Notes under the pieces: model-generated
What the model was told of the DNA's origin: nothing
What the model saw: the letters and a program-made list of their open reading frames with translations, nothing else
Databases searched by the model: none
Position numbers and translations under genes: made by a program
Part shown: positions 1 through 64,000 of the stretch, piece by piece
Numbering within the stretch: the first letter of the stretch is position 1
How the letters are laid out: each line of letters opens with the position of its first letter
NCBI GenBank assembly: GCA_022778805.1
Contig: JALFSN010000003.1
Span: forward strand, 62,001 to 126,000
Source of the DNA: Arcanobacterium sp.
GTDB lineage: Bacteria; Actinomycetota; Actinomycetes; Actinomycetales; Actinomycetaceae
Direction: 5' to 3'
DNA: 64,000 nucleotides

Positions 1-1025
1 GCTGCTGAATCGAGCGCGCGGTATTCTATGCGGGCGCTACCTGGCTTATTCGTGCTGAGAGAAGGAATCCGGATCAGTGCACTCTGATTATTTTTCCCCC
101 ACGCCACGTGTGCTGGAGCCTCAAACCCCGCCCAGAGACGCTTATAAGAGTTCACGTGCTGATTCGTGATTGCTGTAATTTCGCGGGCATGATGCAGCAG
201 ACCCGCCACGAATTTGCGCGCAGTGTCTGAGAGCCGATACTCCCCTGTGGGATCGAAAAAGGCGTTGCGCTCTCCCTCAAAAAGCGAGAAGTGCGTATGC
301 ATTCCATTCCCTGGCTTTTCAATCATTGGCTTGGGCATAAAGCTCGCCTGCACGCCCTCTTGCAAGGCAACTTGATCAATGACCACTCGAAACGTCATCA
401 CGTCGTCTGCCATGGCGAGAGCGTCAGAGACTCGTAGATCAATCTCATTTTGCCCAGGGCCAGCTTCGTGATGCGAAAACTCCACTGAGATGCCGAGGTC
501 TTCTAAAGTCTTGATAGCCTTTGTGCGAAAATTGCGGGCCCGCGAGCGCGACACATTGTCGAAGTAGGCGCCGTTATCAATGGGGCGCGGCTGAGCTGCA
601 GGATCCGTCTCCGGTTCAAAGAGGTAGAACTCTATTTCCGGATGCACATAAAAGGTGAAGCCCATCGCCGCTGCTCGCTCAGTGGCACGGCGCAAGACGG
701 AACGGGGATCGGAGCGAGCCGGCTCCCCCTCCGGCGTGCGGATATCGCAGATGAGCCGAGCTTGGGTGGCGTCCGCATCAGACCACGGCAAGATTCGGAA
801 CGTCGAGGCATCCGGCGAAATCACCATATCTGATTCGTGCACGCGCGTGAGCCCTTGCACGGCAGATCCATCAAACCCGATCCCGCCTTCAAATGCTCCT
901 TCTAGCTCCGCAGGTGGAATAGCGACAGCTTTGAGCGTGCCAGAGACGTCTGTGAACCAGAGCCGAATAAAACGCACATCATGGTCTTGAATAGTACGTA
1001 GCACGTGTTCCTGCTGACGATCCAT
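1..1025 (-). CDS. glnA: Glutamine synthetase, type I (partial, C-terminus outside window)
   Basis: Cytoplasmic enzyme making glutamine from glutamate, ammonia and ATP. About 341 codons are present and the reading frame runs out of the window at base 1, so the adenylylation loop and C-terminus cannot be judged. The minus-strand translation shows the N-terminal FIRLWFTDVSG, then FDGSAVQGL, the metal-ligand segment EIEFYLF, GPGQNEIDLR, GNGMHTHFSLF and NSYKRL, all typical of GlnA in this order. The ATG at 1025 follows a strong GAGGAGG (1030-1036). The family has several actinobacterial paralogues (GlnA1, GlnA2 and others) and the fragment does not tell which this is. galE lies upstream on the same strand, separated by a repeat-rich 125-bp gap. 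Confidence 0.95.
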   Translation of the reverse strand, partial: MDRQQEHVLRTIQDHDVRFIRLWFTDVSGTLKAVAIPPAELEGAFEGGIGFDGSAVQGLTRVHESDMVISPDASTFRILPWSDADATQARLICDIRTPEGEPARSDPRSVLRRATERAAAMGFTFYVHPEIEFYLFEPETDPAAQPRPIDNGAYFDNVSRSRARNFRTKAIKTLEDLGISVEFSHHEAGPGQNEIDLRVSDALAMADDVMTFRVVIDQVALQEGVQASFMPKPMIEKPGNGMHTHFSLFEGERNAFFDPTGEYRLSDTARKFVAGLLHHAREITAITNQHVNSYKRLWAGFEAPAHVAWGKNNQSALIRIPSLSTNKPGSARIEYRALDSA

Positions 1026-1059
1026 ATTGCCTCCTCGCGCTCAGGCGCTCTCTGGTACA

Positions 1060-1141
1060 CCACAATTAGCTAACCACAATTAGCTAGCGCACCTCGATTG
1101 GGCGATATACCTTGATTGAGTAAGTACAGCCTTGATTGAGT
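1060..1141. repeat. Two pairs of short direct repeats upstream of glnA
   Basis: A 13-mer CCACAATTAGCTA occurs at 1060-1072 and 1074-1086 (14-bp period). A 12-mer CCTTGATTGAGT occurs at 1110-1121 and 1130-1141 (20-bp period), with a weaker relative CTCGATTGGG at 1093-1102. They fill the gap between galE and the glnA ribosome-binding site, so they lie in the glnA promoter region. The 20-bp period would put protein contacts on one DNA face. They do not resemble the AmtR or GlnR consensus as I know them, so a regulatory role is inference. Confidence 0.55.
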
Positions 1142-1150
1142 GAGTCCGTC

Positions 1151-2206
1151 TCACTCGCTTTCACCGTAGCCGTCAGGATTCTGACTCTGCCAATTCCAGG
1201 TATCTCGCACCATATCGTCAAGATCGTAGCGCGCCTCCCACCCCAGCAGTTCCTTTGCAAGCGTGGCGTCGGCGTACATTGATGCCACATCGCCAGCTCG
1301 GCGCGGATCAACCACATAAGGAATCTCGACACCGCTGGCCTTTTCAAAAGCATGCATGAGCTCCAGCACGCTATAGCCTTTTGAAGTGCCGAGGTTGATA
1401 GCGATTGCTCCAGTGTGTTTCAGACCGTAGTCGATCGCTTTGACATGCCCAGCGGCGAGATCCATCACGTGAATGTAATCGCGCACCCCCGTGCCATCGT
1501 CTGTGGCATAATCCGCACCAAACACGTGGAATTTCTCCAGCTTGCCCACAGCCACTTGGGCGATATAAGGCATCACGTTGTTCGGAATCCCCTTGGGATT
1601 TTCACCGATCCGCCCGCTGGGATGTGCCCCAATCGGATTAAAATAACGCAGCAGTACGGCCGAAAGCTGATGATCACAGGTGCAGACATCGCGCAAAATC
1701 TGCTCATTCATGATCTTGCTCCAGCCGTACGGGTTCGTGGCTGTGCCGATCGGCAGAGTTTCTTTCAGTGGCGAGATGGCGTTCATCCCATAGACTGTGG
1801 CAGAGGAACTGAAAATAATCAGGTGGCAATCATGCGCCCGCATCGCTTTTAGCAGCGACAAAGTCGCGTTGATATTGTCGTCATAGTATTCGATCGGCTT
1901 CGTCACGCTCTCGCCTACAGCTTTGAGTCCAGCAAAGTTGATGACGCCGGAGATATCATGCTCGTCAAACACTGCGTTGAGAGCATCCGTATCACGTGCA
2001 TCAATTCGATATGTGGGAATCGTGGTACCGACGAGATCCTCCACACGTCGCATCGCTTCCGGCACAGAATTGTCGAAATTATCGACGCAGACGGCTTTAT
2101 ATCCAGCTTCATACAGACACACTAGTGTGTGTGTACCGATGTAGCCTGCCCCACCAGCCACCAAAATCGTGGGACGCTCTCCTTGGATATCTTTCGCCTC
2201 AACCAT
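1151..2206 (-). CDS. galE: UDP-glucose 4-epimerase
   Basis: Interconverts UDP-glucose and UDP-galactose (Leloir pathway; precursor supply for surface glycans). The 351-residue protein is an extended short-chain dehydrogenase. It has the NAD-binding GGAGYIGTH near residue 18, the catalytic Ser in SSSATVYG and the YGWSK motif holding the Tyr/Lys pair. The C-terminal substrate domain carries GVRDYIHVMDLA and GTSKGYSVLELM, both GalE hallmarks, and the length is normal for the family. No galK or galT lies nearby, so envelope precursor supply is as likely as galactose catabolism. It precedes glnA on the same strand, but the repeat-bearing gap suggests separate promoters. Confidence 0.95.
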   Translation of the reverse strand: MVEAKDIQGERPTILVAGGAGYIGTHTLVCLYEAGYKAVCVDNFDNSVPEAMRRVEDLVGTTIPTYRIDARDTDALNAVFDEHDISGVINFAGLKAVGESVTKPIEYYDDNINATLSLLKAMRAHDCHLIIFSSSATVYGMNAISPLKETLPIGTATNPYGWSKIMNEQILRDVCTCDHQLSAVLLRYFNPIGAHPSGRIGENPKGIPNNVMPYIAQVAVGKLEKFHVFGADYATDDGTGVRDYIHVMDLAAGHVKAIDYGLKHTGAIAINLGTSKGYSVLELMHAFEKASGVEIPYVVDPRRAGDVASMYADATLAKELLGWEARYDLDDMVRDTWNWQSQNPDGYGESE

Positions 2207-2437
2207 TGTTGCCTCTCTCTCGCTCCAGCAGCTTCATGCCGTCAGTAGTGACGTCGCACGCCACTGCCCTCGCCATATGCGACGTCGTATGCCGCTCTCG
2301 TCCTATTGTACGAGTTGCTCTCAACTAAAATTTTACGAGGCCGTACCCAAAGATTTTCCAGATATTTCCCGTTGCAGGCAAAACATGAGCAACACCACTG
2401 CTGCCATACGTTCGTGCGGCTGTGAGTCTACCTCCCC

Positions 2438-3307
2438 CTATTCGGCGTTTTCATAGTGAGCAGCCTGTTTCACAAAGGTGCCCTCCTGAATCTCCTGGAA
2501 CGCCGTCACGAGCTCATCGGTCGTGTTCATCACGATCGGCCCATACCAGGCCACTGGCTCGTGCAGAGCAATAGAACTCATGAGCAAAATTTCAATGGGC
2601 TCATGCGGAGCAGAAATCGTGACGGAATCACCCTCACCCAATTTCGCTGCGGTCTTAGCTGCCACAGCTGCCCCTCCGACGGCGGCATCCCCTTCCAGAG
2701 TGAAGACCATCGCTGAGCGCTCGGCAGAGATCGGCAACGTAACGCTCGCCCCTTCGTCAAGATGAATATCATAGAAGTCTAACGGTAGATACTTCCCCTG
2801 AATAGCGCTATGCACCACGCCAGCATCGTCGGTATAGTTGCCAGCCATCAGCCGCAGCGTGCCACCCTCCAGAGGAAGCTCCTCCACTGAATCGTGGAGT
2901 ACTCCATGGTAGAACGGCTCAGCCTCCATCTTCTTATCGGCAGGCAAATTGAGCCACAGCTGAATCCCCAGCAGGCGCGGCGTCTCTTGCGGCATCTCCT
3001 CGTGGAAAGCTCCTGAGCCTGCCGTCAGCCACTGTGCCTCGCCGTCATGAATCATACCGATCGTGCCCAAATGATCTTTGTGCATAATCGATCCGTGAGA
3101 GAGGAACGTAAACGTCTCGATGCCGCGGTGCGGATGCATCGGGAAGCCCTCAATATAATCAGCTGGATTAGTCGTGTCGAACGCGTCAAGCATCAAGAAA
3201 GGATCAAAATCATCCACCGTTTGATTGCCCAGCACTCGCACAAGGCTCACGCCCGCTCCGTCTTTCGTGCGAAATCCTTGCACCTGCTTGGTAATACGTC
3301 GTTCCAT
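2438..3307 (-). CDS. Pirin family protein
   Basis: Cupin-fold protein of the pirin family. Members bind a metal and some are quercetin dioxygenases, but the physiological role is usually unknown. The 289-residue product starts at the ATG at 3307, because the conserved pirin start (RxITKQVQGFRTKDGAGV) begins there and an AGAAAGAGAG lies just upstream; a longer frame to 3454 adds only unconserved sequence. The metal site is visible as MHPHRGIETFTFL, followed by HKDHLG and AFHEEMPQ. A second cupin and the pirin C-terminal domain follow (EPVAWYGPIVMNTTDE). It stands alone between galE and a hydrolase, and the neighbours give no clue to a substrate. Confidence 0.92.
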   Translation of the reverse strand: MERRITKQVQGFRTKDGAGVSLVRVLGNQTVDDFDPFLMLDAFDTTNPADYIEGFPMHPHRGIETFTFLSHGSIMHKDHLGTIGMIHDGEAQWLTAGSGAFHEEMPQETPRLLGIQLWLNLPADKKMEAEPFYHGVLHDSVEELPLEGGTLRLMAGNYTDDAGVVHSAIQGKYLPLDFYDIHLDEGASVTLPISAERSAMVFTLEGDAAVGGAAVAAKTAAKLGEGDSVTISAPHEPIEILLMSSIALHEPVAWYGPIVMNTTDELVTAFQEIQEGTFVKQAAHYENAE

Positions 3308-3659
3308 CTTCGTCTCTCTTTCTTCTGCTCTGCGCCAGAAGTGCCACGTCAATACGCGCCTCGCGTGTTGTATAGGCAGGTGCCGCACGCGGCTACGCCC
3401 GAGTGGTGACGTCCGAATGGTGCGCACCACTCGCGGTATCACGCCTGACGCCATGTTCGCTGCCGTACCTGTCTGTAAGCTTCAGCAGCATCTATCACTT
3501 GACTCAGCTCTCATCGGCGCATTTTTATTCCCGCAGCTATTCCGCAGCTATTCCTACAGTTATCCCGCAGCACATGCCGTGCGCATGCCGCAGTTATCCC
3601 GCAGCGCATGCCGCTTTATTTTTGACTGCTTTATTCCTGCTAATTTTCCGCTGACGAGT
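3308..3659. other. Gene-free region with imperfect repeats
   Basis: There is no convincing gene between pirin and the next hydrolase. The part from about 3525 to 3660 is built of degenerate repeats: variants of TTCCGCAGCTA and TATCCCGCAGC recur, with GTTATCCCGCAGC-type units near 3558 and 3592. The left part carries the pirin ribosome-binding site and presumably its promoter. Open frames here lack ribosome-binding sites and have repeat-driven composition. Confidence 0.5.
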
Positions 3660-3689
3660 CTATTCCTGGATAGTTTCCGCTGACGAGTC
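3632..3689. repeat. 29-bp tandem duplication spanning a stop codon
   Basis: Bases 3632-3660 and 3661-3689 are consecutive copies of a 29-bp unit matching at 25 positions. The 16-mer TTTCCGCTGACGAGTC is exact in both (3645-3660 and 3674-3689). The right copy encodes the last residues of the 220-residue hydrolase; its stop codon (3660-3662) sits at the junction, so the left copy is an untranslated echo of the C-terminus. Confidence 0.85.
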
Positions 3690-4322
3690 CGTAGATGAGT
3701 CGCTGAGTAGGTGACTCATGAGTGCGTGGACAAACTGCTGCGGTAACTGTTTGTGCCATTCATGCCGAGCGTCATCAACTATCAATAGGCGTGAGTTCGG
3801 TATGGTCTGGCTCGTGCGGCGCGCCGCCCTGATATTGGCTTTGTCTGCACTGCCGCAAGCGATAGTAGTGGGCACAGCTATACGCCGAGCATCAGGCGTC
3901 AAGTCCACTCCTGCAAGAGCATCAGCAACGTACATAACCTCCCGTTTCGAGGCTCCAGACGATTGAAAAAGGCGTTCAGGCATCAGATAAAAGATAGCCT
4001 GCTGTATGCGCATCAGCGCTGCTGGTGGACGCATCTGCGGAGAGCAGAGAAGCAGCGACGCTATCTCGTGCGATGCTCCATACCGCAGAGCAACCATTGC
4101 TCCGGCCGACAGACCCACCAGATGCGTTCGAGATGATGCTGCAGCGAGGCGAGTTCCAAGAGCAGTGACGGCGGAATCAAGCGTGAAATGTTCGAGTGAA
4201 CACAAATCACTGAGCGAAAATGCTGTAGTACTCCATTCTGCAGGCAATGATGAGATGACGCCGTTCCACGCAGCAGCGTCATCTCCCAGCCCTCCGATAA
4301 AGCACAGATTCACGCATCTCAC
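3660..4322 (-). CDS. Alpha/beta-hydrolase fold protein
   Basis: A 220-residue cytoplasmic hydrolase of unknown substrate. Visible are an N-terminal strand-turn FIGGLGDDAAAW (oxyanion region), the nucleophile elbow GLSAG in HLVGLSAGAMVAL, an Asp-bearing strand CGSADKANI and the catalytic His in DDARHEWHKQ, so a Ser-Asp-His triad is complete. The start is a GTG at 4322 without a clear ribosome-binding site; a second GTG three codons on is an alternative. The C-terminus is Ser/Thr/Glu-rich and lies in a 29-bp tandem duplication. It may share a transcript with pirin downstream, but 350 bp separate them. Confidence 0.75.
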   Translation of the reverse strand: MRCVNLCFIGGLGDDAAAWNGVISSLPAEWSTTAFSLSDLCSLEHFTLDSAVTALGTRLAAASSRTHLVGLSAGAMVALRYGASHEIASLLLCSPQMRPPAALMRIQQAIFYLMPERLFQSSGASKREVMYVADALAGVDLTPDARRIAVPTTIACGSADKANIRAARRTSQTIPNSRLLIVDDARHEWHKQLPQQFVHALMSHLLSDSSTDSSAETIQE

Positions 4323-4391
4323 TATATTTGATGAACGCTATGCGGCTAAAACGCTATGTGCCTAATAGGCACGCAGCTATAGTTGGTCAGC

Positions 4392-5804
4392 CTATTCGGC
4401 CAGCATACCCGCTTCTTCAGCCAGTTCTTCAGCCAACAAATTCCGCGGCGGCGCGAGTGGCCGCACTCGACGAAGCACCTCGAATGAACCAAAAAGCACC
4501 GCAAGATATGGCACTCCCGCGTACCATGCCAGCGGCATGAGCCAATAGAGCGCCACAAAAATTGCCACACATGCGGCCATCACCAGCCAATTCACCGCTG
4601 GCGCTCCCCAGAGCCGACGCTTGGCCAACGGCAAGCCAGCGGCGCGGCGGGCCTTGCGAAAAGCCAGATGAGTAGCCATGATAATGCACCAGGTGATCAA
4701 GATGGCTACTGTGGTGGCACCGAGAAGAAACATGAAGGCACTGTCAGGAGCGACGATGGAGAGCACTGCCGCCGCGCCCACCCCGATAAGCGCAATGCCC
4801 ACAGCGCCGCGCGGTGCACCATTAGGGGCCACTCGCGCCGCCACTGCGGGGGCTTGGCCATCGACGGCTAAGGCGTGAATCATTCGGGTGGCTGCATAGA
4901 GGCAGCCATTTGCGGCGGAGAGCGCCGCCACAATCAGCACCGCATTCATAATGTGCGCGGCTATATCGACACCAGAGAGCGAGAGGGCACGCACAAATGG
5001 CGACTGCTCGATTTTGCCTCCAATGGCTGCCGTTGCCTGCCAGGGTTGGAGAGCCAAGACCACCGCAATAGCAGCGAGATAGAAGATCACGATGCGCCAG
5101 ATCATGGCCGATGCCGCTTGCGGAATATCACGCTGTGGATTTTCAGATTCAGCAGCAGTGGACGAGACATTTTCAATGCCGCCAAATGAGAATACTGCCA
5201 TGCAGGCCGCAGCCAACACTCCCGATATACCCATCGGGAAGAAACCGCCGTCACTGGGAGCGAGATTGCCCAATCCCAAAGCTGGAACCCCTGGCACAGC
5301 TCCACATACCAGCGCCAAGCCGAGTGCGATAAACGCCACCGCAGCTACCACTTTAATCATCGAAAACCAGTATTCAGACGTCCCATACAGGTGCACTGAA
5401 AACACGTTAAAACCTACAATCACGCCCGCACAGCAGATTGTCCCCACCCACAGTGGCACAGAGGGAAACCAGAATTGCAGGTACGTCGCTGTGGCCGTCA
5501 CTTCGGCTCCCACAGCCACCAGCGATTGGATAGCAAAATTCCAGCGGGCGATATATCCACCGCGCTGCCCCAGATAGGAAGCAGCCACCGTGCCATGCCC
5601 GCCTGCCACTGGATGCGTAGATACCATCTCTGCCAGCGCCCACACCACTGCGAGCGCAAAAGATCCCGCAATAATGTAGGAGATAATCGTAGCTGGCCCT
5701 GCGAGCGCAATCACTGAGCCAGAGCCGAGAAAAAGACCTGTGCCGAGCGCTCCCGAAAGCCCGATCATCGAAATCTGCCGGTGAGTGAGCTTTCGCTGGA
5801 GCAC
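4392..5804 (-). CDS. Amino-acid permease (APC superfamily, AAT-like)
   Basis: Inner-membrane amino-acid/proton symporter. The 470-residue protein has about 12 hydrophobic segments and the family's start: LTHRQISMIGLSGALGTGLF, whose glycine-rich unwound TM1 binds the substrate backbone, then AGPATIISYIIAG and later FFPMGISGVLAA and FGGIENVSSTAAE. I chose the GTG at 5804 because a GGGGAGAG lies nine bases upstream and the mature family start follows directly; the open frame continues to 6029, adding 75 polar residues not usual in the family. Similarity is to the LysP/AroP/CycA group but the substrate cannot be read. It lies alone between a hydrolase and mutM. Confidence 0.88.
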   Translation of the reverse strand: MLQRKLTHRQISMIGLSGALGTGLFLGSGSVIALAGPATIISYIIAGSFALAVVWALAEMVSTHPVAGGHGTVAASYLGQRGGYIARWNFAIQSLVAVGAEVTATATYLQFWFPSVPLWVGTICCAGVIVGFNVFSVHLYGTSEYWFSMIKVVAAVAFIALGLALVCGAVPGVPALGLGNLAPSDGGFFPMGISGVLAAACMAVFSFGGIENVSSTAAESENPQRDIPQAASAMIWRIVIFYLAAIAVVLALQPWQATAAIGGKIEQSPFVRALSLSGVDIAAHIMNAVLIVAALSAANGCLYAATRMIHALAVDGQAPAVAARVAPNGAPRGAVGIALIGVGAAAVLSIVAPDSAFMFLLGATTVAILITWCIIMATHLAFRKARRAAGLPLAKRRLWGAPAVNWLVMAACVAIFVALYWLMPLAWYAGVPYLAVLFGSFEVLRRVRPLAPPRNLLAEELAEEAGMLAE

Positions 5805-6204
5805 ATGGCTGCTCTCCCCGCGTCTGTCTACGCTTTCTCCTCGGATGCGCCTGCCCTCGTGTGCATCGCGCGCAGCAGCCGCTGAGACGACAGGTTGATC
5901 GGCGCGGCGCATATCGGCGAAGAGATCAGCAGCATTGGCATCATCAGCATGAATGCGACCAGCGCGCCGCTGATTATGGGATTCTGGCGTGATATCGGAA
6001 ATAGACACAACTGCAAGACTAGGGCACATGGTATGCGATCACGAAATAATAGGGAACCGCGGTGGCACACTCTGCGGCTACAAATAGCGCGGCCACAAAT
6101 AGCCGCTTCCCGTCTGTGCCTCACGGGCACCGCTGGCAATGCTGAGTTCAGTACCCCACCGGCTGACGGCATGCCACTGACGATCAGCACTGCCCTCTGC
6201 CGCG

Positions 6205-7062
6205 CTAGCGCCGCTGGCAGTGCGGGCAAAAGTGCGTGTGCCGCCCCATGAATGGCACTGTGCGAATCGGGGTACCACATCGGGGGCACGGTTCCCCTGC
6301 GCGAGCGTAGACGGCCAGCTCTCGGTCAAAATACCCCGCCTCGCCGCTAGCATTGCGGTAGAGTTGGTCAAACGATGTGCCTCCGGCTGCGAGCGCACTA
6401 TTCACCGTGGCATGCACCGCCTCAGCCAGCCGCATCGAACGCCGCTCCCCTAGCTGGCGAGCACTCGGATGAATGCCAGCGCGAAAAAGTGATTCATCGG
6501 CATAGATATTGCCAATTCCGGAGACTACTTTCTGATCGAGAAGTATCCGTTTTATATCACGTCTGCCACCTGCTAGCCACCGTGCCAACTGTGCGGAGCT
6601 CATTTCCAACGCATCGGGAGCAATATGCGCCACAGCAGCTGGCACACTTCTCCCATCTGCGGCTTTCACAAAGCTCGATAGTGCCAAGAATCCAAAGGTG
6701 CGCTGATCGACAAAGCGCAGCACGCCGTCATCGTAATAAAATCTCACTCGCTCGTGATTCCTGCCGGATGGATAGTGGCAAGTGGCGGCCTCAAAGGCAG
6801 CATCATCGACGAGCAGCTGACCCGACATTCCCAGATGGATGACGAGAGCTTGATGACCAGCAAACTCCATCCACATAAATTTTCCTCGCCGCTCAAGCGC
6901 TAGCACCTTTTCTCCGGTGACGGCGGACGCCAAGGCTGCAGCGCCGCCAGGTATCTCGCGCACTGCCCGCTCATGAAATACATCCACTCTGTGGATTCTC
7001 TGATTCACGAGCGCCTGCGCCACGCCCACTCGGATCGATTCCACTTCCGGCAACTCCGGCAC
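6205..7062 (-). CDS. mutM: Formamidopyrimidine-DNA glycosylase
   Basis: Removes 8-oxoguanine and formamidopyrimidines from DNA and nicks the abasic site. The 285-residue protein must start at the GTG at 7062, since the processed enzyme needs the N-terminal Pro-Glu of PELPEVE as its catalytic pair. Also visible are the beta-hairpin Lys in ERRGKFMW, the helix-two-turn-helix segment SGIGNIYADESLFRAGIHP, and the C-terminal zinc finger CPRCGTP...CPHCQRR. The open frame runs 98 codons further upstream, but this is out of family and overlaps the SprT-like gene. The SprT-like gene lies just upstream on the same strand; a repair or proteolysis link is possible but unproven. Confidence 0.95.
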   Translation of the reverse strand: MPELPEVESIRVGVAQALVNQRIHRVDVFHERAVREIPGGAAALASAVTGEKVLALERRGKFMWMEFAGHQALVIHLGMSGQLLVDDAAFEAATCHYPSGRNHERVRFYYDDGVLRFVDQRTFGFLALSSFVKAADGRSVPAAVAHIAPDALEMSSAQLARWLAGGRRDIKRILLDQKVVSGIGNIYADESLFRAGIHPSARQLGERRSMRLAEAVHATVNSALAAGGTSFDQLYRNASGEAGYFDRELAVYARAGEPCPRCGTPIRTVPFMGRHTHFCPHCQRR

Positions 7063-7150
7063 GTTCGCCCCTTTATCTTGATCTCTGCTGATTGATACGC
7101 GCTGTGCACCGCCGCCTAACTGGCTGCCCTGGCACTCGTGCGTGCTCTGC

Positions 7151-7732
7151 TCAGAGCACTTCACCAGTCTTGCAGTTCGTCCAGGTGATGCGATAGCGCT
7201 CGTCGTACTCCCGCCGCAGCGGTGCCCCCGTCCGAGCAGCTTCTTTTCGTGCACAGGCCATACAGCTGGCTGCCGTTTGTGGACGCCGATAACGCCCGAA
7301 CTCGTGTCCGCCGTTACATCGCCCCTGCCACAGTGGCGGTACCTGCGGTGTGCCAACTAGACTCGCGCGTGGCTCTGCCCCGATTGCCGCTGCCACACGT
7401 TTCCATGAGGCGTCGTGATGATGGCCAGCTCCTACGAGTGCATGTGCTATTTCATGCAACACCACCTGGCGCACCATGTTCTCTGAGTAGAGACGCATGA
7501 GCGGAGCCGAAAGCGTAATTTTCTGAGCGGAAAAATCCGTCATCCCTGCACGTTTGCGCGCATGATCGAAGCCAAGCCGCCAATTCGCCACATCGCGCGA
7601 CCTATGAATATCTAAAGCACCGTTGCCTAGCTCTCTGCCAGCCTCTACAGTCGCTATGCCAGCGGCGTCACTGCACAAACCGTGCTCTGCCATCAGCTGG
7701 CTGGCGAGCACCCGCACGTGTTCAATTTCCAT
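7151..7732 (-). CDS. SprT-like zinc metalloprotease domain protein
   Basis: A 193-residue protein with the SprT-like fold. The zinc-binding motif is VVLHEIAHALVG (HExxH), with a third ligand expected in GAGHHHDASWKRVA. A short C-terminal zinc ribbon is suggested by the Cys pairs in GRCNGGHEF, ASCMACARK and TNCKTG. Eukaryotic relatives (Spartan) digest DNA-protein crosslinks; bacterial members are poorly characterised. Its position 88 bp upstream of mutM on the same strand fits a genome-maintenance role, but that is inference. The start is the ATG at 7732, with only a weak AGGCTGG in front. Confidence 0.85.
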   Translation of the reverse strand: MEIEHVRVLASQLMAEHGLCSDAAGIATVEAGRELGNGALDIHRSRDVANWRLGFDHARKRAGMTDFSAQKITLSAPLMRLYSENMVRQVVLHEIAHALVGAGHHHDASWKRVAAAIGAEPRASLVGTPQVPPLWQGRCNGGHEFGRYRRPQTAASCMACARKEAARTGAPLRREYDERYRITWTNCKTGEVL

Positions 7733-7949
7733 ACCAGCCTATCCATACCGCACAGCACACACCGGCGCAACCGGAGCATCAGCTCCGCATCGCCTTTCCT
7801 ATAAGTTCTCATACACGCAGAGCCACCTACTATGCACGAGCGCCATCACTGCTACGCGCTGAAAACTCCTGATGGATATCAACGCTCGCCTATACTCGCC
7901 TATACTGGACGCTCGCCCATCCTAGCGCTCATTTTGTGAAGCACGTATT

Positions 7950-8882
7950 TTATGAACGTTCGACGATCGTCAGTATCCACGGCCTGGGCGTGATTGCGCG
8001 CCGAGAAACTCCACCGGCGGGGGCGTCCAGCTCCACCGCTATCACGCCGGCTTTTCCCACCAAGGCTTGTGCGTAGTCGGCCAGTTCTTCGGCATCGCGT
8101 GGCACGCTTTGCGTGCGCAGCAGTTCACCGGCCAGCAGTCCTCGATACCGTTTCGCATTGTGGCTCACCACGGTGCGCTTGCCACTATGCTCACGCACTG
8201 CTCGCACCTGCACCCAGTCAGCACCCGCAGGCGGTGTCCACACCTGATAGGCTTCTGATCGGCAGTCCACCACTAGTTCGTTCTCTGCTATCGGCATCGT
8301 GGCAAGAGCGCGTTTCCACAGCGTAGCCGTGTTTCCCACTGTCGGTAGCCGCACTCCCATAGCAAGCCGATATGCAGGGATGAGGTCAGTGATGCTATGC
8401 ACCCCAAACAGTGCCGAGAAGACCACGATCTGCCTCTCAGCGCGGTGCACGATATCTGTAGCAGCGCGAATGAGTGCATCTTCGCCCGCTAGCTCGGCCG
8501 CCGTCGTCGCATCTGTCGCCGTGTGTGCCCTTTTCGCAGCAGACTCAGTCGCAGCGGCCCCATCCTGAGCCTCCGCATGATTCTCTGAGCCTGTGAACAA
8601 TCGTGGTAGATCCATCGCCTCATATAGCACGCCTGTATAGACCTGCCAAGCTGGTGCACACGGCAGCTCCATGAGATGTGTTTGCTGACGCACCTGAGCC
8701 GAGAGTGAGGCTCCCACCTTCAGGATTGTGAGTGCGTCCTCTCGCCCACTCACCTGCTGCAACTCTGCTGCTACGCGCTGGCGGATTTGCGTGAGTTGAG
8801 AGAAAGTCAGCTTCTCCCAATTGAGCTGAGCGCCAGATGTGGGAGCCATTTTCCCTTCAGAGGGTGGGAGCAAGATCTTCAT
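7950..8882 (-). CDS. yaaA: YaaA / UPF0246 family peroxide-stress protein
   Basis: Cytoplasmic protein of the UPF0246 (YaaA) family; in E. coli YaaA lowers free iron during peroxide stress and binds DNA. The start at 8882 is set by the universal MKILLPPSEGK. VYTGVLYEAMD, VFSALFGVHSITDLIPAYRLAMG and the C-terminal segments are typical. The 310-residue length exceeds the usual roughly 250 because of an Ala/Thr-rich stretch of about 45 residues (98-140; bases 8463-8591) between LPRLFTGSE and the conserved AERQIVVFSALFG. The frame upstream of 8882 (to 9035) crosses the HU terminator hairpin and is not coding. Confidence 0.9.
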   Translation of the reverse strand: MKILLPPSEGKMAPTSGAQLNWEKLTFSQLTQIRQRVAAELQQVSGREDALTILKVGASLSAQVRQQTHLMELPCAPAWQVYTGVLYEAMDLPRLFTGSENHAEAQDGAAATESAAKRAHTATDATTAAELAGEDALIRAATDIVHRAERQIVVFSALFGVHSITDLIPAYRLAMGVRLPTVGNTATLWKRALATMPIAENELVVDCRSEAYQVWTPPAGADWVQVRAVREHSGKRTVVSHNAKRYRGLLAGELLRTQSVPRDAEELADYAQALVGKAGVIAVELDAPAGGVSRRAITPRPWILTIVERS

Positions 8883-9003
8883 AGCGTTTAGCTTAACGTC
8901 CGCCGACCTTCCTGCGCGACGGCGGCTATGTTGGAGTGCGGATGAGGGCGCAGGAGAGAACAGACAGACCCAGCAGACCCGTGCAGCCCCTCGGAGATGC
9001 AAA

Positions 9004-9035
9004 TTGGGAGGCTTCGATGATACGAAGCCTCCCAA
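9004..9035 (-). terminator. Hairpin terminator downstream of HU
   Basis: A perfect 13-bp stem (9004-9016 with 9023-9035) and a 6-base loop, about 80 bp past the HU stop on the minus strand and ahead of yaaA. The T-run after it is short (AATTT on the minus strand), so termination efficiency is uncertain. Confidence 0.75.
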
Positions 9036-9115
9036 CCATCGCTTTTATCTAGCTTGTTTCGGCCTTGTTTCGGCCGCTACTACGTTCAGCTAGCCGAATA
9101 CCTAGGCTAGCTAGC

Positions 9116-9394
9116 TCAAGCCACAGCCTTCTTCAAGGTGGAGCCAGCGGAGATCTTCACGCCATAGCCAGCAGGGATATCAATGGACTCGCCGGTGCGC
9201 GGGTTGCGACCTTTGCGAGCAGCGCGCTTGGTGCGCTCCACACTCATCAGACCCGTGATCTTCACGGCCTCGCCAGCAGCGAGCGAATCCACCAGCACGG
9301 TCTGCAGAGCTGACAGCGCCTTGTCGGCATCAGTCTTGGTGATGCCAGCTTCATCGGCGATCTTTGCAATAAGTTCAGTACGATTGAGGGACAT
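9116..9394 (-). CDS. hup: DNA-binding protein HU
   Basis: Nucleoid-associated histone-like protein, 92 residues, acting as a dimer that bends DNA. The start at 9394 gives the conserved LNRTELIAKIADEAG, with GAGAGGAAA just upstream; the frame to 9409 adds five residues and would lie on top of that site. The DNA-binding arm is visible as RKGRNPRTGESIDIPAGYGVKI. There is no Lys/Ala-rich C-terminal tail, unlike the mycobacterial HupB, so this is the short bacterial form. It has its own terminator and an unusual pair of hairpin repeats upstream. Confidence 0.95.
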   Translation of the reverse strand: MSLNRTELIAKIADEAGITKTDADKALSALQTVLVDSLAAGEAVKITGLMSVERTKRAARKGRNPRTGESIDIPAGYGVKISAGSTLKKAVA

Positions 9395-9436
9395 AAAATT
9401 TCCTCTCATAGATTTCTCATAAATTTTGTCGTTTTA

Positions 9437-9473
9437 GGCTCGGCTGAGCCACCATTTCGGGCTCGGTTGAGCC
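9437..9473 (-). promoter_or_regulatory. Twin hairpin repeats upstream of HU
   Basis: GGCTC-GGCT-GAGCC (9437-9450) and GGCTC-GGTT-GAGCC (9460-9473) are two tandem 5-bp hairpins 23 bp apart, 43-79 bases ahead of the HU start, each followed by ACCA on the plus strand. They are either RNA hairpins in the leader or paired operator sites. No known protein is assigned. Confidence 0.5.
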
Positions 9474-9673
9474 ACCACAAAGCAATGTAGCGGAATTTCA
9501 AGGAAAAGCGTGAATCTGAGCCGCGTGTTGTGAGATTTTACGCCCGCAATTGCTCACAAACGCTCAGTTATTTTCACATTGGTAACATACGCCACGCACG
9601 TCACCGCTGCGCTGAGCCTTTACCTATGGCTTTGCAAGCCCCCGCCTTCCCTTACTTTTCCCAGTTGAAACTG

Positions 9674-10795
9674 CTATGCCTCCATAAGAGCCTGCCCCCA
9701 GTACGTATCTGGCCTCGTCCCTGGGACGATCCAATAGACGGCTGACCCAATATGCTGGGCATACTCATTGAGTAAGTCAGAGGCATCCAGCCGCTTCTGA
9801 ATAGCCGTAAACTGCTTGTCGGGATTCTTTTGGAACGCAATCCAGACGAGGCCAGAGTTTGTGGACGAAGTGACGTGCGGATTCAGAGCGTCGTCATAGG
9901 CATAAGCACGACGCCGAAGCGCATCGTTGGGCAATCCGTCTTGCTCACGCGAGAGCGCCAGATGCGAATGGCGATCAATGAGATAATTCCCCTGAGCATC
10001 CTTGGCATCCATATCCTCTTCATCAAATTCGCTGGTGCCGCCGGAAAGCGGAGCGCCCGTGTGGTAGTCGCGCCCGATCACTCTGCTGCGGCCTGCCTCA
10101 TCGAGCTTCTCCCACACATCGAGATCCAGAGCAATACGGCGCACCACCATGATGGATGAATTCTTCAGATACGCCTGATCGGAGTCAATCCACACCTGCT
10201 CATCCCACTCTTCAGCGGAGTGCGGATTCACAGTACCATCGATCGAGCCCATGGGATTGCGCGGAGTAGCACCAGCTGGAGCGGCTCCAAAGGCATGTCC
10301 GAAGCCCTTTTGCATCCACTTCACATGAGCCACGGGAAGTGCCACTTTGATCATCATGCGAGCAGTGGTGAAAAGCGTGACTGGATCGTCACAGCAAATC
10401 TGAATGACGAGATCGCTCTGCCCCCACTGCGGCTGCAAATTGTCGTGATCGAAAGCCGGAATATCATGCAAGCCCTCAGGTTTGAGATCACTCTTGCCGA
10501 TCAGATCAAAAATGCGCTCGCCAAAACCAGCGGTAACGGTCAGATTGGCCACGGCCTCCACCATCTCCACCTCATAGAAGTTAGAGATATTCGCAGCTTT
10601 TCCTTGGGTAAAATTGCGGGCGAGCGACGTCCACTCTTGCAGCAAAGTGATGAGCTCACTCTTGCCCACACCGTCGTTCAGATCGAAAGCCAGCACCTCC
10701 AGATGTGCCGGTCCTGCTTGCATAATGCCACTTTGCACGTCTGCGTCAAATGGTTGGATTGCTTTCACTAAAGGGAGTTCCTGAACCTCAGCCAT
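9674..10795 (-). CDS. DyP-type haem peroxidase
   Basis: Dye-decolourising peroxidase of 373 residues, a haem enzyme using H2O2. Family features are GSIDGTVNP (the GxxDG motif with the distal Asp), the region NYLIDRHSHLALSRE holding the proximal His, and an Arg-rich segment around DALRRRAYAYDDAL. There is no Tat signal, so it is not the EfeB subtype and is probably cytoplasmic. The C-terminus ends at GQALMEA with no encapsulin-targeting extension, and no encapsulin gene is adjacent. The start at 10795 follows AAAGGAAAC. It diverges from the DUF1015 gene across a 405-bp region. Oxidative-stress use is inferred from the family. Confidence 0.9.
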   Translation of the reverse strand: MAEVQELPLVKAIQPFDADVQSGIMQAGPAHLEVLAFDLNDGVGKSELITLLQEWTSLARNFTQGKAANISNFYEVEMVEAVANLTVTAGFGERIFDLIGKSDLKPEGLHDIPAFDHDNLQPQWGQSDLVIQICCDDPVTLFTTARMMIKVALPVAHVKWMQKGFGHAFGAAPAGATPRNPMGSIDGTVNPHSAEEWDEQVWIDSDQAYLKNSSIMVVRRIALDLDVWEKLDEAGRSRVIGRDYHTGAPLSGGTSEFDEEDMDAKDAQGNYLIDRHSHLALSREQDGLPNDALRRRAYAYDDALNPHVTSSTNSGLVWIAFQKNPDKQFTAIQKRLDASDLLNEYAQHIGSAVYWIVPGTRPDTYWGQALMEA

Positions 10796-11200
10796 GAATG
10801 TTTCCTTTCTCGCACTCTCGCGTATCAGACGTTGTCACGTGTGTTTCACGCAGCACCAGTAAAACGGTGTACAGGCCAATCTTATGCCCATTTTTGAGTA
10901 AAACGTACGGTCCGACGTCTCTTCGGCTGGCCTGACGTTCCTCCGCCATCCTCTTGCCGAGCGTGCACTGTGCCGATATCTGTACACACCGGTGGAACGC
11001 ACACAAAGCCGGTAGAATGACGCTGGCGTGGTGGCCTGCAGCGTCTGTGCCAGTACTCTGTATACAGTGCTGACAGCCGCCGCATAAACGTGGCGACAGC
11101 AGGGCGCTGGTATGGAAAATACGCACTCCCATTGCCGAATGTGAGACGCGGCCATGCCCGATTCCTATCAACCGCCGAGTTTCATTGGAGAAGGATTCTT
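10796..11200. other. Divergent intergenic region between DyP and DUF1015 genes
   Basis: 405 bp without a convincing gene; it must hold both divergent promoters. An inverted pair CGGTGTACAG (near 10864) and CTGTACACACCG (near 10979) lies about 100 bp apart, and a related CTGTATACAG occurs near 11051. A minus-strand frame of 127 codons crosses the region but overlaps the DyP start and has no ribosome-binding site. Confidence 0.4.
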
Positions 11201-12415
11201 ATGGTGCACATTATTCCGTTCGCCGCGTGGCGCCCCGCCGCACGGGAAGCCGCCACGTTTGCGTGCCCACCTTACGACGTACTCACCCGCACACAAGCTG
11301 CCCAGCTGGCTCCTACCCACCACTTTCTCCGCGTGATTCGGCCTGAAATTGGCTTGCCAGACGCAGTAGATGAAGACGATCCGCAGGCACATGACGCGGC
11401 TCGCACAGCCCTCAACGACTTTGAAGCGTCCGGCACACTCATTCAAGATTCCGCTCCAACACTCTACATTTACCGCCAGCACGGCTTTGGGCATGTACAG
11501 ACAGGGATTGTGGCCTGTGTGCGAGTAGCCGACTATCGCAGCGGCGTCATCAAACAGCACGAGCGTACCCTCGTAGCAAAGGAACAAAACCGCATTCACC
11601 ATTTCCAAGCTACACATGCCCAAACTGAACCGGTATTTCTCATGTATCGCCGAGATGCCAGCGTAGACGATCTCGTCGAAGAGGTCCTCGCACAATCCGC
11701 CCCTAGCTACGATTTCACCTCTGATGACGGCGTGCGCCACCAGTTGTGGGTCACCGATGAGGCGTTGAGCGCCGCTCTCATACAATCATTTGAGTCCATC
11801 GATTCTCTTTATATTGCCGACGGCCACCACCGCTCGGCCTCAGCAGCCACAGTGGCTGGGGAACGGGGGCTTGACGCCGACGATCCACGCGCTTCCATCA
11901 TGGCGGTCATCTTCCCAGCTGACGATCTCAAAGTGCTCGCCTACAATCGAGTGGTAGCTGATCGCGCTAACTACTCCAGTTCAGAGTTTATTGCTGCGCT
12001 GTCCGCCGATTTTGACGTGCGCGAGGCTGCGGACGCAGCAGATGCAGCGCCACAAGCACCTGGAGAATTTGGGGTGTTCACTGCGGGCACATGGTATTCC
12101 ACGCGCTATACCGGCGCTCGGCAGGGATCCGTCGTGGACGATCTCGACACCTCCATTCTCACTCGCACCGTATTGGAACCACTTTTAGGCATTCACGATC
12201 TGCGCACCGACAATCGTATTAGTTTCATTGGCGGCGGTGCTGGCACGCAGGCATTAGCCGAAGCCGCTGGAGAAGATGGCATCGCTTTTAACCTCTTCCC
12301 CACGTCGGTGCACGATATTATGGCAGTGAGCGACGCTGGCGAGATCATGCCGCCAAAGAGCACTTGGTTCGAGCCGAAACTCGCCTCTGGTCTGTTTATT
12401 CACAGCTTGGACTAG
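11201..12415 (+). CDS. DUF1015 family protein
   Basis: A 404-residue cytoplasmic protein of the widely conserved but functionally undefined DUF1015 family. Diagnostic segments are PFAAWRP near the start, CPPYDVLT, LRVIRPE, QHERTLVAKEQNRIHHFQATHAQTEPVFLMY and YIADGHHRSASA (the most conserved motif, probably part of an active or ligand site). The ATG at 11201 follows GGAGAAGGA; the frame to 11090 has no such site. It diverges from the DyP gene and sits ahead of the MMPL gene, which has its own promoter. Confidence 0.9.
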   Translation: MVHIIPFAAWRPAAREAATFACPPYDVLTRTQAAQLAPTHHFLRVIRPEIGLPDAVDEDDPQAHDAARTALNDFEASGTLIQDSAPTLYIYRQHGFGHVQTGIVACVRVADYRSGVIKQHERTLVAKEQNRIHHFQATHAQTEPVFLMYRRDASVDDLVEEVLAQSAPSYDFTSDDGVRHQLWVTDEALSAALIQSFESIDSLYIADGHHRSASAATVAGERGLDADDPRASIMAVIFPADDLKVLAYNRVVADRANYSSSEFIAALSADFDVREAADAADAAPQAPGEFGVFTAGTWYSTRYTGARQGSVVDDLDTSILTRTVLEPLLGIHDLRTDNRISFIGGGAGTQALAEAAGEDGIAFNLFPTSVHDIMAVSDAGEIMPPKSTWFEPKLASGLFIHSLD

Positions 12416-12566
12416 CCGTTCAGCTACCGCTATACCTCTGCTGGCGGTCTCTTTTTGCACATGTAGTCCTGCACCCTCAGATGCGACTGCTCTCAGCACA
12501 GATTTTCACGGTAACTCGCAGTGATTTTGAAGCTTTTCCCAGCGCTCACACAGAACTCTCAGCTAC

Positions 12567-12587
12567 TATAATCCTTAAGAGAAAGGA
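12567..12587 (+). promoter_or_regulatory. -10 box and ribosome-binding site of the MMPL gene
   Basis: A perfect TATAAT at 12567-12572 is followed by GAAAGGA at 12581-12587 ahead of the ATG at 12593. No good -35 hexamer was found at 16-18 bp. The short leader implies the exporter pair starts its own transcript rather than relying on DUF1015. Confidence 0.6.
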
Positions 12588-12592
12588 TTGTG

Positions 12593-15502
12593 ATGAGTTC
12601 GTTTCTTCTTAGGATTGGCCGCTGGTGTGCGCGCCATTCATGGAGAGTGCTCATCTTCTGGGTCTTTACTCTGTGTCTGCTCGGATTCGGTTTCCACTCC
12701 GTAGGAATGCAGCTATCTAACTCATTCAATATCTCGTCTACCGAATCTATGACGGGGCTGGAGATTTTGCACGAGCGCCTGCCGCAAGCCAGCGGGGTGT
12801 CAGAACCGGTACTCATATCCGTCGCTAGCGGAGACCTCCATCAGCATCAGCCCGCCATAGAGAAATTCGTCCACAGTGTCAGCACGATTTCCGGCATATC
12901 GATGGCCTCTAACCCTTTTGCCACGCAGACTCGCGCCATCACGGATGACGGCAAACACGCGCTCGTGCAGGTGCAGACCGATTCCACTGTGACGGCTTAC
13001 TCTGCCAACGCCAATGGCAAAGCCACAGCCGTGAAGAATCAGCTCGCCCGCTATGCCCATGAACTCGAATCCTCTGATCCGGCACTCTCGGTATTAGTCG
13101 GCGGCAATATCGGCCAGACGGCTGGCGTGGAACTCTCCATTATTGAAGCTCTCGGCGTGCTCGTCGCCGCCGTTGTCCTCTTTGCCACTTTCGGCAGTTT
13201 CCTCGCTGCCGGAATACCAATTCTGTCTGCCATCGTGGGCGTCGGCGTGGGAATGCTCGGAATTTTAATAGGCGCCAATTTCACTGATATCAACGCCGTC
13301 ACTCCGGTGCTTGCCGTGATGATCGGACTTGCCGTCGGCATCGATTACGCACTGTTTATTATGAGCCGCGCCCGTGAATACCTCATGCACGGAGTCCCGC
13401 CCGTTGAAGCTGCTGGACGCGCGGTGGCGACAGCTGGATCAGCAGTTGTGTTTGCCGGCGTCACCGTCATTATCGCTCTGTGCGGACTGGCTGTGTGCCG
13501 CATTCCATTCTTGACGGCGATGGGCGTCTCAGCTGCATTTATGGTGGCTGTGGCCGTGACGGTGGCGCTCACGGCCATCCCCGCTTTCCTCAGCTTGCTG
13601 GGCAAACGGCTCCTCCCCAAAAAATCTGCACTGAAGACTGCGCTGAAGAAATCCTCACGTTCCTCCACAGTCTCATCAGCCGTACTTTCATCGCCCGCCA
13701 CGTCAGTATCGCCTGTCTCGTCAGCATCTCCCGCCACACCCACTGCTCCCACTCCCCGACGGGGGCTAGCAGCTCGATGGATTGACGCCGTCATACATCG
13801 TCCAGCAGTGTTTGCTCTGGGCGTCGTTGCTCTTCTCGGAGCTGGATCGCTGCCACTTGCTGGCCTTTCCCTCTCACTCGTCGATAATGGTTACGAACAG
13901 CCAGGCACCTATATGCGCGAGACGTACGATGCCATTTCCCGCACCTTTGGAGAGGGGTACAACTCCCCTATCATCGTGATCGCCGACATCGTGCAGAGCA
14001 CTGACCCGCTGGGAGTGGTGCGCGATCTTTCACAGGATTTGGCATCAATCGACGGTGTGGAAAAGGTGGCGCTCGGGACGCCAAATCAGGATGCTTCACT
14101 CGCGTTTATTGAGCTGATTCCCGCCACTGGCCAAGCCAACCCAGCCACTGAGAAGATCGTCAATGAAATCCGCGCTGACGCCCCCACTCTCGAACAGCGC
14201 TACGGTATTTCCAATCTTATGGTCACCGGCATCACCGCCGTAGCTGTCGATATTGCGAGTGTACTCAATAAGGCACTGCTCCCATTCGGAATCGTCGTCG
14301 TAGGGCTGTCCATTATTTTACTCATGACGGTCTTTCGCTCCATCGCCGTACCCGTCACGGCCACGCTGGGATACGTGCTCTCACTCGGGACGGGTCTGGG
14401 GGCGGTCGGAGCAATTTTTGGCTGGGGATGGTTCGCCGATATTCTCCACGTCACGAGGGTCGGTTCCGTTATTTCATTCCTGCCCGTCATCGTCATGGGT
14501 ATTCTCTTCGGGCTAGCGATGGACTACGAAGTGTTTCTCGTCTCCCGAATGCGCGAAGCGTGGATTCACACGTCAGATGCACGTCTAGCTGTGCGTGAGG
14601 GATTCGTTGGCTCAGCAAAAGTCGTGACGGCGGCCGCTCTCATTATGACGGCAGTCTTCGCTTTCTTTATTCCCGATGGCAACAAATACATTAAACCGAT
14701 CGCGGTGGCGCTCACCGTCGGCATCTTCGCCGACGCTTTTCTAGTGCGCATGACGTTCATCCCTGCCATGATGGCGCTGCTCGGCAAACATGCTTGGTGG
14801 ATTCCCGCTTGGCTAGACAAGAGGCTCCCCGTTGTCGATGTGGAGGGCGAGGGCTTAGCGCGCGCGCTTGAACACGCGGATTGGGTGGCCAGCCATGGAG
14901 AAGCCGAAGTTCGCCTCGATTCCGTGAGCGTGGGCGATACCGGCGGTGACATCTTTACTAACCTATCGATTATTGTGCGCCCGCACCAATTTGGCATAGC
15001 GCGCGCCGACACTTTCCTCGCCCGATCAGCGCTCGCTGCACTGCTCGCTGGCCGAATCCAGCCACATGGTGGCATCACTGTCATTTCTGGGCACCCACTT
15101 CCAGATGGGATATCCGCCATTCAGGCATCCACATACACACTCGATTACCCAGATGCGTCGCTGATCCCCGCTGCAACGCGGCTCGTGGTGTGCGCCGATC
15201 CTCCGGCACAGGCGTGGGACGCGCTAACAGATGCCTATCGCCGAGGAAAAACGGTGCTCGCCATTGTGCCTACCAATTTCGAGCTCCCCGCTTCGATACG
15301 CGCCGTAGCGCATGACGCGCTATCTCAAGCTGCCGAGGAAGCAGCCGTCGTCACTGTGCCGAGCGCTGACGACGCTGACGGCCCCTCCCCATCCCAGCGA
15401 CAGACCAGGCGTGCCCGTTTGCATCGTGCCGTAGCACTCCACTCTCCCGCCGCTCAAGCAACCTCGGCGTCACTGATGCGACAGGAAAGGAGTGAACAAT
15501 GA
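12593..15502 (+). CDS. MMPL/RND-family exporter with C-terminal ABC-like pseudo-domain
   Basis: Inner-membrane proton-driven exporter of the MMPL family, 969 residues. It has two RND halves, each a TM helix, a periplasmic domain and five TM helices. The proton-relay Asp-Tyr pairs are at residues 251-252 (GIDYALF) and 644-645 (AMDYEVF). The cytoplasmic link between halves (about 342-390) is a Ser/Pro/Thr/Ala-rich insertion. After the last TM (VDVEGEG, about 748) comes a roughly 220-residue tail that reads like an ABC ATPase lacking Walker A. A GTG lies directly before the ATG at 12593; spacing from GAAAGGA favours the ATG. It overlaps the YhgE-like gene by ATGA, implying translational coupling. 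Cargo is unknown; MMPL proteins export lipids, glycolipids or drugs. Confidence 0.9.
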   Translation: MSSFLLRIGRWCARHSWRVLIFWVFTLCLLGFGFHSVGMQLSNSFNISSTESMTGLEILHERLPQASGVSEPVLISVASGDLHQHQPAIEKFVHSVSTISGISMASNPFATQTRAITDDGKHALVQVQTDSTVTAYSANANGKATAVKNQLARYAHELESSDPALSVLVGGNIGQTAGVELSIIEALGVLVAAVVLFATFGSFLAAGIPILSAIVGVGVGMLGILIGANFTDINAVTPVLAVMIGLAVGIDYALFIMSRAREYLMHGVPPVEAAGRAVATAGSAVVFAGVTVIIALCGLAVCRIPFLTAMGVSAAFMVAVAVTVALTAIPAFLSLLGKRLLPKKSALKTALKKSSRSSTVSSAVLSSPATSVSPVSSASPATPTAPTPRRGLAARWIDAVIHRPAVFALGVVALLGAGSLPLAGLSLSLVDNGYEQPGTYMRETYDAISRTFGEGYNSPIIVIADIVQSTDPLGVVRDLSQDLASIDGVEKVALGTPNQDASLAFIELIPATGQANPATEKIVNEIRADAPTLEQRYGISNLMVTGITAVAVDIASVLNKALLPFGIVVVGLSIILLMTVFRSIAVPVTATLGYVLSLGTGLGAVGAIFGWGWFADILHVTRVGSVISFLPVIVMGILFGLAMDYEVFLVSRMREAWIHTSDARLAVREGFVGSAKVVTAAALIMTAVFAFFIPDGNKYIKPIAVALTVGIFADAFLVRMTFIPAMMALLGKHAWWIPAWLDKRLPVVDVEGEGLARALEHADWVASHGEAEVRLDSVSVGDTGGDIFTNLSIIVRPHQFGIARADTFLARSALAALLAGRIQPHGGITVISGHPLPDGISAIQASTYTLDYPDASLIPAATRLVVCADPPAQAWDALTDAYRRGKTVLAIVPTNFELPASIRAVAHDALSQAAEEAAVVTVPSADDADGPSPSQRQTRRARLHRAVALHSPAAQATSASLMRQERSEQ

Positions 15503-17910
15503 AACGGAGTACGCATAATCGCCTCATCCTGAGCGTGGTGGTTATCCTTCCAGTCGTCCTTTTTCTGGCATTGCTCAGCGCCAACACAGATCAACTGCGC
15601 ACGTACGGTTCTCCTCACGCGGCAATCGTGAACGCCGATTCCCCCGTCTCGCTCGCTAACGGCCAGATGCTTCCAGCTGGCAGGCAAGTAATTGCCACTC
15701 TCACCGATCCGAAACGCACCACCCATTTTCAATGGTCAGTGGTGACGGCCGCATCAGCCGAGACCGGTTTGAAAGACGGCAGCTACGAAGCCGTCGTCGA
15801 AATCCCACATGATTTTTCCGCCGCTGTAGCAGGCATTTTGCAAAACACGTCCACCGCTCCTGGCGTCCTCACAGTGCGCACAAACGGGCGCTCTGCACTG
15901 CTAGCTGATCTCTCAAACGACATCGTGAGCGCCGCCGGAAAAGACCTCAATACCTCGTTCACCGTCGCCTATCTCACCGAGTCACTCGCAGCCACCAGCA
16001 CCATGAAAAATGGCCTCAACCAAGCTGCCAGCGGCGCCGCTCAACTCGCCGACGGCGCATCTCAAGCTGCCAGCGGCGCCACTCAACTCGCCGGCGGCGC
16101 ACACCAGGCTGCCACAGGGACGAATCAGCTTGCTGATGGCGCTTATCAGCTCGCCACCGGCCAGACTCAGTTGGCTGATGGCGCCCATCAACTCGCCGCT
16201 GGAATCAGCCAACTTCATACTGGCATGCAGCCTTTTAGCACCGGAGCACAATCTTTCTCCAGCGGTCTACGGCGGTACGTGAATGGCGTCAATCAAGCTG
16301 CTGACGGCGCCCTACCCCTCGCTCACGGCGCCCAAGCCGTCGCTGGCGGCATCAGCCAATACCTGGATGGCATCCAGCAGATCTACGATGGCATCACCAA
16401 ACCTCAAGCCGGACAGAGCACCTCAATGCTGGGCGGAGCACAGCAACTCGCCGATACACTCACCACCGTGGCCGACGCTATTCACCGCGTCGCCGACGAA
16501 CTCGTGAAGCACCTGCCAGAGGGCTTGTCCAGCGCAGCTGACAATGCCCAGTTACTCTCTGCAGGCTTTGAGGAACTGACGACGCTCATCGACCAATGCA
16601 GTGCGGGAAATCAGAATGCCTGTACGCAGGCAAAAAATGGGACAGCGAGCACAGCTCAGGCACTCACGACCCTCGCCGCCCAGCTGCAGGCAGCATCTGA
16701 CCTCGTCCAATCAGGAGAAATTGATCTAAGCCAGCTCACGACGATCACGAATCCCATCGACCAATTAGCAAATGGAGCGCGTTCTCTCGCCGACGGACTT
16801 GCTATCCTCAGCGGACATATGCAATCGGACATGCTCGGCGAGAACGCCACTGCACTGAAAAATGGCGCCTCCCAACTGGCCGATGGTACGACGACGCTAT
16901 CAAGCGGACTGCAACAGCTTAAAGCAAATTCCCCGCAACTCACCAGTGGTGCTTCCCAGCTCACGCATGGCGCTTCTCAGCTTGCCAGCGGCACAGCAGC
17001 GCTCTCACACGGCGCTCAGAGGCTGGCTGATGGCGCTCGCGACGCTGCTGACGGCACCGCGCAGTTGGCTGGCGGCGCCGAGCAAGCTGCCAACGGCGTC
17101 ACACAGCTTGCTAACGGAGCTCAGGAGCTTTCTGACGGGGGGACGCAGCTCAAGGACGGCTCACAGCAACTTGCCCACGAACTGACCAAGGCCGCAGAGC
17201 AAATTCCCACATACACGCGAAGTGACGCCGAAAAGACAGCTCAGGCGTTAGGCACGCCAGTGACGATATCAACACTTGCGACGCTGGTGGATGCTCGCTC
17301 AGCCTTGGCCTCCGGAATTATTGCTCTCACCCTCTGGCTGGGCGCTCTGGGAGCCATCATTTATCGCAGCTCGATGACCAGCAATAAGTTGAAAGAGCCA
17401 CTGACGCCTCTGACCTTGACGACTCGTTCGCTCATCTTTGCTATCGGTATCGGAGCTGCACAGAGTCTGCTCATCGTGATTGGACTCGCCGTCAGCCGAG
17501 TGCCTATCGAGCATCTTTTCTGGCTGATCGTCGTCGTACTCTTGGCATCATTCACCATGATGGCACTGCATGTGGCGTTTACTGCCACACTCGGCATGAA
17601 AGGCGGCGTGATTCTCTCACTGGTCTTCCTCGGGCTGCAGCTCGTAGCTCTCGGCGGTTTATTGCCTGCTGCCTCCGATTCTGCTTTCGTGAATGCTTTG
17701 CACACACTCTTGCCAGTGCCACAAGCTCAAGATGCACTATCCAGTGTAATGACGGGAATCGGCAGCAGTTCACAGGCTATATGGATGCTCATCTTCTGGT
17801 TCCTAGCGTCTGGCTGTATCTCTGTGGCAGCGGTAACTAAGCGCCGTACCACGAATGCGTCGTCACTGCGAGCCTTTGCCACTCACTACTGGCCGCTCAT
17901 CCGCCGATAG
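15499..17910 (+). CDS. YhgE/Pip family membrane protein with long heptad repeats
   Basis: An 803-residue membrane protein. It has one N-terminal TM helix (about 9-27), a long extracellular part and five C-terminal TM helices (about 600-795), the topology of the YhgE/Pip family (Bacillus YhgE, phage infection protein Pip, and the distant type VII EsaA/YueB proteins). The extracellular part contains two blocks of seven-residue repeats of the form QLAxGAx: about 18 units from residue 175 to 300 and about 16 from 453 to 565. These probably form long helical or coiled rods. It starts at ATGA overlapping the MMPL stop, so the two are made together and likely work as one export or cell-surface complex; that is inference. 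No ESX or WXG100 genes are nearby. Confidence 0.85.
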   Translation: MKRSTHNRLILSVVVILPVVLFLALLSANTDQLRTYGSPHAAIVNADSPVSLANGQMLPAGRQVIATLTDPKRTTHFQWSVVTAASAETGLKDGSYEAVVEIPHDFSAAVAGILQNTSTAPGVLTVRTNGRSALLADLSNDIVSAAGKDLNTSFTVAYLTESLAATSTMKNGLNQAASGAAQLADGASQAASGATQLAGGAHQAATGTNQLADGAYQLATGQTQLADGAHQLAAGISQLHTGMQPFSTGAQSFSSGLRRYVNGVNQAADGALPLAHGAQAVAGGISQYLDGIQQIYDGITKPQAGQSTSMLGGAQQLADTLTTVADAIHRVADELVKHLPEGLSSAADNAQLLSAGFEELTTLIDQCSAGNQNACTQAKNGTASTAQALTTLAAQLQAASDLVQSGEIDLSQLTTITNPIDQLANGARSLADGLAILSGHMQSDMLGENATALKNGASQLADGTTTLSSGLQQLKANSPQLTSGASQLTHGASQLASGTAALSHGAQRLADGARDAADGTAQLAGGAEQAANGVTQLANGAQELSDGGTQLKDGSQQLAHELTKAAEQIPTYTRSDAEKTAQALGTPVTISTLATLVDARSALASGIIALTLWLGALGAIIYRSSMTSNKLKEPLTPLTLTTRSLIFAIGIGAAQSLLIVIGLAVSRVPIEHLFWLIVVVLLASFTMMALHVAFTATLGMKGGVILSLVFLGLQLVALGGLLPAASDSAFVNALHTLLPVPQAQDALSSVMTGIGSSSQAIWMLIFWFLASGCISVAAVTKRRTTNASSLRAFATHYWPLIRR

Positions 17911-17943
17911 CCAGCCAACGTTAGGACAGTGATTCGTGCCGAG

Positions 17944-18903
17944 TCAATGCTGAAGCACATAATGCTGAAGTCGAATGGCAGTATCGCGGTCAATGACCAA
18001 GTGGGTGATAACTCCGGCTCGCAGTGCTGCCAGCAGAGCTGGCACTCTCCCAGCTCCCGCCACGACGGCGATACGCTGTGGAATTTTCCGCAGCATATCG
18101 GGAGTTGGCCCCGAAGCGCGATCATTGAGAGCGAGATCTCTCCACGTGCCATCTCCACGAAGCAGCACTGTACAGACATCTCCCACCACGTGTTCGCGGC
18201 GGATAATCTCCATATCCTCTGGCTGAAGATACCCGCCAGAGTACACCATCGACGGAATAGCTGAACTGAGCGAACCAATGCCAAAAATTGCCACATTTGT
18301 CCGCAGTTGCACCTCTCGAATAGAGCGCACCGACGTCTCGTTCCAGAGAGCATCGCGAGTGCTGGCATGATCGAAAAAAGCCGGCACCGGAAACGTAATC
18401 ATCTGAGCACCGAATGTTTGCGCGACTTTCTGGATGAGCGCACCCGCATACGGCAGCCCTTTGCCAGCCACGCTCACTGCTCCATTGAGCTGTACGACGG
18501 TGACACCGGCTACTGATCGCGGCCTGAGGTGCTCAGCCAATTTCGATATGGTGTTTCCCCACGCCACGCCGATGACGTCTCCAGGATGTATCATCTGTGT
18601 GAAAAGTGAAGCGGCCATCGCTGCCACGCTGTCGAGCCGCTGGTGCTCACTGGCGTCGAGAGATACCGGCACGACTGTGGCCGTGATCTGGAATGTCTGC
18701 GATATCCATTGCACGAGTTGCGAGGAATGCTCATCTACAGAGCGCACAGCAATATGTACGTAGCCTCGTTCACGCGCTTCTTTGAGCAGCCGTGAAATCG
18801 TAGATCGGGACACCCCGACTTTGTGGGCAATCGATTCCATCGTCTGCCCTTCGATGTAGTACATCACCGCTACGTCGTAGCGCACATCGCCGTCATCCGC
18901 CAT
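17944..18903 (-). CDS. SorC/DeoR-type sugar-binding transcriptional regulator
   Basis: A 319-residue regulator. It has an N-terminal helix-turn-helix (VAVMYYIEGQTMESIAHKVGVSRSTISRLLKEARERGYV) and a C-terminal SorC effector domain that binds phosphorylated sugars (GDVIGVAWGNTISKLAEHL, VQLNGAVSV, FGIGSLSSA). It diverges from glpABC over a 525-bp region, so glycerol or glycerol-3-phosphate metabolism is its most likely target. Note that the usual glp repressor in other bacteria (GlpR) is a DeoR-family protein; this is the related but distinct SorC architecture. The start at 18903 follows GGGGAGG. It converges with the YhgE-like gene with only 33 bp between. Confidence 0.9.
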   Translation of the reverse strand: MADDGDVRYDVAVMYYIEGQTMESIAHKVGVSRSTISRLLKEARERGYVHIAVRSVDEHSSQLVQWISQTFQITATVVPVSLDASEHQRLDSVAAMAASLFTQMIHPGDVIGVAWGNTISKLAEHLRPRSVAGVTVVQLNGAVSVAGKGLPYAGALIQKVAQTFGAQMITFPVPAFFDHASTRDALWNETSVRSIREVQLRTNVAIFGIGSLSSAIPSMVYSGGYLQPEDMEIIRREHVVGDVCTVLLRGDGTWRDLALNDRASGPTPDMLRKIPQRIAVVAGAGRVPALLAALRAGVITHLVIDRDTAIRLQHYVLQH

Positions 18904-19428
18904 AGAACCTCCCCGCTAGAGAGCGCGCCTGCCGTAGAGCGCACCCTCTGCCCGCTGTCACCTTTGCCCACGCAGACACTTTTGCCAGCGTGAACATTCT
19001 CGCTGACGCACATTCATGCTGGCCGCTCATGTCCTGCGCGAGCTGCCGTCAGACACTCATGCACCGCTCATGCAGCGCTCACCTGAACGTCCTGCACATT
19101 CGTGCACCATGAATACTACAATAGTGCACGCATTCCTGACATTCGTATTCTCACGGCAATAGGCTTCACTCCACCAGACAAAAGCATTAGCGTGTCACGT
19201 GTAACCAAACAAAGATGACGCAGCGCGATGAACGTGGAGCAATCGCTGCAGTGCACGAGAGCACAGCATGAGTGAGCACCGCGTAGCCGATGCAGCGCCG
19301 CAGCAATGAGGCTGTCTGCGTCACTGTGTGAGCCTATTACCTGTAGGCACAATACGGTACGAGTCTATAGGCGCACGGAAGCCTACCGGCTCCAACGGTT
19401 TACAGTTACGACAAGCGAAGTAGGAAAG
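18904..19428. promoter_or_regulatory. Divergent control region between the SorC regulator and glpA
   Basis: 525 bp with no gene. It holds the regulator and glpA promoters. GAATAC at 19111-19116 and ATTCGTATTC at 19141-19150 form a spaced inverted pair that shares its GTATTC core with elements ahead of glpF and glpK. A palindromic TGCACATTCGTGCA lies near 19094. Several GCTCATG and GCTGAC-like words recur from 18980 to 19080. I could not fix the -35/-10 pairs. Confidence 0.5.
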
Positions 19429-21156
19429 ATGATCTCACTAACAACTGATGTAGTGGTGATTGGCGGAGGGGCCACCGGCACAGGAACACTGCGTGATCTG
19501 GCCATGCGTGGCTTTGATGCCGTTCTGCTGGAGCGGGCAGACCTCGCCCAAGGCACTACTGGACGTTTCCACGGCCTACTCCATTCCGGCGGACGCTACG
19601 TAGTGTCAGATCCCGAGTCAGCCACGGAATGCGCCCAAGAAAATGAGATTATGCGGCATATACACTCTGATGCTGTGGAAGAGACCGGCGGCCTGTTCGT
19701 CGTCACCCCTTCCGATGCGGAAGACTATGCAGATACTTTTCTCGACGCAGCTCATGCCGCCCACGTGCCCGCCCGTGAAATATCCACAGCTGAAGCGCTG
19801 CGCCGTGAACCACGCCTCCACCCTAAAATCAAGCGAGCCTTTGAAGTGCGTGACGCCGTCATCGACGGATGGCGGATGGTGTGGGGCACGGTAGCCTCAG
19901 CGCAAGAATATGGAGCACGCGTCTTCACCTACCACCGCGTGACGGCAATCCACACCGATCAGGGAAACATCACTGGTGTGAGTGCCATCGACGAAAAGAG
20001 CGGGGAAACGCTCCACATCAGCTGCCGAGCCGTCATCAACGCCGGCGGCCCATGGGCGGGGCAGATTGCGGCACTTGCCGGAGCGCATGACGTCGATGTG
20101 GTGCCAGGACGAGGCATTATGGTGGCGATGAATCATCGGCTCGTCAATAGCGTCATCAATCGCTGCGTGTATCCCGCTGACGGCGATATTCTCGTTCCCG
20201 ATCACACCGTCTGTATTATTGGCACCACCGATCAAGAGGCATCCGACCCCGACTTCCTTGACATCAAACCCGACGAGGTGCAGCATATGCTTGACGCCGG
20301 CGAAGCCATGATCCCAGGATTTCGCCAGGCACGAGCCATACACGTGTGGGCAGGAGCACGCCCGCTCGTGCGCGATCGGCGAGTGAGCAAATCAGATACG
20401 CGGCACATGAGCCGCGGCATGAGCATTATTGACCACCACGAGCGAGATGGCATCGCCGGATTCTTCTCCATTGCTGGAGGTAAACTCACGACGTATCGCC
20501 TGATGGCAAAAAACGTAGTAGACGCACTCTGCGAGCAGCTCGGCGAAGATCGTCCGTGCCGTACAGCTGACGAAGACACGCCTGGAGCCACACCGCATAA
20601 CCACGCCATCACGGATCGACTCGCTCACGCCGAGCATGTGCGCACTGACGTTCAGTCGCGTGACCAGATCATCTGCGAATGCGAACTCGTGACGCGTTCG
20701 ATGATTGAGCAAGCTCTAGCCGAGCAGCCAACCGCCAACTTCGACGATCTGCGCCGGCAATTGCGCATCGGCATGGGGCCGTGCCAAGGGACGTTCTGTG
20801 CACCGCGACTAGCGGGCATTGTCCATGCCTGGAAGACAGAGCAGCTACGCGACCGCGGCAAAAAATCTGGCGAGCACGATCACGCACCGCAGCAGATCGA
20901 CGTCACCAATACGCAACTCAGGCTCTTTGTGCATAACCGTGACGGCGGCACAGCTCCCCTACTCTTTAACCAGCAGTTGAGAGAGGCCACTCTCAACCAT
21001 TGGGTGATGCAAGGAACTCTTGGAATTGCACATCTTCCACAGCCGAGCCAAGCAGCACTTCGCGCCACTGGCGATCTCGCGCTGCTCCACGGCACGCACA
21101 CTGCACCACCTGCCTTGAAAGCCAACTCTGCCCAGTGGAAGGAGATACACTCATGA
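19429..21156 (+). CDS. glpA: Anaerobic glycerol-3-phosphate dehydrogenase subunit A
   Basis: FAD-dependent catalytic subunit oxidising glycerol-3-phosphate to dihydroxyacetone phosphate. The 575-residue protein begins TDVVVIGGGATGTGTLRDL (FAD Rossmann motif), then ERADLAQGTTGRFHGLLHSGGRY, typical of GlpA/GlpD. The C-terminal region (about 410-465) carries a BFD-like Cys cluster, ICECEL and GPCQGTFC, as in E. coli GlpA and unlike aerobic GlpD. The start at 19429 follows TAGGAAAG; the frame extends to 19306 without support. The stop overlaps glpB (ATGA), so A, B and C are coupled. Control probably comes from the divergent SorC-type regulator. Confidence 0.95.
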   Translation: MISLTTDVVVIGGGATGTGTLRDLAMRGFDAVLLERADLAQGTTGRFHGLLHSGGRYVVSDPESATECAQENEIMRHIHSDAVEETGGLFVVTPSDAEDYADTFLDAAHAAHVPAREISTAEALRREPRLHPKIKRAFEVRDAVIDGWRMVWGTVASAQEYGARVFTYHRVTAIHTDQGNITGVSAIDEKSGETLHISCRAVINAGGPWAGQIAALAGAHDVDVVPGRGIMVAMNHRLVNSVINRCVYPADGDILVPDHTVCIIGTTDQEASDPDFLDIKPDEVQHMLDAGEAMIPGFRQARAIHVWAGARPLVRDRRVSKSDTRHMSRGMSIIDHHERDGIAGFFSIAGGKLTTYRLMAKNVVDALCEQLGEDRPCRTADEDTPGATPHNHAITDRLAHAEHVRTDVQSRDQIICECELVTRSMIEQALAEQPTANFDDLRRQLRIGMGPCQGTFCAPRLAGIVHAWKTEQLRDRGKKSGEHDHAPQQIDVTNTQLRLFVHNRDGGTAPLLFNQQLREATLNHWVMQGTLGIAHLPQPSQAALRATGDLALLHGTHTAPPALKANSAQWKEIHS

Positions 21157-22673
21157 GCACAGTCGTGGTCATCGGAGCAGGATTGGCTGGTCTCTCCAGC
21201 GCACTGATGCTCTCTGAGAGTGGACATCGCGTGAGCATTGTGGCTCGTGGATGGGGAGGACTCCTTCTCAGTAAGGGCACCATTGACATTCTAGGATGGA
21301 TTAATGACGGCGCTAGCATCGCTAGCGGTACGAGTGCTAGTGGTACTGACATCAGCAGCGCAAAAACCAGCGGCAACAGCATCACTGAAGGCGCCAGCAG
21401 TACTGACTTCACTGAGGGCACTGGTGGCACTGGCGATCAGCCCGTCGTGGCTGTAGCTCCGGCGCTCGCAGATTTTATTGCCGCGCATCCTGAGCACCCC
21501 TACGCGAGCATTGGCGCCAAGCACGTGCTAGCGGGAACGGCATGGCTCGCACGCCAACTCCCATTTTTCGCTTCGGAATCAGCGCCCGAGAAACCAGGCG
21601 ATCTGACGAATAAACTGCTCCCCACCGCGATTGGGGCTGTTCAGCCCTCGGCGTTCGTGCCAGAATCCATGGAGGCGAGCATCTTGACCGCAGGCGGCCA
21701 CTATCTCATCGTCGGGATTGATAATTTCAAAGATTTCCATGCTCACCTCGTGGCAGACAATCTGGCAGCCTGTCCATACGTGCACGTTCATACTCGCGCA
21801 GCATCCATCACGTTGCCGCTACGCAGCGACCGCAGTGACGACGACAATCCGGATGCCACCGGCACGACTATCGCCCGCCGTCTCGATATCTGTGACGGCG
21901 ACAGCGCCGATGGCGAACGTAGCCCCGAATTTATCTCGCTCGTAGAGCAACTCGCGGGACTGGCTCGCACAGGGGAGACGGTGCTGCTCCCAGCAGTTCT
22001 CGGCCTCAGTCCACAGACGTACGCCACGCTCAGCGCTCAGCTGGGCGTGCCCGTAGGCGAAATTCCCCTGCCGCCCCCGTCAATCCCTGGCAGGCGTATG
22101 CACGATTTCCTGGTGCATCAATGCCGCGAGCGCCGTATTGATATCCTGCTGAACGCCGAGGCCGTGGGCGTGACGCCGCACGCTGAAACTGGCGATAGCG
22201 GCGCGCCCAGCATACGTTCTGTGGCCGTGCGCGTGGCCGGACGGGTGAAACAGCTACCGGCAGACGCCGTCGTCTATGCCGGTGGAGGATTTGGATCGGG
22301 CGCTTTAGAACGAGATTCGTTCGGACACATGCGCGATACCGTCTGCTCTGCGCCAGTGTGGAGTCCTAATGGGGATATCTTCGGCTCAGGCTTGCGAGTA
22401 GATCAGTGGATGCGGCCAACGTCGCTTCCTACTGGTGTGGATCGTTCTGCTGGCGAATCTGCCAGCGCAATCTTTACAAATCTCTATTGTGCAGGCGACA
22501 TCATCGGCGGTGCACTGCCATGGAATGAGGGATCTGGCGAGGGAATTGCTCTCGGGAGTGCTTTTGCCGCCGCCGAAGCAGTGAACGCGATGGATCGCGC
22601 TCACGTGAATCACATTCAACAAGAGCCGTCGCACCAACGAAATATAGAAGCTGACACAAAGGAGGATCGCTGA
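21153..22673 (+). CDS. glpB: Anaerobic glycerol-3-phosphate dehydrogenase subunit B
   Basis: Flavoprotein subunit linking GlpA to the membrane-anchored GlpC. The 506-residue protein begins STVVVIGAGLAGLSSALML (FAD/NAD fold), then the GlpB signature WGGLLLSKGTIDILGW, and ends with GDIIGGALPWNEGSGEGIALGSAFAAAEA. A Ser/Thr/Gly-rich low-complexity stretch of about 40 residues (53-92; bases 21309-21437) is inserted after IDILGWIND, where the family normally continues straight on. The start at 21153 overlaps the glpA stop and follows GGAAGGAG inside glpA. The stop overlaps glpC by one base. Confidence 0.93.
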   Translation: MSTVVVIGAGLAGLSSALMLSESGHRVSIVARGWGGLLLSKGTIDILGWINDGASIASGTSASGTDISSAKTSGNSITEGASSTDFTEGTGGTGDQPVVAVAPALADFIAAHPEHPYASIGAKHVLAGTAWLARQLPFFASESAPEKPGDLTNKLLPTAIGAVQPSAFVPESMEASILTAGGHYLIVGIDNFKDFHAHLVADNLAACPYVHVHTRAASITLPLRSDRSDDDNPDATGTTIARRLDICDGDSADGERSPEFISLVEQLAGLARTGETVLLPAVLGLSPQTYATLSAQLGVPVGEIPLPPPSIPGRRMHDFLVHQCRERRIDILLNAEAVGVTPHAETGDSGAPSIRSVAVRVAGRVKQLPADAVVYAGGGFGSGALERDSFGHMRDTVCSAPVWSPNGDIFGSGLRVDQWMRPTSLPTGVDRSAGESASAIFTNLYCAGDIIGGALPWNEGSGEGIALGSAFAAAEAVNAMDRAHVNHIQQEPSHQRNIEADTKEDR

Positions 22674-24022
22674 TGCTCACCCATGCTTCTCAGACATCCG
22701 ACGCCATTGATAGTGCCAGAGCCTCGCTCGCGCGGGTGTCTCTCGACTCATGCGTCAAATGCACAATCTGCGAGAGCCAATGCCCCGTGATGCGCTCTAC
22801 TGATCTTTTTTCTGGCCCGAAGTATGTCGGCCCGCAAGCGGAACGTTTCCGGCACGGGAAATCAGTCGATCATTCTCTCGATTATTGCTCGGGCTGCTCA
22901 ATCTGCACGACTACTTGCCCACAAGGGGTGAAGATTGCCGAGATCAATGCCCAGGCGCGCGCCGTCATGAAAGCAGATCATATGCCACTGCGCGACAGGC
23001 TCATCACGCAAACGGAACTTGAGGGGAAAGTGCTGACGCCGTTCGCTCCCCTCGCTAATGCGGCTTTGCACGCCGCTCCCATCCGAGCAATCGTGCAAGG
23101 CGTTGTCGGTGTACATAAAGACGCCCCGATGCCTACTGTGCAAAAGTATTCATTCCCCGCCTGGTGGAAAAAACATGAGCGGCGTCCGCTCAGCGAACGC
23201 CGAGTGAGCGCTGGCATCACCCCTGGCGAGCGCGGCCCAATCGTGTTCTTCCATGGGTGTGCGGGAGGATATTTTGAGGTAGCCACGTCGATTGCCACCG
23301 TGGAGGTTCTGGAATATCTCGGATACTCCGTCATTGTGCCCCCGCAAGGATGCTGCGGCCTCGCTCAGCAATCAAATGGCCTCTTTAAGCAGGCAACTCG
23401 CAAGGTACGCGCTGTGTGCAAACAACTGCGCTCAGCCGGACGCGATCTCGTGATTGTGAGTTCCAGCGGTTCGTGTGCCGGCATGCTGCGCCATGAAGCA
23501 CACGAGATTATGGGAATTGACGATCCAGAGCTGATCGACGTGGGCTCACGCATGGTGGAGACATCAGAATTTTTGCTGGAATTGATGGACAGCGGAGAAT
23601 TCCCCATCCACGATTTGCAGCGGTGCGATCTCACCATCCCCTACCATCAACCGTGCCAGGTGAAATCCCAGGGAATTGGCAAACCCGCCATTCGCATGAT
23701 GGAGGCAATTCCTGGCGTGAGAGTAGTGGAATCAGAGCAGGCATGTTGCGGAATCGCCGGCACATATGGGCTGAAGAAAGAAAAGTTCGACGTCGCCCAG
23801 AGAGTGGGAGCACCACTTTTCGAGATGGTTCAACGCACGAATCCAGAGTTGGCGGCCTGCGAGACGGAGACCTGCCGGTGGCAGATTCGGCAAGGCTCCG
23901 GAGCAGAAGTGATCCACCCCGTGCAGCTTATTCACCACGCTCTCGGGTTAGCAGGCACCAGCGAGTTACGTGGAATGCCGTGGAATAAGCTCCCCGAAAA
24001 AGGAGAACACAAGCACACATAG
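22673..24022 (+). CDS. glpC: Anaerobic glycerol-3-phosphate dehydrogenase subunit C
   Basis: Iron-sulfur subunit that anchors GlpAB to the membrane and passes electrons to quinone. The 449-residue protein has two 4Fe-4S motifs near the N-terminus (CVKCTICESQCP and CSGCSICTTTCPQG) and two CCG domains further on (GCCGLAQQ and ACCGIAGTYG), as in GlpC and heterodisulfide reductase subunit B. The ATG overlaps the glpB TGA by one base (TGATG) behind AAAGGAGGAT. No succinate dehydrogenase or other partner is adjacent. A strong hairpin 270 bp further on probably ends the glpABC transcript. Confidence 0.95.
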   Translation: MLTHASQTSDAIDSARASLARVSLDSCVKCTICESQCPVMRSTDLFSGPKYVGPQAERFRHGKSVDHSLDYCSGCSICTTTCPQGVKIAEINAQARAVMKADHMPLRDRLITQTELEGKVLTPFAPLANAALHAAPIRAIVQGVVGVHKDAPMPTVQKYSFPAWWKKHERRPLSERRVSAGITPGERGPIVFFHGCAGGYFEVATSIATVEVLEYLGYSVIVPPQGCCGLAQQSNGLFKQATRKVRAVCKQLRSAGRDLVIVSSSGSCAGMLRHEAHEIMGIDDPELIDVGSRMVETSEFLLELMDSGEFPIHDLQRCDLTIPYHQPCQVKSQGIGKPAIRMMEAIPGVRVVESEQACCGIAGTYGLKKEKFDVAQRVGAPLFEMVQRTNPELAACETETCRWQIRQGSGAEVIHPVQLIHHALGLAGTSELRGMPWNKLPEKGEHKHT

Positions 24023-24295
24023 TCTCATCTGCATGATATTTTCGCGATGCTTCCCGATGCGCCCTGCTCCTGATATGCAAGGCTCCTGACGTGCAGGGCA
24101 TGGCACCGGATGTTTCGCAGAGAACCCCACAAAAAAATTCGCTATTTCCATCGTCGGAGTGTCCTATCACTCCGAGGGCGAAGCGCGGCCATACGGTACT
24201 CACCAGCGTGCATGGCATTCACTGGGCGGTATTCCATGGTGGCATTCACTGGCAAACCCAGAAATACCTGATAGCCGTGTTCTGCACAGCCCGAG

Positions 24296-24329
24296 ACTTG
24301 CTGCTCGCGCGCCTCTGCGAGCAGCAAGT
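24296..24329 (+). terminator. Hairpin between glpC and glpF
   Basis: A perfect 13-bp stem (24296-24308 with 24317-24329) with an 8-base loop, followed by a weakly T-rich stretch (CTTCTTCAT). It probably terminates glpABC and leaves glpF under its own promoter. The rest of the 387-bp gap holds a direct repeat GGCATTCACTGG at 24213-24224 and 24241-24252, but no gene. Confidence 0.7.
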
Positions 24330-24369
24330 GTGCGCTTCTTCATAAGAATCTCTTCCCAAGAAATTATGT

Positions 24370-24391
24370 GAATACGCAAAGGTGCGTATTC
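24370..24391 (+). promoter_or_regulatory. Perfect inverted repeat ahead of glpF (operator candidate)
   Basis: GAATACGCA (24370-24378), a 4-bp spacer, and TGCGTATTC (24383-24391) form a perfect 9-bp dyad ending 18 bases before the glpF ATG. The GTATTC core is shared with elements ahead of glpA and glpK. It could be bound by the SorC-type regulator, or act as an RNA hairpin near the ribosome-binding site. Confidence 0.6.
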
Positions 24392-24409
24392 TCGTCAGAA
24401 AGGGTATGT

Positions 24410-25153
24410 ATGTCTCTTCCACATATTTTTCTGTCCGAGTTTATCGGCACGGCATTTTTGCTCTTACTCGGCGTGGGCGTCTGTGCAAACGTCACACTAC
24501 GCAAATCTAAAGCTGCTGGAGGCGGCTGGCTTTTAATCACCATCGGGTGGGGCTTGGCCGTATTTGTCGGCGTCTATGTAGCATATGCAACTGGCGCACA
24601 CCTTAACCCTGCCATTACGCTCGGCTTCGTCGCCTCTGGAAAATCCGAGTTTATGCCAGGGATTCCCATCACGTTTGCCACCACCATCACGTACATCATC
24701 GCTCAGCTCCTCGGTGCTATTGTTGGGGCAGTGACGGCGTGGCTCGCGTTCAAGCAGCTGTACGATGAGCATGAAAGCCCAGCAGATAAACTCGGCACTT
24801 TTGCCACTGCCCCAGCCATCCGCTCATACGGATGGAACGTCCTCACGGAGGCAATTGCCACGTTCGTCCTCGTCTCCTGGGTGATGCTCTCTGGCTATAC
24901 TCAATCCGGTCTCGGCCCGCTCGCAGTATCACTCGTTATCGTCGCTATCGGCGCTTCTCTCGGCGGCCCCACCGGCTATGCGATCAACCCCGTGCGTGAT
25001 CTTGGCCCCCGTATCGCACATGCCCTTCTTCCAATCAAAGGAAAAGGCAGCTCTGACTGGGCGTATGCGTGGGTACCCATCGTCGGCCCCATCGTCGGCG
25101 GCGTCATCGCTGGAGCTATTTTTGGCCCTATGTTTGGCGTGCTCGCCCATTAA
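24410..25153 (+). CDS. glpF: Glycerol uptake facilitator (aquaglyceroporin)
   Basis: Six-TM channel for glycerol diffusion across the membrane, 247 residues. The first half-helix motif is canonical, AHLNPAITLGF. The second reads GYAINPVRDLGPR, so the usual Ala of NPA is Val (bases 24986-24994), while the selectivity-filter Arg and the Asp typical of glycerol-conducting members are kept. The ATG at 24410 follows AGAAAGGG; the upstream frame begins inside the operator candidate and is unlikely. glpK follows 77 bp on, a common pairing. Glycerol is the expected substrate given the neighbours. Confidence 0.95.
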   Translation: MSLPHIFLSEFIGTAFLLLLGVGVCANVTLRKSKAAGGGWLLITIGWGLAVFVGVYVAYATGAHLNPAITLGFVASGKSEFMPGIPITFATTITYIIAQLLGAIVGAVTAWLAFKQLYDEHESPADKLGTFATAPAIRSYGWNVLTEAIATFVLVSWVMLSGYTQSGLGPLAVSLVIVAIGASLGGPTGYAINPVRDLGPRIAHALLPIKGKGSSDWAYAWVPIVGPIVGGVIAGAIFGPMFGVLAH

Positions 25154-25190
25154 TCGCGAGCCACAATCAAAAACCATATTATTGATACAT

Positions 25191-25204
25191 ATTCGTGTGT
25201 ATTC
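25191..25204 (+). promoter_or_regulatory. GTATTC element ahead of glpK
   Basis: ATTCGTGTGTATTC (25191-25204) lies 27 bp before the glpK start and shares the ATTCG and GTATTC words with the glpA (19141-19150) and glpF (24386-24391) control regions. The left half of a dyad is poor here (GATACA), so this is a weaker site. Confidence 0.35.
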
Positions 25205-25230
25205 ACAACGACGTGAGAAAAGGACTCATG

Positions 25231-26739
25231 ATGACAGAGAAAAAATACGTGCTCGCTATCGACCAAGGTACTACGTCTACCCGCGCTATCCTGTTTAACC
25301 ACTCAGGTGAGATTGTCTCCACTGGTCAGCTTGAGCATCAACAAATCTTCCCGCATGCAGGATGGGTGGAACACGATCCCATCGAGATTTGGGAAAACAC
25401 TCGGAAAGTTGTGGGCGAAGCTCTCTCCACAGCTGAAATCAACCACCACGAGGTTGCCGCAGTGGGTATCACAAACCAACGCGAAACCACCATCGTGTGG
25501 GATCGACACACGGGAATGCCCATCTATAATGCCATCGTCTGGCAAGATACTCGTTCGCAAGACATCGTTGATCGCCTTGCCAGCAAGGGAGGAGAAGACC
25601 GCTTCCGCTTTATCGTGGGCGAGACTCTCTCCACCTATGCTTCAATCACCAAACTTATGTGGATACTGGAAAATGTGCCTGGAGCACGCGAAAAAGCCGA
25701 AGCTGGCGACTTGTTCTTTGGAAACCCTGATACCTGGGTGATCTGGAATCTCACTGGCGGTATTAACGGCGGTATCCATGTGACGGACGTTACTAACGCT
25801 TCGCGCACGATGCTCATGGATCTGCACACCCTCACCTGGCGGGAAGATATCTGCGAGATCGCCGGCATTCCTATGAGTATGCTTCCTGACATCAAGAGTT
25901 CAGCAGAAGTGTACGGACATGGGCGCCAAACTGGCCTGCTCCCTGGCGTGCCTATTGCTGGAGATCTCGGCGATCAGCAAGCTGCCACATTTGGACAGGC
26001 GTGTTTTGAACCTGGGATGGCTAAAAACACCTACGGCACCGGCTGTTTTATGCTGATGAACACCGGCGAAGAACCGCAATTCTCGGACAATGGCCTCATC
26101 ACCACAGTGTGTTATCAAATCGGAACGCGCAAACCCGTCTATGCCTTAGAAGGCTCTATCGCCGTCACCGGATCTCTCATCCAATGGTTGCGCGATAATT
26201 TACAGATTATTGATAGCTCTAGCGATGTGGAGGCTCTCGCCCGATCTGTCGATGACAACGGCGGAGTCTATTTCGTGCCGGCCTTTTCTGGCCTCTTTGC
26301 TCCCTATTGGCGTGGCGACGCCCGCGGCGTCATCGTGGGCATGACCCGTTACAATACGAAAGCGCATATCGCCCGCGCAGCCCTTGAAGCCACAGCATTC
26401 CAGACGCGCGAGGTATTGGACGCTATGGAAGCAGATTCTGGCGTAAAACTTGGCGAGCTGCGCGTCGATGGCGGTATGACGGCGAACGATCTGCTGATGC
26501 AATTCCAGAGCAATATTCTCAATACTCCCGTTGTGCTTCCCAAGGTGGCTGAAACCACCGCCCTGGGGGCTGCCTATGCGGCGGGAATTGCCGTGGGTTT
26601 CTGGAGCGGAGAAGAAGACGTAATCTCTAATTGGCATGAAGCTCATCGGTGGAATCCTGCCATGGATGCCGCCGAACGCGATCACCAGATTCATCAATGG
26701 AAAAAAGCCGTGAACCGTACCCTCGACTGGGTGGACTGA
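25231..26739 (+). CDS. glpK: Glycerol kinase
   Basis: Phosphorylates glycerol to glycerol-3-phosphate with ATP, trapping it in the cell. The 502-residue FGGY-family protein shows the phosphate-1 loop [10 protein letters not shown], the substrate segment [13 protein letters not shown] and [25 protein letters not shown], and the adenosine-binding [17 protein letters not shown]. Two ATGs stand in tandem (25228 and 25231); spacing from AAAGGA favours the second. It follows glpF closely and is ended by a large hairpin. The His phosphorylated by PTS in many Gram-positive kinases could not be assigned with confidence. Confidence 0.96.
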
Positions 26740-26754
26740 CCTCATAATTGTGCG

Positions 26755-26825
26755 CATGGCTCAGTTCGATAGCAGTTCGATAGCAGCCTTGGACTGTTCA
26801 ATCAGCGCTATCGAGCTGAGCCATG
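26755..26825 (+). terminator. Long stem-loop after glpK
   Basis: Arms 26755-26773 and 26807-26825 pair over 19 bp with one mismatch (a G-U pair in RNA). The loop contains an 11-bp tandem copy of part of the left arm (AGTTCGATAGC at 26763-26773 and 26774-26784). It stands just after the glpK stop; no long T-run follows. Confidence 0.65.
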
Positions 26826-26962
26826 CCATCACCGCTGTGTACATGTGGAAATTTCAAGGTTTCCCCACGAGAGATGCATAATAGTGCCGTTCATTAGCGG
26901 TCGTCCGCGTCGAAATGAGAGATTTCCACACGGCTCCGCATTCACTGGAGAGAACAGAATCT

Positions 26963-28948
26963 ATGACGCAACAAACAGCAGCTCGTAACAGCGTAAAAGA
27001 ATTGACGATTCGAGCGGTCATGATCGGCGGCTTGATCACGCTCGTGTTCACCGCTGCCAATGCCTACCTGGGGCTCAAAGTGGGACTGACGTTCGCCACT
27101 TCTATCCCCGCCGCCGTCATTTCGATGGCGATACTGCGCAAATTCGCTGATCACACCGTCGTGGAAAACAACATTGTGCAGACTATCGCCTCTGCAGCAG
27201 GCACGCTTTCCGCCATTATTTTTGTGATTCCTGGCCTCGTGATGGTGGGCTACTGGAGCGGATTCCCCTTCTGGGAGACTGCTGCCATCACGCTCATTGG
27301 CGGTATTCTCGGTGTCACGTATTCTATTCCGCTGCGCCGTGCGCTCGTGACGGGCTCTGATTTGCCGTATCCAGAGGGCGTGGCTGCCGCTGAGGTCTTG
27401 AAAGTGGGCGACACCCACGGATCAGCTGAGGAGAATCACCGCGGCCTGCTCATCATTGTCTGGGGCGGCATTGCTTCTGCTGGATATGGCCTGCTCACGG
27501 CGCTCAAAGCCGTAGCTGGATCGCTCTCAGTCCCGTTCCGCGTCGGTGCCGGAGCCACCATGGTGGGCGGTTCGCTCTCTCTCGCTTTAGTAGGCGTTGG
27601 ACATCTCGTTGGCCCAGCTGTCGGCATTGCTATGATGGTGGGCTTCGTGACGGCGTACGGCATTCTCTTACCAGTGCTCACTGTCTCACACCTCGCCACG
27701 GGCAACGGCGATCTCGGAGATATCGTCTCAGGTGTCTTCGGCCAAGATGTACGTATGATCGGCGCTGGAGCTATGGCAGTGGCAGCTGTGTGGACGCTGC
27801 TGAAAATCATCGGCCCTATCCTCAAAGGCATCAAAGAGTCCCTCGCTTCCTCTAAGAAACGCGAGGCCGGCGAGCAGCTGCCTATCACTGAGCAGGATAT
27901 TCCGTTCACGTACGTGGCTGCCATCACGCTGATCTCAATGGTTCCCATCGGGATTTTGCTCTGGCTTTTCCTGCGGCATTCCCCCATCTCTCACCACACC
28001 GGCGCGCTGATTATGCTCAGCATTATTTTCGTGCTGCTCATCGGCCTCATCGTGGCTTCCATCTGTGGCTATATGGCCGGCTTGATCGGTGCCTCCAACT
28101 CTCCAATTTCTGGTGTGGGCATCATCGTGGTAGTGGCAGCCGCTCTCCTCATTCTCTTTATCACCGGCAATGAAGCGCAAACGCATCCCACTGAGCTGAC
28201 AGCTTATACACTTTTCACCACCGCCATCGTGTTTGGAATCGCCACTATTTCCAACGACAATCTGCAAGATCTCAAGACTGGCCAACTCGTGGGAGCGACT
28301 CCGTGGAAACAGCAGGTGGCATTGATCATCGGCGTCATCTTTGGCTCCATCGTCATCCCGCCGGTGCTGCAGCTGCTCATGGGAAGTTTCGGATTCCTCG
28401 GCGTCGATGGCCAGCTCATCGGTCCTGCTGGCGGCAATCCTGACGCCGCACTGCAAGCTCCACAGGCCACGCTACTGGCCACCATTTCAAGCGGTATTTT
28501 TGGCGGATCAATGCAGTGGAATCTCTTCGGCATCGGCGCAGCCATCGGCGTCCTCATCGTCGTCATCGATGAAATTCTCGGCAAAACTACCAGATTCCAC
28601 CTCGCACCACTGGCTGTGGGCATGGGCATGTATCTCAACATCTCCACGACGCTCATGGTCACCATTGGAGCATTCATCGGCTTTGCCTATGACCGCTGGG
28701 CGGCTCGGCAAACGAATCCTGAACGGTCAAAGCGCTACGGCATTTTGCTCGCCACCGGCCTGATCGTCGGCGATTCTCTCTTCGGCATCTTGAATGCTGC
28801 CCTCATCGGAGCCAGCGGGAACGCCGACTTCCTCGGAATCGTGCCCGACAGCTTTGCCGGTGCCAGCAAGGTGATCGGCATTATCGCTTTCGCCGCTATT
28901 ATCGCAGTGAGCTACCGCTGGGTGATGATTAAATCGCGCGAGAACTAA
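26963..28948 (+). CDS. OPT-family oligopeptide transporter
   Basis: A 661-residue inner-membrane protein with many (about 16) hydrophobic segments, of the OPT family, whose members carry oligopeptides or metal chelates. The N-terminal ELTIRAVMIGGLITLVFTAANAYLGLKVG and SIPAAVISMAI are the clearest family marks; SDLPYPEGVAAAEVLK and GGSMQWNLFGIGAAIGV are also typical of the bacterial EspB/OPT group. The ATG at 26963 follows GGAGAGAA. The 3' end overlaps the convergent thrC by 20 bp. The substrate cannot be read; no peptidase or siderophore genes are adjacent. Confidence 0.9.
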   Translation: MTQQTAARNSVKELTIRAVMIGGLITLVFTAANAYLGLKVGLTFATSIPAAVISMAILRKFADHTVVENNIVQTIASAAGTLSAIIFVIPGLVMVGYWSGFPFWETAAITLIGGILGVTYSIPLRRALVTGSDLPYPEGVAAAEVLKVGDTHGSAEENHRGLLIIVWGGIASAGYGLLTALKAVAGSLSVPFRVGAGATMVGGSLSLALVGVGHLVGPAVGIAMMVGFVTAYGILLPVLTVSHLATGNGDLGDIVSGVFGQDVRMIGAGAMAVAAVWTLLKIIGPILKGIKESLASSKKREAGEQLPITEQDIPFTYVAAITLISMVPIGILLWLFLRHSPISHHTGALIMLSIIFVLLIGLIVASICGYMAGLIGASNSPISGVGIIVVVAAALLILFITGNEAQTHPTELTAYTLFTTAIVFGIATISNDNLQDLKTGQLVGATPWKQQVALIIGVIFGSIVIPPVLQLLMGSFGFLGVDGQLIGPAGGNPDAALQAPQATLLATISSGIFGGSMQWNLFGIGAAIGVLIVVIDEILGKTTRFHLAPLAVGMGMYLNISTTLMVTIGAFIGFAYDRWAARQTNPERSKRYGILLATGLIVGDSLFGILNAALIGASGNADFLGIVPDSFAGASKVIGIIAFAAIIAVSYRWVMIKSREN

Positions 28949-30407
28949 TCAGTTCTTTCACTGCCTGCACGTCATTGGGCACACTAAGCACCCGAGTGCC
29001 GCCGCTTTCCACATGTGCGAAACGCGGCGGCACATCTGGTATCTGACCAATAGCTTGTTCAATAGTCTGCGCAAATTTCACCGGCAGCGCCGTCTCCAAC
29101 ACCACGATGGGAGTATGCAGAGAATCTACATACTGCTGCGCCACATGCACGCCATCAGCAGTATGCGGATCAATGAGAATCTCATAGCGCTCCCATATAT
29201 CTCGAATATGCGTAATCCGATCAACGTGAGTGGACGATCCTGAGACAAATCCGTAGTCTCGCATGATGGCGGCAAATTCTGGAGTGCCAGCGAGCGAAAA
29301 TTCTCCCGTATCACGGAGCTGCCGGCCAAAGAGATCAGATACCCGAGCGCCGTCACGCCCCAGTAGATCAAAGATGAAACGCTCGAAATTAGACGCTTTT
29401 GCAATGTCCATGGAGGGACTCGACGTCTTTGCGACCTCAGCGGCGCTGCGCACGCGATAGATCCCCGTGCGGAAGAATTGATCAAGTACGTCGTTTTCAT
29501 TGGTGGCTACGATCAGGCGGTCAATGGGAAGTCCCATCGATCGGGCGATATGGCCGGCACAGACATTTCCAAAATTCCCGCTTGGCACTGCGAAACTCAC
29601 CCGTTCGTCGTTACTGCTGGTGAGCTGAATCCAGAAGGCGATATAGTACACGATTTGAGCCATTAAGCGAGCCCAATTGATCGAATTGACGGCTCCAATG
29701 TGGTAGCGCTCTTTGAAAGCCACATCGGCATTGACGGCTTTGACGAGTTCCTGGCAGTCGTCGAAGACCCCGTCCACCGCCACATTGACGATATTGGCAT
29801 CCATGAGCGAAAACATCTGCGCGCGCTGAAATGGTGTCATCCGGCCAGCGGGAGTGAGCATAAAGACCGCAATAGATTCCCGTCCACGCAGCGCATACTC
29901 GGCCGCCGAGCCGGTATCGCCACTGGTTGCCCCCAGAATATTGAGGGTGCTGCCGCGCCGAGCCAGCTCATAATCAAAAAGCTCTCCCAGCATTTGCATG
30001 GCCATATCTTTGAAGGCCGCCGTTGGCCCGTTCGAGGTGTGGCCAATCCAGAGATTGCTCTGCCCTAGCTGCGATACCGGCGTCACCACAGTTGAGCCAA
30101 ACTTTTCTACGCTATAGGCGCGCGCCGCTATATCCTCCAAATCCGCTCGCGGGATATCGTCCACAAACAGCGCCATCACTTCCGCTGCAAGCCCCGCATA
30201 CCCACGCTCCTGGAAAACTGCCCGCAATGCAGTGAGCAGGGCATCCGTGAGCTGAGGATACGTCTGCGGAACGTACAGTCCGCCGTCAGGGGCTAGTCCC
30301 TCAAGTAGAATATCGCAGAAGCGTTCGCCAGAGCCGTCATAGGAATGCTCGCCAGCATCAGAGTGCTCGCCAACACCGTGCGCAGATCGAGTAGAGATAT
30401 ATCGCAT
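28929..30407 (-). CDS. thrC: Threonine synthase
   Basis: PLP enzyme converting O-phosphohomoserine to threonine, 492 residues. The start at 30407 is fixed by the family opening MRYISTR, although no good ribosome-binding site precedes it; the longer frame to 30593 is Cys/Ala-rich and unconserved. The PLP lysine is in SNGPTAAFKDM (Lys133), and GATSGDTGSAAEYALRG is the phosphate-binding loop. A short His/Glu/Gly-rich insertion (residues about 11-27) interrupts the N-terminus. hom and thrB are not adjacent. It converges on the OPT gene and their ends overlap. Confidence 0.95.
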   Translation of the reverse strand: MRYISTRSAHGVGEHSDAGEHSYDGSGERFCDILLEGLAPDGGLYVPQTYPQLTDALLTALRAVFQERGYAGLAAEVMALFVDDIPRADLEDIAARAYSVEKFGSTVVTPVSQLGQSNLWIGHTSNGPTAAFKDMAMQMLGELFDYELARRGSTLNILGATSGDTGSAAEYALRGRESIAVFMLTPAGRMTPFQRAQMFSLMDANIVNVAVDGVFDDCQELVKAVNADVAFKERYHIGAVNSINWARLMAQIVYYIAFWIQLTSSNDERVSFAVPSGNFGNVCAGHIARSMGLPIDRLIVATNENDVLDQFFRTGIYRVRSAAEVAKTSSPSMDIAKASNFERFIFDLLGRDGARVSDLFGRQLRDTGEFSLAGTPEFAAIMRDYGFVSGSSTHVDRITHIRDIWERYEILIDPHTADGVHVAQQYVDSLHTPIVVLETALPVKFAQTIEQAIGQIPDVPPRFAHVESGGTRVLSVPNDVQAVKELISSRAI

Positions 30408-30725
30408 GGCGTCATTTTCGCACATACCGCACGCATATGCCCTACCAGCCCACGCCGCGGCGGCCTGCTGTGCACAACCGCCACCCACTTCCTCGCACGA
30501 ACACACCATAGGCGCGGGCGCATGCCACGTATGTCCACGTGTGCGCGCCATTGCCAGCGTGTGCGTACCGTTGCTGAGTACACGCTGGCGCAAACAGGCG
30601 TACTCTAGAAGACGAACAGTTTCCGGCTCACGGCTATCCGTAGCTCACAGCCGCCCGCGCCCGATGCCGTCCACGCACAGCATCGCCTACCGCGCATATT
30701 CAACACATATTCAATGGAGAAAACA
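30408..30725. other. Divergent intergenic region between thrC and a hydrolase
   Basis: 318 bp without a convincing gene. It must contain the thrC and hydrolase promoters. No threonine attenuator, T-box or riboswitch was recognised. Frames crossing it are C-rich and lack ribosome-binding sites. Confidence 0.4.
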
Positions 30726-31664
30726 ATGCAGAGCGAGCTTCCAATTTCCGGTCCACATCCCACCACCGTGCGCTATTACGAGTGGGCAGCACACGAGAGT
30801 GCCCTTGCACATGATGATGCCCCACGCCCGCGCGCCGTCATACAGCTTATTCATGGAATGGTCGAGCATCTCGGACGATACGCTCCCCTGGCCGAATATC
30901 TCAGCGAACAGGGATATACAGTCGTAGGCGCCGATCATCGCGGCCACGGCCTGAGTGCAAATAGCCGCAATCCCCTTGGCTATTTCGGAGATGGCGTACA
31001 GTGGGACGATCTGGTAGAAGACATCCACGCCGTGCGCACGTATGCCTCCCAGCGCTATCCTGGAATCCCCTACGTGATGTTTGGGCATTCGATGGGATCG
31101 TTCTTGCTGCGCACATACCTCATGCGGCACTCCTCCGAATTAGCTGGAGCCGCCATCGTCGGCACTGGTCTCTGGCCTGGAACTATTGCGACAGTTGGCC
31201 GCACGCTCGCCCGTATATTGAGCGCGCTGCGCCCACGAGGCACCGCACATCTGCTCAACGCACTGGCTTTTGGTCCTTATAACAAACCGTTTGAGCACCG
31301 CACGCCCTCTGATTGGCTCTCGCGCAATCAGGAAAACGTAGATGCCTATATCGCCGATCCGCTCTCTGGATTCGTGCCCAGCAATGCCTTCTTCCTCCAG
31401 CTGCTAAATGGCATTCAAACGGCTAACGTCGAGCGCACTTTCCATCTTCCACCTGATGTGCCGCTCTATATCGCTTCCGGAGAGCTCGATCCAGTAGGCG
31501 GCGCGCGAGCTGTGCGTTCAGTAGCTGCGCACTATTCCCAAGCTGGCAGCCACGACGTCACCACCCATATTTATCCCCACGACCGACACGAAATTTTCAA
31601 CGAGACCGACAAAGACCAGGTGTGGGCTGACTTCGCCCAGTGGCTCGCACGCGTGACGGCGTAA
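30726..31664 (+). CDS. Alpha/beta hydrolase, monoacylglycerol-lipase-like
   Basis: A 312-residue serine hydrolase. It has the monoglyceride-lipase-type motifs HGMVEHLGRYAPLAEYL and GADHRGHGLS, the nucleophile elbow GHSMGSF, an Asp-bearing segment SGELDPVG and the catalytic His in YPHDRHEIFNE, so the triad is complete. No signal peptide, so it is cytoplasmic. The ATG at 30726 follows GGAGAAAAC. Lysophospholipid or monoglyceride hydrolysis is the family's usual role, and could feed glycerol to the nearby glp genes, but that link is inference. A 16-bp tandem repeat spans its stop codon. Confidence 0.85.
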   Translation: MQSELPISGPHPTTVRYYEWAAHESALAHDDAPRPRAVIQLIHGMVEHLGRYAPLAEYLSEQGYTVVGADHRGHGLSANSRNPLGYFGDGVQWDDLVEDIHAVRTYASQRYPGIPYVMFGHSMGSFLLRTYLMRHSSELAGAAIVGTGLWPGTIATVGRTLARILSALRPRGTAHLLNALAFGPYNKPFEHRTPSDWLSRNQENVDAYIADPLSGFVPSNAFFLQLLNGIQTANVERTFHLPPDVPLYIASGELDPVGGARAVRSVAAHYSQAGSHDVTTHIYPHDRHEIFNETDKDQVWADFAQWLARVTA

Positions 31665-31703
31665 GGGAGCGGTGACGTAAGGGAGCGGTGGCGTAGGGAG
31701 TGG
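31658..31703. repeat. 16-bp tandem repeat across a stop codon
   Basis: Three head-to-tail units: GGCGTAAGGGAGCGGT (31658-31673), GACGTAAGGGAGCGGT (31674-31689) and a decayed GGCGTAGGGAGTGG (31690-31703). The first unit contains the hydrolase TAA stop. Confidence 0.8.
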
Positions 31704-31908
31704 CGGCGTCACGAAACATCCTGGCGCTGCGTTCTATCTGAGCGTAGCGTGGTGATTCAGTAAGCCACAGTAGACCGCTAAAAACGAAGTAGCCCATGTG
31801 ACACATGCAGCACATGTGCCACTATCGTCTGCATCGTCCTCGTATACGAGAGCGCACACTATGGAGCGGCGCATGCGACAGTAGAAAATGAAGGAGCAAA
31901 GGAACAGC

Positions 31909-32703
31909 ATGTCTATCACGATCACACATGATGCAACGTATGATACCGAGCGCAATCTTGCGGCAGATATCTATGAACCAAGCAAGCCTAACGGTGCAGC
32001 CGTCGTGCTTATTCATGGAGGTGGCTGGGCTGGCGGCGACAAATCCGCCGATGCCGATATGGGCGCGTTCTATGCTGAAGCCGGATACCTCACCGCTATC
32101 CCTAATTATTCCCTCACCCCCACAGCCTATTTCCCGCAACCCAATGACGATGTGGCACATGCAATTGAATGGTTAAAAGCTAGCCCCTATACCTTTGACC
32201 GCCATCGCCTCGCCGCTGTGGGATATTCCGTAGGAGGAACGATGGCAGCTGAGATGGCTATTCGCTTCGGCGTACCAGCAGTTTCGCTCTCGGGCATGTT
32301 TGCACACGATGTGTGGCTTGCTGCTCATCCAGATGTGGAGGCGCATCCGTTGGCGGAAGTGGCCGCAGTTCATCCAGAAGTTGCAGGGCCTGCTGGCCCC
32401 GTCGGCCCCGTCGATCAGTTTTACAAGTGGTTCTTGCTGAACTATTTCCACGGGGATGCTGCTCAAGCCACAGATGCTTCGCCAGCTTATAGGGTGAATG
32501 AAAACACAGGCTCAATGCTGCTCATCAATTCTTACCATGAGCTCACTCCTATCAGTGAGGTGACGGCGATGCAGCAGGCGTTTGCCGACCAGCAGCTGCC
32601 CGTGTGGGTGCGCCTGCTGCCTGGCACCCGTCATGCCAAAGCATACTTCGATGACGTAAAAGCAGATACACTCGCCTTTCTAGCGGACGTGCTCCAAAGG
32701 TGA
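31909..32703 (+). CDS. Alpha/beta hydrolase, HSL/carboxylesterase-like
   Basis: A 264-residue esterase/lipase-type protein. The oxyanion-hole motif is HGGGWAGGDKS, the nucleophile elbow is GYSVGGTMA, and a late His lies in GTRHAKAYFDD, giving a full triad. This places it with the hormone-sensitive-lipase-like or kynurenine-formamidase-like esterases. No signal peptide. The ATG at 31909 follows AAAGGA with good spacing. It lies 244 bp after the previous hydrolase and may be independent of it. A 20-bp palindrome downstream separates it from convergent hsp20. Confidence 0.83.
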   Translation: MSITITHDATYDTERNLAADIYEPSKPNGAAVVLIHGGGWAGGDKSADADMGAFYAEAGYLTAIPNYSLTPTAYFPQPNDDVAHAIEWLKASPYTFDRHRLAAVGYSVGGTMAAEMAIRFGVPAVSLSGMFAHDVWLAAHPDVEAHPLAEVAAVHPEVAGPAGPVGPVDQFYKWFLLNYFHGDAAQATDASPAYRVNENTGSMLLINSYHELTPISEVTAMQQAFADQQLPVWVRLLPGTRHAKAYFDDVKADTLAFLADVLQR

Positions 32704-32760
32704 CGCGGGCAAAGATAGCCTAGGGGTGACGCTGACAGACGCACTCTAAAAGTAAACGTG

Positions 32761-32804
32761 CGTGGGGCTGTGTTTACGCCACATGGCGTAAACACAGCCC
32801 CACG
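32761..32804. terminator. 20-bp perfect palindrome between convergent genes
   Basis: Arms 32761-32780 and 32785-32804 are perfectly complementary with a 4-base loop (ACAT). It sits between the esterase (plus) and hsp20 (minus), as expected of a bidirectional terminator. T-runs on either side are weak. Confidence 0.8.
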
Positions 32805-32909
32805 TGCTAACTCGCAAACTGTATACACACTGCAGATCTCACACACTGCGACGTCTAGGTGCGACATCACTGAAGCGCTGAAAGACTCAGCTGCCGCAGA
32901 TCTGACGAA

Positions 32910-33371
32910 TCAGGCAGCTTCTTCCGCTGTTGACTGATCGGAGGAAGCTCCATCGATCACTTTCTGCGCCCCAGCGTGCGACACAGTCACCTTGCGCGGC
33001 TTGGATTCTTCAGCCACTGGAATCGTGAGGGTGAGCACGCCATCAGTATAGTCGGCGGTAATCTTGCTGGTATCGAGCCCATAGCCCAGATTGAGCTGGC
33101 GAGCAAATGTGCCCACGAACCGCTCACGGGACAGCCACTTGATGGTATCTCCCTTTTCAGACTCACGAGAGGCACGCACCGTCAGAGTATTTTGATCGAT
33201 GTCGATATCAATAGATTCCGGAGAAACCCCTGGCATATCAAACTTCGCTATAAAATTATCATCGGTGCGATACAGATCCATCCCCATGCTCGAACCTGTA
33301 GCAGCAGCGCGCATTGCCTGATCCATCATATGCTCAATACCGCGGAACGGATCATTCGTAAACATTGCCAT
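32910..33371 (-). CDS. Small heat-shock protein, Hsp20/alpha-crystallin family
   Basis: ATP-independent chaperone that holds unfolded proteins, 153 residues. The alpha-crystallin domain spans about 37-130 (LYRTDDNFIAKFDMPGVSPESIDIDI ... RQLNLGYGLDTSKITADYTDGVLTLTIP) and contains the expected GVLTLTIP strand. The C-terminal tail has a short ESKPRKVTV in place of the classical IxI anchor. The start at 33371 is preferred because GGAG lies eight bases upstream; the frame to 33407 also includes two earlier ATG codons. A HAIR-like dyad lies 116 bp upstream, pointing to HspR control, as known for acr2 of Mycobacterium tuberculosis. Confidence 0.92.
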   Translation of the reverse strand: MAMFTNDPFRGIEHMMDQAMRAAATGSSMGMDLYRTDDNFIAKFDMPGVSPESIDIDIDQNTLTVRASRESEKGDTIKWLSRERFVGTFARQLNLGYGLDTSKITADYTDGVLTLTIPVAEESKPRKVTVSHAGAQKVIDGASSDQSTAEEAA

Positions 33372-33486
33372 ATCAATCACTCCATTCATAACCTGCGGGC
33401 CGGACAATCTGACTCATTCTCGATTCTCCGGTTTCCCGATCTGCTTACTACAACGCAGAGGTTGAGTTTTTATTCCACAAACTTTA

Positions 33487-33505
33487 TTGAGTCTTATATG
33501 CTCAA
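33487..33505 (-). promoter_or_regulatory. HAIR-like box (HspR operator) upstream of hsp20
   Basis: TTGAGT-N7-GCTCAA (33487-33505) matches the HspR-associated inverted repeat CTTGAGT-N7-ACTCAAG at the core (TTGAG-N9-CTCAA); the outer C/G pair is lost. A -10-like TATAAG on the minus strand lies inside the box, so binding would block the hsp20 promoter. An isolated TTGAG half-site lies about 25 bp closer to the gene. Confidence 0.7.
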
Positions 33506-33506
33506 C

Positions 33507-33556
33507 TTTATAAGTATGAATTGCTGGCGAATTTATAAGTGTGAATTGCTGGCGAA
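33507..33556. repeat. 25-bp tandem duplication beside the HAIR box
   Basis: Bases 33507-33531 and 33532-33556 are consecutive copies differing at one position (A/G). Each contains TTTATAAGT and TGAATTGCTGGCGAA. The pair lies directly upstream of the HAIR-like box in the hsp20 direction, within the 399-bp gene-free divergent region 33372-33770. It may double an upstream promoter element. Confidence 0.85.
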
Positions 33557-33770
33557 CAAACGGGTTGTGCACTTTTCTCCGCTTGAGCTCTCCACCTCTG
33601 CCCGCAGCTCTCACCCCGAACGCTTGTGTCCATATACTTTTACGCAATGCTTTTACCCGCATCATTTTACTCGTCAGCTTTCAGCACTATTTTCAACCTG
33701 CATTGCTATCGCACTGTCACAGAGCATTTTCAACGCGCACAAAACGACAAAGATTCATAGAATAGCTGCC

Positions 33771-34229
33771 ATGGATAAACATTCACACGATACGAGCAGC
33801 ACCCAAGCTGCCGCAGCGAGCACCGCACAGAGTACCGAGCACGTGCACATTATCAACGGCAATCAAGCTGCGACGAGTATTCCCGTCGTCGTGGCCGTCA
33901 ATCTTGTAGGCGAAAACGTAGGAGCCGGCCTAGGCCGCGCTCACTGGATGGCTATTGCCACTGTGAGCGGTGACGACATTACCAGTTGGGACGAATACGA
34001 AGTAGCCTGGGATATCTGGCACGATCAGGGCGCTGAGGGCACCCACCACGCGCGAATCGTGCGGTTCTTGCGCGAGCATGGCGTACAGGCCGTCGTCACT
34101 GGCCACGCGGGTCCACCCATGATAAACACCATGCTCAAATTGGGCGTATTGCCACTGTTAGGAGCTACCGGACCTGCCCGCAGCGCCGTCATCGCTGGCG
34201 CTCACGAATGGCGAGCACAGCAGGGGTGA
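33771..34229 (+). CDS. Dinitrogenase FeMo-cofactor (NifX/NifB C-terminal) fold protein
   Basis: A 152-residue protein with an N-terminal polar stretch of about 30 residues and then a NifX-like domain (IPVVVAVNLVGENVGAGLGRAHWMAIATV ... VVTGHAGPPMINTMLKLGVLPLLG). Domain relatives bind iron-molybdenum cofactor precursors in diazotrophs, but stand-alone copies like this occur in non-fixers with unknown function. No nif genes are present. The start is the ATG at 33771, in line with the domain. A TAGAAT box lies seven bases before it and no ribosome-binding site is seen, so a leaderless message is possible. A much longer frame (from 32976) runs antisense through hsp20 and was discarded. Confidence 0.78.
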   Translation: MDKHSHDTSSTQAAAASTAQSTEHVHIINGNQAATSIPVVVAVNLVGENVGAGLGRAHWMAIATVSGDDITSWDEYEVAWDIWHDQGAEGTHHARIVRFLREHGVQAVVTGHAGPPMINTMLKLGVLPLLGATGPARSAVIAGAHEWRAQQG

Positions 34230-34302
34230 CGCCGACGCCTTCTTTCTCTGCAGTAGTGTGCCCCTCTTTTGCACGCCCATCTATCACCACGCTGAACGCC
34301 AA

Positions 34303-34339
34303 GCACTGCTGAGCGGTAAGCGTCGCCGGTCAGCAGTGC
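34303..34339. terminator. Stem-loop between convergent genes
   Basis: GCACTGCTGA (34303-34312) pairs perfectly with TCAGCAGTGC (34330-34339) around a 17-base GC-rich loop. It lies between the NifX-fold gene (plus) and the two-TM membrane protein (minus), a position fitting a bidirectional terminator. Confidence 0.6.
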
Positions 34340-34396
34340 GGTGGTTACCGCGTCACCTCGTCATGCAGCACATATGGCAGCGCAGTCGCCTCATCA

Positions 34397-35182
34397 CTAC
34401 TGCTGAGCAGAATCCTGCGTCCACTGCGGCTGCACCGACTGTTGTGGTTGCGGTGCAGGCTGTGTCGGCGTGCCCATGGCCGGAGCGCCCAAACCTGCCG
34501 CCGGAGTTCCCGCCGCTGGCTGCCGCCATGCCCCCTGCGGATTTTGCTGCCATTGAGCTTGCGGCTGAGGTGCCGACTGCTGCCATTGAGCCGCCCCTGC
34601 GCTCTCCGCCTGTTTGCCACGCACATGCCGCACAATGAGCCAAATAATACCGGAGACGAAAAGTGCAAAGCCAATAAAACCGCCCACAATGCACAGCAAA
34701 ATCCCAATTCCAGCGCCGACAAATGCACCTGTGTCTGATACGGGCATGACGACGAGAGCTAGCGGTTTATCTTCACTGCACACAAGATTGTACGTTCCAC
34801 TCGCTTTGACGACGAACGCTCCAGTGGGCTTCCATTGCCCACCAAAATCCATGTCATCTGCCTCAGAAGCCGAACTCACTTTGCTAGCAGCATCATTGCC
34901 AGATTCATCGAAGAGCGAGCAGCCACTGAGGTCCATGCTCTCAGTGGTATCCGTCAAAACGATCACCTTATCGCCAGCCTTGGCATTGACGCTGGCAGAC
35001 CCGACGTTGTAGTCCAGCGACTGCGTGGCGTAATCGGCTACTTTCACCGCCACCTGGCTTCCCACCACGATCATGGCGATGAGTGAAACCAACCCTATCA
35101 CCACTCCAACGATCACGAGAATAATGGGGCCTTTCCCTTTTTTAGGTTGACTAGGGGTGTTTATCGCGGGGTTCATACTCAT
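34397..35182 (-). CDS. Two-TM membrane protein with Pro/Gln-rich cytoplasmic tail
   Basis: A 261-residue hypothetical protein. Residues 1-18 are polar, 19-45 form TM1, and about 46-150 form an extracellular domain with two Cys (in SGCSLF and LVCSED) that could pair. TM2 is at about 153-185, followed by a tail (200-261) rich in Pro, Gln, Ala and Trp (repeated QWQQ). This is a common actinobacterial architecture in which the disordered tail faces the cytoplasm, but I cannot name the family and infer no function. The ATG at 35182 follows GAGGTAA. It is monocistronic, with convergent and divergent neighbours. Confidence 0.75.
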   Translation of the reverse strand: MSMNPAINTPSQPKKGKGPIILVIVGVVIGLVSLIAMIVVGSQVAVKVADYATQSLDYNVGSASVNAKAGDKVIVLTDTTESMDLSGCSLFDESGNDAASKVSSASEADDMDFGGQWKPTGAFVVKASGTYNLVCSEDKPLALVVMPVSDTGAFVGAGIGILLCIVGGFIGFALFVSGIIWLIVRHVRGKQAESAGAAQWQQSAPQPQAQWQQNPQGAWRQPAAGTPAAGLGAPAMGTPTQPAPQPQQSVQPQWTQDSAQQ

Positions 35183-35494
35183 GTCGTTTACCTCATGATC
35201 CTCTCACGTGCGCGCAGACCCAACGCCTTTGCGCATTGCAGTCACACTTCATATATCACAGCGGCAGCACCAATATCTGCTATCCCCCGTAGCCCTAGTG
35301 TATCGGCTTATATATCACGGTGACTAGTACATCATTCGCGGTTCCCCGTATGTCTCTCCCATATTCATCTTCATGAGCGCCAGCTGACAGGTTTAGACGT
35401 CAGCTAGCGGATATGTCTGGCGGATATGTTTCGCGCTGTAGCAGCGACTATCCTACGGCTGGAATCTCACAACTGAGCAGGGCACAATATCTCT
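35183..35494. other. Divergent intergenic region before the SpoU gene
   Basis: 312 bp without a gene. It contains AGCTGAC/GTCAGCT arms around a 10-base loop (35381-35404) and a twice-used GGCGGATATGT-like word near 35410-35430. A CACAAT box at 35483-35488 lies six bases before the GTG start of the methyltransferase. Confidence 0.45.
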
Positions 35495-36334
35495 GTGCTC
35501 ATCGAAATCACTTCCCTCGCCGATCAGCGACTCCTCGAATACACCAGTTTGAAAGATGTGGCGTTACGCCGCAAACTCGAGCCCGAGCACGGAATTTATA
35601 TGGCTGAATCGCGCAATGTGATTGAACGAGCGCTCATGGCAGGGCACCGTCCACGCTCTGTACTGCTAGAACAGCGCTGGCTTGGCGCTATTGATGATCT
35701 CTTCCGCCAGTATATGGGCTTTGGGATTGACGGCGATATACCCGTTTATGTGGGTGATGAAAGCGAGCTTGAACGGCTCACCGGCTTTCGGGTGCACCGC
35801 GGGGCACTCGCCGCTATGGAACGTCCTCCCATGCCTGATCCGGCCGATCTTTTAGCGGATGCTCACCGCATATGCGTGCTAGAAGACCTGGTAGATCACA
35901 CCAATGTGGGAGCAGCTTTCCGTTCAGCAGAAGCCTTGGGTATTGACGCCGTCGTCATCACTCCGCGGTGCGCCGATCCGCTCTACCGCCGCGCCGTGCG
36001 GGTCTCGATGGGTAACGTGTTTATGATCCCATGGACGCGCCTGACCAGCTGGCCTGCCACTGACATGCTGCGAGATCTCGGATTTACCACGCTCGCACTC
36101 GCCCTGAGTGACGACGCTCTGAGCCTAGCTGATTTTGAGGACTCGGAACTTGTGCGCTCTCCCGATTCTCGCCTTGCTATTATTCTCGGCACTGAGGGAG
36201 ACGGACTGAGCCAGCGCACCATTGCCAGTGCAGATTACGTGGTGCGCATTCCGATGCTGCACCACGTGGATTCGCTCAATGTGGCCGCTGCGGCAGCTGT
36301 CACTTTTTGGGCGTTACGACGCCGCGATTGCTAA
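35495..36334 (+). CDS. SpoU/TrmH-family RNA methyltransferase
   Basis: A 279-residue SAM-dependent 2'-O-ribose methyltransferase acting on tRNA or rRNA. The N-terminal substrate-binding domain (ESRNVIERALMAGHRPRSVLLE) is followed by the knotted SPOUT domain with its three motifs: DHTNVGAAFRSAEALGIDAV, IILGTEGDGLSQRTI and VRIPMLHHVDSLNVAAAAAVTF. The target nucleotide cannot be told. The GTG start at 35495 has no well-spaced ribosome-binding site, whereas a CACAAT box ends six bases upstream, so leaderless translation is likely. Confidence 0.9.
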   Translation: MLIEITSLADQRLLEYTSLKDVALRRKLEPEHGIYMAESRNVIERALMAGHRPRSVLLEQRWLGAIDDLFRQYMGFGIDGDIPVYVGDESELERLTGFRVHRGALAAMERPPMPDPADLLADAHRICVLEDLVDHTNVGAAFRSAEALGIDAVVITPRCADPLYRRAVRVSMGNVFMIPWTRLTSWPATDMLRDLGFTTLALALSDDALSLADFEDSELVRSPDSRLAIILGTEGDGLSQRTIASADYVVRIPMLHHVDSLNVAAAAAVTFWALRRRDC

Positions 36335-36361
36335 TTCTCTGCGGCAAAAACTGCCGTGACG

Positions 36362-36590
36362 GCGCTCCACGCTTGCCCACAACTTCGTCGCTTTTTGATC
36401 TCGAAAATAAATTTTCGGATCACACCACCACAGCAAAAATTTACCTCGCTGTGTCAGCAAGCGCTCCACGCTTGCCCACCCACACCATCGCCAGTCCTCG
36501 TTGTGCTAGCAAGCGCTCCACGCTTGCCCACAACTTCGTCGCTTTTTGATCTCGAAAATAAATTTTCGGATCAAAAAGCTCCTCGTTGTG
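36362..36590. repeat. Direct-repeat cluster next to a tRNA gene
   Basis: A 61-bp sequence at 36362-36422 recurs exactly at 36513-36573. Its first 19 bases (GCGCTCCACGCTTGCCCAC) occur a third time at 36461-36479. In the second and third units AGCAA precedes, giving a GCAAGCG-CTCCA-CGCTTGC hairpin. CCTCG(C/T)TGTG appears before two of the units (36445 and 36496) and again at 36581-36590, where its last two bases belong to the tRNA 3' end. The cluster looks like repeated duplication of the tRNA flank and terminator. It is not a CRISPR: the spacing is irregular and there are no spacers or cas genes. Confidence 0.85.
36541..36579 (-). terminator. Long hairpin terminator after the tRNA
   Basis: GCTTTTTGATC plus CGAAAAT (36541-36559, one bulged T) pairs over 18 bp with ATTTTCG plus GATCAAAAAGC (36562-36579). 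It lies ten bases beyond the tRNA 3' end on the minus strand, and because it carries A- and T-runs on both sides it could work in either direction. A copy lacking the final AAAAGC sits in the upstream repeat unit (36391-36422). Confidence 0.75.
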
Positions 36591-36662
36591 CCCCCGGCAG
36601 GACTCGAACCCGCGACCAAAGAATTATGAGTTCCCTGCTCTAACCGTCTGAGCTACAGGGGC
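36589..36662 (-). tRNA. tRNA with CAT anticodon (elongator Met or Ile2)
   Basis: 74-nt cloverleaf on the minus strand. The acceptor GCCCCTG pairs with CGGGGGC, the D-arm is GCTC/GAGC, the anticodon arm GGGAA-CTCATAA-TTCTT has CAT at 36626-36628, the T-arm is GCGGG-TTCGAGT-CCTGC, and the discriminator is A. CCA is not encoded. It lacks initiator features, so it is either elongator tRNA-Met or the lysidine-modified tRNA-Ile2; the TTGGTCG variable region resembles Ile2 of other bacteria, but I cannot decide. Confidence 0.93.
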
Positions 36663-36755
36663 AACGCCCACTATCGTATCCGCTTTACACCAATGAATAC
36701 AAAGCGCACCAGTAAATACAAAGCCAGCGCATAGCTTCAAGCACACGACCTTTGC

Positions 36756-38912
36756 TCAGGAGTCCGTCTCGTCAAATGCCCGCCGCCGCTTTTCCAGCTC
36801 GATCAAACGCTCAAAGAGCATGGGCTGATCGGGAGAATCCGCCCCCACCCGCTGCATCTGAGAACGCACGTCCGCAATCTGACGAGTGTACCCCTGGCGA
36901 ATGAGTGCCATCATCACTCCCCGCACGTATCGCCACATATCCTCCGCTCGATCTTCTGCAAGTGGCTCTACGCTGAGCTGAAACACCGCCCCACGCACAC
37001 TCGGATCGAGCTGCCGCGCCACTTCCCCTACAAACCAATTCGTGCCAGCTATTTCGGCATCTTTTTCCGCCATCATCCCAGCGGCCAAAGCATTCATTCG
37101 CTCATCTGCTGCCGCTACTCCCCCAGCTGCACGGATGGCATCAAACACCGTGCGATGAATCGGCACCACAAAACTTTGGCTCGGAAGCTGCTGGGCATTC
37201 GCGGCGAGCGCCAAACGCGGCAACTGCAACATCACTTCCAACGCCGCCCGTTCAGTACGCTCCACGGGGTCACGAATCTCGCTGCGTGCTTTGAGCACCG
37301 GAACGCCGACCTCCACTAACTCGTCATCGCCGCGAGTGTGCGCATACCCGAGCGCTGCACCATCATCGCGTGCCACACCAGCATCGCTCGCTTGGCCGCC
37401 AGCACCGCCGCTGTAGCTCTCCGCATTCTCCGCGCTTTTCTCGCGTCCCCCTACTGCCTCGGAACTGTAGCCAGAGGCACCAGGAAGATGGCGACTGCCA
37501 GTACGCTTGCTCTGCGCAATCTGCAGCGATGCAGACGAGAGCTGTCGCTGTGCCTGTATGACGGCGTCACGCACCACATGTTCTTCCATCCCCAGCCAGC
37601 CAGCAAGCTGCCGCACATATTCACTGCGCAGCACGCGATCTCTAATAGACGCCACCGCCGGAGCGCTCGCCCGCAGTCCAGCCGCACGTCCTTCCGCAGT
37701 CCGCAGCGGCACATCACGCAAGATTGACCGAATCACGAATGCGAAGAGTGGCTCACGCTTGTCGATCACCTCGCGCACAGCCGAATCACCATATTTCATG
37801 CGCAGCTCACACGGATCAAGCCCCTCGGGCAAAATTGACACAAACGTCTGTACGCCAAAACTCTGATCTTCCTGAAATACTCGCAGAGCAGCTTTCTGAC
37901 CAGCAGCATCGCCGTCAAATGTAAAGACCACTTCTCCGCCAAAGCTGCGCCCATTGTGTAAAATCACTCCGGCAGCCACCGAGGCAGAGTCCCCAATCAA
38001 GCGCCGTGCAATTTTGACGTGTTCATGCCCAAACGCCGTGCCACAAGTAGCCACCGCCTGCGGCACTCCAGCCAGATGCGCAGCCATCACGTCGGTGTAT
38101 CCCTCTACCACCACAATGCGATGCTCATCAGTAATAGCTTTCTTGGCCAGATCGATTCCGTAGAGCACCTGCGACTTTTTGTAAATCTGTGTCTCAGGAG
38201 TGTTGAGATACTTTGGCCCCTCTTCAGAATCGTCAATTTTACGCGCACCAAAACCAATCGTTTCCCCCGTGATCGAACGAATTGGCCACATTAGTCTGCC
38301 ACGGAAGCGATCATACGGGCCACGCGTACCGGCAGCCACCAGTCCGCTCGCGGCAATCTCCCTCTCCGTAAATCCGTGTTTGCGCAGCACGTCGAGCAGC
38401 GAGTTCCAGGTGTTGGGCGAATATCCCACTCGGAAATGAGCAATCGCCTGTGCATCAAAACCGCGCCCCGCCAGAAGTTCTCTCCCCGCCGCCGCAGCCG
38501 GCGTGCTGAGCTGGCTCACATAGAAATCCTCTGCCACGCGATGGGCATCAATGAGCCGTGAGCGCTTTACCTCACGGGCACCGGCGTCACCCCCCGCATG
38601 CGTGTTCTCCTCATACTCCACCTGGATTCCGGCCTTACGCGCCAGATACTCGACGGCGTCCACGAAAGGAATACTCTCGATTTTTTGAATAAACGTGATG
38701 ACGTCGCCGCTCTCCCCGCACCCGAAGCAGTGAAAATAGCCAACGTGCGGGCGCACATTAAACGACGGCGTCTTCTCATCATGAAAAGGGCACAGCCCCT
38801 TAAGCGACCCCACACCGGCAGGTTTAAGGTTCACATATTCGCCAACGATATCTTCAATTCGAGTGCGCTGTTTGACTTCGTCCACCACGCTATCTCGAAT
38901 ACGTCCTGCCAT
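36756..38912 (-). CDS. dnaG: DNA primase
   Basis: Makes RNA primers at the replication fork. The 718-residue protein has the N-terminal zinc finger (CPFHDEKTPSF ... HCFGCG), the catalytic core with the TOPRIM Glu in VVEGYTDVMAAHLAG and Asp pair in FTFDGDAAGQKAAL, and a C-terminal helicase-binding region. Within TOPRIM, about 14 residues (AAGVILHNGRSFGG region) are inserted before the Asp-bearing strand compared with usual primases. A Ser/Gly-rich linker follows the core at about 465-530. The start at 38912 (MAGRIRD) matches actinobacterial primases; two in-frame ATG codons lie just upstream. dgt lies 85 bp upstream on the same strand. Confidence 0.95.
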   Translation of the reverse strand: MAGRIRDSVVDEVKQRTRIEDIVGEYVNLKPAGVGSLKGLCPFHDEKTPSFNVRPHVGYFHCFGCGESGDVITFIQKIESIPFVDAVEYLARKAGIQVEYEENTHAGGDAGAREVKRSRLIDAHRVAEDFYVSQLSTPAAAAGRELLAGRGFDAQAIAHFRVGYSPNTWNSLLDVLRKHGFTEREIAASGLVAAGTRGPYDRFRGRLMWPIRSITGETIGFGARKIDDSEEGPKYLNTPETQIYKKSQVLYGIDLAKKAITDEHRIVVVEGYTDVMAAHLAGVPQAVATCGTAFGHEHVKIARRLIGDSASVAAGVILHNGRSFGGEVVFTFDGDAAGQKAALRVFQEDQSFGVQTFVSILPEGLDPCELRMKYGDSAVREVIDKREPLFAFVIRSILRDVPLRTAEGRAAGLRASAPAVASIRDRVLRSEYVRQLAGWLGMEEHVVRDAVIQAQRQLSSASLQIAQSKRTGSRHLPGASGYSSEAVGGREKSAENAESYSGGAGGQASDAGVARDDGAALGYAHTRGDDELVEVGVPVLKARSEIRDPVERTERAALEVMLQLPRLALAANAQQLPSQSFVVPIHRTVFDAIRAAGGVAAADERMNALAAGMMAEKDAEIAGTNWFVGEVARQLDPSVRGAVFQLSVEPLAEDRAEDMWRYVRGVMMALIRQGYTRQIADVRSQMQRVGADSPDQPMLFERLIELEKRRRAFDETDS

Positions 38913-38997
38913 GGGCTCCATCATACTCGGCCGCTCAGCTCAGTTTCACGCTGTGCGAATAGGCGAACTCTCCAGAGGAGCCACAACTATAGCTACA

Positions 38998-40287
38998 TTA
39001 ATGACGCAGCATTCCACAGTAGCGGGCATGCCATGTACGAGCGGAAAGATCTGTGAGCGAAGCCACTTGGTCAATCACCACTCTGAGCCGTTCTTGATCG
39101 TTGCCGGCTCCCTGCCATGCACCCGCGAAAGCCGGTTCTAATCGCGTCTGCGGATGCTCGCTAATTGCATCCACCAAGTCAAAGATAATCGTGCGCTGTT
39201 CAAAATAGACAGGTTCATGCTCTCGGGGAGCCATCACAAAATACGTCGCTAAACCTTTGAGAGCTGTAATCTCTGCGAGCGTCTGATCAGGAATGACGAC
39301 GCCGCCGCGATACCGCCACAGCGGCTCCGTGCCAAAACGCTCCCGAGTAGCCTCCGTCACGGCCTTAATAAAGCGCCCGATCAGATCTGACGTGAGGTCT
39401 TTCAACTGAGCCAGATCCCGCATGGTTCCCGTAAATGAGCTCGGCCACGCGGGCAGTGCCAGCAGCCGATCAAATGCCATATCTAGCTGGTGCTCAGTAA
39501 CGCTTTCCCCATACCATTTCTGCGTAATGGCAATCACGGCGTCGCGCTCTGCCCCTACGGCACGCAAAATTCCTTCTGGCTCCTGCCCACTATACAGCTG
39601 CACAGTGGCGCGTGGATGCGTGACGGCGTGCACCAGTGCATCTTCCACATCGTGCACACAGTAGGCGATATCGTCGGAGAGATCCATAATCTGCGCTTCA
39701 ATTGGTCTATCGTATCCATGAGTTGTATGAAGCCAATCGAAAACGGCGGCGTCATCGCTATACACCCCGAATTTAGGCGACTGTGCCCCGTTCGGGCCTT
39801 CCCCATGCCGCCAGGGATACTTCACGGTGGCGTCGAGCGTGGCGCGCGTGAGATTGAGGCCAGCAGGAGATCCATCTGGATGAAATCGCTTGGGCTCAAG
39901 GCGAGTGAGGATTCTCAGGGTTTGCGCATTGCCCTCGAATCCGCCAATGGACGCCGCTACCTCACCAAGCGCGCGTTCGCCATTGTGCCCAAATGGCGGG
40001 TGTCCAAGATCGTGGCAGAGGCACGCCGTCTCGACAATATCTGGATTACACCCCAAATTTTTAGCGAGCGAGCGGCCTATCTGAGCCACTTCCAGCGAAT
40101 GGGTGAGACGGGTGCGCACGAAATCATCTGCCTCTGGCCCGAGTACTTGAGTCTTTGCCCCAAGTCTGCGCAGCGCCGACGAGTGGAGTACCCGTGCCCG
40201 ATCACGTTCAAACTCCGTGCGCGTTTTGCTCTTTGGCGGCTCAAATGCCCACCGCTGACCATCGCTTTCGCTGTAGAGACTGCTCAC
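38998..40287 (-). CDS. dgt: dGTPase-like HD-domain triphosphohydrolase
   Basis: Hydrolyses dGTP (or dNTPs) to deoxynucleoside and triphosphate. The 429-residue protein has TRLTHSLEVAQIGRSLA, the HD metal site CLCHDLGHPPFGHNGE and DLSDDIAYCVHDVEDAL, all typical of the Dgt type 2 group. The GTG at 40287 lies two bases after the stop of the ABC ATPase, so both are probably read from one message. dgt upstream of dnaG is a common actinobacterial pairing. Confidence 0.93.
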   Translation of the reverse strand: MSSLYSESDGQRWAFEPPKSKTRTEFERDRARVLHSSALRRLGAKTQVLGPEADDFVRTRLTHSLEVAQIGRSLAKNLGCNPDIVETACLCHDLGHPPFGHNGERALGEVAASIGGFEGNAQTLRILTRLEPKRFHPDGSPAGLNLTRATLDATVKYPWRHGEGPNGAQSPKFGVYSDDAAVFDWLHTTHGYDRPIEAQIMDLSDDIAYCVHDVEDALVHAVTHPRATVQLYSGQEPEGILRAVGAERDAVIAITQKWYGESVTEHQLDMAFDRLLALPAWPSSFTGTMRDLAQLKDLTSDLIGRFIKAVTEATRERFGTEPLWRYRGGVVIPDQTLAEITALKGLATYFVMAPREHEPVYFEQRTIIFDLVDAISEHPQTRLEPAFAGAWQGAGNDQERLRVVIDQVASLTDLSARTWHARYCGMLRH

Positions 40288-40289
40288 GT

Positions 40290-41366
40290 CTATAGTTTAG
40301 CTGCTGGATTTGCTTGCGGGATTTCTTCCACACACTGCCAGGCATGAGTGACGGAGAATTCACAGTAATCGCCTACACGATACGGCTGTGGAACCCAGGC
40401 CACGAGCGTTCCCACTTCCGTTTCCAGATCTATTTCGTAATGCGAGCGAGCAAACGTGCACCGAATCACTTGCCCTACGCTGCCTACCACGTTTGTGCTG
40501 TGAGCAGATCGCAGGTTGATTCGCGAAGGTGCAATCACTACCTGTATACCGCGGCCATCGCCTGTCTTCCCATGCACATCCAGATCGTGAGCAGCGTGAG
40601 AAAACTGCGGAGAATCCAAAGTGAGCACCGACGGCTCCAAAATAAGCCTTGCCTGCGGTTGCGTGAGAATGTTGGGCACTCCCATGAGTCGCGCTACGCT
40701 CGGCGAAACTGGGCAGAAAAATAATTCTTCAGGAGTTCCTACTTGTACTACTGCCCCTTCCTCCAGTACCGTAATCCGATCTGCCACAGCACACGCATCC
40801 GCAATATCGTGCGTCACGTATAGCACAGCGAGCCCTAAGCGGTGCGTTTGATTGAGAAGCTCAGCATGAATATCAGCACGTACTGATGCCTCTATATGCC
40901 CGAGGGGCTCATCGAGCAGCACGGCGCGCGGCCGGCGTACGAACGTGCGGGCAAACGCCACCCGTTGCCGCTGCCCAGCGGAGAGGCTAGGTGCATGATG
41001 GTCCGCCAAGCCTAAAATGTTCAGCGACGACATAGCGATCGTGGCAAGATCGTGGCGCTGGCGAGGAGACTGCCGCGCATCGTCGAGTGCAAATTCAATA
41101 TTTGCACGCACACTCATGTCGAAGAGGGCAGGGCGCTCTAGCATCATCCCCACAGGGCGCCGCTGCACCGGAATATCCGTTATATGTGCGTCATCTACGA
41201 GCACACCTCCTTCACTGAGTTGCGCAAAACCAGATATCACGTTCAGCAGCGTGGTTTTCCCTGAGCCTGACGGCCCCACAAGCGCCATCACTTCCCCATC
41301 GTGCACATACAGCGAGATATTGTGAAGCACGTCATCCACGGACACATCGCGAAGCTCTAGACTCAT
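40290..41366 (-). CDS. ABC transporter ATPase (Fe3+/thiamine/phosphonate type)
   Basis: A 358-residue energy-coupling subunit. It shows Walker A GPSGSGKTT, the Q-loop region, signature LSAGQRQRVAFARTF, Walker B AVLLDEPL and the H-loop YVTHD, then a C-terminal TOBE-like regulatory domain (about 240-358). The class is that of PotA/FbpC/ThiQ. The ATG at 41366 overlaps the permease stop by one base (TAATG) behind GGGGGAGGAAA, so it is coupled to the fused binding-protein/permease. The substrate is unknown. It is followed after two bases by dgt. Confidence 0.92.
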   Translation of the reverse strand: MSLELRDVSVDDVLHNISLYVHDGEVMALVGPSGSGKTTLLNVISGFAQLSEGGVLVDDAHITDIPVQRRPVGMMLERPALFDMSVRANIEFALDDARQSPRQRHDLATIAMSSLNILGLADHHAPSLSAGQRQRVAFARTFVRRPRAVLLDEPLGHIEASVRADIHAELLNQTHRLGLAVLYVTHDIADACAVADRITVLEEGAVVQVGTPEELFFCPVSPSVARLMGVPNILTQPQARLILEPSVLTLDSPQFSHAAHDLDVHGKTGDGRGIQVVIAPSRINLRSAHSTNVVGSVGQVIRCTFARSHYEIDLETEVGTLVAWVPQPYRVGDYCEFSVTHAWQCVEEIPQANPAAKL

Positions 41367-43873
41367 TAGTTTTTCCTCCCCCATCCCCGTATAGCCAGTC
41401 CACCCATCGCCACCACGAGCGTGCCGAGAGCCCCCACTAACAAGCTCACAGAAAAGATTCCTTGCTCCATTCCTCCCTCTGCTAAACTCACTAAATTCGG
41501 TGATTCCACTCCGAAATATGCTGGCTGCACAAACGAAAGAGTGGCGGTTTGGGCGAGGGTGACGCCAAAGATGATGGCAGCCACTCCCATCAGTCTGCCG
41601 CGTATCTGATGCATCAGCAGCGCTAACACTCGCATGGTGACGCTGCCCATCGCGCGCGCGGAGCGGGCGATCTCCATCAGCTCAGGACGGGAGAGCGCAA
41701 TGAAAAAGTACGCGAGTGGAATAGTTACGGCCAGATATGCAATCGTCACGGCCAGAGTTCCTCCAGCAAACGAATACCGTCCCACGAGTGGAGGAAGCAC
41801 AGTGACTGTGCCAATCTGAATCGACTGACGGAATGTGAGTGTGAACCACAACCCCACCGCCACTGGCGCACACAGAAGAAGGAAAATCATGAATGTATGG
41901 ATCGCTCCGGGGAAACGCCACTCGCACACAGTGCAGGCGATGCCTACCACCACCGCCACCACCGTGGTCATAACGCCGATCAGCGCTTTAGTTCCCAGCC
42001 AACTCAGCCCATCAACGTGAAACGTCCCCTCGGCAGAGTTGGCAATCATCACTGCCACAAGACCCACTAACACTATTGTCCACACTGCCACGAAACCAAA
42101 TAAGAATAGTCGCTCTCGGGAAAAATAACGTTTCATAAAACTGCTTGAGGCATGAGCGTGGGCAAAGTTTTCGGATACATCAGCCACATGCTCTCGCGGA
42201 TGCTCTCTGCTGCGATCGGACACAGAATTTCGGGTAATGCACCGACCTTCGCGCATTACGCGATAGAGAATCCCCAACACTGCAGCCGCACACACTGCCA
42301 GCGCCACATACACTGCGAGCGCACCTAAACTTTCCCTTCTCCCTAAGTTCACGGATGTGATAGCCATATTGATGAGTAGATCGTGCCGCCCACCGTAGGC
42401 GGCCCCAGCAGAATCGTCGAGCATAAACCAGAGCGTGATAAACACTAAGCTAATTGCCGATGCCGCACAGTGGTGAGGTCCCGCCGTCACTGCGAGAGTG
42501 CGCAGCGGGCTGCTCCCTAAGTTTGCTGCGCTCATCAGTTGTGCGCTACTCACGTTCATGCTCAACGCCACGTGAATCACAAAAGCCAGCGGCACTCCGC
42601 ACAGAGCAAAGGTGATACACAGGATAGCTCCTGAATAAGGGTTGAGCGAAAAAGGCGACTTCGATAGGGCTGCCGCCACAGCCACTGAGGGACATAATAT
42701 CGGGGCACATGCTAGCACTGCTATGAGCCATCGAGCCCGCCCACTCAAACGATACGCCACAGCGAGAAGCGCCCCCATAATGGTGGCAATCAGTGCGCCC
42801 ACACACGCCAAACTAAAGGAACGCCACAGCGGCCCAATCACTCCGTGTGGATACATGACCGTGCGCGCATAATCGTGCAGGAGCGCCTCACGCTGTTCAG
42901 CGTTTACATCAATATTGCGGGTGAATATCTCCACTCCGAGCTGATCGAGCTGAGCGAGCCGATCGGTGAGATTATTGGGCAGCTCTAGTGAAACAGGGCT
43001 TTGCCCTTCCACCTGTGCCATGATTTGTTGCCCGCGATTAGAAACGGCATACTCAAGAAAAGCCCGCCCTGCATCCACACGCCCACGCGCCAGCACAGCT
43101 CCAGCGCCTACTTCAAATCCAGTGCCGTCTTCGGGAAACACGACGGAAGGAAGAAGAGCTTCTTCTTCCTGCGGCGGCACCAACTTCGATGAACTCTGGC
43201 AATATGGGGCAAATGTGACGGCCACGTCTGCCCGGCCACTGCGCACAAGACGAGCGGGATCGGTGCCGGAAGAAGTGTAATCAATAGTGTTTTCATGTAG
43301 CCGCTTCATATATGCGATGGCAGCACTTCGCTCACCCAGCCGCTCACTTTGCACAGCCAACATTGTGGCAGCTGTGCCACTAGTGAATGCTAACGGCAGC
43401 ACTACTCGCCCCTGATAGTGCGCAAGATCTTCCCACGTATGCGGAATTTTTACCCCTTGAGTTACACAAAATGCCAGCACTCCACCATAGGTTCCCAGCC
43501 ACGTGGATGTGCGAAACCGCTGCGGGATTGCCGGTGCCGACAGCTGATGCGGAGCCAGCGCGTGAGCTTTATCCGCCAGTTCATAGGCCTCCGCCGGCCC
43601 TCCGATCCACACATCAAATTCAGAATACCGAGAGCCACTTCGCACTTGAGCGAGTGCTTCGGTGGTGGGCATTCTTATCATTTGTGCACTCGTCCCCGTG
43701 AGATTTTGATAATCGTCCACGAGTGCTTTGCACGTGGATTCGTTGTTGGAACACAACACCATCACATCTGGATCAAAATCGTGTGTGGCAATCACCGCTC
43801 CGACCGCCACGGCACACGCACATAGTGCCACCACTATGCGCGGTATCATTCGGCGAATCCACAGGGAGTGCAT
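41366..43873 (-). CDS. Fused substrate-binding protein and double permease of an ABC importer
   Basis: An 835-residue single chain. Residues 10-29 are an uncleaved-looking TM anchor. Residues 35-335 form a periplasmic-binding domain of the Fe3+/phosphonate/thiamine class (FDVWIGGPAEAYELADK, TWEDLAHYQGRVVLP, YTSSGTDPARLVRSGRADVAV). Two permease modules follow (about 345-555 and 605-833), each with an EAA-type loop (SAANLGSSPLRTLAV; ARSARAMGSVTMRVLALL), joined by a hydrophilic link rich in Arg, His and Ser. Double-module permeases (ThiP, FbpB) are known; adding the receptor to the same chain is unusual. The ATG at 43873 lies seven bases from a TATAAT, suggesting a leaderless message; ATG at 43849 is an alternative. 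Coupled to its ATPase downstream. Confidence 0.88.
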   Translation of the reverse strand: MHSLWIRRMIPRIVVALCACAVAVGAVIATHDFDPDVMVLCSNNESTCKALVDDYQNLTGTSAQMIRMPTTEALAQVRSGSRYSEFDVWIGGPAEAYELADKAHALAPHQLSAPAIPQRFRTSTWLGTYGGVLAFCVTQGVKIPHTWEDLAHYQGRVVLPLAFTSGTAATMLAVQSERLGERSAAIAYMKRLHENTIDYTSSGTDPARLVRSGRADVAVTFAPYCQSSSKLVPPQEEEALLPSVVFPEDGTGFEVGAGAVLARGRVDAGRAFLEYAVSNRGQQIMAQVEGQSPVSLELPNNLTDRLAQLDQLGVEIFTRNIDVNAEQREALLHDYARTVMYPHGVIGPLWRSFSLACVGALIATIMGALLAVAYRLSGRARWLIAVLACAPILCPSVAVAAALSKSPFSLNPYSGAILCITFALCGVPLAFVIHVALSMNVSSAQLMSAANLGSSPLRTLAVTAGPHHCAASAISLVFITLWFMLDDSAGAAYGGRHDLLINMAITSVNLGRRESLGALAVYVALAVCAAAVLGILYRVMREGRCITRNSVSDRSREHPREHVADVSENFAHAHASSSFMKRYFSRERLFLFGFVAVWTIVLVGLVAVMIANSAEGTFHVDGLSWLGTKALIGVMTTVVAVVVGIACTVCEWRFPGAIHTFMIFLLLCAPVAVGLWFTLTFRQSIQIGTVTVLPPLVGRYSFAGGTLAVTIAYLAVTIPLAYFFIALSRPELMEIARSARAMGSVTMRVLALLMHQIRGRLMGVAAIIFGVTLAQTATLSFVQPAYFGVESPNLVSLAEGGMEQGIFSVSLLVGALGTLVVAMGGLAIRGWGRKN

Positions 43874-43880
43874 GGCTCTG

Positions 43881-43886
43881 ATTATA
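43881..43886 (-). promoter_or_regulatory. -10 box of the fused transporter gene
   Basis: A perfect TATAAT on the minus strand ends seven bases before the ATG at 43873, so transcription would begin at or next to the start codon. The -35 region falls inside the adjoining 16-bp inverted repeat and is a poor match. Confidence 0.6.
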
Positions 43887-43888
43887 AG

Positions 43889-43929
43889 GCAGTGCAGATT
43901 CGCTGCTTAGCTGAGCGAATCTGCACTGC
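43889..43929. terminator. Perfect 16-bp inverted repeat between glpT and the fused transporter gene
   Basis: Arms 43889-43904 and 43914-43929 are perfectly complementary with a 9-base loop. It lies 64 bp after the glpT stop and directly upstream of the TATAAT of the next gene. It can serve as the glpT terminator, an operator covering the -35 region, or both; no T-run follows on the minus strand except TTATAAT. Confidence 0.65.
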
Positions 43930-43992
43930 ACAGTTATCTATTGATCGGCTCAGTCCAGCCGAGCAACACGTCGGATAAAATCACGCATGATC

Positions 43993-45390
43993 TCAGTGTG
44001 CCTCTTGCTGACGGAGCTTGTGCTCTTCCATCAGACGGCGTTCGTCTTTGCCCACAATCGCCATCAGGATGAGCGAGACTACCACCACACACAGCAGGGT
44101 GCCGTACGTCACGTTCCAACCGAAGTAATGAATCAAAAGCCCCACACCAGAGGAAGCGAGTGTGGCACCAAGCAGATAGCCAAAGAGCCCTGTGAATCCA
44201 GCTGCCGTGCCTGCCACATTCCGAGGCGAGAGATCAATTGCTTGCAAGCCAATGAGCATCACTGGCCCGTAGATTAAACCACCAATCACGCCGATCAGCA
44301 TGTAGAACATCCACAGCGGGGCTGTATTCGGCAACAGCCAGTAGAAAGCAAGAGCCACGCCCACACCTCCGAGGAAGAGCAAGCCTGCGCCAGAACGCCA
44401 CCCTTTAAACACTTTGTCGGACACCAAGCCGCACAGAAGTGTGCCAACAATGCCCGCACCCTCATAGATAGCGAACCCGATAATGCCTTCTTTGATATTA
44501 ACGCCGTGCACTTCTTCCGTAAGGTACACCGGAATCCAGCTCAAAACGCCGTAACGCAGCGTATACACGAACACGTTTGTGACGGCGAGTAGCACGATCA
44601 CCCTGTTTGTGAGCACGTGCTTGAACAGCATCTCTTTCCACGAGCTACCTTCCGAATCTGCCGCTTCCACCTTCGCAGGATCGTTGCGATATTCCTCGAT
44701 AGGCGGCAAGCCCACGGCCTCCGGACGGTCTCTGATAAGGATGAAAGCAATCAGCGCCACTATGAGTGCCACGATCGCCGGAGCCCAGAAAGCTGGGGTC
44801 CAATCCGCTTCATCCTTGGAAAAGTTGGTGAGTGCCCACGCCGCAATGACGCCTACTCCAGCACCACCCACATTGTGTGCACAATTCCAGATCGACGTCA
44901 TCCACCCACGTTCGTTGGTGGAGAACCAGTGCACAAGGACGCGCCCTGACGGAGGCCAGCCCATTCCTTGGAACCAGCCGTTAATAAACATCACGATGGC
45001 AAACACTCCCACAGACGCAGTGAGCACCGGCACAAATGCCACGAGCAAGTTCATCACTGCCGAGAGCGCCAGCCCAATAGGAAGAAAATAGCGAGCATTA
45101 GAGCGATCTGAAAGCATCGCCATAAAGAATTTAGAAAGTCCGTAGGCAAAGAGCACAGCGTTGGCCACAATTCCAATACCAACCGTGTTGAATAAACCAT
45201 TCTCTTTCAGAATAGCTGCCACGAGCGAAACGTTGTTGCGAATGAGGTAGAAGCCGGCATAGCCAAGAAAAATACCAGCAAACACCCGCCAACGCAGTGA
45301 GCGATATAGCGTCGCTACTTTTTCTGCCGGCACCGGATCGGCTTTCGGCGGAGCTGAAAGGAAACCAAGCGGCCTCGATTGCGTGGGCAT
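43993..45390 (-). CDS. glpT: Glycerol-3-phosphate transporter (organophosphate:Pi antiporter)
   Basis: A 465-residue MFS protein with 12 TM helices that exchanges glycerol-3-phosphate for phosphate. The segment GWFQGMGWPPSGRVLVHWFSTNERG and WNCAHNVGGAG closely follow E. coli GlpT rather than UhpT, and GYAGFYLIRNN marks the substrate Arg of TM1. The ATG at 45390 is backed by GGAGG; the frame to 45465 is unsupported. It lies downstream of a two-component pair on the same strand, with a perfect 9-bp dyad in the 212-bp gap. It complements the GlpABC/F/K set 18 kb away. Another phosphorylated C3 substrate such as phosphoglycerate cannot be excluded. Confidence 0.88.
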   Translation of the reverse strand: MPTQSRPLGFLSAPPKADPVPAEKVATLYRSLRWRVFAGIFLGYAGFYLIRNNVSLVAAILKENGLFNTVGIGIVANAVLFAYGLSKFFMAMLSDRSNARYFLPIGLALSAVMNLLVAFVPVLTASVGVFAIVMFINGWFQGMGWPPSGRVLVHWFSTNERGWMTSIWNCAHNVGGAGVGVIAAWALTNFSKDEADWTPAFWAPAIVALIVALIAFILIRDRPEAVGLPPIEEYRNDPAKVEAADSEGSSWKEMLFKHVLTNRVIVLLAVTNVFVYTLRYGVLSWIPVYLTEEVHGVNIKEGIIGFAIYEGAGIVGTLLCGLVSDKVFKGWRSGAGLLFLGGVGVALAFYWLLPNTAPLWMFYMLIGVIGGLIYGPVMLIGLQAIDLSPRNVAGTAAGFTGLFGYLLGATLASSGVGLLIHYFGWNVTYGTLLCVVVVSLILMAIVGKDERRLMEEHKLRQQEAH

Positions 45391-45475
45391 ACATAACCTC
45401 CGAGATCGTCGTTGAAACTCTGATGCATTCATCATAAGAAGCCCACGGTCACAGCAGTGGCTCACTAGGTCACAC

Positions 45476-45496
45476 TTGGTAACATGCTGTTACCAA
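45476..45496 (-). promoter_or_regulatory. Inverted repeat upstream of glpT (operator candidate)
   Basis: TTGGTAACA-TGC-TGTTACCAA (45476-45496) is a perfect 9-bp dyad about 86 bp ahead of the glpT start. It does not share the GTATTC core of the glpABC/F/K sites. The OmpR-type regulator encoded just upstream is a candidate, although that family usually prefers direct repeats. Confidence 0.6.
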
Positions 45497-45602
45497 CAGC
45501 TCCCCACTAGCCATGATTGACTATCCCTTGCGATCCCCATCACTGTTGCTTCCAGTTGCTGTGATGATTGTTCCTCCGATCTACGCGCCGCTCTATGCAA
45601 GG

Positions 45603-46313
45603 TCAGGATTCACCAACCTCCAGAGCGCCAAGATCGAGCGAATAGCCCAATCCACGGTGACTGCGCACACAAGCGGGATTGACGCCAGCTTGCTCAAGAT
45701 GCTTGCGCAGACGATACACAGCCGTTTTCACCATTTCTCGCCCTCCCGCAAGTGCCGCCGATCCCCAGGCAGCAGAAATAATCTCTCGAATGAGGACCAC
45801 ATCCCCAGCATGGCGTGCCAACACTCCTAAAATTGCCACCTCAACTTGGCTTTCCGTAATCACTACCCCGCGATACCACGCACGATCCAGATCAGTATTA
45901 ACGGTGATATCCCCTGCCACGATCTCATGAGATTGGTGCTGCGGAGCCACCCTGCGCACAATTGCTTGCGCACGTAATGCAAGTTCACGAGGACTAAAAG
46001 GCTTCACCATATAGTCATCTGCTCCAGCTTCCAACCCCGCAATGCGGTCTGATTCTTGCCCGAGAGCCGTGAGCAAAATAATCGGCGTGGAAATATGAGC
46101 AGCCCTCATCTTGCGCGTTATTTCGATTCCTGAACCCTGCGGCATCAACACATCGAGTACCACAAGATCGTAGTGATTGCGCTGGATAAGTTCCCATACA
46201 GCTCCCGCAGATGTGGCACTCTCGCAAGAAAATCCTTGCGTTTCTAGGGCAAAAGTGACGATTGAAACCATTTGTACTTCGTCGTCAGCCACTAATGCTC
46301 TCGGCTTGCTCAT
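45603..46313 (-). CDS. OmpR/PhoB-family response regulator
   Basis: A 236-residue two-component regulator. The receiver domain (1-120) has the acidic pair DDE at 10-12, the phosphoacceptor Asp54 in DLVVLDVLMPQG and Lys in MVKPFSPRE. The C-terminal winged helix (about 135-230) includes SQVEVAILGVLARHAGDVVLIREI and TAVYRLRKHLEQAG, typical of OmpR/PhoB DNA binding. The ATG at 46313 overlaps the kinase stop by four bases, so the pair is co-translated. glpT follows 212 bp downstream on the same strand, suggesting control of organophosphate uptake. Confidence 0.92.
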   Translation of the reverse strand: MSKPRALVADDEVQMVSIVTFALETQGFSCESATSAGAVWELIQRNHYDLVVLDVLMPQGSGIEITRKMRAAHISTPIILLTALGQESDRIAGLEAGADDYMVKPFSPRELALRAQAIVRRVAPQHQSHEIVAGDITVNTDLDRAWYRGVVITESQVEVAILGVLARHAGDVVLIREIISAAWGSAALAGGREMVKTAVYRLRKHLEQAGVNPACVRSHRGLGYSLDLGALEVGES

Positions 46314-47128
46314 TCGTTCACCTCATCACTAGCTTGATCGCCGTGCGCGGGGAGTACCACATGAATAGTAGTTCCATGAGTGGCGAGTGAATCTACCAGA
46401 ATCTCTCCACCATGCGCCTCAACTATTTGCTGTGCCACCATCATGCCTATCCCCGTGCCGGGGCGCCTATTTGAACCGACACGGAACGCTTCAAACATGT
46501 GCTCTTGGTCTTCTGAAGAGATGCCAGCTCCATTATCAGAGACAATCAAGAGGGCACCTCCGCCCTCAGCATTGCGCACATACACAGTCACGGTAGCATC
46601 CTCCCCTGCATGGCGCGTGGCATTATTCACCAGGTTCCACACGAGTTGGCGAATCAGCTGCGGATCGGCCATGATCGGCAGCGTCCCTCCTGCCGCGTCC
46701 ACGTAGATTGGAACTGGAGTGATTCTGCGCATCTGCCGCGCCGTCTGAGCCACAATTTCGCGAATATCTACCGTTTCTCGCGCAACGGGAAGATGGTTGG
46801 CCAGGCGGGCATCAATTAAAAAATTCTCGGCAATATTGATCACTTGAGTGGTGTTTTCCGTGATCGTAGTGACGAACGTGCGCTGCTGATCTGTGAGCGG
46901 GCCGGCCAGTCCCTCGGCAAGGAGCTCAGCTGCTCCGTTAATGAGAGCAAGTGGGGTGCGGATCTCGTGAGAAATCACTGTGGGGCGTTGCTGGCGAGAT
47001 TCAATCTCCGCTCGTAGCTGTCTGTTTTCCCGCATGACGCGTCTCATTCTCCACCAAAAGATGAGGGCGATGGCAGCGGCAACGCACACCGCAATAATCA
47101 GCCCTACGCCAACGATCAGGCTATCCAC
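46310..47128 (-). CDS. Sensor histidine kinase with no extracytoplasmic domain
   Basis: A 272-residue kinase. One TM helix (about 3-26) is followed at once by a short linker and HisKA with the phosphoacceptor His54 in VISHEIRTPLALINGAAELL. The HATPase domain shows the N-box LVWNLVNNATRHAG and the G-boxes VSDNGAGIS and GTGIGMMVAQQIVEAHGGEI. There is no periplasmic sensor, PAS or HAMP, so it must sense within the membrane, in the cytoplasm or through a partner protein, as UhpB does with UhpC. GlpT next door could be such a partner, but this is inference. The start is a GTG at 47128. Confidence 0.9.
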   Translation of the reverse strand: MDSLIVGVGLIIAVCVAAAIALIFWWRMRRVMRENRQLRAEIESRQQRPTVISHEIRTPLALINGAAELLAEGLAGPLTDQQRTFVTTITENTTQVINIAENFLIDARLANHLPVARETVDIREIVAQTARQMRRITPVPIYVDAAGGTLPIMADPQLIRQLVWNLVNNATRHAGEDATVTVYVRNAEGGGALLIVSDNGAGISSEDQEHMFEAFRVGSNRRPGTGIGMMVAQQIVEAHGGEILVDSLATHGTTIHVVLPAHGDQASDEVNE

Positions 47129-47283
47129 CTTTCGCCTCCCTCACACTCCTTCACAGCAAAGCACCACACGCTTTTACGGCAAGCGCCGCACGCTTCACAT
47201 ATTTCACTCACCCGCATATGTGTACGTAATGCGTACTTATACATCCGCCAGAGAGCCGCTCAGTGCGAGCACTTATTTCTCGC

Positions 47284-48762
47284 TCATCCACCAGAGACAC
47301 CGATCTCAGCATGTTGAATCATCGCGCGTTCGGCGGAACTGAGTGTGCGCGATTCGAGCCAATGCTCGGGCACATGTGCCCGTTTAGCACCTCCGGCACG
47401 CCCGCGCGATCCGTGAGCGGCAGCCGGATACGGCTGGCTGAGATCAAGCACACCCAGCAGTTCACGGAGCTCATGGAGCGAACTCACCACAGCCAATTGA
47501 CTGCGCACATCGCTGCCCACTGAGAATCCGCGCAGATACCATCCGATGTGTTTGCGCATATCACGCATAGCTTTCAGCTCATCGCCCCAATGCTCCACCA
47601 TCAGCTCGGCATGCCGCATCATCAGCTCCGCCACCTGGCCCAACGACGGCTGTGCCCTGAGCGGCGAGCCGCTGTAGGCCGCCGCCATATCATAGAAAAT
47701 CCATGGGCGCCCTTGAGCACCGCGTCCGATGGCAACGCCAGCACATCTCGTCACGCCTACCATGCGTTCCGCATCATCCACTTCAAAGACGTCACCGTTT
47801 CCAAAAATTGGTACAGCGCCATCCACTAGTTTGACGAGTTCGGCTATGCATTCCCAGTGAGCATGGCCGGAATAATGTTCTTCGAGAGTGCGGGCGTGGA
47901 GCGTGAGTGCTGCAATACCTGATTCGACTGCAATGGCGGCGGCCTCCCGAAAAGTCTGGTGCTCGCCGTCAATACCGAGACGGAGCTTAGCCGTCACCGG
48001 CACGGCGCTGGCGCGCCCAGCAGCATCAGATGCTTCAGCGGCAGCGCGGACGGCTGAACTCACGATGCTACGGAATAGATCCGTCTTCCACGGCAGCGCC
48101 GAGCCTCCTCCTTTACGCGTCACTTTTGGCACCGGACAGCCAAAATTGAGATCAATATGGTCGGCTAGATCGAGCTCAATCAAGCGGCGCACGGCCGCCG
48201 CCGTCACGCCTGGTTGCACTCCATAGAGCTGCACGGAGCGCACAGGATCGCCAGCATCTGGCTGCAGCATCTGCATCGTGCTGGCCTTGCCCTCGACCAG
48301 TGCCCGCGTCGTAATCATTTCACACACGAACAGCCCAGCCGGTGCATGAGTGCCATGATCGGCGCCACGATGAGCGCCAATACCGCTATGAGCATCCACG
48401 CGCGCGTTCAACTGCTGGTTCCCAGGAGTCCCCACGTGAATGTTCACCTGATGTGCGTAGGCATTGAGCTGATCGCCAGCTACCTGGTAGCCAGCGTCCG
48501 CCTCCGCACTGCCCGGCACACCGCCCATGTGAGCAGACATAGGGCGCGCCCGCTCAAAGCTGAGAGACGATGCATCTGCCAGCGCCTGCTGTGCACACTC
48601 TCGGCACAGCTGACGAAAGGGGGCGTTCGTAACTCCGGCCATTGGAGAGAGCAGCACCGGCACGTCGAGCTGAAGTGCCCCAATATTCACCGGCGCACGC
48701 TGCCCACTCTCAACAGATGTCCCCGCTGCACTAGCTACTGCCCCAACGACGTCAGCAGCCAC
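47284..48762 (-). CDS. dusB: tRNA-dihydrouridine synthase with an 85-residue insertion
   Basis: FMN enzyme reducing uridines in the tRNA D-loop. The family parts are PVLLSPMAGVTNAPFRQLCREC, LFVCEMITTRALVEG, DLNFGCPVPKVTRKGGGSAL with the catalytic Cys, the FMN loops GNGDVFEVDDAERM and CAGVAIGRGAQGRPW, and the C-terminal tRNA-binding helices. The 492-residue length exceeds the usual 330-390 mainly because residues about 58-142 (bases 48337-48591) are inserted between the first strand-helix unit and LFVCEMIT, where the family normally has a few residues. A GTG start directly follows the glyS stop, implying coupled translation; no better start lies before the conserved core. Confidence 0.9.
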   Translation of the reverse strand: MAADVVGAVASAAGTSVESGQRAPVNIGALQLDVPVLLSPMAGVTNAPFRQLCRECAQQALADASSLSFERARPMSAHMGGVPGSAEADAGYQVAGDQLNAYAHQVNIHVGTPGNQQLNARVDAHSGIGAHRGADHGTHAPAGLFVCEMITTRALVEGKASTMQMLQPDAGDPVRSVQLYGVQPGVTAAAVRRLIELDLADHIDLNFGCPVPKVTRKGGGSALPWKTDLFRSIVSSAVRAAAEASDAAGRASAVPVTAKLRLGIDGEHQTFREAAAIAVESGIAALTLHARTLEEHYSGHAHWECIAELVKLVDGAVPIFGNGDVFEVDDAERMVGVTRCAGVAIGRGAQGRPWIFYDMAAAYSGSPLRAQPSLGQVAELMMRHAELMVEHWGDELKAMRDMRKHIGWYLRGFSVGSDVRSQLAVVSSLHELRELLGVLDLSQPYPAAAHGSRGRAGGAKRAHVPEHWLESRTLSSAERAMIQHAEIGVSGG

Positions 48763-50157
48763 TTAGCATCCGATGAGCTTGTCGGCCAGATACCCACGCA
48801 CCTGCTCCATGGGGATGCGCTCTTGAGCCATCGTGTCGCGATCGCGCACCGTGACGGCGTGATCATCGAGCGAATCGAAATCAACCGTGATGCAGAACGG
48901 AGTACCAATCTCATCCTGGCGGCGATAGCGCCGCCCGAGCGCACCGGCGTCATCAAAGTCCACATTCCAATACTGGCGCAAATCGGCCGCGAGATCGCGC
49001 GCCACCGGAGAGAGCTTCTCAGAACGCGAGAGTGGCAGTACCGCCGCTTTCACGGGTGCGAGGCGAGGATCGAGTTTCAGCAGCACACGCTTATCAACTC
49101 CACCTTTAGTGTTTGGCGCCTCATCTTCGGTATAGGCTTCCACCAAGAATGCCATCATTGAGCGAGTCAGCCCTGCTGAGGGTTCGATAACGTACGGGAT
49201 ATAGCGCTCGCCGCTAGCCTGATCGAAATACTCAAGTTTCTTTCCGGAACGCTGAGAGTGCGCTGAGAGATCGAAATCTGTACGGTTGGCAATCCCCTCC
49301 AGCTCGCCCCACTCAGAGCCTTGGAAACCAAACTTGTACTCGATATCAACTGTGCGCTTGGAATAGTGCGAGAGCTTCTCTTTCGGGTGCTCATACAGGC
49401 GCAGGTTGTCAGGAGAAATTCCCAGCCCCGTGTACCATGCGAAGCGATCATCAATCCAGCGCTGATGCCACTGCTCGTCTTCTCCAGGCTTGACGAAAAA
49501 TTCAATCTCCATCTGTTCAAATTCTCGGGTGCGGAAGATGAAGTTACCAGGAGTGATTTCGTTGCGGAAGCTCTTTCCCACCTGACCAATGCCAAACGGC
49601 GGCTTCTTGCGTGACGTCGTGAGGACGTTTAAGAAGTTGATAAAAATTCCCTGAGCCGTCTCGGGGCGCAAATAGTGCAGACCAGCTTCATCGTCCACTG
49701 GGCCAAGATACGTCTTGAGTAGTCCAGAGAAAGGTTTCGAGTCCGTCCACTGCCCGCGAGCGCCGCAGTTCGGGCATGCCACATCTGCCATATCGACGTC
49801 AGCATCTGATATCGCATGCTTTGCCGCATAGCTCTCTTTGAGCTCGTCTTCACGCAGGCGTTTGTGGCAGTTCAAACATTCAATCAGTGGATCTGAAAAC
49901 GTGGACACGTGCCCGCTGGCCACCCACACTTCACGCGGCAGAATAATGGAGGAGTCCAGTCCCACCACGTCAGCACGGCTCGTCACGTTGGCACGCCACC
50001 ACTGGCGTTTGATGTTTTCTTTAAGCTCGACCCCGAGAGGGCCGTAATCCCATGCAGAGCGCGTGCCTCCATAAATTTCGCCGGAGGGGAAGACGAAACC
50101 CCGCCGCTTTGCCAGTGAGATCACGTTGTCGAGTTGTGAGGGAGCTGCCTTAGCCAT
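48763..50157 (-). CDS. glyS: Glycyl-tRNA synthetase (dimeric class II)
   Basis: Charges tRNA-Gly. The 464-residue GlyQS-type enzyme shows [23 protein letters not shown], a zinc-ribbon-like insert (CLNCHKRL ... CPNCGARG), motif 2 region [28 protein letters not shown] and motif 3 with [14 protein letters not shown]. The C-terminal anticodon-binding domain follows ([16 protein letters not shown]). The ATG at 50157 is favoured over 50163 by spacing from AAAGGA. It diverges from znuA and is followed without gap by dusB. Confidence 0.96.
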
Positions 50158-50301
50158 GCCCATGTCCTTTCTACCGCATCTGGATGATGCGGAATCGTTG
50201 CATACCCCGCCATTGTACGGGCGAGATGACTACTTGCGTTTCGCTCAAGAGCCTCTACCACTTTGATATGCATCACACATCCCCTTTCTCCTTCCAAAAG
50301 T

Positions 50302-50331
50302 TTGAAAACGATTCTCATTAATTTGTAACAT
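50302..50331 (+). promoter_or_regulatory. Zur-like box and promoter of the zinc uptake operon
   Basis: TGAAAACGATTCTCA (50303-50317) is an imperfect dyad resembling actinobacterial Zur/Fur boxes. It overlaps a -35-like TTGAAA (50302-50307); an 18-bp spacer leads to TAACAT (50326-50331). The ATG at 50339 lies seven bases after this -10, so a leaderless znuA message is likely, and Zur bound at the dyad would shut it off in high zinc. Confidence 0.65.
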
Positions 50332-50338
50332 GGTGCCT

Positions 50339-51364
50339 ATGAATATAGAGAAAGATAGTTTCGCTTCCAGCCGCAGATCGCGCACTCGTTCTCTGAGCTC
50401 CGTGATTGCCGTTGGTGCAGCAAGCGTAGTGGCATTAGCATCGTGCTCCACGCCCACACCCTCAGGGCCTGCGACGGGCAGCTCTAGCACCTCCGATGAC
50501 AAAATTTCTGTATCGGCTTCGTTTTATCCCGTGGCCTGGCTCGCCGAGCAGATCGGCACGGATGCCGTCACGGTCTCATCCGTCACCCCTGCAAACGTGG
50601 AGCCTCACGAGTTCGAACTCTCCCCCGCAGATATCAGCAATCTTTCCAAATCTCAGCTCATCGTCTATGTCAAGGGTTTCCAGCCCTCTTTAGATGACGC
50701 CGTCGCCACCGTTTCTGGTCCAACCGTCATCGATCTTTCCCCCAACGTCTCCCTTGAAAAGTCGCAAACCGCAGGGGATACGCACGAGGATGAACACGCC
50801 GACGAGCATGAGGGCGAGCACGCCGAAGACGCCCACGAGCACGGCGAAATGGGACTCGATCCTCATTTCTGGCTCGATCCGGTACGCATGAAGGCTGCTG
50901 CCAGCGCCCTCACAGATGCGCTGAGCAAAGCACACGCCGATAAAGCCGAGGTTTTTAAGGCCAACTTGAGTGCGCTCGATGCCAAACTCACCACCCTTGA
51001 CTCCGATTTCTCCAGTGGTCTCAAGCAGTGCAAGCTGCATGACGTCGTCACCTCGCACGCCGCTTTCAGCTACCTCACTGAACGCTATGGACTCAATCAG
51101 TACGCGATTTCCGGCGTCGATCCAGAAGCTGAGCCATCTCCTTCAGATCTCGCAAACGTGAAGAAAGTAGTGAGTTCTAACGGCACGACGACGATTTTCA
51201 CGGAAGAACTGGTATCGCCCAAGACGGCACAGGCCGTCGCTCAAGAAACTGGAGCCAAGACGGCGGTGCTCTCCCCCATCGAATCGAAGCCAGAATCGGG
51301 AGACTACATCTCAGCTATGCAGAACAATCTCAAGGAATTGCGAAGCGCACTTCAATGCCAGTAA
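50339..51364 (+). CDS. znuA: Zinc ABC transporter substrate-binding lipoprotein
   Basis: Surface-anchored zinc receptor of cluster 9, 341 residues. A basic N-terminus and hydrophobic segment end in the lipobox ALASC. The domain shows VEPHEFELSPADI, an acidic His-rich loop (about 143-171, repeating DEHE/HAED) and GLDPHFWLDPVRM, all typical of zinc receptors. A possible ATG at 50330 adds three residues, but the one at 50339 fits the promoter spacing. It heads znuA-znuC-znuB-zur on the plus strand and is presumably Zur-repressed. Manganese specificity is less likely given the His-rich loop. Confidence 0.93.
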   Translation: MNIEKDSFASSRRSRTRSLSSVIAVGAASVVALASCSTPTPSGPATGSSSTSDDKISVSASFYPVAWLAEQIGTDAVTVSSVTPANVEPHEFELSPADISNLSKSQLIVYVKGFQPSLDDAVATVSGPTVIDLSPNVSLEKSQTAGDTHEDEHADEHEGEHAEDAHEHGEMGLDPHFWLDPVRMKAAASALTDALSKAHADKAEVFKANLSALDAKLTTLDSDFSSGLKQCKLHDVVTSHAAFSYLTERYGLNQYAISGVDPEAEPSPSDLANVKKVVSSNGTTTIFTEELVSPKTAQAVAQETGAKTAVLSPIESKPESGDYISAMQNNLKELRSALQCQ

Positions 51365-52245
51365 ATAGCAACCGCGAGCCTCGTGACGCCGCACCCGCAG
51401 CGCCTGACACACACGCTCGCATCCGCGTGGTTCAGGCACGCGAGACGTCGGGCAGAGCGCCCCACCGACACGCGCCTGAGCCGGTACCAGCCGTTGCAGC
51501 CCAGAACGTCTCACTCGTTCTGGGCGCTTCGCCTATTTTGCACGACGTCTCTTTCTCAGTGCCCACCGGCCAAGTAGTGGCACTTATGGGGGCAAACGGT
51601 TCGGGAAAATCCACTCTCGTGCGCACTCTTCTCGGGGTCTACCGCCCCACCGAGGGCAGCGTGGAGATACTCGGCTACCCGCAGGGGCATCCCCACATAC
51701 CTTTTGACCACATCGGTTATGTACCTCAACGAGTGACGCCGCGCTCTGGCGTGCCAGCAACGGCACTGGAAGTGGTGCGTTCAGGCTTACTCTCGCGTGG
51801 GCATCTCTTTGCAGACCGCGGCAGAAAAGCTAAAGCTAAGGCGCTGGCTGCACTAACAGCTGTGGGGTTAGATGAGCGAGCTCACGATCACGTTCACGTT
51901 TTCTCGGGTGGTCAGGCGCAGCGGTTAGCCATTGCGCGCGCTCTTGTGCGCAATCCAGCAGTGCTCTTTTTAGATGAGCCGTTAGCTGGAGTGGACGTCC
52001 ATTCGCGCACCGCTCTGGCGCAGATCTTGAGCAAACTCAAGCGTGACGGCGTCACTCAACTGATCGTGCTCCATGAGACGGAAGAGCTGACTCCGCTGCT
52101 AGATCGCGTGATTTACTTAGAAAACGGCCAGGTGATATACGATGGCACCCCCGTAGAGCTCCCTAGAGCACTGGAGTGGCGCCACGCTGCCCACCACCGC
52201 GATCCGCTGGTACAGCACCACGCGCCAAAACTCACGGGAGAGTGA
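51355..52245 (+). CDS. znuC: Zinc ABC transporter ATPase
   Basis: ATPase driving zinc import through ZnuB. It has Walker A MGANGSGKST, signature FSGGQAQRLAIARAL, Walker B AVLFLDEPLAGVD and H-loop VLHETEEL (the usual TH pair is HE here). The 296-residue frame starts at an ATG overlapping the znuA stop by ten bases and carries about 45 extra, Arg/Pro/Ala-rich N-terminal residues before AAQNVSLVLG; a GTG within this stretch may be the real start. The adjacent permease and zur support zinc as substrate. Confidence 0.92.
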   Translation: MPVNSNREPRDAAPAAPDTHARIRVVQARETSGRAPHRHAPEPVPAVAAQNVSLVLGASPILHDVSFSVPTGQVVALMGANGSGKSTLVRTLLGVYRPTEGSVEILGYPQGHPHIPFDHIGYVPQRVTPRSGVPATALEVVRSGLLSRGHLFADRGRKAKAKALAALTAVGLDERAHDHVHVFSGGQAQRLAIARALVRNPAVLFLDEPLAGVDVHSRTALAQILSKLKRDGVTQLIVLHETEELTPLLDRVIYLENGQVIYDGTPVELPRALEWRHAAHHRDPLVQHHAPKLTGE

Positions 52246-52260
52246 AAAGAGAGAAGCACT

Positions 52261-53124
52261 ATGAATCTCATATCAGAAATGCTCACCTCCGAGCTGATGA
52301 TACGCGCATTGATCGTGGCCGTCCTCGTCGGGATCTCAGCTCCAATCGTCGGCACATATCTCGTGCAGCGTTCCATGGCCCTCATGGGAGATGGCATCGG
52401 CCATATCGCACTCACCGGAGTAGCGCTAGGCTGGCTCATTGGCGCTGCTATCGGCATTCAACCCGTCGATATGCTAGCCGTGCCAGGGGCTATTGTGACA
52501 TCTATGCTCGGAGCTGCGCTCATTGAGATATTCCGTGCGCGCGGACGCACTGGCTCAGATGTGGCCCTCGCTCTGCTGTTTTATGGGGGCATCGCCGGCG
52601 GCGTCATTCTCATTCGGGTGGCTGGCGGCACGACGACGAACCTCACGAGCTACCTTTTCGGCTCCATCGCTACAGTCAGTATCAGCGATGTGTACTATAC
52701 CGTCGGTCTGACTCTTTTTATTGTGGCCGTCGGTATTGGGCTGCGTGGCCCGCTTTTTTCACTCTCCTACGATCCTGAGTTTTCCCGAGCTAGCGGGCTG
52801 CGCGTGAGCACACTCAACATCTGTGTCGCCATGCTGGCAGCTCTCACGGTGTCTATCTCTATGCGCGTGGTCGGGGTACTCCTGGTCTCCGCTATTATGA
52901 TCGTGCCCGTGGCCATCGGGCAACTGGTGGCCAGTTCATTCCGTGGCACAATGGCAATCGGCATGACCATCGGCGTCATCGTCTCCGTGGCTGGACTCGT
53001 TATCACGTACATATACCCATTCAGCCCAGGCGCAATGATCGTCGTACTCGCCGTCGGCCTCTATATGATCGTGGCCGCGTTGCATCCGCTCATCCAGTAT
53101 CTGAGCGCCAAAAGCCACATCTGA
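52261..53124 (+). CDS. znuB: Zinc ABC transporter permease
   Basis: A 287-residue ABC-3 family permease with about eight TM helices forming the zinc channel. Typical segments are SAPIVGTYLVQRSMALMGDGIGHIALTG, the coupling-helix region LSYDPEFSRASGL and VVGVLLVSAIMIVPVAIGQL. The ATG at 52261 follows AGAGAGAAG, 15 bp after znuC. zur lies 200 bp further on in the same direction. Confidence 0.94.
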   Translation: MNLISEMLTSELMIRALIVAVLVGISAPIVGTYLVQRSMALMGDGIGHIALTGVALGWLIGAAIGIQPVDMLAVPGAIVTSMLGAALIEIFRARGRTGSDVALALLFYGGIAGGVILIRVAGGTTTNLTSYLFGSIATVSISDVYYTVGLTLFIVAVGIGLRGPLFSLSYDPEFSRASGLRVSTLNICVAMLAALTVSISMRVVGVLLVSAIMIVPVAIGQLVASSFRGTMAIGMTIGVIVSVAGLVITYIYPFSPGAMIVVLAVGLYMIVAALHPLIQYLSAKSHI

Positions 53125-53324
53125 GCACTGGAATCACGGCGCAGAATGGCAGACCCGAGTATGACGAGTTTTTCTCAATGTATGAACTCAGATATGGGCG
53201 AGATTGCCACAACTCTGACAATGCTGGCACAGCTCTTACAATGGAGGTGGTTTGTGTATCTCTCGCATGGATGTGAGTGAGCGGGATAAGAGGTCAGCCA
53301 AGCTGAAGAATCGAGGACGCACTT

Positions 53325-53732
53325 ATGCAACGAAAGACTCGCCAGCGCACAGCAATTGTGGACGCTCTGAAAAATAACCAGAATTTCATCTCTGCTCAAG
53401 ATCTCTACGAGCGGCTTGAGGCAGCTGGAGAGGCAGTAGGGCTTGCCACCGTCTACCGCAATCTCCAAGATTTAGCGGCGTCACATGATGTAGACGTGGT
53501 GCGATTAGAAGATTCTGATGTACAGCTGTTCCGGTATTGCGGAAACGATCAGCACCATCACCATCTCGTTTGCCGCTCCTGCGGCACCACTGAGGAAATC
53601 AGCGCCGCAGATGTCGAGAAATGGGCTAATGAGGTAGCTGGTCGGCACGGCTTTAGCGACGTCAGCCATTCTCTCGAACTCTATGGCCTGTGCGCCGCTT
53701 GCCAGGCAAAAACACAGGATAGCGCATCCTAG
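53325..53732 (+). CDS. zur: Fur-family zinc uptake regulator
   Basis: A 135-residue Fur-family repressor. The winged helix (1-75) has RQRTAIVDALKNNQNFISAQDLYERL and GLATVYRNLQDLA. The dimerisation domain holds the regulatory site HHHHLVCRSCG and the structural-zinc CxxC pairs CRSCG and CAACQ. Linkage to znuACB identifies it as Zur rather than Fur or PerR. The ATG at 53325 follows CGAGGAC. It may have its own promoter (TACAAT near 53237). A stem-loop overlaps its stop. Confidence 0.92.
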   Translation: MQRKTRQRTAIVDALKNNQNFISAQDLYERLEAAGEAVGLATVYRNLQDLAASHDVDVVRLEDSDVQLFRYCGNDQHHHHLVCRSCGTTEEISAADVEKWANEVAGRHGFSDVSHSLELYGLCAACQAKTQDSAS

Positions 53733-53756
53733 CACGGCATGGGCAGCGCGCTATCC
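53717..53756 (+). terminator. Stem-loop at the end of zur
   Basis: GGATAGCGC (53717-53725) pairs with GCGCTATCC (53748-53756) over 9 bp around a 22-base loop containing the zur stop codon. It lies between convergent zur and dnaE. A clear T-run is lacking. Confidence 0.5.
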
Positions 53757-53846
53757 CAGCGCCGCTCTTTGCTGTCCCAACGCTCCGCTTACCTGCTATC
53801 ACCCGTTATCTCAGCGCTCTGCTATACCTGCGGCAGCACTGCATCG

Positions 53847-56800
53847 CTATACCTGTGACATCACTGCATCTCGTCCCAGCAGTACTTTGAGATCGGAGTA
53901 GAGCGCCGGCTGCGGCGCCACGGAATAGCCAGGAGCAAGCGCTACCACACTGGTTTGTTTCCGCTGGACTATGTGCAGTCGAACAGGAGCTCCCCCAGGA
54001 TATTGAGCGAGTACCTGAGCGAGCTGCCCCATGAGCTTTGGCGTGCATATCCGCTCACGCACCTGCACATCCACAGGTGCATTGAGATCGACATCTGTGG
54101 GCGCCAAATCAATACTCTGGGCAGAGAGGCTCACAGCCCCCTCACGAATGGAGACGCGCGCATGGACGATCACCACCGCATCTTGATTGAGCAGTGGAGC
54201 AGTTTTCTCGTAGGTCTTCGTAAAGACGTTTACCAGCGTGGAGCCCGTCAGGTCTTCCAAACCGATCGTGGCCCACACTTTCCCGCTCTTCTTCGCCACT
54301 CGCGTCTGCACTGAGGAGATCAGCCCTGCAATCGTCACGGGTTGGCCATCTGCAATAGCCTCGTTGTCGAGAAGCTGCACCACGGTGGTGTCAGAGGTGC
54401 GCGCGAGAAAGGCTTCCATATCCGAAAGCGGATGGTCGGAGACGTAGAGTCCTAGCATTTCACGCTCGATATTGAGTTTCTGGCGTTTATCCCACTCGGG
54501 CATATCCGGCACGCTCACGCTAAAGGACGATTCCTGGCCGCCGCCTAGCCCACCAAAGAGATCAAACTGCCCTGCCGCTTCATTGCGTTTCACCGGAAGC
54601 ACGGCGTCAATCGCCTCTTCCATGACGGCGAGGAGGGCACGGCGCGTATAGCCGAGCGAATCAAATGCACCAGCTTTAATCATGCACTCCATGGCTCGCT
54701 TATTGCACACCTGCGATGGGACTTTGTCTAGGAAGTCTTGGAAACTGGTGAATGCGCCTTTTTCTTCTCGGGCGGCGATAATGCCATCCACTACCCCTGC
54801 CCCCACATTTTTAATGCCGGAGAGCCCCACGCGAATCTCGTCACCGACAGCCCAGTAGCTAGCGCGTGATTCATTGACGTCGGGCACCAAGACGGGGATT
54901 CCGAGGCGGCGGCAGTCCGCGAGATAGGCGGCCATTTTATCGGTCTTGCCGGTATTCGTGGCTAGCAGAGCAGCCATGAATTCCACCGGATAGTGCGCTT
55001 TCAAATACGCCGTCTGATATGCCACAAGGGCGTAGGCTTCTGAGTGCGATTTATTGAACGCATACGAGGCAAACGGCACCAGAATATCCCACAGCGTCTG
55101 AATACACTCGTCGGAATATCCATTGCTGTGCATTCCTGCTGCAAAGCCCTCAAACTGTTTGGCCAGCACATCCGCTTTTTTCTTACCCATAGCTTTGCGC
55201 AAGATATCTGCCTGGCCTAGCGAGAATCCTGCCACTTTCTGGGCAATTTTCATCACTTGCTCTTGGAACACAATCAGGCCATATGTGGGGGCCAAAATGT
55301 CTTTGAGTGGTTCTTCCAGCTCGGGGTGAATCGGCGTGATTTCCTGCAGCCCGTTTTTGCGTAAAGCGTAGTTGATATGCGAATTAGCCCCCATAGGGCC
55401 AGGGCGATAGAGGGCAGAGACAGCCGAGATATCGGCGAATTCATCGGCTTTCATCTGCTTGAGCAGCGAGCGCATCCCCGAGCCTTCGAGCTGGAACACG
55501 CCGAGGGTATCCGCTCGCTGTAACAGTTCAAAGGTGGCTGGATCGTCGAGTGGAATCGCGTCGATATCAGGCGCCTCTTTGCCATTGGCCGCTATATTCG
55601 CCAGCGCATCGTTGATGGTTGTGAGGTTAGATAAGCCGAGAAAGTCCATTTTAATCAGACCTAATTCCTCACATTGGGGATATTCAAATTGGGTGAGGAC
55701 GATATTGTCTTTGGCATTGCGCATAATAGGAATCACGTCCGTGAGTGGAGCACTACTCATAATCACGGCACACGCATGTACACCCGTCTGTCGCACAAGC
55801 CCCTCAAGCCCAGTCGCCAGATCGAACACGCGTTTGGCATCGCCGTCACTCTCAATCACCGAGCGAAATTCTCCAGCCTCAGCGTAACGGGCGTGATCTT
55901 TGTTGAAGATCTCATTGACGGGGATATCTTTGCCCATCACGGATGGCGGCATTGCTTTGGTGAGCCGATCCCCCATTTCAAAGGGATAGCCGAGCACGCG
56001 CGCGGAATCTTTGAGCGCCTGCTTGGCTTTGATTGTGCCAAACGTGACCACTTGCGACACTTTGTCTTTGCCGTATTTGTCTTCGACGTATTTGATGACT
56101 TCTGGCCGGCGGCGATCATCGAAATCTACGTCGATATCCGGCATACTCACGCGCTCTGGATTCAAGAAACGCTCGAAGAGCAGCCCGTGCTTGATCGGAT
56201 CCAGCTGCGTAATCCCCAGGCAGTACGCCACCATTGAGCCAGCTCCAGAGCCGCGCCCAGGCCCTACCCGAATACCATTTTTACGCGCCCAATCAATATA
56301 ATCTGCCACTACGAGGAAGTATCCAGGGAAGCCCATCTGGACAATCACGCCCACTTCATAATCGGCACGTTCGCGCACATCAGTGGGAATCGTATCGCCA
56401 AAACGCCGATGCAAGCCGCGCTCCACTTCACGAATGAACCACGAGGTTTCATCTTCTCCCTCAGGTACCGGAAAACTTGGCATGTAGTTAGCTCCGTCAC
56501 CAGTGGTGCGGAAAGAGACGTTGCACCGCTGAGCGATGAGCAACGTGTTCTCACACGCTTCAGGCAACTCGGCAAAAAGCTGATGCATCTCCTGTGTGGA
56601 GCGCAAATAGTATCCAGAGCCGTCAAACTTAAAGCGGGCAGGGTCCGTCAGCGTAGAACCGGAATTGATGCAGAGCATTGCATCTTGCACGTGGTCATCA
56701 GTTTTTTTCACATAGTGTGAATCGTTCGTAGCAATGAGAGGCGCCCCAATCTTGTGCGCCAAGTCAATGAGGTCTTTTTGCACGCGCCGCTCGATCTCGA

Positions 56801-57392
56801 TACCGTGATCCATCAGCTCCACGAAAAAGTTGTCTTTCCCGAAAATATCCTGAAGCTCCCCTGCTGCGCGCAGAGCCTCTTCTTTCTGCCCGAGCCGCAG
56901 CCGCGTTTGAATCTCTCCCGATGGGCAGCCCGCCGTGCCAATCAGCCCCTCATGATAGGTTTCTAGAAGGTCACGATCCATGCGCGGCCACTTTCCGAAT
57001 TGGCCATCGAGAGACGCGAGCGAACCCATCCGAAACAAATTGTGCATACCGGTGTTATTTTCGCTCAGCAGCGTCATGTGCGTGTAAGCACCTGAAGCAG
57101 AGACGTCATCACTCTTTTGCTCGGGCTTGCCCCACTGCACACGGGTGCGATCAAAACGAGAAGTGCCTGGCGTCATATACGCTTCCAACCCCACAATTGG
57201 TTTCACCCCAGCATCGCGGGCGGCTTTCCAAAATTCGTATGCGCCGAACAGGTATCCATGATCGGTGATCGCCACAGCGCTCTGCCCTTGTGCAGCCACT
57301 TCTTTCACAAGTTTTTTAATCTTCGCCGCCCCATCGAGGAGCGAATAATCAGTGTGCACGTGCAGATGCGCAAAATCGTTGCTGAGAACCAT
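53847..57392 (-). CDS. dnaE: DNA polymerase III alpha subunit
   Basis: Replicative polymerase, 1181 residues, normal DnaE1 length. The PHP domain opens with FAHLHVHTDYSLLDGA. The palm carries the catalytic Asp residues in MPDIDVDFDDRRR, with GRGSGAGSMVAYCLGIT and FEGFAAGMHSNGYS further on. The C-terminal OB-fold (VTIAGLISSVQTRVAKKSGKVWATIGLEDLTG) is intact, and there is no intein. The start at 57392 gives MVLSNDFAHLHVHT; the frame to 57434 adds 14 residues. It lies downstream of the rluD-type gene on the same strand. Confidence 0.97.
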   Translation of the reverse strand: MVLSNDFAHLHVHTDYSLLDGAAKIKKLVKEVAAQGQSAVAITDHGYLFGAYEFWKAARDAGVKPIVGLEAYMTPGTSRFDRTRVQWGKPEQKSDDVSASGAYTHMTLLSENNTGMHNLFRMGSLASLDGQFGKWPRMDRDLLETYHEGLIGTAGCPSGEIQTRLRLGQKEEALRAAGELQDIFGKDNFFVELMDHGIEIERRVQKDLIDLAHKIGAPLIATNDSHYVKKTDDHVQDAMLCINSGSTLTDPARFKFDGSGYYLRSTQEMHQLFAELPEACENTLLIAQRCNVSFRTTGDGANYMPSFPVPEGEDETSWFIREVERGLHRRFGDTIPTDVRERADYEVGVIVQMGFPGYFLVVADYIDWARKNGIRVGPGRGSGAGSMVAYCLGITQLDPIKHGLLFERFLNPERVSMPDIDVDFDDRRRPEVIKYVEDKYGKDKVSQVVTFGTIKAKQALKDSARVLGYPFEMGDRLTKAMPPSVMGKDIPVNEIFNKDHARYAEAGEFRSVIESDGDAKRVFDLATGLEGLVRQTGVHACAVIMSSAPLTDVIPIMRNAKDNIVLTQFEYPQCEELGLIKMDFLGLSNLTTINDALANIAANGKEAPDIDAIPLDDPATFELLQRADTLGVFQLEGSGMRSLLKQMKADEFADISAVSALYRPGPMGANSHINYALRKNGLQEITPIHPELEEPLKDILAPTYGLIVFQEQVMKIAQKVAGFSLGQADILRKAMGKKKADVLAKQFEGFAAGMHSNGYSDECIQTLWDILVPFASYAFNKSHSEAYALVAYQTAYLKAHYPVEFMAALLATNTGKTDKMAAYLADCRRLGIPVLVPDVNESRASYWAVGDEIRVGLSGIKNVGAGVVDGIIAAREEKGAFTSFQDFLDKVPSQVCNKRAMECMIKAGAFDSLGYTRRALLAVMEEAIDAVLPVKRNEAAGQFDLFGGLGGGQESSFSVSVPDMPEWDKRQKLNIEREMLGLYVSDHPLSDMEAFLARTSDTTVVQLLDNEAIADGQPVTIAGLISSVQTRVAKKSGKVWATIGLEDLTGSTLVNVFTKTYEKTAPLLNQDAVVIVHARVSIREGAVSLSAQSIDLAPTDVDLNAPVDVQVRERICTPKLMGQLAQVLAQYPGGAPVRLHIVQRKQTSVVALAPGYSVAPQPALYSDLKVLLGRDAVMSQV

Positions 57393-57465
57393 GCCTACCA
57401 GTCTAATAAGCACCTTGGAAAAATTCTCGATCAAAACTTCTCGCTCGGCGAAGCGCTATAGCTCT

Positions 57466-58401
57466 CTAGAGCACTCCTGCGCGCAGCTGATCGAGTGCCT
57501 GCTGTAAATCCTGAGGATAAGCCGAATGAAACTCCACATATTCTCCGCTGCAGGGATGCTCAAAGCCCAGCGTGACGGCGTGTAACCACTGACGATCCAA
57601 ACCCAACCGCGCGCTGAGGGCCGAATCTGCCCCATACATATCGTCTCCCACACATGGATGATGAATCGCCGCCATATGCACTCGAATTTGATGTGTGCGT
57701 CCCGTCTCTAGATGCACACTCACAAGCGTCGCCCCTGGCATGGCTTCAAGCGTGTCATAATGCGTGACGGCGTACTTTCCGCCCTCTCCCACAGCCATCT
57801 TCCACTGCTTACGGTGATCGCGCACAATAGGCGCTTCAATCGTGCCGCTGAGTAGATCAGGATGCCCCTGCACCAGCGCGTGATAGATTTTAGTGACCGT
57901 GCGATCGCGAAATGCCCTTTTAAGGCCGATGTAGGCACGTTCTGATTTCGCCACCACCATGCAGCCGCTGGTTCCCACGTCGAGCCGGTGCACAATCCCC
58001 TTGCGTTCAGGTGGCCCATACTCGCTGAGCCGCCTGTTGGCAGCCATCAGTGCACCCAACACATCCGGCCCTTCGAAGTTGAGCGATGGGTGAGCAGCGA
58101 TCCCAGCGGGTTTATCCACCACAATCAGATCGGAATCTTCATAGATCACAGCCATGCCTGGCACTGGCGTTGGCTGCGGCATCAGAACGGCGCCCGTGCG
58201 TTCAAGCTGTGCTTCAAGAATTTCTCCACTCGCCACTTTGCGAGATGCTTTCGTGACAGCTACGCCGTCAATCCAAACGTTGCCCGCTTCTATAAGCGCC
58301 TGCGCATTCGAGCGGGAAAGTCCGGTGACTTTAGAAAGCACCAGATCGAGCCGTTCCCCCACAAACTCTGGCGGTATGCCATACACACGTCGCTTCGTCA
58401 C
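57466..58401 (-). CDS. RluA/RluD-family pseudouridine synthase
   Basis: Converts uridines of 23S rRNA (RluD role) to pseudouridine. The 311-residue protein has an N-terminal S4 RNA-binding domain (RLDLVLSKVTGLSRSNAQALIEAGNVWIDG) and the catalytic domain with DLIVVDKPAGIAAHPS, the Asp motif HRLDVGTSGCMVV and GRTHQIRVHMAAIHHPCVGDDMYG. Start is a GTG at 58401 behind GAGGG at short spacing. Position just after lspA is conserved in actinobacteria and supports the RluD-like assignment; exact sites are not readable. Confidence 0.93.
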   Translation of the reverse strand: MTKRRVYGIPPEFVGERLDLVLSKVTGLSRSNAQALIEAGNVWIDGVAVTKASRKVASGEILEAQLERTGAVLMPQPTPVPGMAVIYEDSDLIVVDKPAGIAAHPSLNFEGPDVLGALMAANRRLSEYGPPERKGIVHRLDVGTSGCMVVAKSERAYIGLKRAFRDRTVTKIYHALVQGHPDLLSGTIEAPIVRDHRKQWKMAVGEGGKYAVTHYDTLEAMPGATLVSVHLETGRTHQIRVHMAAIHHPCVGDDMYGADSALSARLGLDRQWLHAVTLGFEHPCSGEYVEFHSAYPQDLQQALDQLRAGVL

Positions 58402-58545
58402 TGCCCTCTACTCTCTGCCTCTCATCTGTCCTTGCACATGTGCACGACCGGCTCGCTTACGCTCAGCCATGCCACTATCGCAGGTGCACGCTCACGGATA
58501 CCCGTCTTATTCAGCGCTCACAATCCTCGTTCACCGCCCGCAGCG

Positions 58546-59034
58546 TCATATGCGGCGCTCATTTTGAGTGGCACCTGAGCTTTTCGCCTCGATCATAATC
58601 AGCGCGATCACTCCCAGGAAAAGTTCAATATCCGCGACGTTGCCGATAAAGAATCCGGCATAATTGATGAAATCCACCACGTGCCCGACGCCAAATCCTG
58701 GCTCCCGAAAAAGTCGGTCAATAAGGTTTCCTACCGCCCCAGCCCAGACCAAGGCAAGAGCCAGACGAGTACCTATACCGCGTGCTCGCACCAGGAAAAA
58801 CGGGATGAGAAGGCACGCCGCCACAGCTATCAACGTGAAAATCCACGTACTGCCAGCTCCGAGGGAAAAAGCAGCCCCTGAATTGTATGTGAGCTGTAAG
58901 CTGAGCAGATTTCCCACGAGTGGACGCGGATTCGTGAGCGCATTGACCGCCCACAGCTTACTGAGCTGGTCAATCAGCACAGCAAGCACCGCGACCACAG
59001 CCGCTACAGCCACCTGAGTCGTCTTTTTCTTCAC
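58546..59034 (-). CDS. lspA: Lipoprotein signal peptidase
   Basis: Inner-membrane aspartyl protease that cleaves prolipoprotein signal peptides. The 162-residue protein has four TM helices, the conserved DQLSKLWAV, the first catalytic Asp in GAVGNLIDRLFR and the second in NVADIELFLG. I take the GTG at 59034 (KKKTTQVAVAAVV...), a basic start before TM1; a TTG at 59064 would add ten residues without positive charges. The right-hand cell-division genes lie upstream. ZnuA in this window is one expected substrate. Confidence 0.92.
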   Translation of the reverse strand: MKKKTTQVAVAAVVAVLAVLIDQLSKLWAVNALTNPRPLVGNLLSLQLTYNSGAAFSLGAGSTWIFTLIAVAACLLIPFFLVRARGIGTRLALALVWAGAVGNLIDRLFREPGFGVGHVVDFINYAGFFIGNVADIELFLGVIALIMIEAKSSGATQNERRI

Positions 59035-59120
59035 TGCTTCAGAATAGCAAATCAAGGCAGACAACGATCGACGGTGGCAGCGACCCGCACTACCACCGTC
59101 GATCAGTCGTTACGATAGCT

Positions 59121-59720
59121 TCAGCCCTGATTATCAGAGTTGTTCACATTCTGGAGCAGAGACTCCAGGTAGCTCTTCAAACGCCCACGATAATCGCGCT
59201 CGAAGTCACGCAGCTCAGAAATCTTACGCTCCAGCACCGTACGGTCTTCATCCAGCTTCGTGAGGACGGCATTCTTGTTGTCCTCAGTCTCTTTCATAAT
59301 TCGATCACGCTCAGCGTTCGTCTCGTTCACAATCCGAGTGCGCTCAGCCTCGGCCTCTGAGATCATCCGCTCCGACTCGGCTTTGCCGTTGCTCACGTAC
59401 TCATCGTGGAGCTTCTGCGCCAGTGCCAACATGCTCGTGGCATTCGCTGCCTCCGCATTGACTTCAGCGGCTTCCTGCTGTGGGGCTGGCGTCTGAGACT
59501 CTCCGGAAGTAGCCTGAGTGGCATTCTCAAGCTCTTTCACACGCGTATTCGCCGTCTGGAGCTGCGCTTCCAGATCAGCTTTGTCCTTTGTCAGCTGGGC
59601 GATCGTCTCAGCTACGAGATCGAGAAAATCATCAACCTCGTCCTGATCGTATCCATCCTCAATGCGCAGTGGTTCCTTGAAGCGCATGTTGACGACGTCA
59701 TGTTCCGTCAGCATAGCCAT
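59121..59720 (-). CDS. divIVA: DivIVA/Wag31 cell-pole protein
   Basis: Coiled-coil scaffold that marks negatively curved membrane at poles and septa and directs polar growth in actinobacteria. The 199-residue protein starts LTEHDVVNMRFKEPLRIEDGYDQDEVDDFLD, the lipid-binding N-terminal domain, with a coiled coil to about 70, an Ala/Gln-rich linker (70-100), and a second long coiled coil to about 190. The ATG at 59720 follows GAGGT. The linker is shorter than in mycobacterial Wag31. Confidence 0.95.
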   Translation of the reverse strand: MAMLTEHDVVNMRFKEPLRIEDGYDQDEVDDFLDLVAETIAQLTKDKADLEAQLQTANTRVKELENATQATSGESQTPAPQQEAAEVNAEAANATSMLALAQKLHDEYVSNGKAESERMISEAEAERTRIVNETNAERDRIMKETEDNKNAVLTKLDEDRTVLERKISELRDFERDYRGRLKSYLESLLQNVNNSDNQG

Positions 59721-60128
59721 AGTTGTACCTCGTTTTTCGATTTCTCAGCACACAGAAAGCTGTGCACTTTTCAGCGTGCCTCGTGCGGCACTCAGAGCAA
59801 ACCACAAGGCTCGCGCGGAAGCCGGTCTGACGCACTATGTACAGCACTATTTTTACCACATTTATCGCATCAGTGGCTAAAAATCGCCACGATTCACATT
59901 CTTAACTTCTATTTACATCTTTCACAGGATGCTCTGCATCATTCAAGATGCTACGCACGTCATCGAAAGGTGCCCCGCACAATCGTCACCCGCAGGCTTT
60001 CTCATCCCGCTCCGCTCTCTCAAGCACTCTGCTCTCAGCATTAGCGAGTGACGGCGCCGGAAAACTCCACGGCGGGCTTCATTCAGAAGACGCGGAGAGG
60101 CGCAACACTGTTTCCTAGCGGCAGCACC
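59721..60128. other. Intergenic region between yggT and divIVA
   Basis: 408 bp with no convincing gene. It must carry the divIVA promoter. The middle part (about 59840-59940) is AT-richer than its surroundings. No RNA gene, repeat or long hairpin was recognised. Confidence 0.4.
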
Positions 60129-60431
60129 TCACATCAACGAGCGCATCATCACGACGTAAGCCCCAAATTGCACCAGCTTAACGGCAAAATAGAGGACGAC
60201 GAAGCCCACATCTAACGCGATAGTTCCCAGGCGTAACGGCGGAATAAAACGCGCTAAAAATCGCAGTGGAGGATCCGTGAGCCGATACACCCAGGTACCG
60301 ATCACCAGCACGATCCCCTGCGGACGCCAGTCAGGTTTGAAAATCTGAATAAAATCAAAGACCACCCGCGCCAGCAGCACAAGAATATAGAGACGACACA
60401 GCCAGTAGAGCGCCAAGCCTAATAGATACAA
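60129..60431 (-). CDS. YggT family membrane protein
   Basis: A 100-residue protein with two hydrophobic hairpins (about 3-27 and 68-95) around the conserved PLRFLARFIPPLRLGTIALDVG. YggT/YlmG proteins help FtsZ-ring and nucleoid organisation in some bacteria and thylakoid biogenesis in plants; the exact role is unclear. The start is a TTG at 60431, supported by GAGGTAA seven bases upstream. It follows sepF by 18 bp and is surely co-transcribed with it. Confidence 0.9.
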   Translation of the reverse strand: MYLLGLALYWLCRLYILVLLARVVFDFIQIFKPDWRPQGIVLVIGTWVYRLTDPPLRFLARFIPPLRLGTIALDVGFVVLYFAVKLVQFGAYVVMMRSLM

Positions 60432-60449
60432 GAACAGTTACCTCATCAG

Positions 60450-60863
60450 TCAGTGGGCAAAATCATGATTCTCATCCGTACCACGAGAATCGAGTTTCAC
60501 AGCGTGCGGAGTGAGCAGGAAAACGTCTTCTGAAATACGAGAGAACAGCCCATCCAGACCAAAGCACAAGCCGAGCGCAAAATCGACAATGCGAGCACGC
60601 TCACCATCGGGGGCTTCCGAGAGATTGAGAATCACTGGCATTCCATCGCGAAATTCCACAGCGAAATCTCGAATTTCCTTATAGGACGCCACCCACACCG
60701 TAACGATTCGAGCGATTTCACCACGATCTACGGAGTGAATAGGAGAAATGCTGGATGCATCCTCTTCGTAGTAGTCGTCGTATACGCCGTCATCTGCCTC
60801 AAAATCTTCATCGTCGGCAGGATCGTACGCTACACGTCCACTGAGCCGATCTAAGAATCCCAT
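60450..60863 (-). CDS. sepF: Cell-division protein SepF
   Basis: Membrane-binding protein that tethers FtsZ to the membrane in bacteria lacking FtsA. The 137-residue protein has the amphipathic N-terminal helix MGFLDRLSGRV, an acidic linker (about 15-45) and the globular domain with VILNLSEAPDGERARIVDFALGLCFGLDG, ending in VFLLTPHAVKL. The ATG at 60863 follows AGGGAG. It lies 186 bp after ftsZ, where many actinobacteria also have yggS; that gene is absent here. Confidence 0.95.
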   Translation of the reverse strand: MGFLDRLSGRVAYDPADDEDFEADDGVYDDYYEEDASSISPIHSVDRGEIARIVTVWVASYKEIRDFAVEFRDGMPVILNLSEAPDGERARIVDFALGLCFGLDGLFSRISEDVFLLTPHAVKLDSRGTDENHDFAH

Positions 60864-61049
60864 GCCTGTGCTCCCTTCTTTGTGCTCTTCTCACACTATG
60901 CAAGCCACCGCAGCCAGCGGATGATATATGACGGCGTGTTGCCACATATGCCATCCATCGCCTCGCAGCTGCCCGCTGTGAGTCTCCGCTGCCAACCGCC
61001 GCAAACGATCACCGCAAAAGACTTCACTGCCGCTTCCCCGTTTTCGGAC

Positions 61050-62252
61050 TCACTCTTCTCCGAAGAGGAATGGCGGAATATCCAAATCCGGCCGCTTGTG
61101 ATCGTCCTCATCCAGGCCAGCAGGAGCTTTCTGCATCGCGGCAGTAGATGCCTGAGCGGCAGATTCCGGCACGACGCGCGGGCCAGCAGCTTCTCCACGC
61201 AGCGGCTGTACCTCAGGCTCGTCCAAATGTGCTGGCAGTTGCTCTGGCGCCGCAGCTGGCTCTGCCGGCTTCGGCTGGGCAGAGACAGCAGGCTGCACCA
61301 GGTAGTCATCGCTCTCGTCAAAACCGGCAGCAATCACCGTCACACGAACCTCATCTCCCAGGGACTCATCGAGAGTGATGCCAATGATGATGTTGGCGTT
61401 CGGATCCACCTGCTCTTTCACCAGCTGCGACGCTTCAGCGTACTCTTTAAGACCCAGATCAGTGGACGCCGTGAATGCCAGCAGCACTCCGTGGGCACCA
61501 TCAATACGGGCTTCAAGCAGCGGCGAGGAAATAGCATTTTCCGTGGCGCGCAATGAGCGATCAGCTCCGGTAGCTGAACCCAATCCCATGAGCGCAGTGC
61601 CGGCATCTTTCATAATCGTCTTGACGTCGGCGAAGTCGAGGTTGATATGCCCTGGCTTGGTGATGAGATCCGAAATCCCTTTCACACCACTTTGCAATAC
61701 TTGATCGGCGAGTCTAAAAGCCTCAATAATTCCAATGTCGCTCTCTGTGAGTTCCAAAAGTCGATCATTCGGGATGACGATGAGTGTATCGACGGCGTCA
61801 CGCAATTCCGAGATACCGCTGTTGGCGTTGCGGGTGCGCTGCAGCCCCTCGAATCCAAATGGCCGCGTAACGACGCCGACCGTGAGTGCCCCCAAATCTC
61901 GGGCGACGTGAGCCACCACCGGAGCTGCACCGGTGCCAGTGCCGCCGCCCTCGCCCGCCGTCACGAACACCATGTCTGAACCCTGCAGCATTTCGCGCAC
62001 CAGGTCGATGTTCTCTTCGGCGGCGCGTTTACCTACGCTGGGATCAGCGCCAGCGCCCAGCCCTTCGCTGACGTTGCGCCCGATGTCGATTTTCGTCTCT
62101 GCCTCGGATTTAGCCAAGCTCTGAGCATCAGTATTGACGGCAATAAAATCCACTCCGGCAAGGCCGTCTTGAATCATGCGGTCAATTGCATTGACACCGC
62201 CGCCGCCGACGCCCACCACTTTGATATTGGCTGCGTTGTTGAGTGAATCCAT
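61050..62252 (-). CDS. ftsZ: Cell-division protein FtsZ
   Basis: Tubulin-like GTPase forming the division ring, 400 residues. The nucleotide-binding VGVGGGGVNAIDRM and tubulin signature GGGTGTGAAPVVA are intact, as is the T7 loop region with the catalytic Asp in NLDFADVKTIM. The Pro/Ala/Glu-rich linker (about 325-385) leads to the conserved C-terminal peptide DLDIPPFL that binds SepF and other partners. The ATG at 62252 follows GGGAGGAAAA. There is a 256-bp promoter gap to ftsQ. Confidence 0.98.
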   Translation of the reverse strand: MDSLNNAANIKVVGVGGGGVNAIDRMIQDGLAGVDFIAVNTDAQSLAKSEAETKIDIGRNVSEGLGAGADPSVGKRAAEENIDLVREMLQGSDMVFVTAGEGGGTGTGAAPVVAHVARDLGALTVGVVTRPFGFEGLQRTRNANSGISELRDAVDTLIVIPNDRLLELTESDIGIIEAFRLADQVLQSGVKGISDLITKPGHINLDFADVKTIMKDAGTALMGLGSATGADRSLRATENAISSPLLEARIDGAHGVLLAFTASTDLGLKEYAEASQLVKEQVDPNANIIIGITLDESLGDEVRVTVIAAGFDESDDYLVQPAVSAQPKPAEPAAAPEQLPAHLDEPEVQPLRGEAAGPRVVPESAAQASTAAMQKAPAGLDEDDHKRPDLDIPPFLFGEE

Positions 62253-62508
62253 CGTCTCTTTTCCTCCCGAAAGCTCCAGCTATCCGAAAGCTCAAGTAAA
62301 GCTTGAAGTTTTTCGTTATTTTTCTCGCACAAAAGGTAGAAAGCTCAGCACATAAATGCAATCACCGCGCGGGGTGTGTTGCACATTTTGCACCATTTCA
62401 CTGCCCCCGTTTCACCGCGCAGCTTCCACCTCACCGTCGGCGGCTCAGCTGCGCCAGCCTGTCAATCGCACTATCGTCCGGTATCTCGGTATTCCGCTAT
62501 CGTCCCTG

Positions 62509-63588
62509 CTATTGCGTAATAGGTAACGTCGGCGCAGAGACGTCGTACAGCTGGTGCTGCTCTTTCAAAAGGACGGCGAGCACCGTGTTCTTCTGCGCAT
62601 TTTGAGAAGCTGTCCCCCACCGGACGATAGCTTGCCCATCCAGTGTAAAGGAGAACTGGGTGCCAGCTCCCACTGTCACAGCCGTTATTCGCTTGCGCAC
62701 CGCCGGCGACATACTCGTCAATACCTCGTCCAAGCGGGGAGCTAGATTGGCGAGTTTCACAGCGGAATCATCCACCGTGAGCTTCGGCAACGTTTTCTTT
62801 TCCTCAGCTCCCACGTGCAACTGCGCCCCACTTCCGGCAAAGGCCACACAATCCGATCCCTCGACGGCGCAGGCTATTGGCACTTCGGGCACGATCGCGA
62901 TTCGCACGGACGCGGGGAATCCAAAGTGTACATCCGCCTGAGCCACTTCTGGAATGCTCTCCACATCTGCTGCCAGCACCGATGGCCGCATAAGCACCAG
63001 CCGCTCGCCGTTGTGATCTGCCAATACCCGCCGCACATCCGCCATTGACACGATGCTGGAGCCTCCAGCCCCATTCACTTGCACCCGATCAGCAGAAAAC
63101 ATGAGCATCGGGGAGAAAAACAGCAGCCATACCAAGCCGCTTAGCATCACCATCAGTCCTGCTGCAATCGCGAGGCGATAGCGCCACCGCAGCCGGTTCA
63201 TCCGTTTCTTCTCAGCGCGGCGCTCCCTCATTGAAATGACCTGTGCACTAGCAGTCGCCATGGCAGCATCTGCGTGGACTCCCGCCGGCGGCGTTGATGC
63301 TCTCCGCGCGCCGAACGCCGCCGCACGCCGAGCACCGAGACGAGTGCTCCGCTGAGAGCGCCGCGCAGAATCTGGCTTCGCAGAATCTGGCCTGGAAGGA
63401 TTCTGCGTCGGTCGCACCCCCGAGCGCGGCCGACGCACTGAATCAGCGCCAGAGGGCGCTTGTGATAATTCTGAGTGTGCTCCAGAGCGTTCTCGTGTCA
63501 ATTCCGAGTGCGTCCCCGCTGACTGCGCGCCCGAGCGCATCGGCCGGCGCGGAGCTCGCGGCGCTCTCACTGCTCGTCCCGTTCGCAC
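62509..63588 (-). CDS. ftsQ: Cell-division protein FtsQ
   Basis: Bitopic divisome protein. The 359-residue frame has a long basic Ser/Arg/Pro-rich cytoplasmic N-terminus (1-145), one TM helix (about 146-168), the POTRA domain (RVQVNGAGGSSIVSMADVRRVL ... FPASVRIAIVPEVPIACAV) and the beta domain. The GTG at 63588 overlaps the murC stop by 22 bp; ATG codons at 63540 and further in are alternatives, so the N-terminal length is uncertain. The disordered N-terminus is long for the family. Confidence 0.9.
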   Translation of the reverse strand: MRTGRAVRAPRAPRRPMRSGAQSAGTHSELTRERSGAHSELSQAPSGADSVRRPRSGVRPTQNPSRPDSAKPDSARRSQRSTRLGARRAAAFGARRASTPPAGVHADAAMATASAQVISMRERRAEKKRMNRLRWRYRLAIAAGLMVMLSGLVWLLFFSPMLMFSADRVQVNGAGGSSIVSMADVRRVLADHNGERLVLMRPSVLAADVESIPEVAQADVHFGFPASVRIAIVPEVPIACAVEGSDCVAFAGSGAQLHVGAEEKKTLPKLTVDDSAVKLANLAPRLDEVLTSMSPAVRKRITAVTVGAGTQFSFTLDGQAIVRWGTASQNAQKNTVLAVLLKEQHQLYDVSAPTLPITQ

Positions 63589-64000
63589 GGCTGCCCATCC
63601 GCCCCAAACGATTGCTCACCGCTGCCACGCCGCTGCTCATCGTTCTCCAACAGCTGCCCATCTCGCTCACGCAAAAGATCGAGCATGGCATAGCCCATCG
63701 AGCGAATTTTTGGCCCTAAGGTAATCACGATATCCCCCGCCCGCGCCTCGCTGAGCAAGAGCGCGGCAGCTTCGCGAGGGTCAGCGACGAACGGGGTGTG
63801 ATCCATCATGTCTGTGATCGCAGTGCCCTGCGCCCCATCTGCGAGCGAGTCGCGGTTGGAATAGACCTGCGTCACTACCACAGCATCAGCTCGGGAGAGC
63901 TCCCGAGCAAAGTCCGCAGCAAAAATTTTCGTGCGCGCATACGTCAGTGGCTGAAAGAGCACCCGCACACTCCCCTGAGTCACGGCACGTGCAGTGGCAA
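63567..64000 (-). CDS. murC: UDP-N-acetylmuramate--L-alanine ligase (partial, C-terminal end)
   Basis: The C-terminal domain of a Mur ligase that adds L-Ala to UDP-MurNAc. The frame is open to the right edge. Visible are VRVLFQPLTYARTKIFAADFARELSRAD (matching the MurC C-terminal substrate segment FQPHxYSRT), VVVTQVYSNRDS and AGDIVITLGPKI, then a polar tail of about 40 residues. Its place upstream of ftsQ is the usual mur-fts order and favours MurC over other Mur ligases. Confidence 0.88.
   Translation of the reverse strand, partial: ATARAVTQGSVRVLFQPLTYARTKIFAADFARELSRADAVVVTQVYSNRDSLADGAQGTAITDMMDHTPFVADPREAAALLLSEARAGDIVITLGPKIRSMGYAMLDLLRERDGQLLENDEQRRGSGEQSFGADGQPCERDEQ

Follow-up and report, generated by a model that had tools for sequence, protein, structure and literature searches.

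A solute-binding receptor fused to both permease modules of a putative organophosphate ABC importer in Arcanobacterium

The window (the whole 64,000-nucleotide stretch of Arcanobacterium sp. DNA analyzed here) contains, at positions 41366-43873 of the minus strand, a single unbroken open reading frame of 835 amino acids, which encodes a membrane anchor, a solute-binding domain (SBP) and two permease modules. The ABC ATPase (364 amino acids, 40290-41384, minus strand) has a frame of its own, which shares 19 nucleotides with the fused frame. A sequence-only reading of this DNA had described these two frames and had claimed that one chain replaces the receptor and both permease halves; our analysis confirmed the frames and supports the claim. 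All parts of the fused chain lie on the minus strand. The hydrophobic anchor comprises residues 10-28 (43790-43846), as judged from hydropathy, an alignment (A1) and N-termini, and is followed by the solute-binding domain (residues 37-335, 42869-43765). At the junction (residues 336-352, 42818-42868), the receptor C-terminus passes into the loop ahead of permease TM2, and TM1 appears to be absent. Permease module 1, from TM2 onward, comprises residues 353-545 (42239-42817) with a coupling (EAA-type) loop at residues 446-465 (42479-42538), and module 2 comprises residues 590-833 (41375-42106) with its coupling loop at residues 735-755 (41609-41671). The coupling-loop glycines, G453 in module 1 and G743 in module 2, are invariant in 11 fused chains. 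Walker A, the signature LSAGQ, Walker B and the H-loop are all present in the ATPase. With coupling loops in both permease modules and an ATPase carrying these motifs, the locus has the parts that define a type I ABC importer, and it is a receptor-fused importer because receptor and permease form one chain.

The two frames belong to a cassette with the order histidine kinase (HK), response regulator (RR), GlpT, [SBP-permease], ATPase. The GlpT-like MFS organophosphate carrier (43993-45465, minus strand) scores 487 bits, below the glpT cut-off of 633. The OmpR/PhoB-type response regulator is encoded at 45603-46313 and the histidine kinase, which has a single TM helix, at the N-terminus, and lacks an extracellular domain, at 46310-47128, both on the minus strand. 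GlpB, GlpC, a MIP channel and GlpK are encoded in the same window. The conserved neighbors (GlpT, kinase and regulator), like the loss of the permease first helix and the rapid ABC divergence described below, are additions to the sequence-only reading. That reading had also remarked on dgt and dnaG as an odd setting for a nutrient importer. The gap between the ATPase and dgt frames is only 2 nucleotides. However, no dgt, dnaG or dus was matched in the 11 to 16 kb stretches around the 12 other fused genes, and dus and dgt stand close together without the cassette in five of ten same-genus genomes. The setting is thus not a part of the system.

Pfam recognized the receptor portion of the fused protein as SBP_bac_11 (residues 45-286, 4e-10) and SBP_bac_6 (residues 139-299, 2e-7). 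BPD_transp_1 (PF00528) gave no match to the fused protein even at E<=1; a whole-genome PF00528 scan returned 33 permease matches, and the fused protein was not among them. No NCBIfam equivalog model reached its cut-off for the fused protein. Profile alignment gave a different picture: residues 346-831 match the permeases of split relatives, which have two modules, at E=8e-60, and the fused permease part matches 12 outer-lineage permeases at E=1e-19. One of these twelve, L036, was scanned and matches PF00528 at 1e-24 and PhnU2 at 2e-79. Among the permeases of other relatives, PF00528 was weak in L026 (0.008) and L032 (7e-4) and gave no match in L024 and L066. We assign residues 346-831 as a probable permease by profile alignment, not by Pfam.

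The fused permease profile aligns with split permeases only downstream of their TM1. In alignment A1, the N-terminal helices of fused chains and of split anchored receptors correspond to each other; the helix of the fused chains is therefore not the permease TM1. By hydropathy, the 13 fused chains have 11 helices after the receptor in nine cases, ten in three and 12 in one; 14 split anchored permeases have 12 helices in six cases, 11 in six, nine in one and 13 in one. Fused and split permeases cannot be told apart by these counts alone, and the probable loss of TM1 is taken from the profile alignment.

The fusion was found in 13 of 213 genomes of the family, in Arcanobacterium, Trueperella and one further genus; two of the 13 are near-identical. 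The same fusion in 13 genomes shows that it is not a sequencing artefact. It should be mentioned that a stop near residues 335-345 in relatives had been named as the sign of two separate genes: the 12 other genomes are fused, whereas in other relatives receptor and permease are two genes, and the fusion in the window stands. We consider it very improbable that receptor and permease are made as two proteins, either because the sequence contains an error or because translation of a separate permease begins at an internal start. Many relatives have separate receptor and permease genes, with an overlap of a few bases, and Shine-Dalgarno-like sequences stand ahead of some GTG or TTG codons of the junction stretch in seven of the 12 other fused chains. 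However, the two ATG codons that the window frame has within residues 318-378 both lack such a sequence ahead of them, the window shows no such start site, and a permease produced in this way would lack TM1. Moreover, one close, unsaturated pair of fused chains (G116-G117) gave a dN/dS of about 0.10 across the junction, and every part of the chain is under purifying selection in this pair.

Relatives show three states: a lipoprotein receptor, a membrane-anchored receptor, and a receptor fused to a permease that, by profile alignment, has no TM1. Anchor types were counted by eye from hydropathy, because a lipobox pattern put true lipoproteins in the wrong class (L032, L083 and many loci without GlpT). 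In the receptor tree the fusion needs two changes, and a single fused clade was not rejected (p-AU 0.262). This tree covers 50 of 57 stretches (56 loci and the window); L038, L039, L076, L093, L097 and L098 were left out as distant, broken or having no receptor, and L078 because its contig stops short of the ATPase. The tree of five joined proteins, with 32 of 38 rows (without L033, L080, L084, L085, L090 and L099), also needs two changes, and 11% of 200 bootstrap trees need one. Loss of the fusion by re-splitting is unlikely because TM1 would have to return. A contig search with the window protein as query gave no match; a contig profile search with alignment A1 kept 80 of 201 relatives. Long open frames in G442 and G304 (elsewhere in the order) were checked and are not fusions, and a receptor-permease-ATPase triple fusion in G199 was rejected since the ATPase is separate.

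No lipobox was seen in anchor residues 10-28. The n-region motif S-x-W-x-R ahead of the anchor is at least 90% conserved across 20 rows of fused and split anchored receptors in alignment A1, which argues that the n-region of the anchor is kept; a signal-peptidase cut of the anchor may nevertheless occur. If the anchor stays, the receptor would be held at both ends, one per translocator. The fixed 1:1 receptor ratio proposed earlier is supported. The receptor's own helix apparently stands where permease TM1 stood, in the same N-in orientation, and the states seen in relatives suggest the order lipoprotein, anchored, fused. As the ATPase retains its motifs and each coupling loop its glycine, an ATPase homodimer probably drives a normal type I cycle.

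The nearest solved receptors are 8x1a, AfuA (4r72-4r75) and P5PA (6wce), with E values from 1e-18 to 2.5e-15; among them, ligands are known for AfuA (hexose phosphate) and P5PA (pyridoxal phosphate). The receptor keeps the phosphate-contact positions T70, S165-G166-T167 and S202, which correspond to those of the AfuA/P5PA family (AfuA S37 and T150; P5PA T37, S147-T149 and S183), the match of P5PA S183 to S202 being made via the alignment with AfuA and the motif, not with P5PA itself. Import of Fe3+, thiamine or 2-aminoethylphosphonate, the class that the sequence-only reading had proposed, seems to us improbable. The top solved match, 8x1a, is annotated as iron-binding (annotation only), but its alignment shows the AfuA-type His-Asp, and AfuA itself was formerly annotated as an iron transporter, according to the available part of PMC4546632. 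Other iron-named receptors are much weaker matches (8k7n, 5e-7; 1xvy, named sfuA, 2.5e-5). The best named receptor model is NCBIfam phnS2 at 1e-17; however, its 64 bits are far under the cut-off of 393, and no PhnU2 match was listed for the fused chain.

Import of hexose 6-phosphate in the manner of AfuABC is unlikely, if less so than the iron, thiamine or phosphonate reading. AfuA is among the nearest solved relatives, the phosphate site is kept, and S. aureus HptASR-UhpT, in the portion of the source available, combines receptor, kinase, regulator and carrier in a similar way. In contrast, AfuA His205 and Asp206, each described as required for G6P binding (PMC4546632, available part), are replaced by P223-Y224, and of the sugar contacts H205, D206 and E229 only Glu229 is kept, as E254. 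Furthermore, the carrier is GlpT-like, matching 1pw4 at 1e-121 as compared with 4e-37 to 3e-33 for SLC37A4. The loss of the AfuA-type His-Asp goes in step with a neighboring GlpT carrier: His-Asp is present at 65 of 72 loci without a GlpT match and at four of 64 with one, with some loci counted twice and some short. The substrate is probably a small phosphate ester, with glycerol-3-phosphate or a related compound as the likeliest candidate; the receptor would bind it and pass it to its own permease.

The kinase matches PhoR and PnpS best, and the regulator RpaB, CreB and PhoB, all under cut-off. An H-box pattern placed 31 of the 51 kinases examined and missed 20; among the 31 placed, 30 have one helix and the remaining one has two helices with a 2-residue loop. 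UhpC serves UhpB as a sensor. PhoR without a periplasmic domain has been proposed to read PstSCAB conformations (PMC5775613, available part). Because the kinase here is likewise one membrane helix with no significant extracellular domain, it may read a transporter. Between G033 and G115, identity is 52% for the fused receptor, 46% for the permease and 55% for the ATPase, as compared with 75% for HK, 80% for RR, 88% for GlpT, 94% for glyS and 79% for dgt. Divergence is thus much faster in the ABC proteins than in GlpT, the kinase, the regulator and two housekeeping genes, which is unusual for a needed importer and counts against the importer reading, as does the loss of the cassette in a close relative. 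It is conceivable, but we think it doubtful, that GlpT does the uptake and that the fused ABC complex mainly senses a phosphate ester for the kinase; a fixed single receptor would suit sensing. A more specific form is a little more doubtful still: an ABC importer turned into a transmembrane receptor, with a binding domain that took the place of the permease first helix and is clamped at both ends, one per complex, and with ligand-driven ATPase cycling that the kinase reads when it sets the level of the bulk-uptake GlpT. Rapid drift of the three ABC parts with their motifs kept would then be the mark of a job change. However, the retained ATPase motifs and coupling glycines speak against a sensing role, and kinases without an outside domain also stand beside lipoprotein importers without GlpT, which argues that sensing is not tied to fusion.

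We therefore regard it as fairly probable that the locus encodes a single-chain receptor-translocator of the AfuABC/PhnS2-PhnU2 class, which imports a small phosphate ester within a two-component-controlled organophosphate cassette. The kinase would take its signal from a membrane partner, the fused transporter or GlpT, and control the cassette. Such a translocator would have exactly one receptor, tied at both ends if the anchor is kept, which limits how the receptor docks and releases; it is a natural test of whether import needs free receptor exchange. Moreover, the relatives appear to retain a series in which a lipoprotein receptor became anchored and then fused, and the cassette is a compact case for the question of how a kinase that lacks an external sensor reads a transporter.

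AfuABC is alike in receptor family, phosphate-contact positions and the set of receptor, permease and ATPase, but is described as three separate proteins with a soluble periplasmic receptor and His205-Asp206, and GlpT or a kinase is not mentioned in the available part of the paper, unlike the cassette here (PMC4546632). The pyridoxal-phosphate importer P5PAB resembles it in receptor family and phosphate site; as far as the available text describes it, P5PAB has separate genes, and its ring-contact His203 is unmatched in the fused receptor (PMC8427247). HptASR-UhpT and PhoR-PhoB-PstSCAB likewise couple a receptor or importer to a two-component system and phosphate(-ester) uptake. They differ in that the periplasmic domain of HptS binds HptA and PhoR works with PhoU (PMC5775613), and the available parts of these sources do not mention a fused receptor-permease. 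PhnS2-PhnU2-PhnT2 (TIGR03261/3262/3265) is alike in that phnS2 is the best receptor model, PhnT2 the second best for the ATPase and PhnU2 the best for L036, but all scores are far under cut-off. The PhnS2 receptor is not known to be fused. Literature searches on receptor-permease fusions or these genera, some of them with narrow terms, gave no description of this architecture among the papers listed, which does not show its absence in print. In EgtUBC, OpuA and GlnPQ, a receptor domain is covalently joined to the permease, as here. OpuA and GlnPQ are half-permeases that dimerize, so that there are two or four receptors per transporter, and PotCD of mycoplasmas is a receptor-permease fusion. 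To our knowledge, the known receptor-fused importers have one permease module per chain and two or more receptors per translocator. The sequence-only reading had correctly named glycine-betaine and glutamine systems as receptor fusions; the list was incomplete, since EgtUBC, in which a single six-helix module carries the receptor at its C-terminus, belongs to it as well (PMC9732360, available part). In contrast to the one-module chains of the OpuA, GlnPQ and EgtU kind, the chain described here combines both permease modules with one receptor.

The fused receptor-permease frame (41366-43873, minus strand) runs for 835 codons without a stop and shares 19 nt with the ATPase frame (40290-41384, minus strand). 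The receptor is the sole part of the fused chain that Pfam recognises: SBP_bac_11 matches residues 45-286 (4e-10) and SBP_bac_6 matches residues 139-299 (2e-7). BPD_transp_1 was not found in the fused chain, even in a whole-genome scan that gave 33 other matches. Profile alignment was therefore used to test the identity of the permease part. In 11 fused chains, this part aligned with 12 split permeases (encoded by a separate gene) over 458 columns (E=8e-60) and, over 444 columns, with 12 outer-lineage permeases (E=1e-19). The one outer-lineage permease of these 12 that was scanned (L036) matched PF00528 (1e-24) and PhnU2 (2e-79). The coupling-loop glycines, G453 and G743, are kept in all 11 aligned fused chains. 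The sequence-only reading, that one chain holds the receptor and both permease modules, was right, and the arrangement is found more widely than that reading could know (13 genomes). The fused chain is a new architectural variant; the importer kind itself is already known.

Relatives were found in 86 of the 213 genomes searched in the family of the window. In the fetched loci, receptor and permease share a single frame in 13 genomes under four genus codes: G000 (the genome of the window) and G004; G033, G113, G115, G116 and G117; G035, G216, G217, G218 and G221; and G199. G216 and G217 are near-identical. Family matches outside the fetched loci lie in open frames of 521 aa or less, which is below the length needed for the fusion. 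The fused genomes include Arcanobacterium phocae (G117), Arcanobacterium sp. S3PF19 (G004), a Trueperella MAG (G216) and T. bernardiae (G218), and split relatives include Flaviflexus, Ancrocorticia, A. bovis, A. ihumii and T. bonasi. Outside the family, the fusion was not seen in the 80 loci kept out of 201 relatives (profile search of genome contigs). In 396 genomes of the order, there was no fusion among the matches listed; two doubtful frames were dismissed as fusions on inspection. In 396 genomes of the phylum, seven match at E<=1e-40, and the window's own is the sole fused one.

In split permeases, the chain starts with a helix (TM1), and a loop leads from it to TM2. The fused profile aligns to them only past TM1, from template column 45, and the receptor C-terminus in fused chains reaches the loop before TM2 within a few residues. 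In the fused chain of G199 (L074, 5429-8014), about 45 additional linker residues separate the receptor from TM2, and this fusion is perhaps different or younger. The N-terminal helix of the fused chain aligns with the helix of split anchored receptors (S-x-W-x-R n-region at >=90% in 20 rows); therefore, it is the receptor's own. By hydropathy, nine of the 13 fused chains have 11 helices after the receptor, three have 10 and one has 12; of 14 split anchored permeases, six have 12 helices, six have 11, one has 9 and one has 13. Such plain counts are not decisive on the loss of TM1. The basic N-terminus and the basic loop after TM2 would fit an N-in orientation, as for TM1.

Receptor N-termini were inspected by eye in 40 loci with a GlpT neighbour. 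Twelve have a lipobox, 14 split and 13 fused receptors have an anchor without a lipobox, and one is broken. The anchor presumably stays uncleaved. In the receptor tree, a single clade (100/99) unites the 13 fused receptors with 13 split anchored ones. Although the fused rows sit at two places inside this clade, the fusion may have a single origin.

When G033 is compared with G115, identity is 52.3% for the fused receptor, 45.5% for its permease part and 55.0% for the ATPase, against 74.5% for the histidine kinase, 79.6% for the response regulator, 88.4% for GlpT, 93.8% for glyS and 79.0% for dgt. In these two genomes, the receptor, permease and ATPase of the lipoprotein-type importer are 95.3, 94.6 and 95.5% identical. 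The rate difference of the fused-type ABC parts from the lipoprotein-type importer and GlpT is strong (L024/L061 against L037/L100). Recent transfer of the lipoprotein-type importer may lie behind its near-identity. The four additional fused-genome pairs that were compared all show lower identity for the ABC parts than for GlpT, kinase, regulator, glyS and dgt. In a looser pair, G199 (fused) and G187 (split lipoprotein type), the values are 37.7, 29.8 and 37.0%, with GlpT at 65.0%, and those for the lipoprotein-type importer without GlpT are 57.5, 64.7 and 81.7%. Therefore, rapid receptor change is not limited to the fused kind. Selection on the fused chain is still purifying: dN/dS between G116 and G117 is 0.15 (receptor), 0.10 (junction) and 0.17 (permease). 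All four ATPase motif patterns are present in 46 of 56 loci, the window among them, and the ten others are without the signature pattern only.

The dgt/dnaG setting, which had been called odd, proved to consist of bystanders. Among ten same-genus genomes, dus and dgt adjoin within about 110 bp in G003, G004, G006, G007 and G009; the gap is about 1.2 kb in G008, and G001 is interrupted by a contig end. G005 still has a remnant of the cassette's ATPase gene between dus and dgt (L196, 3859-4068; 70 residues, 76% identical). No cassette remnant was detected in the 0.66-kb dus-dgt gap of G002 (L195). The simplest reading would be that the cassette was present there in an ancestor shared with G005 and was later lost; because a relative would have lost it, the cassette would be dispensable. 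The neighbourhood of interest is upstream, not downstream.

The solved structures nearest to the receptor are 8x1a (1.3e-18), AfuA (1.4e-18) and P5PA (2.5e-15). 8x1a is annotated as iron-binding, yet the AfuA-type His-Asp is visible in its printed alignment. AfuA with G6P is described as having Ser37 and Thr150 at the phosphate and His205, Asp206 and Glu229 at the sugar; replacing any one of the latter three with alanine abolishes binding (PMC4546632). The phosphate in P5PA is described as held by Thr37, Ser147, Gly148, Thr149 and Ser183 (PMC8427247). Mapped via the printed structure alignment, the window receptor keeps T70, S165-G166-T167, S202 and E254. In contrast, the sugar-site His-Asp of AfuA is P223-Y224. 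In a set of 136 loci, His-Asp occurs in 65 of the 72 that lack a GlpT match and in 4 of the 64 that have one. This set counts some loci more than once and includes two broken and two distant rows, and a GlpT gene may go unseen on its short contigs. The GlpT-like neighbour matches 1pw4 at 1e-121 and glucose-6-phosphate exchangers at 4e-37 at best. R45, K80, H165 and R269, which we take to be the GlpT substrate residues, appear conserved in its 1pw4 alignment. GlpB, GlpC and GlpK (over cut-off) and a MIP channel are encoded at 21000-26739 of the window, and two GDPD genes lie elsewhere in its genome. A phosphate ester is the probable substrate. Because of the residue pattern, the GlpT-like neighbour and the glp and GDPD genes, glycerol-3-phosphate is our best, though tentative, guess for the ligand. 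Elsewhere in this genome (G000:C5:120085-123098), a GDPD gene has in its vicinity a 617-aa frame that BPD_transp_1 matches twice; this may be a second organophosphate importer.

Of the 40 GlpT loci, 39 have matches to each of kinase, regulator, GlpT, receptor, permease and ATPase. The remaining one, L078, is a contig of 7.5 kb whose end comes shortly past the receptor. Gene order within the cassette differs between loci. In L088 (G071, 6035-8005), the regulator and a lipoprotein receptor share one stop-free open frame, which a frameshift near the end of the regulator or an error in the draft would likely explain. L166, from a record titled Vibrio cholerae, has GlpT, kinase, regulator and a receptor N-terminus near-identical to those of Arthrobacter L165, L173 and L179, and is probably a contaminating actinobacterial contig. 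In L076/L111 (G175, Schaalia cardiffensis), the receptor, permease and kinase frames are in pieces and the adjoining GlpT frame is full-length; this cassette is apparently decaying.

Whether the fused system serves mainly import or mainly sensing is the more interesting question. A single helix is present in the window kinase, whose histidine is residue 54. In 31 of 51 kinases checked, the pattern located the histidine; 30 of these have one helix and one has two helices with a two-residue loop. Among named models, the kinase scores best against PhoR and PnpS, and the regulator against RpaB, CreB and PhoB, with every score under cut-off. PhoR, too, is described as lacking a periplasmic domain, and its proposed input is the conformation of PstSCAB (PMC5775613). 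In S. aureus, the receptor HptA is described as signalling to HptS and so controlling UhpT (PMC8774646).
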